Assembly (NCBI GenBank): GCA_000181795.3
Contig: CM012953.1
Coordinates: 18,040,887-18,104,886, forward strand
Direction: 5' to 3'
Source of the DNA: Trichinella spiralis
Taxonomy: Eukaryota > Nematoda > Enoplea > Trichinellida > Trichinellidae
Length of the DNA stretch: 64,000 nt
The notes below the pieces were generated by a model. That model worked only from the letters and a program-made list of their open reading frames with translations. It was not told where the DNA came from and ran no database searches. Positions 1 through 64,000 of the stretch are shown piece by piece (the first letter of the stretch is position 1; each line of letters starts with the position of its first letter). Position numbers and translations under genes: made by a program.

Positions 1-165
1 AGCTGCGTCAAGCTTTATGCCCAGCAGCATTTTACTTCCTGCTTCATAGTGTACTTCTCGCTTACTCCAGTATTACTAATAACGGAATCCATTTCCGCGT
101 CCATTTTCTGTTCATTGCCGTCCAGTCCAAATTTCGGATGATTACGTGTGATCTTGGTTCTCTCA

Positions 166-294
166 TCAGCTAATAACCCTCTGTAACGGATTCTCCATCA
201 CAGTAGGCGGCTCAGACTCCGCCTTATTCTTCTCTTCCGGGACGTCACCGTCTGCGTTGACCTTACGGCCGCCCATTTTCCTTGCAGAAGACAT
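166..294 (-). CDS. Short ORF at start of a retroelement body (gag-like leader)
   Basis: A 42-codon ORF starts directly inside the likely 5' LTR of a minus-strand retroelement and ends at a TGA. It is rich in charged residues and no domain is recognisable. Its position, just after an LTR-like sequence, suggests the beginning of a gag gene. The sequence from here to position 1 continues in other frames with stops, so the element is probably decayed. The rest of the body would lie left of the window. Confidence 0.3.
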   Translation of the reverse strand: MSSARKMGGRKVNADGDVPEEKNKAESEPPTVMENPLQRVIS

Positions 295-301
295 CTAGCT
301 T

Positions 302-596
302 GATTGTGTCACAAAACAAACACCAGACAATCGTTTCGAACGTTTATTACACCGAGGAATTAGCAACCGTCGCAACAAATCACAACTAGACCGATCTGGA
401 ACAACAATCACCCACGCACACACAAACTCACTACACGTCACATAGTTACCGTACTCCGCCTTGGATCTTCAAGTCTAAAATATATTACTGTAGCCGTGTG
501 TAACAGCGACGTGGTTGGTGTCAGCTCCGCCTTTCCTCCTTTTCTTCCGTTGACTCTGGAATAGAGCAGATGTCATTAGTTGGCCGGGTTGTTACA
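302..596 (-). repeat. Probable 5' LTR of a Gypsy-like retroelement
   Basis: Read on the minus strand the block begins TGTAACAACC at 596 and ends near a TGACACA at about 304. It contains an AATAAA-type polyadenylation signal (near 345) and an AT-rich TAATATATTT stretch (near 480). A short ORF follows directly. The LTR abuts sequence that also occurs at 48,900 and 58,300 inside MULE relics, so this element inserted into a MULE copy. The inner boundary is approximate and no second LTR is in the window. Confidence 0.5.
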
Positions 597-1376
597 CCAG
601 AATGCTCAGCACTGAACTTAAACGCAAGACCAAAAAGGAAAATAAATTTGACGGTTTAAATTCCATTTTTAAATAATCATTTTGAAACAACATTTAGTTT
701 TCATTTCTCATTTTATCTACAACTGAAGATCAATTCTGATTGATATTTCTGTGGCACCAATGTCTTTTGTTGATGTTGACAGAAGATTATTAATCACAGC
801 ACAAATGCTGACATCAAAGTATGCGTGTCCCCTGAAGAGTGAACTTGAAACGGCTGTAGCAGCTTTTCTGCATGGTGCTGTTCATCGCTTTTTTCTGCTT
901 CCAAAGTGCTTTACTTTTATCCACCCGCATTTATAAATAGTGTTCAAAAGAAATGTCAGCCAACAGTTGCTTTCACTCGTCATATAAATTACCTTCTTAG
1001 CTAACAATTAAATGAGATTTATGCCTAAGGTTCTTTTTTGTTTGTCAAATATTGTTCTGATGAAGGCTAGTTGAAGGCTATTCAAGTACAAAGGGAAAAT
1101 CTACAATTGATAAATTGTCCACAGCTGCAGTTTTCAGCTGAAACTAGGAGTGGTGATTGCTGAATGTTAGCATCGATATATTTTATGTTCTCTGAATGTA
1201 TTTCAAGTTTGGATGAGAATTTTATCTTCATTCTCTTCAATGTTTCTTTTGCCCCGTTCACCAAAGTTATTGTTTTTCTTTTTATATTTTATTTAAATAA
1301 GAAAATTGCAATGCTCAAATTATGTCAAACAATGAAATTATTATTTTTTTGTTTCATTTGGTCAAAATACGTCTAA
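597..1376 (+). repeat. MULE-associated noncoding repeat, copy 1
   Basis: This stretch matches, with divergence, two other places in the window (about 48,890-49,560 and 58,290-59,010). All three share the run starting at aataaattt-gacgg, the block around cattttatctacaa, and the tgttgacagaa block. In the other two copies it lies just upstream of a FLYWCH/MULE transposase relic, so it is the non-transposase part of a MULE element. Here the left side is cut by a Gypsy-like LTR. The small ORFs in it are not conserved between copies and are not genes. Confidence 0.65.
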
Positions 1377-1719
1377 ATAGAACGTATTTTAAGGTTGAGC
1401 TCCAGGACCATTTTTTGAATGTTTTTGAGAATGCTGCTTTAAAGCAACCACGGGCGTTATTGGTAAAAATGGGCTTTTTGATATGAAATGTTAATTGTTT
1501 CGTTTTTACTTCAATACATTACTTCAGTGCTTGAAATGAGCCATGTGACTGTTTTGTAATCTTTTACAGGTAATTGCATGTATTTCTTAGTCTGAGCAGG
1601 ATGGGTATTTTCATGACACAACGCAGTTCTTTGGCAAATTATTCCGCTTATTCACATTCTTATGTATTTACATATAATATCAAGCTATTTATCAACGAAA
1701 AGGCATTGGTAAATCATTT

Positions 1720-3503
1720 TTATTGATAACTAAAAAAACAGTTTCGTTCGGTAACAATACACAGATGTATATCACATTTCATGCAACGAAGTTGGCATGT
1801 TCTTTGACAAACGCGACAGCGTTTTTTAGTTGTCATCATTTCTGGCCAGTGACCAGTCTGATCAGCACGTGTGATATCCTCTGGCTGTCTCGTTCGTCTA
1901 ACGGGTCTAGATGGACCCGCTTCTTCTTCAACCGTAAGTTCTGCTTGCGGCCGTCCGCGCTTGCGCGTCACATACGTTTTCTCTAATTTTATTAGACTGT
2001 CACTAACAGATAACATAAATGTCATCAGATCCATCATATTTCTGGGCTTTATACCCTTCTTCGTGCAATCATCTTTATATTTCAACCAGCTATTGGTCAG
2101 TGACACGTGGATTGCCCAAAAAAATATTCGTCTGTGCCATTTTCGGCACTTGTGGTCGATTCTCTACAATGAGATCAACATATCCGTCAAATCCACACTT
2201 CCCATGAACTGGTTGTATTCCTTTACAATTTGTGGACAAGGAACGTCAATAAATTGACGTTGCCTTTTATTCCAACGTCTCACTGGCGTTACCGGATCCA
2301 CGCAATGATACGTTGATGCCAAAATTACTTCCCGGTTGTGAAGCCACTTTACAACGCACAATTTATTATCTTTGGTGCAACAAAAGTCAGTGGCACCTCT
2401 GCCTTTTTGTTTCAATTCGTTTGAAGGCATCACCGGGCAGCCACGAAGTCTGTTGGATCGTATGGTTGCAACAGAGTGGATGCCGTCTCTCAGCAGTGTT
2501 TCTTGCAGTTCGAGGAAAGCAAAGTAATTATCAAAAAAAAAACTTTGTACCCCTTGTGCTTCGGCAACGTTTCACAAACTTTCATTACAACGTCAGCCGC
2601 GAAGAAGCCAACAGGGTTTTTTACTTTTGGCGCCATTCCATCACACAGCCAAAAGTCATGGACGAATCCATTTTTAGCGCATCTTGCAATCACCTTCAAG
2701 CGCCATTTATCTGGATTTCTGGGGTTGTAATACTTCATTTTGCACCGGCCCTTGTATGGAATGATGTGTTCGTCAACACTTTGTAGTTCTCCCAGTGTTT
2801 CTTCTAAGCAGGTCTTGCGCATGCTTTCTATAAGAGGCCGGATTTTATAGAATCTGTCATAATCTAGATGGCTTCGGTCCATGACAGCCTTGTCATTGTC
2901 ATTGAAGTGGAGAAATCGCAATAGGGTTTCGAATCTATTGCGACTCATGCAATTCGCTACAGTGTCCATACGTGTTTGGTTCGCCCAATACATGCGATAC
3001 CGTGGCATTTCACTAACGCCCATCGTGGTCAGCATTCCAATCAAAACTTCTATTTCTGCTACAGTTGTCGCCAAGTTGGAATACAAGCATTGAGTAGCCT
3101 TACGATTTGTCTCAAATGAGATGTGGAAAAGAAGCTGTGGTGTGAAGTACATGCGAAAGTATTCAATTGGCCTGAGGACTGATGATTTCTCATCTGATTC
3201 TGAAAAGTTTTATGGTATAACACCAATGCAAGATAATAGCAGTGATTATTTACCAATGAAAGCTTCTGTTTTAGGGTTGAACGGTCGTCGACGCCAGATG
3301 TATGATTTTCTTCTCGCATTGGCGGAAGCATCGTCTCCTTCAGTCGCTTCATCATCACTTGAACTGTGGGATTGTTAAAATGTATGGTCTAATTCATCTT
3401 CTGAAACTGCATCTGATTCAGAAACATCGGGATCTGGTAGAACTGTAATCTGTCTAACATTTCGCCCAGATCTCGTTTCTCGAAAGACGGTATCAAAGTC
3501 CAT
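1720..3503 (-). pseudogene. piggyBac transposase pseudogene
   Basis: The reading starts at an ATG at 3,503 with an acidic N-terminus (MDFDTVFRETRSGRN). It then passes through stop codons and frame changes in several segments: 3,358-3,059, 3,152-2,490, 2,433-2,164 and 2,106-1,720. The middle segment carries the family's hallmark blocks, including MSRNRFETLLRFLHFND and VDEHIIPYKGR. The next segment has GSVDLTDM. The C-terminus ends in a Cys-rich finger (CRVCQRTCQLRCMKCDIHLC), typical for piggyBac transposases. At least two in-frame stops near the N-terminus and several shifts mean it is inactive. Confidence 0.85.
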
Positions 3504-4009
3504 GTGAAATGTAGTTTATTCACAAGGAGAAGATCAACAGAGCACTTAGAACAGTTTTCTGTCTATTGAGTGAGATCTGCTTTACGCTCCTTTATTTATA
3601 CTTGGTTCAGCGTGCGTCATTTGCAGCTCAGTTGTCACTGTTTTGCAACTGTCAGTGCTTTTACCTACTGTATTGAACATTCGATAATGCCAACTGCTGG
3701 TGCAGTTGTTGAGTGATTGTTCATTAGATGTGGCTGTTCACCAGAAATACGTGTGTATATGTGTGATTTATCAGCACCGTTGAGCAATGTGTAATATGAT
3801 ACATAGGCTGAGTCAAGTGTTGTTTATCACGATGTGGCACTGATTTTGTAAATTAGCACATATAACCGAAAACAATTTCCAACAATTTGTATAAAACCAT
3901 AATTTGGAAAAAATTTTAAATTTTTATAAAACCGTAATTTTACCATTAACGCCCTAGGTTGCTTTAAAGCAACAACCATTTTTACGCATTTTGCTGATTT
4001 GCTACAAAA

Positions 4010-4080
4010 TTAATTAATTAAATTAATTAAATATTAATTAAAATTAAATTAATAATTAAATTAATTAATTTTTATATTTT
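4010..4080. repeat. Low-complexity TTAA/AATT tract
   Basis: A run of overlapping attaatta words lies between two subterminal palindromes of the piggyBac element. It contains many TTAA sites, the piggyBac target, but no other structure was seen. Confidence 0.8.
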
Positions 4081-4580
4081 AATAGTACGTGTCTATTTCA
4101 GTTATAAAAAAAATTCCCAGGTTCTAGAGATTCTCAGGTCGTGAGATACATAGGTTGAAATAAAGTACAAATTTAAATATTGAGCTCCCAATACATTTTC
4201 CCTCGTATATTCATCACTTATGATCGTTTTTCTTCGTTCTACATTTAATTCAACAATAGGAGCATGGCGCGAAGTAACCAAGCCGTTAATGATGGCAGAA
4301 TCGCAAAACTAATTATTTTATGCGCATAAAAAAATACGTTGCTTTAAAGCAACGTTGAGCGTTAAAGGGTTAACAGGCACTTTTGCTCGCTGTTTTATGA
4401 ACTTCAGAAAATTCTCGATTTAATTATAAAATTTTAGAAAATGTATTAGAAATTCACAAAAACAGTAGGGAATATGGTGTGTAGGCTGATGTAATACTGT
4501 ATTATGTGAACATTGCACTTCATTTTCTTTTTTCATACTGTAGAACTTTATCTTTATCTCTTGTTTATTTTACTTTTCTC

Positions 4581-6793
4581 ATGATGGATTGGATGTATGG
4601 TAGTGCTTCATCTTTGTTGGACAGAGAAGCTTATTTAACTGGTCGAAAAATTGATAAAAACTTCGAACTCTTTAATGAGGATTTTAAAGAGCCGGCTACA
4701 AAGCTTGAAACCATTTGTGAGGGTCGATCAAATCAAACAGATGCTTGCGGTGCGCATCGTCCTATCATTGGTATTGATACAATTCGTAAAGAAGATCCAC
4801 TAGTTGCTATAAAAAGTCAAGAAGAACGAATACGTCGTGAAATTTTGGATAATCCCGTAAAAATGAAGCGACTTAAGAAAATTGTTATGAAAGCGATGCG
4901 AAAGAAAATGTGCAAACTACTTTCTAAAAAGCTTAGCGAAGCTGAAAAGAAGCAGTGGATGAATTTCTTTTCAATTCTGGATGGTTTTTCTGGCAATGCG
5001 AGCAGCAGTCGGAAACAAGAAAATCAGTAAGTTCTGATCATTTTGTATCAATTCCAAGATTTCAATTCACTTTTGGCTTATTTAACTTTGAAAATTGCGT
5101 TTACTTAAAAATGAAAGTTGTATATGATGATGGAGGTATATTTTTGTAAACTCAGTAAATGAATACTTGATTTAACGATTTTTATTTCCTTTTAGTTTGA
5201 GAAGAAGTAATGCTATTTTGGAGTTAATTTTATTCTTTTGATTCTTATTCCTGATATCTCTTAAAAAAATCTCTTTGTTTCAAACGTGTAAAATGTTGTT
5301 AATGAAATTGATTTTTTTTAATTAATATTCAGTATCTTTATTTGAAAGATAGAGTGTTCTTTTTTTCATTTCTCAATGATTATTTTAGCTGCTTTTTTGA
5401 ATTTTTATCAAGAATTTTTCAAAATTATCATTATATGATTTGTTTATGTTTTGTCTATAATTGTAATTTTAATTTTAATGCTCTCTAATCTGCATTTGTT
5501 TATAATGAGGTGTTGTGTTTTGGTTTATTTTCTTTTTTCTATAATTATGTTTGAAATATTTATGAAAGGTTTTTTGCTCTTATTTGGACAATTTTCATAA
5601 TATGTTTGTATATTGTTACAATTTGAACTCCAATACTGACGATATAGGTTTATTCTATATTTCAGTTATTAAGAAGTAAGTTGTGAGAAAATCATTATCA
5701 GTAGTTTCTGATGGTATGTAAGATCAGTTTGGAACATACGTATTAGAAAATACTGTACTCTGTTTAAAAACTGTAATAAGTGATTGAGATTATTTTATCA
5801 GAGTATTTTTTTTCTAAGGCCATAATACTACTAGATCATTTTGTATCAGGTCATATTAAGAAAATGATTGCTTTTTGTTAATTTTTAGGGTTGCTAGGTC
5901 AGTGTGGATAGCAGTGTTTTTTTAAATTGGTAATTTTGGTAAGTTATTTGAGTGGACATTAAATATTAGTTTTGACTGTGTGATAAAATGAGCTTGAGCT
6001 TTGCTGATGTTGTTTAATTTGGCTACAGGGTAGTTATTGTTTGGTAGAAAACATAAAACTACTTTTGCATAATTAAAGTGAAAAGTTACTGTTAATAAAT
6101 TTGACAGCTAAGAAATTGTTATATGTTTTCAAGTAATTGAATTATTAAATAACTTTTGCAATGATTTAATTTTTAAGGTTTGTTTTTTGAATTTTTCAAA
6201 ATATTTGGTTTAGTTAAATTTGCATCATATAAAATAATAGAAATTTATTTGAGCAAAAATTGATCAGAAATAATTGATGAATAATAATGATGATGTTGAT
6301 GTGTTATAGAAATGAAATTTCAAGTGGATGTGAAAGTGATGATGAGCAGTTGGGCAGCCGTAGAAAAGTAGGAAAGCCTTTAGGCCTGTCTTACGTTAGT
6401 GAAGCTTCGAAGCATACTCGGCTGAATAGGCATAGTGTTATAAGCTCAGGTTCGTCGAGGTCGACGTTGCCTGAATATAGTAAAAGAAAAAGTGAAAAAG
6501 AGAAGAGGAAGAATAAATTGGATGAAAATGAAAGAGAGAAACGGTTGGCAGCGATGCAGCAGAATGCCCAATGGAGAATTGAACAACGTTCGAGGAATTT
6601 GGCTAAAATGGAAATGCGAGACAAAGAAGAAGAGGATAAAAATAAACGCTACTCTTCTAAAGGGGGTGGCTTTGTCAGACCGATGCTTATATCAGCAACA
6701 GAAAACGTGACGGTGGAATCAAGGATTAAAAGTAAACGACAAACAATACAGCGTTCTTCAAATGCGATGTCTGAAAATTTTGCTAAAAGATGA
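4581..6793 (+). CDS. CWC25: Pre-mRNA splicing factor CWC25, N-terminus not found
   Basis: Two exons (4,581-5,026 and 6,310-6,793) join across a GTAAGT...TAG intron to give 309 aa in one frame. Conserved blocks match CWC25/CCDC49: DWMY followed by LDREAYLTGRKIDK at residues 3-26, the IRKEDPL...NPVKMKRLKKI block near 90-130, and a C-terminal NAQWRIEQR...RYSSKGGGFVRP...ENFAKR block. CWC25 joins the spliceosome at the catalytic step-I stage. The usual first ~70 residues (CIR domain) are absent, and no splice acceptor is obvious before the first conserved residues. The missing exon may lie beyond the piggyBac element and outside the window, or may be lost. The ATG at 4,581 or 4,584 is a provisional start. 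Confidence 0.85.
5027..6309 (+). other. Intron of CWC25
   Basis: This AT-rich intron of 1,283 bases has donor GTAAGT and acceptor TTATAG. No coding segment, TIR or tandem array was seen inside it. It is long compared with the 50-120 base introns of the neighbouring genes. Confidence 0.75.
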
Positions 6794-8681
6794 CAGAACA
6801 TCTATTTTTTTGAAACTACATGTTTTTCATTATGTTATATTTTATTGGAAGTTGATTGAAATTGTAATTCATTTTTAATATTTGTGATTTGTTTTTAATT
6901 CAAATTTGGTCATTCTATTCTGCTTAATGATACTGCAATATTGCAGTACTTTATATGGTGGTGTTTCAATTTCGTGAGGACATCCCACACAGTGTTAATT
7001 TCTGACAATTTTTAATAGCAAACAGCAAATTATTCTTTTATTTTCACTCATTTTTATATTATCTCAGTTTGGAAGTTGTTCAAACAACCTGTGAAACAAA
7101 TTGTTTATTCAATTCAGCACAGTGTTAAATAAATCCGTGGGCAATATTTTATATAAACAGTATGAAAAAATCTAGATTTCAAAGAAGTTTGCTTATCAAA
7201 TTGTGAAAAATTATTTCAGCATTTATCGATTATTCATGAACAGTTTAAATATTTGCATTCAATTGTAAATTATTTCGTCATTTTGTACGATTAAAAATAT
7301 TTTCATAAAGATTGGACAACTTAAGCATATTTTTTGTACAATATTAAACTCTTTTTCTGTGCGCATAAACAAACAATCTGCTCTCAGAATGGTTTGCTTG
7401 AAATATCTTGCTTTTAAATGCTTAAAATTTTACAATTTTATAAATGAATGTATTTTTACAATTATTAAATATTTGGATAAGTAATTTTCAAGAATGCACG
7501 TCTATCTTTTTGTTAGAAATCATGATTTTTATAAATTATGTTTTCCAAAAAAACGAATGTCCTGCATTTTAGAATTTTGAAAATAATATTATTTCAAAGT
7601 TGAGCATAATATTGAGTTGTTGATTCAAAAATATTTATGAAACAAACTTGCTTATCTTTGTTCATTTCTATCTATTTATAAAAATTATTCACAAGATAAA
7701 ATTCTATTTTTACATCACATTTACTTGCACATTTTCATTCTTCTGATTTATTTTGATTAATTAACTCTTCAGGAATAAAATTAGTAAATATTACCGCAAT
7801 CTGATGCACAAAATTTTGAAAGCAGAGCAGTTAAAATACATTTATTTGCAGAGTGAATTTTTGATATAAAAAATACATATATACATACGAGCAGGTAATT
7901 TTTAAAATTATCTTTATTATGATGAGCAATGTTGTTTAATTAAACATATTTGCATTCACACACTGTTTGCTAATTTTTATCCAAAATAACAGTTCTTCTA
8001 TTTGTTTACAATAATTGTTAAAATAAACGTGCATTTTCCCACACTGTCAACAACATTTTTAACTAAAACATTGCACGCATTAATTACATTGCATTGCATC
8101 GTTTTGGTTATTCATTTGCTTCATTATCATCACTGTTATTTCATTTACGATTATTGTTGCTGTTTAAATTTGCAGCATTAAAGAATTTATTATGCAAAAA
8201 AATTTGTTTTTAAATATTCTAGATTTTAACTAATTTTCATTCCAATTGCATTATAGTTCTATTCTTTCTTGCTTTTTTGAATAAAACAATCGGACATTTT
8301 AAAGCATAACAATTAATTTACATTGTCAAAACTATATTTCACATGGTAATAGGGCAAATTTCAAACAATGCAAATGGTGCAATTAAAATGTCCGTAAAAT
8401 GATCAAGCTGTGGTCATTTTTGATTAAAGACCGTCTTTCAATAGGGAAACTTACGTTTAGACCTTCTTTTTATTGTTGTTTGTCAACTCGATTTTTTGCT
8501 TCTCACCAATGAAAGCAGAGTTTTTATGCTCACTAATAAGGTTAATTTTTTTAAAACTCCTTTTGTTAAAGTAATTCTAAGGAAACCATATAAAATATTT
8601 AAAACTTCATCAAACTATTAGCATTATAATACAGCATTCTATACAAAATTATACCACTGTAAATTATATTTTCATTTCATA
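6794..8681. other. AT-rich intergenic region
   Basis: It follows the CWC25 stop and presumably begins with its 3' UTR. It is uniformly AT-rich with stops in all frames, and no gene, inverted terminal repeat or tandem array was recognised. Confidence 0.6.
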
Positions 8682-8689
8682 ATAATGAC

Positions 8690-10785
8690 TAGAGCCCGGA
8701 TTTTTAGGCACTAAAAAATTCTGAAATTGGCAGGCAAAAAGAAAAAATAAAATTACAAAAAAAGCAGTAAAGCATTTATTTATAAAAAAGCAAAAAAGGC
8801 AAATATTTGTATTGCCTAATATGGTGGAAATGGTACATATATTCCATTAAATAGTTTATCTTGTCTGGTTGCATATAATTACAAGCATTTTTTTCAAGTT
8901 ATCTGGTGTTAAGCTATGTCGTCTGTCCGAAAGAATATACTTTAACTGCGAAAAACTTCTTTCTACCTCAGCTGAGGTCACTGGTGCATATTAGAAGCAA
9001 ACCGCAGACTCAATATTCATACCAATATGTTGTGCATTGGATTTTCCTTTGAAGACTTTTGCTATGCTTTGTATTTCTTTAAGATCTTTATTAGCTGAAA
9101 TCAGTATATCGCATTTTCTTTGTATGTCTTTACCTACTTTGCCTGGAATTTTATGAATATCATCCAATACTTTGTCGAAAACTTGCAACTTATCCACTAG
9201 GACGTTTCTCAAGGAAAGTGATGGTTTGTACGAAATTTACAAAATTGGAGGCAATAAATACGAGATCACAGCAAAGAGACTCTTTCTGCATGATTTCATG
9301 GACTATTTTCACTGCAGCAGATTCTTCTTCTTCAAAACAGCCGATGATTTCTTGCATCTTTGTAAAATTTGCCGCATAGTGGAAAACAGCAGAGAGCCAT
9401 GTACCCCACCTAGTCAAAGGTAGGGCTGAGGAGGTAGCGGAATCTCAGGTGCCATTGCTTTGAACAACTGTACACGTGACGGTGCTTTGAGGAAAAGTTT
9501 TTTTACATTGGAAATTAGGCGATCAACATCTGGATACAAACAGCGTATGTGTTCGGCAATTCTATGCAGTCCATGGGCTAAGCATGTCAAATGCAACATA
9601 TTGAGAAATAAAACTTTAAGAGCATCAGCAGCTTTTTTCATATACGGTGCTGCATCAGTAAAAACAGTAGAACATTTTCATATCTCATGCCTTCTGGCCA
9701 CACTACAGCAAGTACAGATGTAAACAACTGAGCAACTGTTGAACTGTTTGATTTTTCTAATACTTCTGATGTCAACAAATATTCCTTTGATGCTTGATCA
9801 GCTTCCAGTGTACCGATGACCGCATTGGCAACAAATCTTCCTACAGGATCGATCGTCTCGTCTACTGAAACCCATATTTTGTTGTATGCGACTTTACGTC
9901 TAATTCCATCCATAACATTGTTGAAATTGTTGTCAATATAATTTTTTCGCAACGATGATTCACTTGGTATATGTTGCTTCGTGTATTTCTCTAAAAAGCC
10001 TCTCAGAGACTTGTTTCCCAATATCCATAGTGGAATTCGAGCATCAATGAATGCCATGCATAGTTCTGTCAGAAACTGAGATTTGCTACTGGAATCAGCA
10101 ACAAACGTACTAAGCAGACAAGCTTGCTTACTTTCTGTCTTCATTTTCTCTGTCGCTGATTTGTGTTTAGTCGTTTGCATATACTGAATGATAGACAAAA
10201 TACTTTTTTTCATGATTGATTGTCTTGCCACACGCTTTACAAAATAGCACGGTGTTATCTGTAGACAGTATGTCACTTCCATACTCTTTCACCAAACCGA
10301 TCAGTTCTTTGGAAGGCTTTGATTTGACTTTGGCCATTTTGAAGCTTGCGGAAGTAGTATATCTTGGGTAGGAACGACACAGCAAGCGAAACGTGAGTGA
10401 ATGAACAGTCGACGGTAGTAGTCTGGCTTCCTCCCGGCCGTAGAAATTTTGAATGACGACAGATGGATGGCAACGTTAGCTCAGTCCATCGCTTTTTATT
10501 TACTCTTTGTCACGGAGAGAAATCGTGGGAACCCCTGTTAAGGTTTGTCCAGAAGAAAAGCGATAGCAACTACCGCCAGCGCCACCTAGCGACGGTGGCA
10601 TGGCGGCAACCCACTCCAAACAGTTTTTTCCATCACACCTCAAGCCTGGGCAAAGTTAAATTTTGTATTGAATTATAAAAAAAGCTGTCATGGAAAAATT
10701 ATCAAAAAAGACATAAGAAGGTAATATCATGGAAAAATCATCAAAAAAGGCAGAAAAAGGCATTTATGGCAAAATCTGGGGTCTA
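8690..10785 (-). mobile_element. hAT-superfamily DNA transposon, decayed
   Basis: The left end reads TAGAGCCCGGATTTTTAGGC and the right end, complemented, reads TAGACCCCAGATTTTGCC, a typical hAT-like imperfect TIR. The flanks are ataatgac (8,682-8,689) and cttatgac (10,786-10,793), an 8-bp target duplication with two mismatches, as expected for hAT. The 2,096-bp body contains a minus-strand transposase relic. Short aaaaaaggca-like subterminal repeats occur at both ends. Confidence 0.85.
8856..10337 (-). pseudogene. hAT transposase pseudogene
   Basis: The reading starts at ATG 10,337 with a BED-like finger (CKACGKTIN). The catalytic region follows in a second frame (IWVSVDETIDPVGRFV), then [26 protein letters not shown] and further segments in shifted frames. 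It ends in the hAT C-terminal dimerisation motif (SAEVERSFSQLKYILSDRR) with a stop at 8,856-8,858. At least four frameshifts (near 10,170, 9,650, 9,415 and 9,200) and an in-frame stop at 8,991-8,993 break it. The family cuts and pastes its own element. This copy cannot encode an active enzyme. Confidence 0.9.
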
Positions 10786-10793
10786 CTTATGAC

Positions 10794-11676
10794 ATTATTA
10801 TTATTATCATTTGACATATTTTAAATTAAGAAATTGCTATTATAATTAATAAAATGCTTTCAGAAATTTTAAAGCCAAATGAACAAATATTTGTATTAAT
10901 ATTATAAATTATTTTTTAAATGTATTTCACTGTTTGGATATGCTGGATTGCTAACTGTTCTTAAAACTGTTAAAAATGTAAAAATACATTAAAATGTAAT
11001 TAAATGATGTATATTTTGTACAAGCATTTTTAAATGTTCTCCGTGATTATAAAATAATCTTTAAAAAGCTGTTGCATTTAAGTACAAAATTTATAATGCC
11101 TACCTTCAATGTTAGATTATATTTAATTATATTATAAATAGTGAAAATGCAAACAGAGCTGAAGCTCAAGCTAAATAATGAGTGTAATAATAGAAATGTA
11201 GTGACAATGCTGTGAAAAGTTTTCATTTAATATCTTTTTGTCTTAAAATAAAATAGAGATAAGAATGAATTATTGAATTCATTGAAATTACAAAAGCAGT
11301 TGAAAAGAAATTTAGAAATGCTGAAATACAAAATTACAGTTGAGACAAATAAATGGAGTTCTTCTTTATTAGCAGAACAAACGTATAATAAGCAAAAATG
11401 ACGTCAACGATGTTTGTAAAATATAAGGATAAAATAATTTTGAAACGGTAATATAATGCTAATAAATTTTCTTAATAGTGCAGTTATCTTCCCAACGCAA
11501 CGGAATATTTACACACTTCTTTCAAACATTCTTGACGCAAACTGATCAATCAAAAACTATTGGACGATGAATATAGCTATTTTATTCATATACACTAAAA
11601 AATGAAAACAAAGCTCACAAAATTTCTTATAAAAGTAGAATTTCTAGGCTTAACATTCAGTCACAAAATTACAAGA
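10794..11676. other. Intergenic region upstream of the CAP gene
   Basis: AT-rich sequence without a recognisable gene or repeat. It should contain the promoter and 5' UTR of the CAP gene. A TTCAG about 20 bases before the start codon could be a splice or trans-splice acceptor. Confidence 0.5.
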
Positions 11677-12781
11677 ATGTTCACATTCCTGTTTGCTTTA
11701 AGTGTTTTATATGCAACTGCTGGTAACATTTTAAAAGTATATCTATCTATTCAATGGAAGTTGATAAAAAATATCTTTTAGGTGCACAGTTTTACGGTTC
11801 ATCATCTTCTTCATATAAAGTTTACAGAAATGGTGAATTAGTAGATAGTGGTTCCAGTCAAAGTGGAATGCCTGACTTCTTCTCAAACAATGGTCGAAGT
11901 TTCTTCTCAAGCATGTTTTCTGATGATGATTCTTTCGGTTCTATGAAAAATAAAATGCTACAGAATAGTAGATTTGGCGATTCATTTGGAAAAGACAGTG
12001 GATCTGATCGCAGCTTTATCATTTCAAGTAGAGGAAGTCCAGGAGAGTTTGGAGGTAGTGATTTCTTTTCTTCAAATGGAAAATCATTGCCAGGACAATC
12101 TGGCGGTAGGAGTAACATAGCTGATGCAACTTACAGTACAAAGCCTCAAGACAATGTCAAGTTAAGTAAAGGTGCAGTAACATTGTCAGAAAAGGTCAAA
12201 AAGTTCGTCACTGATGATCATAACAATTACCGCAAAAAGGCTGCAAAGGGTCAATTAAAAGGACAGGGAAAAGCATCTGCTATGAATGAGTTGAAGTGGT
12301 CAGATGCCGTTGCTGAGAAAGCAGCTGAATGGGCATCTGGATGCCAGTTTATGCACAGTCCAAAAGGCAGATATTGCGGTCTAGAAGGAGCAAATAATAT
12401 TGGTGAGAATTTAGCAGTCGGTACATTTCACGGTTCATTGTCTGGAGAAGATGCCTATATTGAAAAATTCCGTACTTCGATCCATGATTGGTTTGAGGAA
12501 TATCAGAATTACGATTTTCAGAATGCTCGATGCAAGAGAGGAATGTGTGGTCATTATACTCAAGTAATCAAAAATCAAATATACATAATTTTACTTTTAT
12601 TTTGCTCATTTTACAGATGGTCAGTGACACCACCTTAAAATTGGGGTGCGCTTTGTCTATCTGTCCGAATGGAACTCCTCAGTTTGCTAATGGAAGATCA
12701 GTGTATTTAGTTGTTTGTAATTATGCTCCAGGGTAAGATGCACAATTTTATCATATTTCAAAACTAAATAGCGATGAATAC

Positions 12782-12820
<39 letters not shown>

Positions 12821-13376
12821 AATACATCATATAAATCTGTGTTTGATGCGACGAGAATTTTCATATGAAATTTTTTAATGCAAAAATACAAAATAATAAT
12901 TCTGATAAGACTGAAACACATGCATGCATACAGACATATATATGTATATATATATATGTATATCTGTATGCATGTGTGTTTCAATTTGATTATTATTCTT
13001 GTTGCTGTTTATTATAATTTAATTGTTATATTTAGTATAAAATTACACAAAATTCAAAGCCAAATTATATGTTGTTTAGTGATAATTACGGAAATGAACC
13101 ACCATATAAAACAGCACCGCAGTCGTGCCCCGCAGTTCGTCCTACACGTGTCGATGATGTTTGCAGTAAGAATTGGAATATGAAAAAAGCGTTTGGCTTT
13201 CTATTTTTAAATATTCATTTTTAGCTGGTGAGGGTTCTGACAAGCCAACTGTTTGCGAAAACAAAAGCCCAGGTTGTGAAAAGTGGAGAAAAGAAGGAAA
13301 ATGTGCCCTATGCAACAATGATTATTATCAGTTTATGAAAGATACATGCTCTGGAAGCTGCGGATTTTGTGCTTAA
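11677..13376 (+). CDS. Secreted CAP-domain (venom-allergen-like) protein with ShKT tail
   Basis: Five exons (11,677-11,722; 11,782-12,563; 12,617-12,732; 13,080-13,165; 13,225-13,376) with GT/AG borders give 393 aa. Residues 1-16 form a signal peptide (MFTFLFALSVLYATAG). Residues ~17-150 are an unusual Ser/Gly/Phe-rich, acidic spacer. The CAP domain runs from ~153: HNNYR, GENLAVGT, HDWFEE, GHYTQ and VVCNYAPG are visible. The family position after HYTQMV is normally W and is Ser here. The last exon is a ShKT-like module with seven cysteines, one more than usual. The protein is likely secreted; nematode CAP proteins are often excretory-secretory products, and the exact role is unknown. An AATAAA lies ~50 bases past the stop. 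Confidence 0.9.
12779..12965. repeat. CATATA / TATATG microsatellites in a CAP intron
   Basis: Two simple-sequence tracts, (catata)n near 12,783-12,829 and tatatg repeats near 12,936-12,966, lie in the third intron of the CAP gene. The Ile/Tyr-rich ORFs over them are by-products of the repeat. Confidence 0.85.
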
Positions 13377-14120
13377 TTCTGAATTCTGAGTAGTTCAATA
13401 TCATTCAGATTAAAATCCGTTCATAAAAATAAACAATTTTAAATATCTGTCAGTGTTTTAAATGTTTTTTGTTTTTATTCCTATTTTGAACAGAATTTAC
13501 TTTTTTAAAATTCAACTTTCAAAATTAATAATAATTATAAAAATGACCAAATGCGGACAAAAGTTTGAATTTTTTAGACCAAATGAAGATTCAATCTTTA
13601 AAAGAATGAATGTAACAAAAGTTGCAGAATAAAAAAATAAAGCTTTCCAATTTTACTTGTCATGCCAAAATTTTAACAACAAAAATATAAAATAAATGCA
13701 ATAAAAAATTGAAGACAACTCTCCATATTTCTTTAATTAACATTCTCAATAAGATTATGATAATATTAATGAATATTATCATAACACCAAAAATTATTAC
13801 AATAGGAGAAATTTATGAATATCAATCACAATATCTGTTATTTTCATTTTTCCATTGTCCATTATTTCATAGAATTTTTTGCATTTCAATGCAACTAATA
13901 CAACGCATGTTGTTTATTTGTAATCACTTGCTATTTTCGTTCAGCTCATTAAGCATTTAACAAAATTGCTTTCTTGGGAATTTCACAAAATTTCTGCCTG
14001 TTTTGACAGGAAATACTTTTAATGAACTTTTTATGTTTTATTTTTAAATTTTTTTACTTATAATATCTGAAATAATTGAATTTAATCAAAGCTGCTTTTG
14101 CATCAGTTACTGCACCTTGT
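13377..14120. other. Intergenic region
   Basis: It begins with the CAP 3' UTR (polyadenylation signal near 13,427). The rest is AT-rich with no recognised gene. Confidence 0.5.
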
Positions 14121-14265
14121 TTAACCCTACGATTACCAAAAGGGGCTTGGAGAAAACTAAAAAAACCTCTGCCAAAAGAAGTTGATTTCTGCTGATTTTT
14201 GATAGAATCAAAACCCTTTTTGGTTAAACTTGTGTGAAAAAGTGTTTTGGTAATCGTAGGGTTAA
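14121..14265. mobile_element. piggyBac-type MITE (145 bp)
   Basis: The element starts TTAACCCTACGATTACCAAA and ends with the exact complement, giving a perfect 21-base inverted repeat that includes the TTAA target at both ends. TTAA duplication plus CCC at the tips is the signature of piggyBac elements. It is too short to encode anything, so it is a non-autonomous derivative. A half copy lies at 15,363-15,417. Confidence 0.85.
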
Positions 14266-15362
14266 TTATTTTCATTACAATATCTTGCATCATGGAAACT
14301 AAATTTTCTGCTTTCGACATTGTTGTCGAACAGTGAACAGAAATTATGAAATAATGCTAGAAAAATGTATGAAAATAAATTGCATTGCATTTGTATTTCA
14401 GGTTTTGAAATTTTAATTGTAAAATAAGAACTAACAGAAACAAATATGTTTCTGAATGGAATTTGCAAGCATTCTTCACAACTGTAAATAAATAATCAGT
14501 TTAATGCAATTTATGATCACAAATTGCAAAAAAATTTACAAAACTTGCCCTTGTCATATTTGAGGTTAAATTTTAATCGTTACGTTTTTCAATTTTACTA
14601 CTTGTCTTATCAAAATTCATGCCATCTTCACAACTGTGCACTAGATTGGCAAATATTTATTTATAAGCTGCAAAATTGTTGAAAATTTTTATGAAAAGGC
14701 GATAAGCTTGTGATTACATTCTGAACAGAACAAGTATCCTAAAGTCAATTTAATTCTATTTTATTTGTACATCTTCTTATTAAAATACAAATTGTGTGTT
14801 TTCAATGAATCTCAGAAATTATTTCACACGAATTATTTGCATAAATTAAAACAAACTTCTAAAAAACAATATACATATATTGTTAGTATACGGTCTGGTT
14901 GTTTAGAACTTATTCTATGATCTTGTGTGAAATGCAGTTGCTGTTTACCAGTCAAGATTTTGCATTGAAAGTGCAACAATTTAACGACCCTGCATTGCTG
15001 TTCTTATGAGGTTTTGCTATAAAAACGCTGCACGTAAATTACGATTTTAACAATATAGACAGAAATGTGAAAAAGAACTAAAAGAATAAATAGATAAAGA
15101 TTGAAACAATAAATATCAGTTGGTCATTATATGTACTCACGTTATTGATGTTGCTGCTAAATAAAACTGTCATTATAAAGCTGTCTTTGCTAGCAAACCA
15201 AAGAACGTTAGACGGCACGAGACGCTAAAGGCAAAACATACTCATTGATTCAATAAAAATTTTTGTGAAAAAAAGCTTCCCGTTGATTCTAGCTGCTGTC
15301 ACTTTTTATAGGTTCACACATATCAGCTAATGTGAAAATGCAAATAAAATAGTGGGGTCGGA
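14266..15362. other. AT-rich intergenic region
   Basis: No gene or structured repeat was recognised between the MITE and its half copy. Confidence 0.5.
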
Positions 15363-15417
15363 CCAAACCCCTTTTGGTATTACTTGAGTGCAAAAGTTTT
15401 GGCAGTCGTAGGGTTAA
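15363..15417. repeat. Half copy of the piggyBac-type MITE
   Basis: The block from ccaaacccc to gtcgtagggttaa aligns with the right half of the MITE at 14,121-14,265. The intact right tip ends in GGGTTAA, and a few substitutions separate the two. The matching left tip was not found, so this copy is truncated or strongly diverged. Confidence 0.65.
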
Positions 15418-16137
15418 AATTATAAAAGCTTTTTCTATCAATAAATGGCGTCCAACATTTACTATATAATATACTACAATATGTAAATTTTAATAAATGT
15501 GGACAAAGATCCAAACAGACTGACAGACACCTTCTTTTTTTGAATAATAATCAAACCGCTTTTTCAAAAAATCAGTGCATGTATTTTTTATATCAATAAT
15601 TCAGATAATTCGATTGTTGTAACATGATTCAACAACGTATACATACATGTTGAAAAAATGAATGATTGCGCTTCATTGAATTTTGAATACAATTTAATTT
15701 TTAAAAATACAATATCTGTTATTTTTAATAACTGAATATGAATATGATATGAGTAATAACTGAAATATGATCAAACTGTGCAATATAATAAACATACAGT
15801 TTTTAAAACCGTCCGTAAAACTTTGGACAAGTATCAAGTAAAGATGGCCGAAGTAGCAGTTATTTTTGAATGAATGGAATCAGTTTGAAATTTAATTTAT
15901 ATAATACTAACGGATTAACAACATTACTGGAGCTGGTTTAAATTGCTTAAAAATCTAGTATCATGAATACTTGTAAAAATAACAACAAAAAATGACGTAT
16001 AAAAGAAAATTATGTAATGTATTCAAGTTGAATAAATTTGCTAAGAAAAATTCATCATACTTCATCAATATTACTACTACTGCAGATAATAATAATAATA
16101 ATAATAATAATACAGTAAACAGATTAAAAAATATAGT
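15418..16137. other. Intergenic region with an AAT microsatellite
   Basis: AT-rich spacer downstream of the minus-strand gamma-tubulin complex gene. It contains an (AAT)n tract near 16,087-16,112. No gene was recognised. Confidence 0.5.
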
Positions 16138-17684
16138 TCATTGGTTGATATTTCCAAAACGAATCGAGTTGCGCACATTTTCATTTTGATTATAATACCA
16201 CTGGCTGAAATCAATTTGAAAACTGAACTGACGTAGCAAATCATCTTTTCCATTGGCGAGAACTACCAAAAGTTGGCTGACTGCCATCTATTCAAAAATA
16301 AAAAGAAGATATAAATTCAATTTTATAAAAATCACATTTATGAAGAGGGAATATAAGAGAAAATTATCCGCTTATTTATTACCCTGTATCCGTCTCGGAA
16401 GAGCGTTAGAGGAGTGTAGAATTTCGAATTCAACTTTTTCAGCAATGCCTTTTTGTAAAGTTGCTGTTCCAATTCTTGCTCTTTCGATATTGGCAATTTT
16501 CCCTGATGATGATCAGAAATTGTTGGAAAGAGAATGAAAAAAAAATTTACAATTTCACTTACAATTTTAGAAACTTCTTTTTCGCGTCGTGTGGTCGTCA
16601 ATTGTTGCTCTTCTCTCTTCTCAATTTCGTCCTTCATCAATGAAATAAATTCACCGTAAAGCTTTTGAAAATCCAACACAAAATCCAACAACGTTCGCAA
16701 ATGCAACATCACATTCTAAACAACAAACGTTGCACAATCAAAAGTGTAGAAATTTAAATATTACAAACAATTACTTCATGTTTTTCAGATAAAAACATAT
16801 TATCAATGAGTTGATTCAAAAACGCATCGTGCTCGTTGATAACATCGTCCAAATCTACTGCATTGTGCAAACCCGAAATAAACTTCCGCCACGCATTTTC
16901 AAGAACCTAAACAAAAGAATCCGTTACAATCTTCGTTACAGTAAAATGAAATGAGTAAGATATATTCAAAAACACAATTCACCATTGAATTTGTATGATT
17001 ATATTAAAGTTATATTTAGATACAACATTTTCAAAATTAAGATATTCCATTTAGATAATTTTCAATAGAAAATAAATGTTGACTGATGATTACTTGAAAG
17101 AAAAAGTAATGCTGAACATTTCTGACAAAATTGCCCAATTCATTGTTCATAAGTGAAAATTGTTGCCAGAGATTGTAAAATTCTAAAAACTCAAAAAATT
17201 AAATTTACTCTTCAATTATTAAAATTGAAATTTCACCTGGAACAATTTTCAATCCTTTCGAAAAACTAATACAATTCAAGCCATAGGAATGAAGCTCAAA
17301 GTCCATACGTCGCAGTCGCCAAATGAAGTTGAACAATAAACGATAAATCGGTTTCGTCTTGTCGTTGAATATCTGCAAAAACTCATCTTCGAACAGATAA
17401 TAAAAAATAAAATACAAAAGTTACCGCTGATATTTCAGGCACTATGCGATAAGTAATAATTATAGTATCCCAATAATTGTCCGACTGAACTGGATGCAAA
17501 AATTCCATGTCGACTTTGTCAATTATTTCGTGCGTAATATCGTATTTGGTGGCACAATCACGAAGGGCATTTTCCAAAGCGAACGTCAATGCATCCATAC
17601 GTAACACTGAACCCGGCTTATCCAATTCTTCACTGAGAACAAAAATTCAATTTGGAATGAATGAATGAACCAAAAATCAAAACC

Positions 17685-17719
<35 letters not shown>

Positions 17720-20700
17720 AACGTACTGAAAATTTTCCAGCATGCATGAGACAAAATCCCCACGGGAGAGAAGAACATAGTTTTTAAGTGCCTAAATATT
17801 ATTCATTTTAACCAGACACTTCAACTGTGGATATATGTATTATACTTCTGTTTTGTACCTTCAAGTGAAATTCCACGTTGAATTTGGATGACAACAAATT
17901 CAACAGAACTCGACTAACTTCTTTGTAAGTTTTCTTGATACAAGAACTAACCATCTCGTATTTTTCAATCAGAAACATCCAAGACGCTAAAATGTTATTA
18001 CAACAATTTTAATTCATTTAAAATAATTTAAAATTTCATACGATCCATTTCTTCGAACAATCTTCGTTGACTCAAAACGGAAGGGATGTCCAGTGATTCA
18101 CGACAAGCGTTTTGCAAAAAGATCACCGATTTTCCGGTAATTAAAATCTGAACATTTCGTTGATATTGCATAATTTTCAAAACGAAAACAAAACTGTTCA
18201 ATTACTTTTTTCACTAGAAATGGAGAGAAGAAGTCTGGAATGCAAGAATGACGTATTTGGTATGACATATTCCAAAAAGAACTGCTGCTATTGGTAGTTT
18301 CCGTCTTGTAGATGAAAAACTGATGAGATATTTAAAAATTGAAAATTTATTATTCAAAAATAGAATCAAATATTTTTTTAATTCAAATGATCAATTACTT
18401 CTTCACCAGGATCTTCAATAACTCCTTCGTACATCCAAGAAATGATCATTCGTTTCAATTTAGAGCAAACTGTGCTCAAAGCATCCACAATCGCGTTCGC
18501 AACTGCGGAATCTCCGCAATATACTTTCTCATATAGACTCGATAGAAAATTACCACTACTCAGTTCTTAAAAAAACAAACATTTATTTATTAAATATAAA
18601 ATTAAATTTTCATCTGAGCAATTCCTAAAAGGAATACGAGTGATCAAACTATTTAAGAATCAAAATTTAAAATGATTTTTTAATATGATCCTAGAAAAAG
18701 AAATATACCTGCAGCCGTGGCTACAATTTCTGACAGTTCCAGCATTGTTGATTTGAAAGGCCACATTTTGACAAATATTTCTTCAGCAAGTAAACCAAGC
18801 TGACGCCCTTTGCTTTCTTTTTTTTGAGACAATTTAGAAAACCACTGAAAATACACACAATCTCATTTTTGTGTGTCAATTATCATTTTGAATAATTTTT
18901 ACCTCGACTTCCAATTCTGCAATGGCATGGTAATACTGGGTAAGAAATTTGTCGACAGAAACGGCAAAAGCCTATTCATTTCGAAAAAACTGACAGCATA
19001 AAAATTAATTCAGTTTGAAATAAGAAACAAATTACCGAAAGAAAACTCTTTCCTGTAGATGGATCAAGAAAAGAGTCACAAAACTGCTTTAATTTCAAAT
19101 ACAAAAATCCATAAGCAGATAATATTTTCAACTGCTCTCCAAGAGGCCTCTTTATCTACGTGTAGAATAGACTTTCCAACAAATGAAAATTTCATTTCAT
19201 CAAAATTTCTCTTACCGGCAAAGTGAACTCTATTTCTTCTGCAGTGTGATTAATACGAATCAAGTTCCCACTGATTCCTTGAAGAACAAACAAAGATTCG
19301 TGTATAACGGCATCAGTGTCACACATAATAATTTCTAAAAAGAAAAAGTTCACAGAAATAAATATCACTAAAAAAACTACAGTTATGCTTAAGTTATGCT
19401 CTAAGCACATACCTGGATCGTGAGTGTTACGTGAAGCGACAATTACATTAGGAGCACTGCTTTTCCTAAGTTAGAGCGTTACTTTTATTAATAGAAAAAT
19501 TAAAGTCATGCATCCATTCTTACAACTTTTTTATTAAAAAAAATAATTCAATAAGTAAAATAAGTTTATTTAAAAAAACAAAAAAAATAATTCTTACAAA
19601 AATCAGTAAAAGAAATAAACAAAAAAAGAAATAAGTGAAAATAAAACTAAATAACAATTAAGAAACAGCTTAAAGACGAACAACTGCAAAATATTTTACC
19701 CGTCTTTGTCATGTATATTAACCGGTGCAAAGGTTGTATTACATTCCACGTCGAACTTTACATTTTCACACCGATCACTTGGTGTTGACTCTCTGTCACT
19801 GAGCTCTGCTAAAGCTTCCTTGCCTTCTGAATGCATAGTACTTCCCTTAAAAAAGTAAAAATAAGAGAACAGCTGTAAATATAAAATTACTGAAGCGCGC
19901 AAGTAAAGCAATGCATGCAATCACTGATCATGAATAAGAAACTGAAAACAAATATATTTCAATTAATTGCACTTGAGATGTACAGATAAATAATTATACC
20001 GATTATGCAAATTTTTCTGTATAAAATATAAAAAACAACTGTATCTAATACTCAAAATATGGTCGGAACACAACATGCCTACCATCATATAGCAAATTGC
20101 TCTACCATTTTCTCATTTATTGCCCTTTTTCTCATAAAAAACTGCATACTTTATCAGTTGTTTCGTATTAAAATGGAACTACGTACATATTTTAAAATTA
20201 GAAAAAACATACAAACAGAACAATATTAACTTCAAATACAAATACTTACTCCCTTCATGCTTCTATTCACTGCAACAAAAAATCGCAACATTTCGCCAGC
20301 TTTATCAAATTTCTGAAACAAATGTCAAATAGAAAATTTCTCAAAAAAGAATAAAACACCTTTTTTTTCAGATCTTGCCAAAGAGAATTAAATACAACTG
20401 CCGTTTCTGATTGATTTCTCAGCAACACTGAAATAAACAAAAAATACCAGCTGAAAAGTAAAAATTAAAACAAACTTACAATTTCGTTGAATAGATTCCA
20501 TCTGGCGCTCAGCATTCACACTTTCTTCCACTTTGAAACTGCTAAAATCAGACATTTAAAAGGTATCTATAGATAAAAAGCATTACTTGTTCAATATGAG
20601 TACTGCTCGGCTAAACTTTTTCTCATAAAGTTCTAAAAATATACTGAAAATTTATTATACTGAAAAAAAAACTAAAATTTGTATTTACCAATAAGGGTAT

Positions 20701-20755
20701 CATCCTTCAATATAGCTTTCACAAGTTTGCGAAGTTCCGATTGTAAATCTATCAT
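16138..20755 (-). CDS. TUBGCP3: Gamma-tubulin complex component 3 (Spc98/GCP3)
   Basis: I joined 23 exons with GT/AG borders: 20755-20689, 20632-20587, 20541-20480, 20427-20360, 20312-20250, 19845-19700, 19465-19413, 19334-19216, 19155-19036, 18971-18903, 18844-18709, 18565-18399, 18319-18206, 18147-18042, 17986-17859, 17791-17727, 17632-17425, 17372-17237, 17182-17094, 16906-16775, 16715-16563, 16502-16383, 16287-16138. They give 2,517 bases, 838 aa plus stop, in one frame. Landmarks are SLFVLQGISG near 180, ISWMYEGVIEDP near 365, ILITGKSVIFL near 411, YVLLSRGDF near 492, LLFNFIWRLRRMDFEL near 588 and RQFSFQIDF near 808. FNFIWRLRRM, ITGKSVIFL and the C-terminal LDF-type end resemble GCP3 more than GCP2 or GCP4. 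GCP3 pairs with GCP2 in the gamma-tubulin small complex that nucleates microtubules. The N-terminus is shorter than in vertebrates (about 907 aa). Confidence 0.9.
17690..17718. repeat. (AAT)n microsatellite in a GCP3 intron
   Basis: About ten aat units sit in the intron between exons 16 and 17 of the GCP3 gene. Confidence 0.9.
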
Positions 20756-20770
20756 TTTCGATCTCTAAAA
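20756..20770 (-). promoter_or_regulatory. Acceptor site just before the GCP3 start codon
   Basis: Nine bases upstream of the ATG, read on the minus strand, is TTTTTAG|AGATCGAAA. This polypyrimidine-AG signal would serve either a 5' UTR exon or spliced-leader trans-splicing. No upstream coding exon is needed, because the N-terminus reads well from this ATG. Confidence 0.5.
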
Positions 20771-21075
20771 ACAAAATTTCTCAATTAGCCAAATTATGCA
20801 GAATGAATTAGCCTACGAAAGTAAATTATTATATAGTTTCACAAACAAGGTAAAAAACAGTTCACTAAGAAAATCGTTTCTTTGCCTCCGTCGTTTTACA
20901 GTAAGATATAAAGAAAGTCAGGTTTTATTGCAAATAAATAACTACAAAGAAATGGAATGGAAATGGTCTAGTAATTTAAAAAAGTTCAAATATTCATAAA
21001 ATGTAAAATTTTGAAAGTAAATGTGATTATTAGTCAAACTTGTGTAATTTTAACAGACATGAAATGAATTCAGCA
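20771..21075. other. Spacer upstream of GCP3
   Basis: About 300 bases between the GCP3 start and the MULE end. The short ORF here has no similarity I recognise. Promoter elements were not identified. Confidence 0.4.
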
Positions 21076-21763
21076 GGTTTGGTTCAGAACGGTCCCACTT
21101 TTCAACGCGCTTTATTATTGGTCGTTTATTGCGCTATTTTATTGGGCCGTCAAGTCGTTGTCTTATTGGTTTTCTTTGTCTAATTGCTCATTGATTCAAA
21201 TCTTTCCCTTGTGATTAGCTGTAATATTTTTTCATTTCATTGGTTCAAATATTCCATTTAGGATTACGTAACTTTAATAGTAGTGACGCAACATCAATAA
21301 TGGAAATTTTATTATTCCAAAATTTTATTGTTTGTTTGAGGTTTTGTCATTCATTGAAATTTTGTTTATTTAAATATATTATTTGTGGTGAAGTTTACAC
21401 TTTTTCATGATCAGCATTCCCGAAAATAATTTTTATCATTATTCTATATTTATTGTACCAAAGTGACGTTATATCAAATGCGATAGTAATAATTCAGAGA
21501 AAACAATACAAAAAATAAGTTAAATAGTGATTTTTATTTTTCACTAGCCAACAGCAGCAGCAACAACAGTAAAGAACAGCCAACAACAACAACAACAATA
21601 AAAAACAGTGAATGGCATTAACAAAGTGGAAACAGCGAAAAAGCAAGAATCTAAATAATACAATACAATACAATACAACACAACACAACACAACACAATA
21701 AAATACAATCCACCACTTGGAAGGCGGCATTAAATCGGCTCCGGCGTTGTATACATTAATGCT
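21076..21763. mobile_element. MULE terminal region and transposase C-terminus, cut by an assembly gap
   Basis: It begins with the terminal-repeat sequence ggtttggttc...cggtcccactttt. It continues through the ATTGG-rich subterminal region and CAA/CAACA simple repeats. It ends in the last ~13 codons of a minus-strand MULE transposase (stop complement at 21,725-21,727 by alignment). The last ~675 bases are almost identical to 47,077-47,750. The remainder of the element falls in the N gap. Confidence 0.75.
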
Positions 21764-22486
21764 NNNNNNNNNNNNNNNNNNNNNNNNNNNNNNNNNNNNN
21801 NNNNNNNNNNNNNNNNNNNNNNNNNNNNNNNNNNNNNNNNNNNNNNNNNNNNNNNNNNNNNNNNNNNNNNNNNNNNNNNNNNNNNNNNNNNNNNNNNNNN
21901 NNNNNNNNNNNNNNNNNNNNNNNNNNNNNNNNNNNNNNNNNNNNNNNNNNNNNNNNNNNNNNNNNNNNNNNNNNNNNNNNNNNNNNNNNNNNNNNNNNNN
22001 NNNNNNNNNNNNNNNNNNNNNNNNNNNNNNNNNNNNNNNNNNNNNNNNNNNNNNNNNNNNNNNNNNNNNNNNNNNNNNNNNNNNNNNNNNNNNNNNNNNN
22101 NNNNNNNNNNNNNNNNNNNNNNNNNNNNNNNNNNNNNNNNNNNNNNNNNNNNNNNNNNNNNNNNNNNNNNNNNNNNNNNNNNNNNNNNNNNNNNNNNNNN
22201 NNNNNNNNNNNNNNNNNNNNNNNNNNNNNNNNNNNNNNNNNNNNNNNNNNNNNNNNNNNNNNNNNNNNNNNNNNNNNNNNNNNNNNNNNNNNNNNNNNNN
22301 NNNNNNNNNNNNNNNNNNNNNNNNNNNNNNNNNNNNNNNNNNNNNNNNNNNNNNNNNNNNNNNNNNNNNNNNNNNNNNNNNNNNNNNNNNNNNNNNNNNN
22401 NNNNNNNNNNNNNNNNNNNNNNNNNNNNNNNNNNNNNNNNNNNNNNNNNNNNNNNNNNNNNNNNNNNNNNNNNNNNNNNNNNNNNN
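21764..22486. other. Assembly gap (723 N)
   Basis: A run of N bases. The left edge falls inside a MULE copy and the right edge inside an ATATT-type microsatellite, both of which are hard to assemble. The real length may differ. Confidence 0.99.
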
Positions 22487-22950
22487 TATATGATATGATA
22501 CTATATTATATTATAGTATAGGATGTGTATAGTATAATATATTATATTGTATGATATTATATTATAATATATTATAATATATTATATTATATTATATTAT
22601 ATTATATTATATTATATTATATTATAATATATTAGATTATATTATATTATATTATATTGTAGTATAATATCTTACACTCTATTATAATATAATATATTAT
22701 ATTGTATCATATTCTAGTGTATTCTAGCATATTGTAGTATATGATAGTATAGTATATTGTTTTATCTTATAGTATATTATATTATATACATTATATTATA
22801 TTATACAGCGGGTATTACGGATATTATATTATCGGTTACACGAAATATTATATTCATCCGGACAGTATTATAGTATCAGATATTATATGATATTATAAAA
22901 TGATAAATCGTATCATACTATATTATATTTAACTATATATTATATTATAT
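22487..22950. repeat. Degenerate ATATT microsatellite block
   Basis: About 460 bases consist of tatta/atatt units with many variants. Similar (TATTA)n tracts border BEL LTRs at 26,562, 36,829-36,916 and 44,117 in this window. Confidence 0.9.
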
Positions 22951-23050
22951 TAAATCATCTAAAGGTCAACGTCCTGTAATATATTTGCCACAACTCTGTG
23001 ATCAGTTGCTAAAAAGCGTCAAACTAAAATGTGGCTGACAGCGCACCTGT
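22951..23050 (+). repeat. Inverted dispersed repeat, left copy
   Basis: The 100-base block from taaatcatct to gcgcacctgt is closely similar to the reverse complement of 26,913-27,014. The pair encloses the BEL copy and one LTR. It is not part of the recognised BEL coding region. It could be the terminal repeat of an older element or a short dispersed repeat. Confidence 0.7.
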
Positions 23051-23059
23051 CAGATGTCG

Positions 23060-24295
23060 CTGATCCTCCTGCCGGAATGAGAGTCGATCCGTCTATGGAC
23101 CCCACAAGATGCCTAGCGTCTTCCAAAGTTCCCCTGCCGGCTTCGGGTCACTTCTGAACGGCAGTGCTTTGTCGCATCCCACGACACTAGAGCAATTGCT
23201 TACGAACCCATTCAGATTGAATCCACCTTTTTCGAACAGACTCCTCGACTCCTGCGACAACTTCTTCGCCTCCTAGATGCTGTCGCAACTGAGGACGTGG
23301 CCGTCGACATAAGTGTTCGATGTGATCAATCTGGCCGTCTTGTCACCCGCATGCTTACTCTTCTCAGCATGCGTCCGGATAGTCTGTATAGCGAGGAACG
23401 GCGAGCAAGTCAGCCTGATGCACACTCGCTTCAACCGATACTCCCTTGGAGCCTTTCCTCCTCTAGCGTCTCTCCAAAGGAACCTACATGCGTCCCTTTC
23501 TTCCGGATGAAGACCCACCTGCAGATACATCTTTTCGATGTCTGCCTGTAGTCCAACCCAGAAGCGACGAAAACGCAGCAGGATTCCCATCAGTTCGACG
23601 TGGAGATTCAGTCCGGACTCCAACTGATCGTTCAGCGAGGTTCCTCGGTGAACCGCTGATCCGTCGAACACTATTCGACATTTCCGCTTTCCCGTGGTGC
23701 CCTACTGGCACACCACGTGTTGAGGCAGGTACCACGTTTTCCCCGGCGTGCTTGATGCCGGTGCTTCCTCAGCCCATCCGTTATCAAGGTCCGACTGTAT
23801 GACAGTTGTGTAGTCTTGGTGAAGTCCGGAATCTTTGCTCAGCCATTTTTCCACGGATCAGTATCGCCGAATTGCGGTGGCGTAATTATTCGGCAGGCTG
23901 GCCAAGCCAGGCTTCCACAGCAGTCCCATTGAGTACCGGTTTCCGTCAAAGGAGAGGGATTCCTTAAACCTCCGCTCCATCTCAGTCTGTCCGGACTCAG
24001 TCTCCAGAGTGAGGTTGCCGATTGCTTCCAACTCCCAGAACTTCCGGAGGGCTGCGTTCAGACGATCCTCCGTTCTGATGCAGTGGACACTGTATTTTCG
24101 TTCCCTTGATAATGACGCCGGACCGCAGGTTACCCACCCGAGCCGGGTCCCCACGGCTACCGGATCATCATCTCCATCACGAATCACCTGCCTTCCAAGA
24201 AAGCGGAAATAGCTGTCCAATCTGATTATGATAAATGGACTGGTGTCAGCTCTGTGTCCTCCTTCGTCAGGTTCAGGTTCTGGAAATGAGGCCAA
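23060..24295 (-). pseudogene. BEL/Pao reverse transcriptase fragment
   Basis: Segments at 24,295-23,858 and 23,671-23,273 carry BEL pol blocks: LDSYFRFLGRQVIRDGDD, VGTRLGWVTCGP, FDGSAVHRGTSLNDQLESG, LQADIEKMYLQVGLHPEE and CRFLWRD. The catalytic YVDD region is altered to YVDGHVLSCDS. Frames change between segments and stops are present. Its RT would copy the element's RNA; this copy is inactive. Confidence 0.85.
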
Positions 24296-24318
24296 TCCTT
24301 AGGTGACACTGGCGTCTG

Positions 24319-25968
24319 CTAAAGATCTTCGCAGAGTACCGGGGCGGTCATCGCTTCCAGTTCGTACTTTTCCTCAGCTTGTTCTCCTCTGACAGGGCTG
24401 TGCCAAAGGCGAACCAACCTTAATGCTTGGCAGCTGATTCTCGAACCACCAACACCACAGAAAGAAATCGGGTGAATTTCACCTGCCAACTTGAGCTCGT
24501 CTGCGACGTTTTGTCGCACCAGAGATCGCTCGGCTCTGGAGTCCAACAAGCAGTTGACCAAACGCCTCCGCCCATGGGCACCGTGAGCTACGGCCTTGAT
24601 CATCTGGAAACGACTCCAGCCGTGCTCAATGGTGGCGATGCTCACCTGAGCCTTCCTTGGTTCCACGGTGTTCCTCTCCGTTTCTGCCTGCTTTCCAGAG
24701 ATGTCAGAGTTGCGCACCCCGGATGTTGACCTGCCAGATGCGGCAGGGTGGCCCATCCGATCCGGGTAATTCCCTTGGATATGTCCATGTTTCTGGCAGT
24801 AGAAACACCGACCAAACCATTGTGCCGCTTTCTTCTTCTCATGAGGCATTGGTCGTCCCAACTCTGATGTCGCTGCCACTCGTGGCGATTCTCCGCGCAG
24901 GGCAAGCTGATTCGCAACGGCAGTGTGGAAAAACGTCGCACCGTCGTGCCTTCGCCTGAGAGGGCTGCTTCGACATTTGGCTTTGGACTTTGTGGGCTTG
25001 GAGGGTTCTGGTCTATCTGACCGCGACTCTTCCAGGAGCTGGGTTTGTTCTCCCATGAATTGCAGATATTCTGACAAGTCAGCGACGATCGTTTCATTCG
25101 CCTTCGTTTTTTCATCCCACTTGATCCGAACCGGTGTCAGAAGGCCATTACGACTGATAGCAATCGTGATCTCAGCTGCGGAGAGCTCACCTTCTCGTAG
25201 ACCACCTTTCATTGGATCCTTGCCCAGAGCAGTTAACGCGTCGATTGTCCCTCTCAGATAGTCGTATTGTAAGCGCAGACCCACGTCCTTTGGTGGCGCT
25301 TGCACGAGCTTCCTGATTTGATGCCGGATCAGTTTGACCGGTCGATCAAATTCTTTGCGCAGGCGATTCAATGCCACTTTATAATCAGCATTGCTGCTAG
25401 ATAAACTGCTGATAACATCCGCCGCTTTGCCGGTTTAGCAGCCACAGAGGTAGGTCAGTTTCGCTGCGTTGGACAAGTCTTTTGGCTGATGTACGCGATA
25501 ATCAAACTGGTCCCAAAACGCACGAAACTCCGTGAAGTCTCCACTGAACTTGGGCAGATCGCACCTTGGCAACAGTGCAGTGAGTTCATGGACAGAAATC
25601 GCAGCCGTCACCACTTCAGATCCTGATCTTGACGCTGCATCTCCCTGGTCGTCCAGTCGTCCAGGTTGTTCACTTCCGTTCGACCGCATCAGAGTTAGCG
25701 CTTGGGCTTTGCGCTCTCTGAATCCTTTCCGATACTTTGACCAGTCATCTTCTGCCATCTTCCGTTCTTCCTCTTCCAGGCTTAATTCTAGCTCCACCTG
25801 AAAAGCATCTGTCTCCAGGTAAAGTCTCTCAGTCATCGAAATCTGCTCTCAGATTTCCAATACTTCCGCTGCTCCTACGCACAACTGATCGATCTCTTCA
25901 AAGAGCTGATTCAGGCATTCCTTGCAGATGATCACCTTCTTCGATTTTTCTCTTGTTCTAGTCGACAT
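24319..25968 (-). pseudogene. BEL/Pao gag and protease region, interrupted
   Basis: The likely start is ATG 25,968. A stop follows about 40 codons in, and an ORF resumes to 25,435 with the DUF1759-type block LPKFSGDFTEFRAFWDQFDYRVH. After another stop the frame continues to 24,319, with ALTALGKDPMKGGLREGELSAAE, a CCHC-like CFYCQKHGHIQGNYP (last Cys replaced) and a protease region CLLDSRAERSLV, where the usual DSG/DTG is DSR. The order gag-knuckle-protease fits BEL/Pao. Confidence 0.85.
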
Positions 25969-26032
25969 TGCTGCTGCAGTCGTGCTATCCAGAGGTCTGT
26001 CGCTTTAGATGGATCAGGCTCGGAGGACCAAA

Positions 26033-26561
26033 TGTTGGCTACACAATTATGCCAACTGGCAGTGGACCGTATTATTATTGATATTCAGACGCGCAGTTCA
26101 AATCGACTCTCAGCAAAGCTGAAGAGTCGGTCGATACAAGGAAAACAATCACAAAGTTGATACTCAAACTTTATTGTGATTCTGGACGAGACAGACTCAA
26201 TTCCAACGAAATGATGGTCACATGTTAAGATCGTAGCTTCGTCTGCGATACTTGCATTTCAATTGATCACACGCTCACACTTGTTTCGTTTCCAACCTCG
26301 TCAACGATGACTAATGGTTGATACATAAAGTCTGCTTTGTCCAAGCCCTTATATAGGATCGACCTTGGTGATCCTCTATTGCCTTTACCAGGTTCAGTAT
26401 GTCAGTATGGTCAGAACACCGTCCTATACACCCGTAACGAACCCGCACACGATAAGATTTGTAAAATCATTATGTGTTGACCGGTGGCGAAATGCCGTTT
26501 TCAAAAATGCTGCACTGTTGATCCGCAGGTACTGGGATTACTGTACCTCCCGTTTCCAACA
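26033..26561 (-). repeat. 5' LTR of the BEL/Pao copy (529 bp)
   Basis: On the minus strand it starts TGTTGGAAACGG and ends GTGTAGCCAACA. Inside are a TATA box (CCTATATAAGGG, near 26,350) and an AATAAAG polyadenylation signal (near 26,170). It is followed by TTTGGTCCTCCGAGCC, a typical BEL primer-binding region. The outer edge lies in a short TATTA tract. Confidence 0.75.
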
Positions 26562-26614
26562 ATTATATTATATTATGTTAAGAAATCTTTCGTTCAAAAC
26601 TTGAAGATCTTTTT

Positions 26615-26915
26615 TGTAGTGGACTGTGTAGATAATTATAGAAAATCAACGACGCGGGTGTGACTGAGATTTTATTTATTCAGAGTAAATGGTGAGTAAC
26701 AACAATGATGTAGTGAGAGAAAGTAGTTCAGATGGTTCCGTGTTCTTCGTATGCGCTGGAAATTGTGTCTTGTTCCCTCCTCCCTCCTCACTCATTTATA
26801 TATCTTTTTTTTGACGTCACTCCGTATCTGGCGACTAGATAAAACGAAAAGCAATTAAGAAATCGGCTTGGGTACGCCATCCCTTAGACTGTGCAGCTTA
26901 GCCGGGGTATGAACA
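26615..26915 (-). repeat. Probable LTR, about 301 bp
   Basis: On the minus strand it runs from TGTTCATACC to CCACTACA. It contains GATATATAAATG (TATA-like, near 26,800) and GAATAAATAAA (polyadenylation, near 26,680), spaced as in an LTR. No target duplication is visible and no body belongs to it, so it may be a truncated or recombined solo LTR. Confidence 0.5.
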
Positions 26916-27014
26916 GGTGCGCTGTCAGCCACATTTCAGTTTGACGCTTTTTCAGCAACTGACCACCAGATTCGTGGTAGACATATACAGGACGCTGACT
27001 TTTTGATGATTTAA
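26913..27014 (-). repeat. Inverted dispersed repeat, right copy
   Basis: The reverse complement of 22,951-23,050 with scattered mismatches. The shared part ends exactly at the start of the 26,615-26,915 LTR. Confidence 0.7.
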
Positions 27015-27420
27015 TTGCCATTCCATTGTTTTCCATCAAGAAAAACAAAGGATGCAACTGGCGTTGCGCAACTGTTGTTTTCGTACCAGGAACAATGCTT
27101 TGTTACCACAGGAATTTTTAGATGGTGATGAGTAGGTTGAACCATATATCCAATTGACCAGAGCTACTACACTTTAAGGGTAAACACTCAAAACGTATGT
27201 TTGAAGCGCAATACCTGAAAATGAATAACTAACGCAGAGCAGTAACGATAACGCCTTTCTTGAGTGAATATTTATTCAACAACAACAACTTTTAACGAAC
27301 AGACATTTATATGTAAATTACTTCCGGTTTGAATAAGGTCAACTGAGTGCAGCAACTGCCATCGGCAATTTTCCTTATCATATTTGCATAAAGTTACTCT
27401 CGTTACGCGCCTCGCTATAT
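27015..27420. other. Unassigned spacer between retroelement fragments
   Basis: No coding segment or LTR border was recognised here. It probably represents decayed element or host sequence. Confidence 0.4.
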
Positions 27421-27432
27421 GTAGCAGTCAAT

Positions 27433-28780
27433 TCAACGGATTTTACCAGTTCTGGATGCCTCACCTAGGTCTATCAACGCTCTTCTGTGCCGTAGAAAAT
27501 CTATGCGCAGTAAACAGTGGTGGGACAGGCTTCTCGCGACGATCATTGAGTGTCTGGTCAGTAACGTGTCCCTGATGTTGATGTCCACCTCTGCCGTACC
27601 TACAGTCTCAACGCGCTCTCCGTTCGCGGCCACAATTTGCCTACTTCCGTACTTGCTAATTCTTACATTATTGGCCATGTTAAGTTCAGCTTCTCGAATC
27701 AGGCTGATAGCCGCGCCGGTGCCAACCAGCAATTTCAAACTACGGCCGTTACCTTCCCTGATAGCTCTACAGCCCACTTCGTATTCACGCTTCATATTGC
27801 TGCTTTCTGGGTAGGTTTCCTCCTGCTTTTAATGAGAGGTCTTCTTACCTGCTCACCGGTTGTACTCAAGGACGTCTCTCTCTTCTGGTCTTTGACAACG
27901 GGCAGGACCGGTGATAGTGACCGCTACTGCCGCAGTTCCAGCAGACTGCTTCAGCCAGTCGTTGGGAAGGACGATTCACCGTCCGGGTTCGCGGCTGTTT
28001 TAGATGGACCGACCGAGTTAGCATTCTGTGAAACTCATTCACCAGCTTTTCAATGTCTTGCTGGCAATCCACACTAACCACTAATGCTTTCGGCACTTCC
28101 GCATCTTCTTTCTCTAGCGCTGTGGCCGCACGTTTTTCTGCGGCCGCTGCTGTCGATCCACTTTTTGCGACGCCAACACATTGTTTGCCTGTAGCTACTC
28201 GATCATTCACATAGGCAACTGTTGCACCGCTTATCGCTGACCTCATCCTGTTCAGCACCGTCTCCTCCTGTCGCGCTAATTTTAGCATCTCAGCTAACGG
28301 CTTCTCTTCTACTCGAACTAGCAACTCACGTATTCTGTCATTACTCACGACCCGTATAAGTTGATCTTTAGCCATTTGCGTTTGGACCTCTTCGCCTGCT
28401 GAAGGGAACGCTTATTTCGACACGGATACAAGTCGAGTACTGTACGACTCGACGTTTTCTTCAGGTCTTTGCGTCGAACGTGACAGTTCCATGCGTCATT
28501 CGAAGTGATTCACTTCAACGCGTAGTTGGTTCAACAGGCTGTCTATAAGGAAGTTGTAGTCCGTTTCAGGAGTGAGACGGTAGTATGTAGTCTCAGTCAT
28601 GATATTTTCATTTAGGTCCATGAAAATTAAACTTGGCTTCTCACAGTCAAGGATGCGAGCTACCTTGAAAAACGCTTCCAGACGGGCGAACGAACAAGTG
28701 ACGCCATCCTTCTCTGTCAACATGGACAGAGGGGGAAACCACTGAGTGGTTCTCTGTTGTATCCCACTCCTGTCACCAAA
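27433..28780 (-). pseudogene. Gypsy-like gag-protease fragment
   Basis: From right to left: a gag N-terminal segment (28,772-28,496), a gag C-terminal segment ending in a CCHC knuckle (CWNCGSSGHYHRSC, in 28,375-27,866) and, in another frame, a protease segment (27,795-27,433). In the protease the catalytic DTG is GTG (LLVGTGAAISLI) and the flap/terminal region HHCLLRIDFL is visible. The gag-protease frame change could reflect a former programmed shift. The element is cut off after the protease, with no RT present. The adjacent LTR at 28,781 is in the right position to be its 5' LTR. Confidence 0.7.
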
Positions 28781-29095
28781 TGTATCGCTCTTCTGCTCCT
28801 TCTTTTTAACGTCATCAAAACGAGTCATAATGCGGAGAGTTAAACGTTTATTTCTCAACAAGCACAGCACACCGACACTGATCAAGATCAACAAACCAAC
28901 TGATCTTGTTTACTCACTGCGAATTCTCACTTCCGCCTTCCTTGTCTGATCTGCTTCTAGCCAATCAGTGTTCCGCAGAGTTCCTCATTTGTCGATAGGT
29001 GGCGACTCGGTTTGTGGTCTATAATGATTTACCCGTAATAATAATTATGACTATTGTGTGATTTCTTTATGTCTAATTATTTGTGACCCGTTACA
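28781..29095 (-). repeat. 5' LTR of the Gypsy-like element (315 bp)
   Basis: On the minus strand it begins TGTAACGGGTCAC and ends GAGCGATACA. It contains AATAAA (near 28,850) and is followed by TTTGGTGACAGGAGTGGGAT, a plausible primer-binding site and leader. Gag follows directly. Confidence 0.7.
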
Positions 29096-29336
29096 TATAT
29101 TACATTTTGAGCAGTAAGTAGCGTTAAAGGGAAAAAATTTTATTTCTAATAAATAAAGCCAAATATCAAGACAATAAATACTTTTGGAATCATTAATAAT
29201 AAATCAGCGTTTAAAAATAAAAAATTTTCCCATTTATTTCGAATGAATGTAATAAATGAAAATCAGTGCAGCTTCTTATAAATTTTTACTAAAAAAACAT
29301 TTTTTTCACTTTAAGCCGTTGAAAAATAAATATCAA
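29096..29336. other. Spacer downstream of GILT
   Basis: AT-rich spacer between the Gypsy-like LTR and the 3' end of the GILT gene, with AATAAA-type words for GILT near 29,210 and 29,325. Nothing else was seen. Confidence 0.4.
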
Positions 29337-30386
29337 TTATTTGTGATCTTTGTATACCTGCAAATTCTTTCGCTGTTTCAACAGATTGGTTAACACCGCA
29401 CAACCTTTTGGTACAGAACCGCGGTAACAGTCGCACAAAACATTAAAAAGTCCATTTTGGTAGATTTGCAATAGTGCTGTGCTGAGATTGTTAATCAATA
29501 TCCAAGTGTGACGGCGACCGCGAAATTGCACCTGCGCATCATGTTCACCTTTTTGTAGGGCGACCGGTGGTAAAAACAAAAAGGTCAGCGTGGTGAACGA
29601 CGGCAGTGTATATTTCGGCGGTAGTTATACGGTGTGCGCGTCCCGGTTTGTTGAACCTTTGTAATATAGCCCTTTTGTATAATCTCTTATATCCCGTTGT
29701 TTATAATAAACTCTCTGTATTATAAATGGTGCGGATGAATCGAGCGCCTGACGGCGCTACACAAGAGACAAAATAATGCGGATGAGGTTTGATATTTTCA
29801 GTAATTTCAGCAATTTGAAGCTGAATCAGATCACCTTGTACGCTATTTGCGCATTTGTACATTGCTATTGACAAAGTTTGGTCTAGTTCCTTCTTTTTGC
29901 TGCAAAGTAAGAATGCCGCATCGGGATCCATTTTCAATTTGGCCACTCATTAAAACAAACGATCAACGGAAACCATTTTCCCACGTACACCTGCTTGCAT
30001 ATAGAACAGCCGGGAACTTTGTTCAGAGCACATTCAACGGGACCATGTTGACATTGCTTAGTCCATGTATTGTTAAGTTGGGTTCGCCTAGCGTTACCGT
30101 AAGGGATCAAATTAAAGTCGACAGAATCTTGCCCATATTTCCAATCATATCGTTGCAAAGTATTCAAAATAAACTCTTGACAATCTGGACAAAGAGTTTC
30201 ATAAAGTAGTGTCAATTTGATTTTCATGTCCAACTGAGATGTGTTGTAATGCAAGCATGAATCCAAAACTGAACATTCTATAGCCAGAATTTCATTGTTG
30301 CACCAAGGTGCTGTCGGAATATTACATCTTTCATTTATGAAAAAAGTGGTAAACCACAACAACAAACAACAACGGATAAAAGCCAA
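29337..30386 (-). pseudogene. GILT-family lysosomal thiol reductase gene, disrupted
   Basis: The reading starts at ATG 30,386 with a hydrophobic signal (AFIRCCLLLWFTTFF). It has the CPDC active-site pair and the full GILT signature CQHGPVECALNKVPGC, then VGKWFPLIVCFNEWP. GILT enzymes reduce disulfides of endocytosed proteins in lysosomes. Near 29,940 the frame shifts by one base, and homology continues at once in the next frame (KMDPDAAFLLC...AEITENIKPHPHYFVS). There a 255-bp solo LTR interrupts the codon after FVS, and the C-terminus (WILINN...VLCDCYRGSVPKGC) follows to a stop at 29,337. Removing the LTR and one target copy restores the junction reading FVSWILIN. Two independent lesions suggest a pseudogene, unless the shift is a sequencing error. 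Confidence 0.85.
29507..29761 (-). mobile_element. Solo LTR inside GILT (255 bp)
   Basis: On the minus strand it starts TGTAGCGCC and ends CCGTCACA. It is flanked by the 4-bp direct repeat CTTG (caag on the + strand at 29,503-29,506 and 29,762-29,765). Length, TG...CA ends and a short target duplication fit a solo LTR of a Gypsy-like element. No internal genes are present. No polyadenylation signal was recognised with confidence. Confidence 0.75.
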
Positions 30387-32300
30387 AATAATTCAACATT
30401 TTATTATTGTTGAATAGAACAAGCAGCTTTTTTTCTGAAGAAAAGGGCAGCATGTCCCAACAGAAATGAAGCATTCAATAAAACAAACTAATCGTCGATG
30501 CGTATAATAATAATACACAACAACATTTGTGACACTTGTTCATTTTGTTATCACATTTTACGCTTCTTATCAATTTTTAATTTATCTTTTGCATATTGTT
30601 TCTCCAAAATCAATTTTCAACCGGATGCATAGCTGTGCCTTAACTAAAACTTAAATTGTTCTTATTATTAGTCAACTTTGACACTTTCGTTCTAACAACT
30701 GTTACCTTTTGCCATATCTACATATCACATATATGTATATATTTTTTATTTATTTATATTTTGTTTCTGCTTTTCGCTGTTTTGGTGCTTATTTATGTAT
30801 TAAGCACTGCTCAAACATGACCACATTAATGTTGACGTCAATAAATCCGTGAGTTATTTTCCTATTCATTAATTTTTCGTATTTTTATGCCTATTTGCTG
30901 ACGAATATATTCAGATAAAACGCTCACTGTTCAAATGTTTGTTTTATAACTTTGCATAAAGATTAAAATAAAACCACGAATCACGTAAATCGTAAATTAC
31001 AACTTTTATTCAAATTGAATTATATTTTCACTTCAGATTAAATTGAAAATGACTACGATAATCAGTAAAGTATTGAATCACTTTTGTTTACTAATGAGTG
31101 TTTAAACAAATTTTTTGTTCTTCATTTATACAACCCAGTTTTAAATAACTACTAATTTTGAAAAATATTTTACTTCATTCAAATGAGCGCAATGTTATAT
31201 TTTAATGAAACTATCAAATATGAATTATATATTGTAATAAACATTATCGGTCGAATATTAAAGTCAAATGTACTGAAAACATTGATAAAATTTGAAAAAG
31301 GAAAGAAGCTGACTTTTATGAGATATATGCTGCTGTTGTTTCTATTGTGTAAACAATCAAATTTGCCTTTTTTTAATTCAAAGCTTGCCAAATATGCACT
31401 TTCACCTCAAACTGATTAGACTGATCAAATTATTTCGTTACTTTTGCATTATCATGCACTTCATTGCTTCATTATTTGTATTTATATTTGTTGCTATTGT
31501 TAATATTTTACCAATAAATTATTGTTCATATAAAATACTTGACATTTATTGAGTAAGAAAATAAAAAATTGACTACAGAAACTTTTTCATTATAAAGCAT
31601 TAAACATTTTCATTAATTACAGCTGCTGCAGTTCATTTTTGTGAAATTTTTGCTGTTTTCAATAAAAAATAATAAGCAGCAGAAGAACATTTAAATTCTA
31701 TATTATTAAATTAAACGACATTCACGACTGTTCTTCCGTTACAAACTAACTATTTGCCGCAAAAAACAAATTGTCTCATAGTGAATAGTATCGTTCTATA
31801 CCAGCAGTTGATTCGGGAAATTGTTAAGTCGAATAGTCGATCATGACAATTGGGAGCTGATGCTATAATCGCTGGATGTGTCCTCGCATTTTTCACAATA
31901 GAAGCCGTGGCTTAATTACCAAGCGTGAATGGGCTGTGCAGCAGATGCCTTCACACTTTGTCAATAGAGCACTTCATTGGTGCAGTGCTTCAAGTTAGCT
32001 AAGGTCTGAGTCATTAAATTCCAGTCCATACTCTCTATAGGTTTAAATCTTCACTGTAAATTACAAAATGTGCACTGTACACTTGCGCCTTTATTGCACT
32101 AATATTGCATAAAATGAAGATGAATTGTTTCATTCATCGCCCAAATATAAGCTTGAATGATATAAATACATCTGCAGCAATACACATATTGATAAGTTTG
32201 TCTTTATTGTGATAATAATCAGATTTAATTAAAGTTTGAAATGCATTGTGATTATTGCGTGTAGTGATAACATGTAATTTTCGCAGTATGCAGGCACTGT
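30387..32300. other. Intergenic region
   Basis: Between the start of GILT and the stop of the PAN-like gene. It holds a near-perfect small palindrome (ttcaacattttattattgttgaa at about 30,391-30,413) and AT-rich DNA. ORFs here overlap on opposite strands, have low complexity and are not convincing. Confidence 0.5.
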
Positions 32301-35264
32301 TTATCTTATGATTGGTTCACAAAAAAGCAACTCTGCAAAAACAGAAGCCTTTTCTCTGATGAAATAAGTTTGCATATGAGTCATTCGTTCTAACAGAAAG
32401 CAGGTTTTGTAAAAGAAGTAAATCGCACTGCATTTGATTGTGTGCATAACTGCAGCACAGTTTGTTAGACACTCTTGCAGAGTAGATATATTTCGTATTT
32501 CTATTATTACTGACCAACCGGTTAAAAATAAAGATTTATACAATTCCACTTGACAAACTTCATCCAGAATCGGTAATACATGCAATTCAGGTGGATTGTT
32601 GTCAGCACGTTCGTTTTCTCTATCTAAAACAAAAGAATAAAAATAGTAAACAAGTTATAAAATAGTGGCTGATGTATGTGTAAATTGATCTTTATGATGA
32701 TGCTTTTATAGAAGCGAAGTAATTTTATTCCAAAAATAAGAACAGCTAATTTCAATGCTTGAATTAGTTTCATTTTATTACGGAAAAATTGGCATACTAT
32801 TTATTGTATGCGTTTAATAAATTTTGAATTTAACTTGAAATGTTACTATTAAAACTCTCTTACCTTTTGAGCAATTGTTAAGCATTAAAAAATGATATCC
32901 TTCGTTTAGAAAAACTTCATCATCATAATTTCCAAGAACTGCAATGAGGCATACTTCACTTTCTTTAGAATAAGCAATACCTAGGCATAAACCGAAGTTT
33001 CTTATGAAGCGGCAAATGCGTATACAATCGTTCAAATGTGAAATATTCGTATATTGTTGAACAAGGTTTATCCATGGAATTACGTTTGAAAACGAATGCT
33101 GAACTGTGCAGATTTCTTTAAAATGAAATAAAGAAACTTTTGCGACAGTGGTGAAATGATTTGAATGTTTTAGTCGAAGCATTCTTAGGTCTTTTACAAT
33201 GTTGATGAGCAACCCATCTAGAACAAAAAAATTATAACAGCTTCATCCAGCTTCTGGCTTTGTCATGCATACTTTCTTTCAAAGATAATTTATTACTAGC
33301 GTGTGACCTTACTTGTTCCTACATTATGACAAACTTTTGAAATCACAGCTCATTTTAAAATAATTTACGAGAATTTACAAATTTGGTTTGGTACTACTCG
33401 GTCCCGCTTTTCTCTCATTGGTCATTACCCACGCTATTTTATTGGACCGTCAAATCTTAATCACAACTGAAGAGCTTGAATCAATGAGCAATTAGACAAA
33501 GAAAAACCAATGCGACAAAGATTTCACTGAGGAATTAGACAAAGAAAACCATTACGACAAAGACTTCACGGCCAAATAAAATGAAAACCAATACAACAAA
33601 GATTTGACGGTCTAATAAAATAGTGTGGGCAAAGACCAATGAGAGAAAAGCGGGACCGAGTAAAACCACCCCTACAAATTTACAAATATACGCATTAAAT
33701 GTAATAATTATAATATTTCTGTATACTCATACAGACATTTCAAAGAATTCCCACTATCATACTAAAGTTCGGTCATGTTATGCCAATTTCACATTAACAT
33801 GCGAATCATATTTTAAATTCATTAGCTTTCTTACCGTCAGAAAACTGTATTATACGGCGGTTAAGTGGGCTGCTTGGCAAAGCGTACTTTTTTCTTATAC
33901 TAAAAGTGAGACACGTCTTTTCACCATGTTGAAAATAGTATCCATCACAGTAATCTGCCCAGAATTCATCTAAGCATATCATTAAACAATAGTTTTCATC
34001 TACAGTCTCCCATAATCCAATGCGAATGCCGGCTTTCGCTGCATAAAAATGTACACGATATAATGATACTGTCAGATTAAATATACTGTAAACTGTTGGG
34101 GCTATTTCTCCAAACTTTGGGATAGAATACGCATATGGAAAATCGAAATCTTAAAAAGAAAATATGCTGAGTAATGCATAATAATAAAAATGAAAGTATC
34201 ATGCTGCTAAATAATTGTGTAAGTAACAAATACTCATAAATATTATGTTAATAAGAAGTAATTATGAAGTATTAAATACTAATGATTTTGTTGAAATTTT
34301 TATCAATGCTTTGCTAACTTGGAAATAAGAATCGTATTTTTATTTACCGTTATAACATCTTAAAATAATAAAGAACAGTGCAGAGGTTTGTAGAGTCGGT
34401 ATAATTCCCCCAAGTGATGGTAAATTTCTATCTCGAGATAGAAGAAGACAGGTTTCTTCTTGGGCAGAAAACAAAACGCTGTTGCATGAAGTGTAAGTAG
34501 GTGCTTCACAAAATGCAATACAGCGTTTCAGAGAAGATGTTACAATAAGATGAATGCGTTGAGCATAAAAGTTTTCCACAAAAGGAAACCCCAAAAAGTC
34601 GCAATTCTTGTGTGTAGAAGGTGTGTGTATTTTTGCCGAATTATTCCACTGATATACACTTTGAACTATGATTCCCACAGGAATATTTGAAATGTCTAAA
34701 TAAAATACCAGAATATTTCAAACAATTTATTTTTTTGATTTAAAAAATTCATTTATAAATTTTCTATTTTTTGTTACTTTAAAAAATTATGCGAAAAGTG
34801 GAAAATGTTTTGTCTGGTGTATGGTAGAAAATTTAATTTTTCATAAGTGATAAGTATCATACCCTCGTAACAGCTGTGCAGTTGAAGATTCAACGACTGT
34901 CCTATCTGATCGATTGGCGGCGAAATATGACCAGTTGCATTTTCGTAATACAGATTACACACTTTTGCAAAAGGACTGTATTTAATTAAATTACAGGAAG
35001 GTAGAAGCAGGAAACAAGCAGCTACACAACTTTCCATACTGCAATAGGCCTGTTTAATGTGAAGAACGTCCTCATGGCGAATTGCTTTTGCAGTTAACAC
35101 ACAGGTAGCGTCCAATTTTGGAATATACAATGACATCCATGAACAATCGACCAGCTAAAGAGTAAACATCACATTAAATGCTTCATTGAAAGATTCAACT
35201 CACTTAGACTTACGTAGCAATTTATGAAGCATATTATTGCAAGAAGCGACCATTGCCTTAACAT
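32301..35264 (-). CDS. Secreted protein of five PAN/apple-like cysteine modules
   Basis: Six exons (35,264-35,214; 35,154-34,863; 34,695-34,348; 34,149-33,835; 33,217-32,864; 32,623-32,301) join with GT/AG borders to 560 aa. Exon 1 is a signal peptide (MLRQWSLLAIICFINCY). Each other exon encodes one module of ~97-118 residues. The middle three are phase 1-1, so modules are symmetric. Modules share the PAN-type core C-x3-C...C...C, e.g. CIAFCEAPTYTSCNSVLF...TCLLL and CLTNCAAVMHTIKCSAIYFFYKTCFLL, and modules 1, 2 and 4 end in CYEG, CYNG or CSKG at the exon border. PAN domains bind proteins or glycans outside cells. No family name is assigned, no transmembrane segment follows, and sequence similarity between modules is low. 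Intron 4 contains a MULE-type MITE. Confidence 0.85.
33385..33672. mobile_element. MULE-type MITE (288 bp) with 9-bp target duplication
   Basis: The long inverted repeats (~60 bases) run ...actcggtcccgctttt... on the left and their complement ...gggaccgagta... on the right. The flanking direct repeat TACAAATTT (33,376-33,384 and 33,673-33,681) is 9 bp, the size made by MULE transposases. The termini match the ends of the larger MULE copies at 21,076, 57,198 and 60,616. It lies in an intron of the PAN-like gene and in the element's own TIR the ATTGG/CCAAT word recurs. Confidence 0.85.
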
Positions 35265-36828
35265 TGTATCTAAATGTAATTTATCTTTTCATGCCTGTTA
35301 AACAATTGATTCCGGTTTGCAAGATCTCGACAAATTTCACGCATCTGTTCACGTTAATAAGTTGTTCCAAAAATAAATCTTGCATTCCACAAGATAAATA
35401 TTACCTTCAAAAACGCGCAGGACATCATTTTAAAAACTTATTACTAATCAATTTTGTTTTCTGCAAAGTTAAAGAACTTCTGTACGTCACGTTAATGTTA
35501 TCCAGGGACAGGGATACATTTGGACAGCTTTTGAGAAGAAAACGCTTCGTGTTTTAAAGCAATTCACCTTAATCGACGAGCTTGATGTTCACGACAGCGT
35601 TAGTTGACACCTCAGCCGTGTGTTGCTATTTTGCATATGGAATTATTTCTGCCCTGAATAATTTTCATCATAATAACTAAAATTTTGCAGCAAGCAGAGT
35701 GGTTTGTAAATTTTGAATTTCAATTATTTTGATTTAAATTATTCATGTTTTATATTGGAACTATTTTATTTACAATATTGACATTCAGTTAATTGTTTTA
35801 AAATGCACGTGCACGATTTAATTCATAACAAGCAATGTTATAAATTGCTTGAAAACAGAGAAAACTCTTCAAAAAGAAAGTAATATATATGTCAACAAAT
35901 GAAATATGACGAAATAAATATCTACTCGATTGTGATGAGATTTATAGCTATTGTACGATGATTGAAACATCATCACTTTAGAAAAAAAAGGTATCATATT
36001 TTTAGCATAGCGTATCTCTGAGAGCTTAAATATTTTAATCACTTTGCAATTCCATAAATATAGGCATTTTCATGCGCGTGTGTGTGTGAGCATGTGTCAT
36101 AATATTTTTGCAAAATGTTATTTGTATTCTCAAGTCAGCTTATAGTGCTGATGTGAATAAGCTGGAAAGAAATGTGTTTACTTTCACTTAATGAGACCTG
36201 TAATTCATTTTCGAATTCACTTTTTGTTCTGTTTCTGGAAAGCACAGCAAATTAAATGCATTTATCAATATTGATACATATTAATAAGCAAATTCCAAAA
36301 TGTGAAATATTGTTGGCAATATGCAGGTAGCAATGTTTTATTAAAAAGCAGACATCATTGAATTTATATTGAAATTTCTGGCACATGTTGTACGTTTACT
36401 TGATTGTTCGCATATGCATGTGTGTGTTTGTGGGTCATAATATAAGTGCAAAATGTTTTTTATATTTTTAAATCAACTTATAAGATATTTGATGTGATTA
36501 AGCTGGAATGAATAATGTTGACACTCAATTAATGAAACTTAGTTAAAAGCAATTGAATTGCCCCATATGGAACTTTTGAAGTTCATTATGAAGTTGATTG
36601 ATTATTGATTGAGAAGTTGTGTAAGAGATTTTTTGAATTACGCATTTAGAATTTATTTGAAATTACTTTATTTCTTACTTAATCGAATGCTATGAATTTG
36701 TTATTTTATAATGTGATTTGTTCAGGCGGTGTGAACAAAATTAAGCAGAAAAATTTAGAAAAATTAAGTAATTTACCTAATAACATTTCCACTAATGATG
36801 TAAAATATCAAAAGTAATAAATAAATAA
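35265..36828. other. Intergenic region upstream of the PAN-like gene
   Basis: AT-rich sequence. Two diverged blocks, about 36,070-36,200 and 36,410-36,550, share the order catgtgtgtg, gtcataatat, tgcaaaatgtt, tcaactta and taagctgga, which points to an old tandem duplication. No gene was recognised. Confidence 0.5.
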
Positions 36829-36916
36829 TATTATATTATATTATATTATATTATATTATATTATATTATATTATATTATATTATATTATATTACGTTATA
36901 TTATATTATATTATGC
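36829..36916. repeat. (TATTA)n microsatellite
   Basis: About 17 units of ttata with a single acgtt interruption. It abuts the outer end of the BEL-B LTR. Confidence 0.95.
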
Positions 36917-37302
36917 TGTATTTTCTCTTTACAACGTGATTCTCAAGTTCGTCCCGCAATATTCGATATTACGGGAGATACAAAGGAAACGGAGGCGGCT
37001 GATCTCGCTCAGGCAAGCTAATGCTTTTTGCGCAACAGCAAACAAAATACTGAGTTTGGAACTTTATTCCAACGATTGAAGTCGATACAGAATATAATAA
37101 CTGCAAAACAAATGGATAGTTCAGAACACACAACGCTAAGAATAAACGGGAACTCTATCGCACAACAACAAGACACACACTAGAATACGTTATCACTCGC
37201 ACTTGCTCGCTTCCTTGCTGATCACGTCATCACGACCGCAAAATGCGTCGTTTACGGTAGCCGATGCGGATCTTCAGGCTCAAACAAAATAAGTTTTGAA
37301 CA
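36917..37302 (-). repeat. 3' LTR of BEL/Pao element B (386 bp)
   Basis: On the minus strand it starts TGTTCAAAAC immediately after a purine tract (CCGGGGGGGAGAC) and ends GAGAAAATACA at the microsatellite. It contains GGAATAAAG (polyadenylation). It differs from the LTR of element A. Confidence 0.75.
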
Positions 37303-37426
37303 GTCTCCCCCCCGGATGGACGTAGTCCATCACCATGCTTTCGCTGGCTCTAGAAGCACCAGTAACCGACTCGGTCGTGTCAGTACACCCCGTGCGGTTC
37401 AGAGTCGGACGGACCGAAGAATGCAG

Positions 37427-38310
37427 TCACTCCCTGGCAGGAGTTCGGTAAAAGCTTCCAGCTTCCAGCTTCCAGCGATTGCGGGGAACCGTGTCTTCGG
37501 TGACAAGCACCAAATCATCGACCTCCGGTTGACGGTCGATCTTCTTCCACTTGCCACGAACACTGTGGGAGACCAAATACTCTTCCGTCCACCGTTTCCC
37601 CAAATGGCGCATCAACAGTTGCTGGAGCCGCCAACGTCTGCCAAGATGCCTGGCCCCCGTTCCGCTGGGCGTTTCTGCAGAGGAGGTTGGAAGCGCGGCG
37701 AGTTCTCTTCCAATGAGGAAGTGCGCCGGGGTAAGTGGAGCACAGTCCTTTGGGTTTTTGCTCAAGAGCGTGAGCGGCCGGTTGTTAATGCGAGCTTCCA
37801 ACTCGCACAAGGTGGTCCGGAGTTCGTCGAAACGAAGCAGGCTTCTTTCGAGCACCTTCCGCAGTGCGTTCTTGACTGACCGAACAAGCCTCTCCCAGTA
37901 TCCGCCGCTCCAAGGAGCTCTTTCAGTGGTGTATCTCCACTGAATGCACCTGCAGGCCAACTCCTTCTGAAACTGTTCAGCGCGCTTGCCGACGAAACGC
38001 AAGCGGATGAACGCATCTGCCTGCTTGAATGTTCGGAAGTTATCCTACTGGATCACTTCCGGGTGCCTCTCCTGGCCACAAAGCGGAGGAACGCGGTGAG
38101 AAAACTCCTGGTCGTCATGTCGGCAACGATCTCAATGTGCACTGCGCGAGTTACCATGCAGGTGAAGAGACAAATGTAGACCTTCCTCACGCCGCGATCT
38201 TCATCCCGCACATGTAACGGCCCAGCAAAGTCCAATCCTGCGTGACCAAACGGAAACGTAGGTTCCACTCGAGCGACCGGCAGTTCAATCATGAAAGGAC
38301 AGAACTCGAC
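37427..38310 (-). pseudogene. BEL/Pao element B integrase, C-terminal part
   Basis: The frame from 38,310 shows AGLDFAGPLHVRDED and FLFTCMV-type integrase core sequence (ICLFTCMVTRAVHIE). After a frame break come GGYWERLVRSVK (the catalytic Glu context), LTPAHFLIGR and the C-terminal WKKIDRQPEVDDLVLV domain, with the stop at 37,427. It joins, at 38,310, the truncated LTR of element A. The rest of element B is absent. Confidence 0.85.
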
Positions 38311-38496
38311 GGTGTAGTGATAAACCACAACACAAACAATAAACAACACGCCCACGCAATACAGAACACAACACAACGCTACGATTCACACGCAACTAGT
38401 TTTTTTATCTCCGTCTGTGACGTCATTCTACCGTAACCCACCGTAGCCCGCGCTCAAGTACAGGCCATCAGGTTCACCGTAGAATAAATTCCAACA
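38310..38496 (-). repeat. Truncated 3' LTR of element A
   Basis: It begins TGTTGGAATTTATTCTACGG and breaks off after CACTACACCGT, where element B integrase sequence starts. It is almost identical to the first half of the 5' LTR at 44,116-43,930. Confidence 0.9.
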
Positions 38497-38526
38497 GACT
38501 CCCCCTTAATGGGTGGAGCCCATTAA

Positions 38527-40636
38527 TTAGCTTCGGCTGGTTCCAGCAGCACCAGCATGCGTATCGATCAGCACAAGGTGCTTGCTGCAGTCTTGACTTT
38601 TGTCGCCAGTGAGTAACTCAACGATTCGGCCAAGAGGCCAACGGCGTCGTGGAGTATTGTAGTCAGCAACCAACACCACGTCGCCAACACGGGGTTGCTC
38701 GTGTAACCTTTTCCATTTTCCCCTGGAACTTAGAGTAACCACGTACTCTCGTTGCCAGCGCTTCCAAAAGACCTCAACGAGTTTCTGCTGATAGGACAAC
38801 GGCGTAGCAGGTGTCTCAAACTACTGCGCAGTGTTCCACGATCAGCACTGTTGCTCCGGTCAGGAAATGACGCTAGACTTCGGCTGATGAGGAAGTGGGC
38901 TGGAGTAAGGGCCATCTCCTCATCTACGTCGCTTCCCACAAAGGTCAATGGACGTTCGTTTACACGAGCTTCTATTTCGCACAATACCGTGCGCAACTCG
39001 TCAGGCGCCGCCAGACATTGGCCTAACGTTGCCTTCAATGCGGTTTTCACTGATCGCACAAGTGGTTCCCAGTACCCCCCGCACCAGGGGGAACGTTCCG
39101 TGATGAATATCCATTCAACACGTTCTGATGCGAGATGTCGTTGCACAGTTTCCCAATTTCGACCACTGAAAAGATGTTTCAAGAAGGCGTTCGCCTGATG
39201 AAAAGTTCTAAAATTGTCCGACTGGATGGTGTCAGGGCGTCCGCGACGTGCGACAAACCGTCGCAAAGCACGTAGGAAGCTATCGATCGTCTGGTCTGGG
39301 ACAAGTTCCAAGTGTATGGCTCGAATAACCATACATGTGAACAGGAAGATGTAAGCTTTCTTGCTCACATATTTGGAACTTTCACTTCTGATCAGTAGGG
39401 GTCCAACAAAGTCAATCCCAACATTGCTGAACGGCCTCGCTGGATTCACTCTTATCGCAGGCAGATCACCCATCCGTTGTCAGAACGGACGCGCTGCCAG
39501 TCGTTGGCAGATCCCACACGTGCGAATAACACGTTTAACGGCACTGCGACCACGAAGAATCCAGAATCTTTCTCTCAATGCCGTAAGAGTTTGAGCCACA
39601 CCGGCATGTAACTGTCGATTGTGCTCCCGTCTGATTAACAAATCCACGATCATCCCTTTTCGAGGGAGCAGAGCTGGAAATTTGGTTTCCTCTTCCAACT
39701 GAGCTCTGCCAAGACGTCCACCTACTTGCAAGACTCCGAACTCATCCAGAAAAGGGTTGAGACCGCACAACATCTTCGTCATCGCTTTATCCAGCGACTC
39801 TTTCAAGCCGAAGGCGTGGATCTGCTCTTGCCGGATCCAAACTCTCTCAGCTTCCTTCAACTCGTCCGACGTTAATCCAGTTCCTGTTCTTTATGAGCTT
39901 GCAGGCAGGGTCGTGTTATGCCGAAAACGTCGGCACCAGGCGGTTACTCGGATCAACCTATCAAAACTGGAATACCTACCCAGGTTGATGACATTGGCCG
40001 CATCCTGCGACGGTGAGACCGTCACCAATACAGCAGTCGCTCGACGTTCCTTTTCGAGCAGCTCTAGGCTCTCAATCCTTTCTTCCCTTTCGGCTTCCGG
40101 CCATGTTTCAGGGGGACCTCGCAACCAGGTCGGGCCCTGCCACCACTTCAGTGAAGTAGAGAGATTCTTCACAGTACAACCTCCGCTCGCAAGGTCCGCC
40201 GGGTTATCTTCAGTGGGGATGTAGCGCCACCACAGCGAAAGAGTGAGAACTTGAATTTCACGAACTCTATTCGCAACAAATGATTTCTACCAATTCACGT
40301 CTCCATTGATCCATCCCAATGCCACCTTGCTGTCACTCCAGCATGGCAAGCCTCCACGTCCAACGCCAGCTCTTTTCTCACGTAACAGACCAGTCGGGCA
40401 CAAAGAAGAGCAGCCATCAGCTCTAGCCGTAGAGTGCTCAACTTCTTCAGCGGAGCCACTCTGGATTTCGCTGTCACGAAACTCACCTGGACGTCATCTG
40501 GGGTCTTCACCGCCCTCAAGTACACCACTGCAGCGTACGCCGCTTCAGAGGCGTCACCAAACCCATAGAGCTCTAAACGGCTCGCTTCTGTCGGTGAGAA
40601 CTGGAAATACGCCCTGGGCATGGCGATGCAGGGCAA
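38527..40636 (-). pseudogene. BEL/Pao element A RNase H and integrase
   Basis: RNase H: LYGFGDASEAAYAAVVYLR at 40,636-40,295, then LVTVSPSQDAANVI in a second frame to 39,891. Integrase: the zinc region REHNRQLHAG...RTCGICQR in 39,860-39,480, the core GIDFVGPL, FLFTCMVIRAIHLE and GGYWEPLVRSVK in 39,473-38,730, then a shifted end EYVVTLSSRGKWKRLHEQPRVGD to the stop at 38,527. Several in-frame stops and at least two frame changes separate these pieces. Confidence 0.9.
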
Positions 40637-40663
40637 CTCGTTAAGCTCTAACTTCCAAACTCG

Positions 40664-42259
40664 TCACTGCAATACGACTTCTGCAGGCAGATTATCATCC
40701 CATGTCATACCAGTTTGCCACAGCGACTGGAACATCCGTTTCGCTCGGACCGTGAAAGGTGTTAGTCCACCGAGCGGATCAAACACTGAAGTCGCTGTCC
40801 GGAGGAGGTTTCTCTTGGTCTCTTGGTCTTGGTTTGCGGCTAACTCCGGTGGTCGGAAAGTTAGTTCATCTTCCTGTGGATTCCAAGAGATGCCCAGGTT
40901 TTTCCACAAGCAGCTATACCTGTCCCTGAAGATCTCCTCAGCTGGCAGGTCAACCAACGCTTCCGGGGCGTTATTCGCCCATTTCGCCAGATGGAAACCC
41001 CCACTGGCAAGCAACTCCGATGACCGATGAGCAAAATCCCTTGCTTCATCTATGGAGTCACAACTAACCACCAAGTCGTCCACATACATACCGACCTTAA
41101 TCTCATCGACGACAGTACCGAAACAGTCACGCTTCTCTCTTAAATGATGGTTCACCACCTGCATGGCTACGTACGGAGAGCAAGCTACACTGAAACACAC
41201 CCGTGTCAGACGGTACGTCGCAATAGGACCACCCAATCCGTCCTTCCTCCACAGAAAACGACAAACGCCGCGGTCTTCATCGAACAATCCCACTTGCAGG
41301 AACATCTTCGCGAGGTCCGATTGGAGGGCCACTCTAAAACGTCGGAATCGGAGTAGAATTCCTAGCAAATCAGCCTGCAGCTTCAGCCCCGAATCCAACT
41401 GTTCCTTCAGTGATGTTCCTTTGAACTTCACTGAAGCAACAAACACAATGCGATGCTTCATCGCCTCAGGACCCTGCTGGCTGACTACGTGGTGAGGAAG
41501 GTACCACGTTCGTCCGTGGGGTCCTTCCGAAGTGATTTCCTCTGCCCAACCATTCACAAGGTAGTTATGGAGTATGGAGGAGTGCACGTCCCTTCGTGAT
41601 GGCTCTCGGGCCATCCGCCGCTCGAGTGTCTCGAGGCATCGTTTCGCAACAGCGAAATTATCGGGCAGCCAACTGTTTTTCCAGAGTAGTCTCACCGAAT
41701 AGCGAGTTCCATCATATGAGAGCCCTTCACGGAACCGCTTCTCCGGATCGACTTCATCTGACTCGCTTCTGAAAGGGACGCCCATCTCTTCAATCTCCAA
41801 GAAGCGTCGGAGCAAGTTCTCGACGCTCAGTTCCACAACAGCGTTGAATGCGGCAACAGTCTCCGGTGCTGGGTGAGGATTCACTGGACCAAAGATGATC
41901 CACCCCAGAACAGTTTCCACGGCAACCGGGTCGCCTGGCTTTCCTCTTCGGATCGCATCTCCTAGGAATCGATAGTAGTAGTCGATGCCAATCACGACGT
42001 GCACTTCGTCAGACGATTCGTCATCGATGACCGGATCGAAGAATTGCAAGTGCTCCCACTCGCTTGTCAGGATCTTCGAAACTGGAATTCGGTGGCAGAG
42101 ACTCGGTACGGTGAGTGCCTCCAGAGGATAGCGCTCTGCATTTTGGCTGCCGTCAAGTCGGCCCAGCCAAAGCTGTACCACCTGGGAACTGGGATGCTCA
42201 TGGGTTGCACCACCGAACCCTTCAACCTTCACTGGCTGAGCTCTCCCGACAACTCCCAA
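40664..42259 (-). pseudogene. BEL/Pao element A reverse transcriptase region
   Basis: This is a 531-codon open stretch, the longest open frame in the window. It shows VVIGIDYYYRFLGDAIRRG, VETVLGWIIFGP, WYLPHHVV, LRFRRFRVALQSDLAKMFLQVGL and the catalytic YVDDLVVSCDSIDEARD, ending in FDPLGGLTPFTVRAK. The RT centre is intact. Stops on both sides (42,289 region and 40,664) separate it from protease and RNase H. It lies in the same frame as both neighbours, so the polyprotein is broken by point mutations rather than by shifts here. Confidence 0.92.
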
Positions 42260-42289
42260 TGCCGACGCAACATCTTCCCGGATGAATGA

Positions 42290-43661
42290 TTACTCTGCGC
42301 CTGTATCCAACAGGCACGTCACGGTTATTCCAGACCCCGTATCACTGAAGGCTCTCGCCTTAATCGTCTGAAAGCGGTTGATCTTTCCCCGCTTTTCTGA
42401 GGCCAGGTTGGCGTGAATCATCGAGACGGATGATGACTTACACTCAACCGTGGGTGTCTCTTGCACTCTCTCTGTGGTCGTGGTACCGACTGACACGACC
42501 GCACTGCTGTCTTTCGAAGCCGGACTCTTCTTGCGACGATCGCTCTTGCAGGCAGAGGAGACATGCCCTGGTTTTAAGCAGTAAAAGCAAAGTCGATAGC
42601 GGGTTGCCATTTCCCGCTGCTTCTGGCGACTAGCCTGTTTCAAACTCGCGCACTCCGCAATCGTGTGCTGTTTCTGACAGAAACCGCAGACGGCTTCAAC
42701 CGCGGAGTGAAAAACGGCCACGATCTTTTAGGTTTCTCTACCCTTACCAGAACTTCCTTGCTTCTCTGAAGCATTTTCTGAACGTTTATCTTCCAATCTC
42801 AGCTCTCTTGCTCTTCTTGTGGTATCCGCATGCTCGACCTGCTCCGGCAGAAACCGCAAAAAACCCGGTAGATCCGCTACCAACCTACCGTTCTCCATGG
42901 TAAGCTTATCCCATTGAATACGAACTGAGTTTGGAAGTCGTGCGCGCGCGACTGCGATCATAACCTCCGCCGCCGAAAGGCCACCGTTACGCGGATCCTT
43001 TCCCAAAGCCGTCAGGGAGTACAACCCCCTATGGCATTCGTCACAGATCGCCGAAAGATCAGAGCTCTTGCTCAAGGTGTGAAAAAACCAGAGCATGTGT
43101 TGTCTGACTGCCACCTGAGGGCGATCAAAACGCCCTTTGAGTCGCTGCACCGCGATCTCGTAACCCTGGTTAGCTGCCGACAGTCCTTGTAACGCATCTA
43201 ACGCTACGTCAGTCAGGCAGCCATCTTCGTTGCGTCACACAAATCCGTCTGCTGGTGGACGCTAGCTTCAAATTGATCCCAGAACTCACGGAATCTCGTT
43301 ACATCACCATCGAATTTCGGAAGTTCGAAACGTGGCAGGCGAACCTTCCTGCCTTCATGGCCAACTGAATCCATCGGTTCCTTGGCAGTCATGGACGACT
43401 CCACATTCGCCCGTAAACTCAGGAAACGGTTCCTGAGCCCTGCCCAAATGTCACTTTCGATCTCAGCGTCTTCCGCTTCGAGCTCTTCCTCAAATTCCAA
43501 TTGGAAACCGTCCAATTCCTCGTAGAGAGTAATCGTCTCTTGGAGGTGTAAACAAATTTCCAAATGGAGAGCGTTTTCTCTCCAAAGACGTTCCAAGTGG
43601 TCCATCTTCTTTTTCAAAGCCGAACGGCGGATTTAGATCTTTTTCTTCATTGGTGAAACTC
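42290..43661 (-). pseudogene. BEL/Pao element A gag, zinc knuckle and protease
   Basis: The start is near ATG 43,661, followed by an early TAA. The gag N-terminus is at 43,617-43,213 with FELPKFDGDVTRFREFWDQFEASVH. The frame then shifts to 43,150-42,728 (LTALGKDPRNGGLSAAE). After a stop, 42,721-42,290 carries the CFYCLKPGHVSSAC zinc knuckle and the protease start CLLDTGAE with an intact DTG. The gag protein packages element RNA; the protease processes the polyprotein. Confidence 0.9.
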
Positions 43662-43736
43662 GCATACTCGACACCACTTGACTTCCGTAAGGTTCAACTT
43701 CAGTAAACCCTACTGATCCGGTTCAGAGGACCAAAA

Positions 43737-44116
43737 TGTTATCGGAAAAATCGTTGTCGCTTGAAAGCTAGTGGACTGTAGTTTTTATTCGGCGGCAGAT
43801 CAAATCAACAATGATTATCTAGTCGCAAACCGAGCTCCGTCCGTTTCCGAACGTGACAAGAAGCAAGACAAATAGGTGCAAACAGGCTTTTACTAAGCGA
43901 AGATGGAGTCTTAGAAACGGGACCAACGGTGTAGTGATAAACCACAACACAAACAATAAACAACACGCCCACGCAATACAGAGCACAACACAACACGCTA
44001 CGATTCACACGCAACTAGTTTTTTTTATCTCCGTCTATGACGTCATTCTACCGTAACCTACCGTAGCCCGCGCTGAAGTGCAGGCCATCAGGTTCACCGT
44101 AGAATAAATTCCAACA
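43737..44116 (-). repeat. 5' LTR of BEL/Pao element A (380 bp)
   Basis: On the minus strand it starts TGTTGGAATTTATTC and ends CCGATAACA. It is followed by TTTTGGTCCTCTGAACC, the primer-binding region. It contains GAATAAAAAC for polyadenylation. The outer flank is (TATTA)n. Confidence 0.85.
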
Positions 44117-44199
44117 ATTACATTATATTATATTATATTAGAAATTAGAATCTGTTTACATTTAGATACTATAAATAACTTGTTTACATGAATACGCAG

Positions 44200-44621
44200 T
44201 AATTTGACTCTCGGCAACACCGCGTGCCAACTGGAACTACTTGGCAGCTGGCCAACTATTTGTTCTCTGCTAAAGTAAACATCGCTAGAGTAGTGCGAGT
44301 AGTACGAGCAGTACACGTGTTAAAGAGTACGTTTAATACGTGTGTGATAGTAGCAGTGTTAGTCGTATACACTGTGAAGATAACTGTGTGCTTGAGCGTT
44401 GTTGTTTTGAGATCGTTGAATAAAACTGTTTCTATCTGATTGTCGTTATTGCTGAAAGCAATAAATTTGTGTCGACCGATATTAGCTTGGACGCAGTAGT
44501 TATCACCATTAACAAAGAACCAGAGAAAGCTTATTCATCACGAGGACAAATAAGCCGCGAATAACTACAGTCAGTATTGGAACCTGATTGTTAGTTATTA
44601 AAAGTGTAGCTAAATTTGCTA
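44200..44621 (+). repeat. Probable 5' LTR of a plus-strand BEL/Pao element
   Basis: The 3' end reads tttgctaca followed by ttttttggtgccacgagccggg, a BEL-type leader and primer-binding region. A TGAATAAAAC polyadenylation word lies near 44,417. The left border is uncertain, so the start is approximate. Confidence 0.5.
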
Positions 44622-44743
44622 CATTTTTTGGTGCCACGAGCCGGGAGAAGGAGTCTGGATTTGGAGAACCAGATACTTCTCAATTGGTTATAGCTAGTCT
44701 GCAGCGCTATATCGTAGTTTGAAGCAGTTAAAAGATTGTCAAC

Positions 44744-45378
44744 TATGGACAACTTGGTTCAACGAAGAGCTGCTCAAGTACGTTGGTTAAAGATTGCCAT
44801 GGAAAACATGGAAGCAGCTTTTGATGGTAGTGCTGAAACATGACAGATTTGTTTCGCAAAGCTTATGGACACATGGTCCAGATATGATGAAATTATCACA
44901 AAGCTGCTCGATGATACTATGGACCAGAAGACAATTGATGTTTACACTGAAGAAAGAGAAACTGTATGTGCCGACATAACAGAGATAGATCAAAGTGAAG
45001 GTGGAAAACATGGAACGTGAACTTGTGGTTCGAGAATGCAAGTCTACAGAATATACGCCAATAACTCAAACTGGAAGCTCAAATGTACGACTTCCAAAAA
45101 TGGAAATAAAGAAATTCAATGGTGAGTACCATGATTGGCAACGGTTTCACGATGAATTTGAGACAACGATCAATTCCAATTCAAATTTGTCACCGATTGA
45201 GAAATTCAATTATTTACGATCGTTGTTATCTGGGAATGCAGAAACTGCTATTCGGGGATTGACTCTGAATACGGTTAATTATGAAACTGCATTGACTATC
45301 CTAAATGAGAAATTTGGTGACCCTCAACTCCTTATTGAAGAACACTTGAAGAGCCTACAAAACTTACCGGTAATAACT
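44744..45378 (+). pseudogene. BEL/Pao gag N-terminal fragment, plus strand
   Basis: After the leader, the frame from 44,744 is broken and then open at 44,995-45,371 with the DUF1759-type sequence MEIKKFNGEYHDWQRFHDEFE and EKFNYLRSLLSGNAETAI. It stops abruptly at about 45,378, where minus-strand RT sequence of another BEL element begins. Confidence 0.8.
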
Positions 45379-45381
45379 GGC

Positions 45382-46440
45382 CTGGTTGCTGGCCCACTTC
45401 CTAAAGTGCAATCCACCTTTTCGTAGGAACTCTGGTACTCTACTAATCAACGCAGCTACCTCTGACTCCTCGTCACAACTCATCACCAAATCATCAACAT
45501 ACATGTTGGACAGGGCTCGCTTGATTATAACATCACATTCCTCTGGGTTTCGTTCCGCATGTGCTTTAATCACATTCATTGCGAGGTAAGGGGAACACGC
45601 TAACCCGAAACACACACAGGTAAGGCGATACACTCGCACCGGAGAGTCCTGTACGCAGTTGCGCCACAGGAAACGACAAGCATCGCGGTCTTCCACCCGG
45701 AGTGCAGCCTGCAGGTACATTTTCTCAATGTCAGCCTGCACTGCGATTTGGTACTGTCTGAAGCGGAGCAAAACGCCTACCAAATCGGTTTGCAGATTAG
45801 GGCCCGTTTCAAGGCATTGATTGAGCGAGACACCACCATATTTTGCCGACCCGTCAAACACTATTCGACATTTTAACTCACCGTTAACTGTCTTGTACAC
45901 CGCATGATGTGGCAGGTACCAAGTTATGCCATTCTGCTCGTGCTGACTTGTCACTTCTTCTACCCATCCATTTCGGATGTATTTTTCGATCACCGTGCTG
46001 TACGCTAGTTGTTTGGCTGGGTCTTTCATGATGCTCCTTTCTATGGCTTGCAGTCGTTGCTCGGCCAGTGAGCGATTGTTAGGTTGCCGGATTTCACCGG
46101 GTTTTTACAGTAGCCCCACAGTATAGCGTGAACCATCATGTGTTAGATTGCTGTGAAACTTGGCGCTTACCGAGTCTTGAGTTGGATTCTCTTCTTGTAG
46201 TTTGATGCCGATGGAATCCAGCTCCCAAAATTTCTTCAATGTCTGTTCGATTTCGTTTTCAATCTGAACACAACTGACTTGGGATGTTGGATTTGGCGAG
46301 GGATTCACCGGGCGAAACACGACCCATCCTAGCGTCGTTTCGATTGCTACCGGATCGTCATGGCCACCTCGCAGGATCTTCTCGCCAAGAAATCAACCGT
46401 AGAAATCGAGACCGATCAGAATATGGATTGGGAGATTCAT
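45382..46440 (-). pseudogene. BEL/Pao reverse transcriptase fragment, minus strand
   Basis: Reading leftward it shows VRYTVGLL-like DGSRYTVGLL, a stop, then ITWYLPHHAVYK, CRIVFDGSAKYGGVSL, IAVQADIEKMYLQAALR, SNMYVDDLVMSCDEESE and LHFRKWASNQ. The YVDD catalytic core is intact. Only this middle part of pol is present. It is joined tail to tail with a plus-strand gag fragment. Confidence 0.85.
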
Positions 46441-46569
46441 ATCCCGTTCTTCTGGTAGAAGTCATTAGCCAATTACCGATCAATCGTGTTCAACCTATCA
46501 GAGTACAGCCAATCACAAAAATGGGGGCGGAGTTTGGGGAAATCGGGACACGGATGAGTTCAGAGGGAT
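46441..46569. other. Unassigned segment between BEL and MULE pieces
   Basis: A short segment with two CCAAT-like words and a G-rich patch (gggggcggag). Its origin was not recognised. Confidence 0.3.
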
Positions 46570-47066
46570 GGTGGATTGCGGGACAAATTTTCACGGTCTA
46601 ATTTTACTGGTCGTTGAACTCGCTATTTCATTGGACCATCAATTCGTCGTCTTATTAGTTTTCCTTATCTAATTGCTCATTGATTCAAACTCTTCAGTTG
46701 TGATTAGCTGTAATATTCTTCATTTCATTGGTTCAAATATTCCATTTAGGATTACGTAACTTTAATAGTGGTGACGTAACATTAATAATGAAAATATTCC
46801 TTATTTGGGAATTGTTTCAATCAAGATTTATAAGTTGTATCATTCATTGAAATTTTGTTTTTCCAAATATATTATTAAGTGAAAGTTTTATACTTTTTTA
46901 GTTGATCAACGTTTTTCAATAATTAATTTTTTATCATTTATTTCTATATTTTTATTATACCAGGAGTGACGGTTATTATTCAAAATGCGATAATAAATAA
47001 TTTCAGAAAAAAAACAATAACGAATACAAAAAATAAAATTTAAAATAGTGATTTTTGAATTTTTTT
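46570..47066 (+). mobile_element. MULE terminal region, diverged copy
   Basis: From tttcacggtc to the gap it aligns with the ATTGG-rich MULE end at 21,110-21,540 but with many substitutions and small indels. It is directly followed, across ten N, by a second, near-identical copy of the same region. Confidence 0.7.
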
Positions 47067-47076
47067 NNNNNNNNNN
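47067..47076. other. Assembly gap (10 N)
   Basis: Ten N bases between two direct copies of a MULE end. A gap of nominal size here suggests a scaffold join in repeat DNA. Confidence 0.99.
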
Positions 47077-47682
47077 GTTTATTGCGCTATTTTATTGGGC
47101 CGTCAAGTCGTTGTCTTATTGGTTTTCTTTGTCTAATTGCTCATTGATTCAAATCTTTCCCTTGTGATTAGCTGTAATATTTTTTCATTTCATTGGTTCA
47201 AATATTCCATTTAGGATTACGTAACTTTAATAGTAGTGACGCAACATCAATAATGGAAATTTTATTATTCCAAAATTTTATTGTTTGTTTGAGGTTTTGT
47301 CATTCATTGAAATTTTGTTTATTTAAATATATTATTTGTGGTGAAGTTTACACTTTTTCATGATCAGCATTCCCGAAAATAATTTTTATCATTATTCTAT
47401 ATTTATTGTACCAAAGTGACGTTATATCAAATGCGATAGTAATAATTCAGAGAAAACAATACAAAAAATAAGTTAAATAGTGATTTTTATTTTTCACTAG
47501 CCAACAGCAGCAGCAACAACAGTAAAGAACAGCCAACAACAACAACAACAATAAAAAACAGTGAATGGCATTAACAAAGTGGAAACAACGAAAAAGCAAG
47601 AAACTAAATAATACAATACAATACAATACAACACAACACAACACAACACAATAAAATACAATCCACCACTTGGAAGGCGGCA

Positions 47683-48889
47683 TTAAATCGGCTCCGGCGT
47701 TGTATACATTAATGCTTCAAGGAACTGCGCCAGGGTACGACTACCGTTGGTGTATTCACCCGTATATTGGGAAACCCGTTGTTGCTTTTCATATAAACCC
47801 TGTTTACCCGTCTTAAGTACCAGTCTTAAATCACCTGTCGAATCAGGGTGTCCATCACACCCTGTTCTGCTGTCAGGATCTGGAGCAGTTCATAACAATC
47901 CGTTATGACTTTCAGCCGCTTTTCTGTTGAGCCGCGTGAGCCAACCTTCTAAGTGGTTATTGGTTCTGATATTTACATTATATACACTCCTGCCCTGTAC
48001 CCGCGTATTCAGGAAGTAGCCCTGAATCGCAGGTATCAGGGCTGTTTCAAAATCACAAATTATTGTTTGTGAATTGAGATTGACCCCGAGGACTGCCGCT
48101 TTGTTTATTAAAGCTTGAAATATAAATCCGTATGTTCCAATATCTTTACCCGTACATAAACAGTAGATTGCTGGCACCAGCTTACCCGCCACAAAAGCAT
48201 GGATAGTAAACAGTTGTTGATACCACTGTGGTACAACCTTGAAAGTACCATCCATGCACCAGGTTCGCATGGCTGCCAGCTGTTTAATGTTGTAACCCGT
48301 AGCCAATACCAGTATATGCCTCGATGCACTCTGCTACAATAAAAAAAATATTCACCGGCCTTCATTGTCTTGAACGGGACCGGGATTTGCAGGTCCCGAC
48401 GATGACAGGGCAGTTTTCGGTATCGCTTTGCCCGGTGGCTGTACATCGTGGACTTTACCTGTTTAAAGAGTGGAAAGTGGCCACATGTGGATGTCTGGGC
48501 AGACGCGGCGAAAGCTTCCTCATCATAGATGGCCGGGATTGTTTTCGTTTCTTCCGCGCTTCGCTTTTTCAAAAGCGTTTTCTTTTCTATTTTGTATGCC
48601 AAGTGCTCATCCACCGGGCAGCTTTCGATGTGATCATTCCGCTTGATAACCGTTGTCACATCAAGGTTGGTTCATATGGCACCACCGCAGCCTTTTTTAT
48701 CCTATACAAAAATAAACTAACCCTTAATAAATAACTAAAGAAACACACTGTACATTTAGCACATACTTTCGAGCATCTCCAATATTTCTGTCTGCCGGCA
48801 CGTTTTAATTTATATGCCCTGCCTTCATACACAAGGGACGTGCCACCGCAACGATTTGGTACAACATGTTAGTCATGGACATCAGCCAT
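47683..48889 (-). pseudogene. MULE transposase pseudogene with FLYWCH zinc finger
   Basis: The start ATG is at 48,889, with a stop at codon 7. The FLYWCH-type finger follows (VPNRCGG, YEGRAYKLKRAG, KYWRCSK). It is split by a short GT...TAG stretch near 48,745-48,698 that may be an intron, as the same place is interrupted at 58,080. Then come DEHLAYKIEKKTLLKKR and, after frame changes, the MULE core MRTWCMDGTFKVVPQWYQQLFTIHAF with IICDFETALIPAI. About 80 core residues are deleted before NNHLEGWLTRLNRK. The C-terminus ends near 47,683. Confidence 0.88.
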
Positions 48890-49772
48890 TCGATACAGAA
48901 TGGAAAACGATTTGAACTACTCAGGAACGCAAAGCGCTGATCGCAAAGGCAACAGCAAACGAAAATAAATTTGACGGTTTTGAATTTCATTTTAAACAAC
49001 CATATTGCAACATTTGGTTTTCATTTCTCATTTTATCTACAATCGAAGATCAACTTCTGATATTCCTTGTGGCACCAATACCTTTTGTTGATACTGACAG
49101 AATAAAATTAATCACACACAAATGGCGCATGAATGCTAACATCAAAGAACGTGATGTCCACTGCAGAGTGAATTTTAAGCAGCTTTAACTGCTATTCTGC
49201 TTCGTGCTGTCCATCGCTTCATTTCTGCTTTCAAAGTGTTTTACTTTTATTTATCCGAGTTCATCAGATAAAGGCGATTTCAATACAATGCAAATTTCAA
49301 CAAGTGATGAATTGTCCAAACTTGCAATTTTGATTTAAAACTAGTAATGGCAACTGCTAATTTTTGTTAGCATCGAAATACTTTTCTGATTTTCCTGCCT
49401 GTTCTCTGAAAATTTTTCTGGTTTGCAAACGAATTTTATCTTTAATCTTTCCAATGTTTCTTTTGCTCCTGTTCACCAGAGTTATTGTTTTCCTTCGTAT
49501 ATTTTATTTAAATAAAAAATTTAAAATCTGCAATATTATTTACAAATAAAAAAAACAAATTTATTTATATATTTGGTGTAAATTGTAAACTTTCTATTTC
49601 AACATCTGAACAAAACCGACTAGTGCGTTGGTGAACACTTAAATTGCCATCTATTCTCATTTCCATTTGCAACCTTTCAATGTATATTTCAATGATAACG
49701 AAATATTTAAACATTCCGCATCAAAAGCAGCGTCTTTGTTGTAGCTGATCTGTTTGATGTTGCATTTCAAAT

Positions 49773-49918
49773 TACATTTGAACTTGGTTAAGTGAGCATG
49801 AAATTTCGAAAAAATTTCCATGCACTTATCCATTATTTTATCGTTTAACTACAGGGAATTTTTTTCGACCAAAATCTTATGCACTTATCCAATGTGCATT
49901 TAATCAAGTTCGACTGTA
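49773..49918. mobile_element. Tigger/pogo-type MITE, 146 bp
   Basis: The left tip TACATTTGAACTTGGTTA and the complemented right tip TACAGTCGAACTTGATTA form imperfect inverted repeats that include TA at both ends. The subterminal parts (catgcacttatcca and its complement) also pair. A second copy with the same borders is at 59,230-59,363 in the same context. The tips resemble the terminus at 50,570-50,591. Confidence 0.65.
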
Positions 49919-50591
49919 TTTTATATGAAATGTATGAACGCCACACAGTCGCCCACTGCAAATGTAATGCCCAGCGTTTGACCGGTCAAGCCATCCAGTG
50001 GTGCATGTAAAATCAGTATAACCAAGCATTGTAGCAAATTGCTCAGCTATAATTTTTGAAATTGGCCCACTGATTGGGGTTCCAATTTGACTCTGCTCTT
50101 GAAACCATTCCAACAGTGATTCATCAATGTCGGTTTTCTTACACAATCGAAATCTTTTCGTAGATGTGATGCCATTTTCATGTGCATCTAAAATAGCGCT
50201 TGGATTTTTCCAAATTGAAGAGACTTACGACTGTGATAAGCCAAACTGCTCGCAAACTGAAGCATTTTTCGTACCATCGTTCAATGCATTGGTGACAGCA
50301 ACCTTTTCGTTCACGGACGATGCCTTCCTCTTAGCAATACAGAGTGATGCATCAAGTGCACAAAGCGCTACTGCTCTGCGCCGGCAGTAACGTAGCCACA
50401 GTTGTGCAACGTCATTCATTACTACTGCAGCTTACGAACGCTCACAATTGTTATTGATTTCTATTGTTATATCCAAGTTTTAAGAACGATGTAAAAGGTA
50501 TTTTTCATGTATACGACAAAGCCGAACCAACCAAAAAATAAAATTTCTATCGCAATAACCGAAACATCGTTATAACCAAGTTTAATTGTAT
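49904..50591 (-). pseudogene. Tigger/pogo-like transposase N-terminal fragment
   Basis: Two frame-compatible parts joined by one TAA make a CENP-B-type DNA-binding unit. First is the psq-type helix-turn-helix (KRKASSVNEKVAVTNALNDG, EQFGLSQS), then the CENPB-type domain (LLEWFQEQSQIGTPISGPI, GWLDRS), after which homology is lost. The DDE catalytic domain is missing. The right tip, complemented, reads TACAATTAAACTTGGTTATA, a Tigger-like terminus with a TA target, at 50,591. Confidence 0.8.
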
Positions 50592-50961
50592 CAGTTAATC
50601 ATATCCTGACTCATGGAGGCGAAAAAAATGGGCATGTGATCGAATCATTTTAAAACTATTTTCAACTAATCAGCGAAAGAGGCCATGCAAAAATGCATGC
50701 TCATTCTAGAACAGAATATGTGATCTGTTGCTAACTGAATATTATGACTGTTGTTCATTTGCTGCTGGCTAAAGTAGTTTAAAATTGAAGAAGTTTAAGC
50801 AGAAACTTTAAAACTAAAACAATAATATTTTAATATACTTTAAAAGTTTTACATTAAATTGTTAAATTTAAACAAAACATTATGGACAAGTTGAACGAGA
50901 AACAGAATAAGGTTAGTATTCTCTGCTTGCTTGACGTAGCTCGTGTTGTGCATATTGAGCA
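50592..50961. other. Spacer upstream of the phosphatase gene
   Basis: It holds the 5' flank and 5' UTR. An ATG at 50,882 opens a 10-codon stretch ending in AAG|GTTAGT, but it cannot be joined in frame to the main ORF with the nearest acceptor, so I left it out of the gene. Confidence 0.4.
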
Positions 50962-51870
50962 ATGGCAAATGAACCACAACCGATAAACGCTTTGCCAGAA
51001 GGACAAAGTGAGGTAAAAGGAGACAAGGTACAAGAAAATAAAGAAACAGTGGAATTGACCGGGAGAAGAATTTTTTTAGTCCGCCATGGAGAACGAATGG
51101 ATCGCGTTTTCCCAGGTTGGTTGCGTCTTGGTTTCACAGATTTAGGAGCGTATAGACCATATGATTTGAATATGCCATTAAGAGCAGTGAAACGAGAAAA
51201 TGGATGGAAAGATTTTTACAATGATCCACCGATTACTGAAATTGGTTATGCGACATCACAAATGATTGGACGAGGTATGAAACTGAGTGGAATTGGATTT
51301 GACATGGTCTACTGTAGTCCAGCTTTGCGTAGCATTCAAAGTGCCCATGGAATATTGAAGTCGTTTGCTGGTTCAAATACAAAAATTTGCATCGAAGCAG
51401 GTCTGTTTGAATATTTGGGTTGGTATGAAAATGCAAATTTGAATTTTCTTAATACTGATCAGTTGGTCAGTGAAGGATATGAAATACAACCAAATTACAT
51501 TCCATACATGATGGCGCAAACATTGAAAGATAAGTTTCATAGTGAAACTATTGAAGAATATTACAAACGAGTCAATACAGTGGTTAACTACATTGTGAGT
51601 TTGCATGGAAAAACAAAGTGCAATTTGTTGTTCGTCGTTCATGCACCAACGATTGATGCCATTGGTCGAAGTTTGATGAAAAAATCTGCTACTAATTTGT
51701 CCAATTATGAACTTAGCAAAATGGGTATTCATTATCCATATGCTTCTGTTGTCGGCTTAGAAGAAATAAAAGCAAATGGAGAATGGCAGTTAATGCCAAA
51801 TATATTGCCGCCAATTTCATGTTTAGATTTTAGTAACCGCGTAAATTTGAATTATTTTACTCGTCCATAA
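50962..51870 (+). CDS. Histidine phosphatase of the UBASH3/STS branch
   Basis: A single-exon ORF of 302 aa. Residues 36-50 give the phosphoglycerate-mutase-type motif FLVRHGERMDRVF (catalytic His42 with Arg41). Next come YDLNMP (67-72), DPPIT (88-92), CSPALRS with Arg123, EAGLFEY with Glu150, and the second catalytic His227 in FVVHAPTID. This pattern is that of UBASH3/TULA-like phosphatase domains, which remove phosphate from phosphotyrosine proteins or, in other members, from small molecules. The UBA and SH3 domains of vertebrate UBASH3 are absent. No signal peptide is present, so it is cytosolic. A TATTGAG|CA just before the ATG is a possible trans-splice acceptor. The substrate is not predictable. 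Confidence 0.92.
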   Translation: MANEPQPINALPEGQSEVKGDKVQENKETVELTGRRIFLVRHGERMDRVFPGWLRLGFTDLGAYRPYDLNMPLRAVKRENGWKDFYNDPPITEIGYATSQMIGRGMKLSGIGFDMVYCSPALRSIQSAHGILKSFAGSNTKICIEAGLFEYLGWYENANLNFLNTDQLVSEGYEIQPNYIPYMMAQTLKDKFHSETIEEYYKRVNTVVNYIVSLHGKTKCNLLFVVHAPTIDAIGRSLMKKSATNLSNYELSKMGIHYPYASVVGLEEIKANGEWQLMPNILPPISCLDFSNRVNLNYFTRP

Positions 51871-52269
51871 CTTTCTTTCTGCTATATTAACGTGTTTTCA
51901 TGTCACATCAGTATCAGTGAATAATTGTAAATTTAGAATCATATTTGTATGAAATGTTATTTTCTTGTAAATGTTTCCACTGATATAATACTGTAAATAA
52001 ATATTTTTAATCAAATTAAAGCGAAATAAATAATAATTATAAAATAAATAGTTTTACTTTTGAAACATAAAATTATACTTTTATTTGGAAAACATCTTGC
52101 AAAATGCTTCAATACATTAGCAGTTGGGGCTTATTTTTCGTTAATTCAAAATTATGTATTCGCTTCAGTTTTCAACTAATATCTTTATTCTGGTAATTTA
52201 ATTCAAACCGGAAAATTTCAGCAAACTGGGTATCACATATTTGAATCCATGAACATTACGGACAAATTT
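51871..52269. other. 3' flank of the phosphatase gene
   Basis: It contains an AATAAA near 52,000, the likely polyadenylation signal, then AT-rich DNA without recognised genes. Confidence 0.5.
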
Positions 52270-53460
52270 TGGTTTTTGACAGATCAGTAAACATAGTGGT
52301 TATACCAACTGTTTTTCCTTGTCTTTTCCATCCAGGGAGCTGACCCATAACTTTACATGCTGTGCCTTCTTATATTTCTTGTAGTTTCCGCAGAACGATT
52401 CGACGAATATTCTTTCGATCGGACCTTCTAAATTGAGAGCATCCGCAACGCTTTTCTTCACAAATGAGCGATAGAAGTCGCTGTCCAATAAGCAGCCCAC
52501 TATCATGTTGTTCCCGCTTGGACCGTGCAGCCTCGCGTGGGCGATCTGCAACAATGCGGTTCGTATTTCGCTGGTCAGAGTCTATCCGACCTGAATTTTT
52601 CCATCTACTGTAGTTGCTGGAAGGTGATCGTAATCTGCTGGTTCTTTGTCCGTGTTCTCCCGCTCAGGATGTAGTAATGCATGATGATGTTCCGTGCAAC
52701 GTGGCTTTGTACAACTCCTTATCGATTCGCAGTCCAACGTCCGGTGACTTCTCATCAATCATGCAAAACACAATCCCCGTCTTCGAGCAATAATCTGTTT
52801 TTCATGAACACTCATCATTGGGACAGTTCCAAATTTGATGATTCCGTTTGCACAATATGCATGCCTGTTTGATCAAAGCATGTAGTGCAGCCGTGGTGTA
52901 TTTTTTCCCCGAGTGTAACTTCTTTTCCATCAATGGCATTTGGATCTCTGAGTCACCCCTCGCTGAAGAATCAAAGGATCCATACCTTTCTCCACTTTAA
53001 TTATCGTAGCATACGTGGTAATATCATCAGCATCAAGAAGGCTTCATTACCTTCCGCTGGTGTTTGCAGTGCTTCAAGACCACGAAAATGAACTAGCAAT
53101 TGATTTGCTCATTGACGTAGACGGTTCAAGCCCCACTGGTTAGTAACAGTCGGAAAATTTGGCAACTGCTTAATGTGTTCTTCGATGATGATTTGTTTTC
53201 TTCCAAAACTGTCAGACAAAATTGTCATTGCCGCTTCACAGTTCGCTACATTCAGTGGTAGTCCTTCGATTTCAGTGACTGCGCTTTCGATAAGTAGTGA
53301 TCTCAAATAGCTAAATTTTTCGATCGTTGAAAGACTTTTGTTGGTATGAATCGACGTGTCGAACTCATCCAGAAATCGCAGCCTATCATTCCAATCATCG
53401 GAAACTCGTGACATGAAAATGGGCGTGGATCTCCATTATATTTCCTTATCCCTAATTATG
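52270..53460 (-). pseudogene. Degenerate BEL/Pao gag-protease fragment
   Basis: A gag piece at 53,414-53,109 (LRFLDEFDTSIHTNKSLSTI, EKFSYLRSLLIES) is followed leftward by noncoding remains and a protease piece at 52,554-52,300 (IVGCLLDSDFYRSFVKKSV, with DSD in place of DSG). The order gag then protease on the minus strand fits one decayed element. Confidence 0.75.
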
Positions 53461-53526
53461 GCAGACGAATTCAGAGGAGGTAGCCCGCTCATATTCCTTT
53501 ACTTTCAGAATATTCTCCGCTTCGGA

Positions 53527-54730
53527 TCAACGTTTTCATTCACGCTGATACGAATCAAATCGGCTTCGTCGACTAAACGTTCAATTCTGCTTGTTTCTAC
53601 AGAAAAACTCTTCGATTCAATCAGCTATCGCGGACTTCTTCTTTGTTAAACCATAATCTGTTCTGAATTTCTCAGCTTTTTTATCCTGTTCTAAATTTCT
53701 TCACAAAAATCTACTTACGTCATTATCTTCAGTGTCTTGCCGGATTTGGAGGAACATCTTCGAGATATCCGCCTGGATTCCTATCTTGAATTGTCGTAAT
53801 AGTATCAGGATATCAAGAAATCATTCAATGAGGTTGCGTGATATCTAGCTGAGGCGCCAAACACAATCTGCATCTCGTTGACGTTTAGTCGTCACGATAA
53901 ACGGCGTGGTGTGGTATATACCATGTTTTTCGTGGTATACCATCCATCTCCTTCTTTTCTTCAATCCATCCTTTTTCCATACACGTCTTAATTACTTCGT
54001 CATATTCTTTTTTACTCCGTCGTAGTTATACCTGAGTTTCATTTCAAACTGCTGCAATCGTTGTTCTGCTTGCACGTAATTTTTCGGTAGCTGCACTTTT
54101 GACGTTTTCCACTGAAGCTTCATGACGTATCGCTCTTTGTCAAGCCTCACTTCGTATTTAAATCGTTTCAAGATGTTCACTTTGAATTCATTTCGTACTT
54201 CGATCCCCATTGTTCCACTTCCCAAAACTTTTTTATGACTTGCAATCTTCGTTCACTTGACATTGCAAGATATGCGCTTGATTCTGAAAGCTGTTCTTTC
54301 CGCAGATAACCCATCCAAATTTCGTCTTCATTGCTGTTGGTTTTAGCTCGTCCACTCTTATAGTTTTGTTCAAAGCAACATCACAGTCTCCTGATCTGCA
54401 GATCGATTTCTATTTCTCCTCGAGGAACTGATCTACCAATCTCAGTCCCTTCAAATGTTCGTATTCTTCTAATGACGGATTTGCGGGTGCTTTCTCACAT
54501 ATGTGTGAAACGCACAATGCGTTCATGACATACGGTTCTTCATCTATCATGATTTTTTTCAGAGATAATTCTACTCCCATCAGTTGCCGATGATTGCGAC
54601 TCAGATTCAATGCACAGACAGTGGTGACGTGTTCCTTGGAACCACTGAGTCCCAAACTTTCTACTATTTTTCTTTTCACAAATAAGCGTTCCAACATCAA
54701 CGTTTTCGCTCACGCTGATATTAATCAAAT
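53527..54730 (-). pseudogene. Degenerate BEL/Pao protease-RT fragment
   Basis: Reading leftward: a protease/linker part at 54,700-54,410 (VALNLS-like CALNLSRNHRQLMGVELSLKK and EYEHLKGLRLVD), an RT N-terminal part at 54,225-53,992 (LQWKTSKVQLPKNYVQAEQRL) and an RT core part at about 53,800-53,700 (LLRQFKIGIQADISKMFLQI) in broken frames. The segment 53,527-53,870 is repeated at 54,700-55,560. Confidence 0.75.
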
Positions 54731-55560
54731 CGGTTTCGTTGACTTAACGTTCAATTCTCGTTCACTAATACAGTATCAACTCTGTACATTGAAAACGAGT
54801 CAATTTTGTTTGTTTTCACAGGAAAACTCTTCGATTCAATCAGTTATCGCTAGACTTCTTCTTAGTTAAACCGTATTCTGTTCTAAATTTCTCTGCTTTT
54901 TATCTTGTTCTAAATTTATCCATAAAAATCTACTTACGTCTTTATCTTCAGTGTCTAGCCGGACTTGGAGGAACATTTTGGAGGTATCCGCATGGATTCT
55001 GATCTTGACTTGTCAGAATCGTATCAGGAAGTGAAGAATTTGATTCTGTAAGGACGGTCCTGCTGCCAAGAGATTGTAACGATCCGCTCTTTCAGGAGGG
55101 CTCGTTTATCACCCCAACTGGACTATTATCACAGTCAAAACTAGGCGACGACGGGGCGGTGTCGAGCGGCGGGTTCGTCCGCGCGATCATATTCTCCGTT
55201 TGCACTGCTGCCCTTTTTTCCCAGTTCAAGCTTTCTCGGTAAAATTCTCGCATTCACAAGGCAGATAAAGAGTACAGTATTGATTGACAAATACGAACAA
55301 GGACCGCCACCGATCCACCACCGTAAATTCCGACAACTAGCATCCACACTTGCTCGCTCGCTGTCAACAACCGTACTACCGTAATTCTTTACTGATCTTC
55401 AAGTATCCATCTGTTTACGGCACCTTTATTGTTCTTCTTCCACTTCGTCGTCTAGACAAATACAGTTGTTAGACGTCGGCCTGCGTCCGTTACAAGATCA
55501 TTCAACGAGGTTCCTTAATATCTAGTCGATGTGTCCAAAACGACTCTACACGACCGTAAT
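54700..55560 (-). repeat. Second copy of the BEL RT segment, split by a solo LTR
   Basis: 54,700-55,074 plus 55,495-55,560 align with 53,527-53,870: both contain tcaacgttttc, gaaaactcttcgattcaatca, ttatcttcagtgtc and gatcattcaacgaggtt-type blocks. The continuity is broken by a 420-bp LTR. The two copies differ by many substitutions. Confidence 0.7.
55075..55494 (-). mobile_element. Solo LTR (420 bp) with 4-bp target duplication
   Basis: The tips are TGTAAC and GTTACA, and the flanking direct repeat is agat (55,071-55,074 and 55,495-55,498). On the minus strand it holds an AATAAAGG polyadenylation word near 55,430, so it is probably in minus orientation. It inserted into an older BEL fragment. 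Confidence 0.75.
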
Positions 55561-55810
55561 AAGTTCCTGTTTTAACGAAGACAGCTATTTCTGTGCAGCG
55601 ATATCGCGGGTATTTCTCAGTGCTATAAGCTGAGTAGCATTCTTTCTGCTGCTTCATCCACTCCAAGCCGAATTTGAAGAATAGGCTTCTGAATGGCTCA
55701 GCCCCTCATTTGGCTTATCAGACGTATCAGACACATTGCCGTCTATATTTTCATCTTTTTTCACTGCGTAACGAGTCGCTCCCTCGAGCAGGCTCGTTCA
55801 CTTCCTCCAC
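55561..55810. other. Unassigned repeat-derived sequence
   Basis: Moderately GC-rich DNA between the BEL relic and a MULE insertion, which disrupts it at 55,810. It continues after the insertion at 56,885. No open frame or motif was recognised. Confidence 0.35.
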
Positions 55811-56874
55811 TGGATAGTCTCTCTAGGTAAAATTTTCAGTGCTCATGTTCTGTTGATTGGCGAAAAATTGAGTTTTCATTGGATCATTTCTCATTGCATA
55901 GTTATGGCGTAATAACATTGGTTCTATCGCCTAAACTTTTTATTGATTAAAATTGTTCTGCTTTGATTAGCTACAATTTTTTTCATTTCATTGGTCCAAA
56001 TGTTTAGTTACATAACAATTCATTACGTAACCTTTGACCTCTTTTAGTGCTTGATTCGTGACATCGTCAATTTGACAGTGGAATTTTTTCATTGTTCTTA
56101 GCTTTTTTTTCTTTTTAAATATTCACTTTTATACTTTGCACTTTTAGTGATTAGTATTTGTATTATGATTAAAAAAAATTCTTTATGTTTCATTGTTATG
56201 GTAGCCAAATGAAATGGTAGTCATTCGTTATTTTTTGAAGTCAATTTTTCTAAATGAAATTTGCTTTTCAATGCTCAGAAACAATAATATCAATAGTAAA
56301 TCAGAGAGAATAACGTGAATAATGAACAACGGCAAATAACAGATAATAACATATAATACACAAAATATAATAAAAAACCACCACTTGGAAGGCGGCATTA
56401 AATCGGCTCTGGCATGAGGTACATTAAAGCTTCAAGAGACTGCTCCATTGTACGCCTGCCGCTGATGCATTCACCCGTATACATCATAAGCCGTCGTTGC
56501 TTTTCAGCGTACCTATTACTTATTTGTCTAATGGAACCAGCAGCAGGATTTCTTGAAAGGAGCTGGTGGTTTAGTCTCGACGATCTATGGGAAGTCTGGG
56601 AAAGCGTTTCACCCGTTATTTATACATTGCACTCCTGACTTCTCAAAAAATGGAAACTGGCCGGATGTTGATAGCTCAGCGGAGGCGGCTGCGGCTTCTT
56701 CATCATAAATTTACGGGATGGTCTTCGCTTCTTCCGCACTCCGCTTTTTTAAAGCGGCCTTTTTTCCATTCTGTAGGCCGTGTGCTCATCCACCGGACAA
56801 TCCAATGAAAACTCAATTTTTCGCCAACCAATAGGACATGAGCACTGAAAACTTTTACCTAGAGAGACAAAACC
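55811..56874 (-). mobile_element. Non-autonomous MULE (1,064 bp) with 10-bp target duplication
   Basis: Inverted repeats of about 66 bases start gtctctctaggtaaaa on the left and mirror at the right (ttttacctagagagac). The flanks are the direct repeat cttcctccac (55,801-55,810 and 56,875-56,884), 10 bp. Inside are remnants of the transposase on the minus strand: the C-terminal codons near 56,396 and the DEH-AY N-terminal block near 56,785. The TIR differs from that of the other MULE copies. Confidence 0.8.
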
Positions 56875-56884
56875 CTTCCTCCAC

Positions 56885-57197
56885 CGTGTTATTGGCGCGT
56901 TTGTCGCTATTCAGCGACGGGCCGGTATTGACCGGCGGGTTTCCCTTTCTTTCTGGTTCGCGCTCTCCTGATGGCATAGTAGCAATCAAACAACAGACAG
57001 TAAGTGTAGTGTATTGTGATTCAATGCAATCAAAAATATCTACAAAAAGAACGCGCAGGAACATATTACAGTAGGTTCAGTAGTTTTCACGTCACCAGTG
57101 TGTGTGCGTAGGTGTGTTCCCGCGTTCTCTCAGTGTGCATTGTCTCTCTGTGTGTGCGTTTTCTGTGTGTGTAATCTAGTGTGCGTTATACATTAGC
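56885..57197. other. GT-rich unassigned segment
   Basis: The continuation of the sequence split by the MULE, then a tract of gtgtgtg words near 57,100-57,180. No gene was recognised. Confidence 0.35.
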
Positions 57198-57714
57198 GGG
57201 GTATTCTTACTTGGTCTCACTTTTCTCTTATTGGTCTTTGTCCACGCTATTTTATTGGGCCGTCAAGTCTTTGTCGTATTGGTTTTCCTTGTCTAATTGC
57301 TCATTGATTCAAACTCTTCGGTAGCTCTAATATTTTTTCATTTCATTGGTTCAAATATTCCATTTAGGATTACGTAACTTTAATAATAGCGACGTAACAT
57401 AAAAAATGGAAATATTATTCCAAAATTTTATTGTATGTTTGAAGTTTCGTCATTCATTGAAATTTTGTTTATTTAAATATATTATTGGTGGTGAAGTTTA
57501 TACTTTTTCATCATCAACATTCCCGAAAATAATTTTTATCATTATTCTATATTTTATTGTATCAAAGTGACGTTATATCAAATGCGATAGTCATAATTCA
57601 GAAAAAACAATATAAAAAATAAGTTAAATAGTGATTTTTATTTTTCACTAGCCAACAGCACTAACAACAACAATAGTAAACAACATATCAGTGAACGACA
57701 TTAACAAAGTGGTA

Positions 57715-58267
57715 TCAGGGCGATTTCAAAATTACAAATTATTGTTTGTGGATACAGATTGACGCTAAGGACAGTCGCTTTGTTTATTAAAGCTTGAAAA
57801 ATAAACTATTATTTGCCAATATCTTTAACCGTACATAGCAACAGCCTACTGGCACCAGCTTACTCGCCATAATAACATGGATGGTAAAATGCTATTCATA
57901 TCACTGAGGTACAATCTTGAATGTACCATACGTACCCCAGGTTTTTGCGGTTGCCATCAGTCTGTATAGGCCAGGTGCTCATCTACCCGGTAGGTTTCAA
58001 CGTGATCTTTTCGATCGATTCCAGCCGGAACTTCTAAATCTGTCCACACTGCACCCCCGCAGCCTTCTTTATCCTATACCAAAATAAAGTAATTGTTAAT
58101 AAATAAACCAGGAACACATGCTATACATTCAGCGCATACTTTTGAACACCTCCAATATTTATGTTTGCCGGCACGTTTTAATTTGTATATCCTGCCTACC
58201 ATACCATCGAATTGGACCAAATCCCGCAACGATTTGGTACAAGATGTAACTCAGGGACATCAGCCAT
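57715..58267 (-). pseudogene. MULE transposase remnant, second copy
   Basis: The start MADVPELHLVPNRCG at 58,267 matches the copy at 48,889 without its early stop. The FLYWCH finger follows, then after the intron-like gap DKEGCGGAVWTDLEV and VDEHLAY. A large deletion then joins to the core (GTFKIVPQ, TIHVIMASKLVP) with several stops. Confidence 0.8.
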
Positions 58268-58289
58268 AACAAGGAACAGAATAGAAAAT

Positions 58290-59010
58290 GATTCGAATAA
58301 CTCTGGAATGCAAAGCACTGAACGCAAACGCAACACCAAAAATGAAAATAAATTAGACAGTTTTGAATTTCATTTTAAATAACCATTTTGCAACATTATT
58401 CAGTTTTCATTTTATATTTTATCTACAATCGAAGATCAACTTCTGATATTCCTTGTGGTACCAATGACTTTTGTTGATGTTGACAGAATAAAATTAATCA
58501 CACACAAATGGCGCACGAATGCTAACATCGAAGAACGTGATGTCCACTGCAGAGTGAATTTGAAGCAGCTTTAACTGCTCTTCTGCTTCGTGCTGTCCAT
58601 CGCTTCCTTTCTGCTTTCAAAATGTTTTACACTTATTTATCTGAGTTCATCAGATAAATTTCGTTTCAGCTAGCAATTAAATGAGATTTATGCATTAGAT
58701 GCTTTTCCGTTTGTCAGAAAATATTCTGATGATTAACTAAAGGCGATTGTAATACAATGGAAAAATCAACAAGTGATCAATTGTCCACAGCTGCAGTTGT
58801 CAGCTAAAACTAGGCATTGCAACTGCTAATTTGTTAGCATTTAAATACTTTTCTAATTTCATGCTGACTGTTCTCTGAAAATCTTTCCTGATAGCAATCA
58901 ACGAATTTTACTTTTAACTTCAGAGCTTTCACTTCTTTCGTCAGTGTTATTGTTTTCCTTCGTATATTTTATTTAAATAAAAAATCTGCAACATTATTTA
59001 CAAATCAAAA
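58290..59010 (+). repeat. MULE-associated noncoding repeat, copy 3
   Basis: Aligns with 597-1,376 and 48,890-49,560. It keeps the aataaat-gac-gttt block, the tgttgacagaataaaattaatcacac block and the ttattgttttcctt block. It is slightly diverged from copy 2. Confidence 0.75.
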
Positions 59011-59229
59011 AACAAATTTATTTATATATTTGGTGTAAATTGTACACTTTCTATTTTTACATCTGAACGAAACCGACTAGTGCGTTGGTGAACATTAAAA
59101 TTGCCGTCTATTCTCATTTCCATTTGCAACCTTTCAATGTATATTTCAATGATTATGAAATCATTAAACATTCCGCATCAAAAGCAGCTGCTATGATGTA
59201 GCTGATTTGTTTGATATTGCATTTCAAAT

Positions 59230-59363
59230 TACATTTGAACTTGGTTATAAGTGAGCATGGAATTTGGAAAGAATTTCCATGCACTTATCCATTATTTTAC
59301 CGTTTAATTAAAGGGAATTTTTTTTCGGCCAAAATCTTATGCAATTAATCAAGTTCGTCTGTA
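59230..59363. mobile_element. Tigger/pogo-type MITE, second copy
   Basis: Same tips and position within the MULE repeat as 49,773-49,918, with a small internal deletion at the right (aatgtgcattt missing). Confidence 0.65.
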
Positions 59364-60009
59364 TTTTATATGAAATGTATGAACGTCAAACAGGATTTTT
59401 CTTACAAACAGCAAACCTCATCGACATTTATAAAAAATATATATGCATGTTTTGTAACAAAAAAAACTTTGTAAATATTAAAATTCTTGGATTGAAAATA
59501 AGAAAGATTTAAATAGAACACTCCCAGTAAAATCAATTAATTAATCAAATACTAACAATTTAATAGTTGTCATTCCTAGGCTTAGCTTGAAAGCTGCAAC
59601 TGTGAACAATTTGTCAATTGTGCATTTTCTATTTGTATTAAAATCCCCTTTACCAACATATGTGATGTGACGAGAAAAGCGAAGAATGTTTCACAAAGGC
59701 ATATGCGTGAAATCATGCGTAAAATTAAGTGAAATTGCGAGCGAACGCGTAACGTTAGCATTAGTGCCATTTGTAACCCGGAAATTAAAAGTGTTGCTAC
59801 AACATTCCAGATTTTTCAGATTATTCAGTATGCTGACATTACACCCGGAAGTTAACATCCAATCTTGATTAATTTCAACAGGCAACAAATTTATTTACAA
59901 ACAGTCAGAGCAAATTTATATATCAGGAGGGAAATTCATAATAGACCGAAGAAGAAACAAGGAAGAAGATAAGAATGCTCCTGGCCACCCCTTGCTTATA
60001 TTCGTTTTT
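59364..60009. other. Unassigned MULE interior
   Basis: AT-rich sequence inside the MULE copy. Overlapping short ORFs on both strands around 59,580-59,890 have no recognisable motif and are probably chance. Confidence 0.35.
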
Positions 60010-60616
60010 TATTTCATTGTATTGTATTATTTAGTTTTTTCCTTTTTCATTGTTTCCACTTTGTTAATGCCGTTCACTGTTGTTTTTTACTGTCGTTGTT
60101 AGTGCTGTTGGCTAGTGAAAAATTAAAATCACTATTTAACTTATTTTTTGTATTGTTTTTTCTGAATTATTACTATCGCATTTGATATAACGTCACTTTG
60201 GTACAGTAAAATAGAGAACAATGATAAAAATTATTTTCGGGAATGCTGATCATGAAAAAGTATAAACTTCGCCACAAATAATATGTTTAAATAAACAAAA
60301 TTTCAATGAATGACAAAACTTCAAACAGAAAAACAAAAATTGGGAATAATAAATATTTCCATTATTAATGTTACGTCACTATTTTTAAAGTTACGTAATC
60401 CAAAATGGAATATTTGAACCAATGAAATGAAAAAATATTACAGCTAATCACAAGGGAAAGATTTGAATCAATGAGCAATTAGACAAAGAAAACCAATAAG
60501 ACAACGACTTGACGGCCCAATAAAATGAAAACCAATACGACAAAGATTTGACGGTCCAATAAAATAGCGTGGGCAAAGACCAATAAGAAAAAAGTGGGAC
60601 CGAGTAAGAACAAGCC

Positions 60617-60991
60617 AGCAGCAATCTTACAAATCTTTGCTCTTAAGTTGTGACACCAGATCGCCTCCTTCAACTTCTGAAAGGACAATTCTTCGCAAGA
60701 GTTCTTTCCTGTATCACGACAGATATCTGAAATTGTGGACAGACCCAAACGAAGACTCTTAGCGATTTTCCTGCCACTCTCCATCAGTCTACACACTTCT
60801 AGTTTTTGCTTTCAACTCAAAACCTTTCTCTTCCTAGTAGTAGACATACCGGGCATAGAATTTAGCCAACAACAGAATGTTACAGTATTAGTAAAATTCA
60901 GGTTAATTTAATATCATGAACAATGCATTTTAACAAACCAGCCAAAAGTGTTCGGATAATCAGTTATCAGATAAACAGAGTTCCACTGTAT
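60617..60991 (-). pseudogene. Tigger/jerky-like transposase N-terminal fragment
   Basis: From ATG near 60,853, after a stop, the helix-turn-helix KQKLEVCRLMESGRKIAK followed by LRLGLSTISDICRD is the CENP-B/Tigger N-terminal type. The right tip, complemented, is TACAGTGGAACTCTGTTTAT and ends near 60,992, a standard Tigger terminus with TA. The element is cut at 60,616 by the MULE copy. Confidence 0.8.
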
Positions 60992-61201
60992 AGGGAAACA
61001 ATCCCTAATTAATGATATGCAAGGTTTATTTCGCCTAACATATCTATGATAAATTTCAAATCTGAAAAGCATCAGCAATATAGTAGTTGAATTGCAGCCT
61101 GAAATGAGAAACCAGAAACATGAAAACAACGTTTAAGCATTAATGTCAATTGTGATATATATGTCAAAAATTTACCTTATTCAATAAACGTAAAATGCAA
61201 A
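60992..61201. other. Spacer
   Basis: AT-rich DNA between the Tigger tip and a solo LTR. No gene was recognised. Confidence 0.35.
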
Positions 61202-61206
61202 GTAAT

Positions 61207-61662
61207 TGTAAGAACTGGCCAGGGGTTCTGTACGCCTCTGATTTTCAGGTTCGACGGCCTGTCAAACTCGCTCGACAGCCGGGATGAGTAGTGGACTATA
61301 TTTTTCGTTCTTCTTGGCCAACCGGTGGTATGGACAGTCAAGCGGACGATCACGTAGGTTAAACACAAGCGGTTCAAGCAAACTCAAACAAGTACATGCT
61401 CGTTTGTTCAACACAAATACAGGCCAGAGAAACGCACTCCGTCGGCATTAACGAACAGAGCCCTAATGTGAATACGACAACGCAACGAACTGCAAAACTC
61501 TCTAACTCACTGCTCCGCTGGCTTATATATATAGAAGGAGCAGGCCGCAGATGCGCCATAAACTTTCTCAGCCAGATGCGCGGCTTCTTTAATCACGGAT
61601 ACGCCCGCCACGCCAGTGGCGATACAAAGGCCGCCGCAGTCAGCACTGTTCCGTTCGGAACA
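61207..61662 (-). mobile_element. Solo LTR (456 bp) with 5-bp target duplication
   Basis: On the minus strand it starts TGTTCCGAACGG and ends CAGTTCTTACA. The flanking 5-bp direct repeat is ATTAC (gtaat on the + strand at 61,202-61,206 and 61,663-61,667). A TATA box (CTATATATATAAGCC) lies near 61,525. The 5-bp duplication fits BEL/Pao or Gypsy. Confidence 0.8.
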
Positions 61663-61667
61663 GTAAT

Positions 61668-62072
61668 TTATAAAACTTTTTGCACTGCAGTACACAAGTT
61701 GATTACTTCTAAATCATTGTCGGTACAGCAATGGAAGATGTTACTTGAAAAATGTATTATAATCATCATAAAAATATCTTACCTTAAACCAGTGCTTCCC
61801 AAAACTCAGTAAATTACCAAAAATTGGGTAAAGGTGGGTTTTTCTTGTGTACTGATACTCCAGAATGCACCGAAAATGTAATGTATACTTTTACCTAATT
61901 ATAATACTGTTGCATTTCCAGTTGATGAAACTTACTGTACATCATGATAGCTGCATTTCACTGTTATCTTTTTTGACGTCACGTCAGTGTCCTTATAACA
62001 GTTATTCTGTCAACGCACTGTATGATTCACTGCAACATTAAAGGTCTTGTTCCTTGATTAAAGGAAGTCATG
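61668..62072. other. Spacer
   Basis: No gene or structured repeat was recognised between the solo LTR and the hAT fragment. Confidence 0.35.
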
Positions 62073-62977
62073 AAAAATGTCATCACAATCAAAAATGAAC
62101 TTCATCAAGGAAGGCGCTTAAACACAAGGATCTTTAGATCCTTCTGTTTTGAAACTGACTTATCACATAAGAATCTTGTTTAATACGCCAAGACCCATTG
62201 GCTCTCATGATGATATGTTCTGAATCACTTTTGAGAGCTGAGAACTAAAATCAAAATGTTCCTAGTTAAAAAGAAGCATGCTCCCGTTGAAGAGTTTCTA
62301 ACAAAATGTGGTTGGCTCAACTTATTTATTTAGTAGATATTTTCTCTCACATGAAAGGAAAAAAAGAAAATAGGATTTATGAAAGTGAAAAACAGCATTT
62401 CAACAAAAGCTTGAGTATTGACTAAAAGGGGTAGAGCAACATAAACTGCATCATTCCCCAAGCTTTCTTTGTTCGTAGACGATGCCGATGGGGTTGATTG
62501 AAATGAAATTAATAATGATCTGATCACTTACTTAACAAAACTATCTTTGCGTTTCAAATTCTTGAACTAGAAAGTTCTACATATCAGTGGATTGTGAATC
62601 CACTTCTGTGTGACCTAACTAATATCCTCGATAGTGTTAATTGTTTTGCTGAGCAAATAATTCAGCTTAGGTCAACCTGTCAGTGTAAAATGTTATTTTA
62701 TGAAAGAAAGGACGATTTGGAGTCATTCTGGTTAACAATTCACGATGAATATCCCGTGGTAGCTGAGGCGGTCATAGTACAATTATTGCCGTTATTGAGC
62801 ACCTTCATGTGTGAATTTGGGTTTTCTCCTGTTGCGTTCACAAGGAAAAGAAACTGTTTGGTAAGTGCGGAATATGATATGAGGTGTGCTCTGTCACCAA
62901 TTACTCCCAATTTTGTAGGACTAGTTAATAAGATGGAGCAACGACATTTTTCTCATCAGCTAGAAACTGCGTGGTGA
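62073..62977 (+). pseudogene. hAT (ZBED5/SCAND3-like) transposase C-terminal fragment
   Basis: The frame shows KNELHQGRRLNTRIFRSFC, then, with stops, a HWLS...ELRTKIKMFL block, EEFLTKCGW, and after a +1 shift LAQLIYLVDIFSHMKG. It is then open from 62,594 to the stop at 62,977 with DDLESFWLTIHDEYPVVAE and the C-terminal CEFGFSPVAFTRKRNCL...LSPITPNF. This is the ZBED5-like hAT branch and differs from the element at 8,690. The N-terminus is missing and the fragment is inactive. Confidence 0.85.
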
Positions 62978-63829
62978 AATTTGTGTGGAGAACTGGTGAA
63001 TAATTGTGAAATTGTTTGTGGCTAGTAAAATGTTTACAGATGTTTAAAATAAAAACATTATATCAGAGATATTGCTCGATTCAGATTTTTAAGTGATCCA
63101 TCTTCATTTGACCTGCACGATTCTTTTGCAGTTTGTGCTTTATCTGCATTGGGTAAAAGCAGCATAATGATAAACAGTTGTGGGTAACGAAGGAAAAAGT
63201 TTGGGAAGCGCAACCTTAAACTGTTTTCTTAAAAAATCACAACTCCTCTGAGTAATGCATATTATATTAAGATCTGACTATGTAAGGAAAACAATAAATT
63301 CATCATTACTGAAAATTATAATAAATAGTAATAGCTTTGCAAATACTAAAGTCACTGGCAAACAATACAATTTCAAAAGTTACTGTTCAAATAATTAATC
63401 TGGTATTTTGAAACAAGACCATCTTGAAAATTTAGATTTCATTTCAGATCAGAATGACAATTTACAAAATTTATTAATAGAATGTGCAATAGAATATTAC
63501 ACAATACACAGATTTACGTTTAAACATTTCAAAAATTGCTAAATAGATGAATTGAAATGATGCATTTATATATATTATTTGCTTTCTATGAAATTGATAA
63601 CAACAGAAATACTAAATAAAGAAAATTACCATGATTAAATTGTGCCATAAAAATGAAATTTCATTCAGCACATACAAAAATATACAATCCATAATGCAAA
63701 TTTAAAAGAAAATTAAAATTAGCACTGCCTCCATTTGTGCAAAAAATGAAATAGCATTTTGAGTAATTATTTACTTCTTATTTATTAAATATTTACCATA
63801 AACAGATATACATACATACGTACGTACAC

Positions 63830-63860
<31 letters not shown>

Positions 63861-63920
63861 AAGAACTTTATGAATGTGCGTCAGCACAAAGAGATATTGC
63901 TAAAATTATTACCACAGGCA
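62978..63920. other. Intergenic region with microsatellites
   Basis: AT-rich DNA. It contains (TACG)n/(TA)n tracts near 63,807-63,860. Its end should hold the promoter of the gene starting at 63,921. Confidence 0.5.
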
Positions 63921-63962
63921 ATGAAACTCTTGCTTTTAACATTCCTTTACTTTGTTGATGCA
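63921..63962 (+). CDS. Probable signal-peptide exon of a secreted protein, gene runs off the window
   Basis: ATG plus 13 codons encode MKLLLLTFLYFVDA and run directly into the donor GTAAGTAG. A CACAG|GCA just before the ATG is a possible acceptor for a 5' UTR exon or spliced leader. The layout (tiny first exon that is only a signal peptide) matches the CAP gene at 11,677 and the PAN-like gene at 35,264. Which protein follows cannot be told. Confidence 0.5.
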
Positions 63963-64000
63963 GTAAGTAGCAACTTCCTATAATTCTCAGACTTTTCATA

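What the first reader, a model, noticed from the sequence alone, without database searches (positions are those of the whole stretch)
29503..29765. Solo LTR splits a codon of a GILT gene and can be subtracted exactly
A 255-bp block with TGTAGC...GTCACA tips and a CTTG duplication lies inside the GILT reading frame. Taking out the block and one CTTG joins FVS to WILIN in frame, which matches the usual GILT Y-V-P-W block. This is strong internal evidence for a recent insertion into a formerly working gene.
Basis: partly seen in the sequence, partly recalled or inferred. Interest (0 to 1): 0.75.

Follow-up and report, generated by a model that had tools for sequence, protein, structure and literature searches.

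The report
Solo LTR inside a dead GILT copy
A 255-base scar left by a Gypsy-type jumping element sits inside one broken, duplicated copy of a thiol reductase gene in a parasitic worm, almost certainly Trichinella spiralis; it is a clean but ordinary insertion.

Summary
Window 29507-29761 is a 255-bp solo LTR (TGT...ACA) between two CAAG copies (CTTG on the gene strand), inside a GILT (PF03227) copy on the minus strand. The block has 19 matches in this genome, itself included. Two LTR pairs 4.6-4.8 kb apart enclose Ty3/Gypsy gag-pol, with a primer site matching tRNA-Arg(ACG) at 18/18 and 16/18 nt. Eight of eight paralogues that align on both sides have the site empty, so it is an insertion, not an intron. 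The gene is one of ten close GILT copies, nine broken or truncated; one (L010) keeps a 266-residue frame. The window copy has two other frame lesions, one shared with sisters, and substitutions flat over codon positions. A deposited T. spiralis model of this locus ends before the LTR. So the LTR probably hit an already duplicated, probably already decaying copy. 'Recent' is not supported: K2P 0.061 to the nearest LTR read, against 0.012-0.013 within two near-full-length elements. Low interest.

The parts
29503..29506 (.). target-site duplication, copy 1 (CAAG on +)
   Evidence: one copy only in 8 of 8 paralogues that align on both sides
29507..29761 (+). solo LTR of a Ty3/Gypsy element, sense on +, antisense to the GILT copy
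   Evidence: 19 genome matches including itself; orientation from gag-pol of paired copies
29705..29710 (+). AATAAA in LTR sense orientation (possible polyadenylation signal, inferred)
29762..29765 (.). target-site duplication, copy 2 (CAAG on +)
29766..30399 (-). 5' part of the GILT copy (PF03227, CPDC and CQHGx2ECx2Nx4C motifs), with two frame lesions
29337..29506 (-). 3' part of the GILT copy, ending at the stop aligned with that of L010
29095..35558 (-). duplicated segment with the GILT copy and, upstream of it, PAN-domain coding pieces; stretches over 1 kb are 85-93% identical to nine other places on contig C1. The right end is where the fetched stretches stop, not a measured boundary
27866..29094 (-). 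neighbouring sequence abutting the left end of the segment: zinc-knuckle ORF 27866-28375 and a dispersed repeat 28860-29094 (13 matches in the genome including itself); retroelement nature inferred

Best explanation
A Ty3/Gypsy retrotransposon of a tRNA-Arg-primed family integrated, making a 4-bp target duplication, into one copy of a segmentally duplicated GILT gene in a Trichinella genome (almost certainly T. spiralis). Recombination between its two LTRs then removed the inside and left one 255-bp LTR. The copy was already a redundant duplicate and probably already out of frame, so the insertion most likely had little or no effect. Shown: LTR, target duplication, family, empty sites, segmental duplication, other lesions. 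Inferred: LTR-LTR recombination as the route, the order of events, the lack of effect.
For: 19 family matches including itself. Two LTR pairs with outer spans of 4,779 and 4,625 bp; CCHC, protease, RT, RNase H and integrase in Gypsy order in one, integrase in the piece tested of the other. 4-bp repeats at 8 of 9 insertions read. Primer site 18 of 18 and 16 of 18 nt complementary to the 3' end of tRNA-Arg(ACG), with at most 12 in 2,000 shuffles, if the outermost pair of ARAGORN's call is trimmed. Empty site in 8 of 8 paralogues aligned on both sides. L010 has 266 codons from the Met aligned with the start of P0001, the length given for the cloned T. spiralis GILT (passages of PMC8631631). Window differences from L010 by codon position 21/19/22, private 12/7/11. 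A length change near the signal peptide shared by WIN, L011, L015, L016, L017 and L020 (6 of the 7 copies other than L010 that cover it), and a one-base loss found in none of the 8 others that cover it. Deposited T. spiralis protein P0025 matches window 30326-29937 at 100% over 130 aa and ends there, before the LTR. That solo LTRs arise by annealing of flanking LTRs is stated in a review of nematode chromosomes, PMC9071541 (passage).
Against: The copies are mosaics: the window copy is 98-99% identical to L026 in 250-bp bins from about 30596 to 31346 and lower, mostly 86-93%, in most other bins, so the shared lesion could have arrived by gene conversion after the LTR. Only four sister copies with a proven empty site (L011, L015, L016, L017) share it; L020 is cut off before the site. 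L014 has a different length there that keeps the frame but its GILT match has stops, and the proteins of other species differ there, so the ancestral state is unclear. The deposited model P0025 skips the shared lesion with a short predicted intron, so it may not have been fatal. No orthologous locus of another strain or species and no RNA could be examined.
Confidence: 0.8

Rival explanations
1. The LTR was the first lesion: a working GILT gene was killed by the insertion and the frame lesions came later.
For: One of the two lesions is private to this copy, and conversion between copies could have brought in the shared one later. The end branch of the LTR (0.05) is longer than that of the gene copy (0.033), though both rest on few sites.
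Against: The other lesion is shared with four sister copies whose site is empty and a fifth that is truncated, so the simplest order is lesion first.
Confidence: 0.18
2. The block is an intron, spliced out of a working transcript.
For: It lies inside a coding match and has a GT one base from its 5' edge on the gene strand; no RNA was available to exclude it.
Against: 8 of 8 paralogues aligned on both sides lack it, L010 included; it has a target duplication, LTR tips and dispersed copies; the last AG on the gene strand is 25 bases before its 3' edge.
Confidence: 0.02
3. The LTR changes expression of this copy or its neighbours (promoter or polyadenylation signal antisense to the gene).
For: LTR sense strand is opposite to the gene and holds AATAAA at 29705.
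Against: No expression data; the frame in the deposited model already ends before the LTR.
Confidence: 0.05

Closest known systems
Solo LTRs of Ty3/Gypsy retrotransposons
   Same: TGT...ACA tips, 4-bp target duplication, paired copies with gag-pol, tRNA primer site and purine-rich stretch before the 3' LTR
   Different: Nothing of kind. tRNA-Arg priming resembles the 412/mdg1 group (recalled); the clade was not tested and no repeat library was searched
Tsp-GILT of Trichinella spiralis (PMC8631631)
   Same: Paralogue L010 has the reported length (266 aa) and motifs
   Different: The window copy is a broken, duplicated relative interrupted by the LTR; the paper's own sequence was not compared

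Membership tests
Ty3/Gypsy LTR retrotransposon (solo LTR) | LTR tips and short fixed-length target duplication | tested here: met
   CAAG/CAAG here; 4-bp repeats in 8 of 9 insertions read
Ty3/Gypsy LTR retrotransposon (solo LTR) | same LTR found as pairs around gag-pol in order protease, RT, RNase H, integrase | tested here: met
   full order in one pair (L032 then L031), integrase in the piece tested of the other (L030)
Ty3/Gypsy LTR retrotransposon (solo LTR) | tRNA primer-binding site after the 5' LTR and purine-rich tract before the 3' LTR in full copies | tested here: met
   18/18 and 16/18 nt to trimmed tRNA-Arg(ACG) end (only 4/18 and 5/18 to the end as ARAGORN called it); purine-rich run with one C at the 3' LTR, seen by eye
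Ty3/Gypsy LTR retrotransposon (solo LTR) | solo state: target repeat directly at both tips, no internal sequence | tested here: met
BEL/Pao retrotransposon (for the LTR) | Pao-type peptidase (PF05380) in pol | tested here: not met
   none of five pieces of the paired copies hits PF05380 at E 0.01
Endogenous retrovirus with env | env reading frame between integrase and 3' LTR | tested here: not met
   in L031 the integrase frame ends about 105 bp from the 3' LTR; one element looked at
GILT (PF03227) | domain match, CXXC and CQHGx2ECx2Nx4C signature | tested here: met
   motif definitions from passages of PMC8631631
GILT (PF03227) | uninterrupted frame from start to stop | tested here: not met

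The most novel reading that the evidence does not exclude
The PAN-GILT copies on contig C1 form a pseudogene reservoir that exchanges tracts by gene conversion, so that broken copies diversify or erode the one intact GILT gene.
Probability: 0.04. Interest if true: 0.55.

Novelty: new member of a known kind. Interest (0 to 1): 0.15.

Why it matters
The empty site is present in the same genome, so the insertion can be shown without a second genome. It also warns that some annotated Trichinella GILT 'genes' are fragments of broken duplicates: two deposited T. spiralis proteins match broken copies of this set at 100% (P0012 to L025 over 139 aa; P0025 to the window over 130 aa). Counts of the gene family should rest on the intact copy.

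Tried and rejected
Intron reading: rejected on 8 of 8 empty sites, without RNA. BEL/Pao origin of the LTR: rejected, the paired copies are Gypsy, although BEL/Pao pieces lie elsewhere in the window. 'Recent': not supported. The first primer-site search found only the element itself; the second gave nine matches, six of them returned as loci, and one of those six holds a tRNA-Arg(ACG). Compared with the tRNA end as ARAGORN called it, the match is poor; it is 18/18 and 16/18 only after trimming the outermost pair, which I judge to be spurious. A solo LTR cannot be dated from a pair of its own. Of the 12 PF03227 matches, L020 (truncated before the site) and L009, L012 (too distant) say nothing about the empty site; a further GILT fragment at C1:18817428 was not read. 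Of 19 LTR matches, 8 were not read at their edges; two of these (C1:17713480 and 17718008) may be a third, more distant pair. In the LTR tree the pairing of the window LTR with L002 has only 81/78 support, and L008 was left out as the same place as L031. Literature: listings (9 of 9 papers shown; 12 of 34; 12 of 2,865; 3 of 3; 6 of 6; 10 of 49) showed no title or abstract start on this insertion or on GILT duplication in Trichinella; unlisted papers were not seen. PMC7846577 and PMC13334664 were searched for terms only: no 'GILT' in their main text. PMC8631631 and PMC9071541: passages only.

Full report
What is there. The block 29507-29761 is 255 bp, with CAAG directly on both sides (29503-29506 and 29762-29765). 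A search of the 53-Mb genome with the block gave 19 matches including itself, 16 on contig C1 and 3 on C3. Nine of the others cover nearly the whole block at 80-91% identity, four more at 73-75%, and five are partial. I read the edges of 11 of the 19, which make 9 insertions: 7 with a single LTR and 2 near-full-length elements. Eight of the 9 have a perfect 4-bp repeat at the tips; the ninth (L005) has lost its 5' tip.

The element. Two pairs of LTRs in the same orientation span 4,779 and 4,625 bp (C1:295551-300329 and C1:19112415-19117039). Searched piece by piece, the inside of the first pair has zinc knuckle, aspartyl protease, RT and RNase H in one frame and integrase in the next piece, the Ty3/Gypsy order; the piece tested of the second pair has the integrase. 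In L031 about 105 bp separate the integrase frame from the 3' LTR, so there is no room for an env gene. After the 5' LTR and two bases comes a primer site. A tRNA-Arg(ACG) gene was found in L038. Its acceptor stem suggests that ARAGORN's outermost pair is spurious; with that pair trimmed and CCA added, the primer site is complementary over 18 of 18 nt in one element and 16 of 18 in the other (best of 2,000 shuffles 12), against 4 and 5 of 18 with the end as called. Gag-pol runs in the direction that makes the window LTR sense on + and antisense to GILT. A 956-bp integrase-region probe gave 15 matches, itself and partial ones included, all on C1.

The host gene. The minus strand holds a GILT copy (PF03227, E 4.2e-22) with CPDC and CQHGx2ECx2Nx4C motifs. 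PF03227 has 12 matches in the genome: the window; eight (L010, L011, L014-L019) that align on both sides of the site and have it empty, with one copy of the target; one (L020) truncated before the site; and two (L009, L012) too distant. Of the ten close copies, all but L010 are broken or truncated. L010 (C1 about 2.01 Mb) keeps one frame, 309 codons from the first Met and 266 from the Met that aligns with the start of the T. patagoniensis protein P0001; 266 aa is the length given for the cloned T. spiralis GILT (PMC8631631, passages). The species is almost certainly T. spiralis: two deposited T. spiralis proteins match this genome at 100%, P0012 to L025 over 139 residues and P0025 to the window over 130.

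Was it a working gene when hit? Probably not. Apart from the LTR, the window copy has two length changes that break the frame relative to L010. One, near the signal peptide, is shared with L011, L015, L016, L017 and L020, i.e. 6 of the 7 copies other than L010 that cover it; L014 has another length there. The second, upstream of the LTR, is in none of the 8 other copies that cover it. Substitutions against L010 fall 21/19/22 on codon positions 1/2/3, the private ones 12/7/11, as expected without selection on the protein; but the sister copies are flat too, and L010's own private changes (2/6/5) are too few to judge. The T. spiralis model deposited for this locus (P0025, 141 aa) bridges the first lesion with a short predicted intron and stops at the second, before the LTR. 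Cautions: the bridge could be a real intron, and the copies are mosaics: the window is 98-99% identical to L026 at about 30596-31346 but lower, mostly 86-93%, in most other bins, so a shared lesion need not be older than the LTR.

How old? A solo LTR has no partner to be dated with. Its nearest relative among the others read is L002: 14 differences in 240 sites, K2P 0.061. The two LTRs within each near-full-length element differ by K2P 0.012-0.013. The window LTR is therefore not among the youngest read; 'recent' is not shown. The solo state is explained by annealing of the two LTRs of one element, a route stated in a review of nematode chromosomes (PMC9071541, passage); it is inferred here.

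The wider setting. The GILT copy is part of a duplicated segment, window from about 29095 to at least 35558, where the fetched stretches end; alignments over 1 kb to nine other places are 85-93% identical, while the left 412 bp are only 77-78% in two of them. Upstream of GILT on the same strand lie pieces of PAN-domain coding sequence; two of five pieces tested pass Pfam's cut-off. A T. pseudospiralis protein model (P0003) joins such a stretch to GILT; its first part matches window 33083-32853 and 32624-32517 at 67-69%, so the two genes were probably neighbours before the duplications. A probe in the PAN part finds 13 long matches including the window, all on C1, and 6 short ones; the GILT probe finds 11 including the window, four of them partial. 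At its left end the segment abuts a dispersed repeat and a zinc-knuckle frame.

Verdict. A correct and well-observed insertion, of an ordinary kind. The subtraction is supported by real empty sites. 'Recent' is not supported, and 'formerly working gene' is doubtful for this copy, though true of the family.

Noticed in passing
window 29095-35558; C1 1.99-2.02 Mb and 18.81-19.12 Mb: PAN-GILT segment present about ten times or more on contig C1, with patchwork identity that suggests gene conversion among mostly broken copies
   Followed up: partly
window 21124-21763 and 47077-47716: 640-bp direct repeat, 99.7% identical, 26 kb apart, with related copies at 46604-47017, 57228-57672 and 60081-60526 (inverted): perhaps LTRs of another, younger family
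   Followed up: no
window 37427-42259 (-), 45364-46029 (-): BEL/Pao-type and other retroelement pieces (PF05380, DUF5641, RVT_1)
   Followed up: no
contig C1 of the genome: all 15 matches to the Gypsy integrase probe and 16 of 19 LTR matches lie on C1; could be a chromosome bias
   Followed up: no
window 2490-3152 (-): transposase-like frame, PF13843, E 9.9e-36
   Followed up: no
window 11754-12638 (+), 50962-51870 (+), 4506-5030 (+): CAP-domain, histidine-phosphatase and CWC25 matches: likely host genes or exons
   Followed up: no
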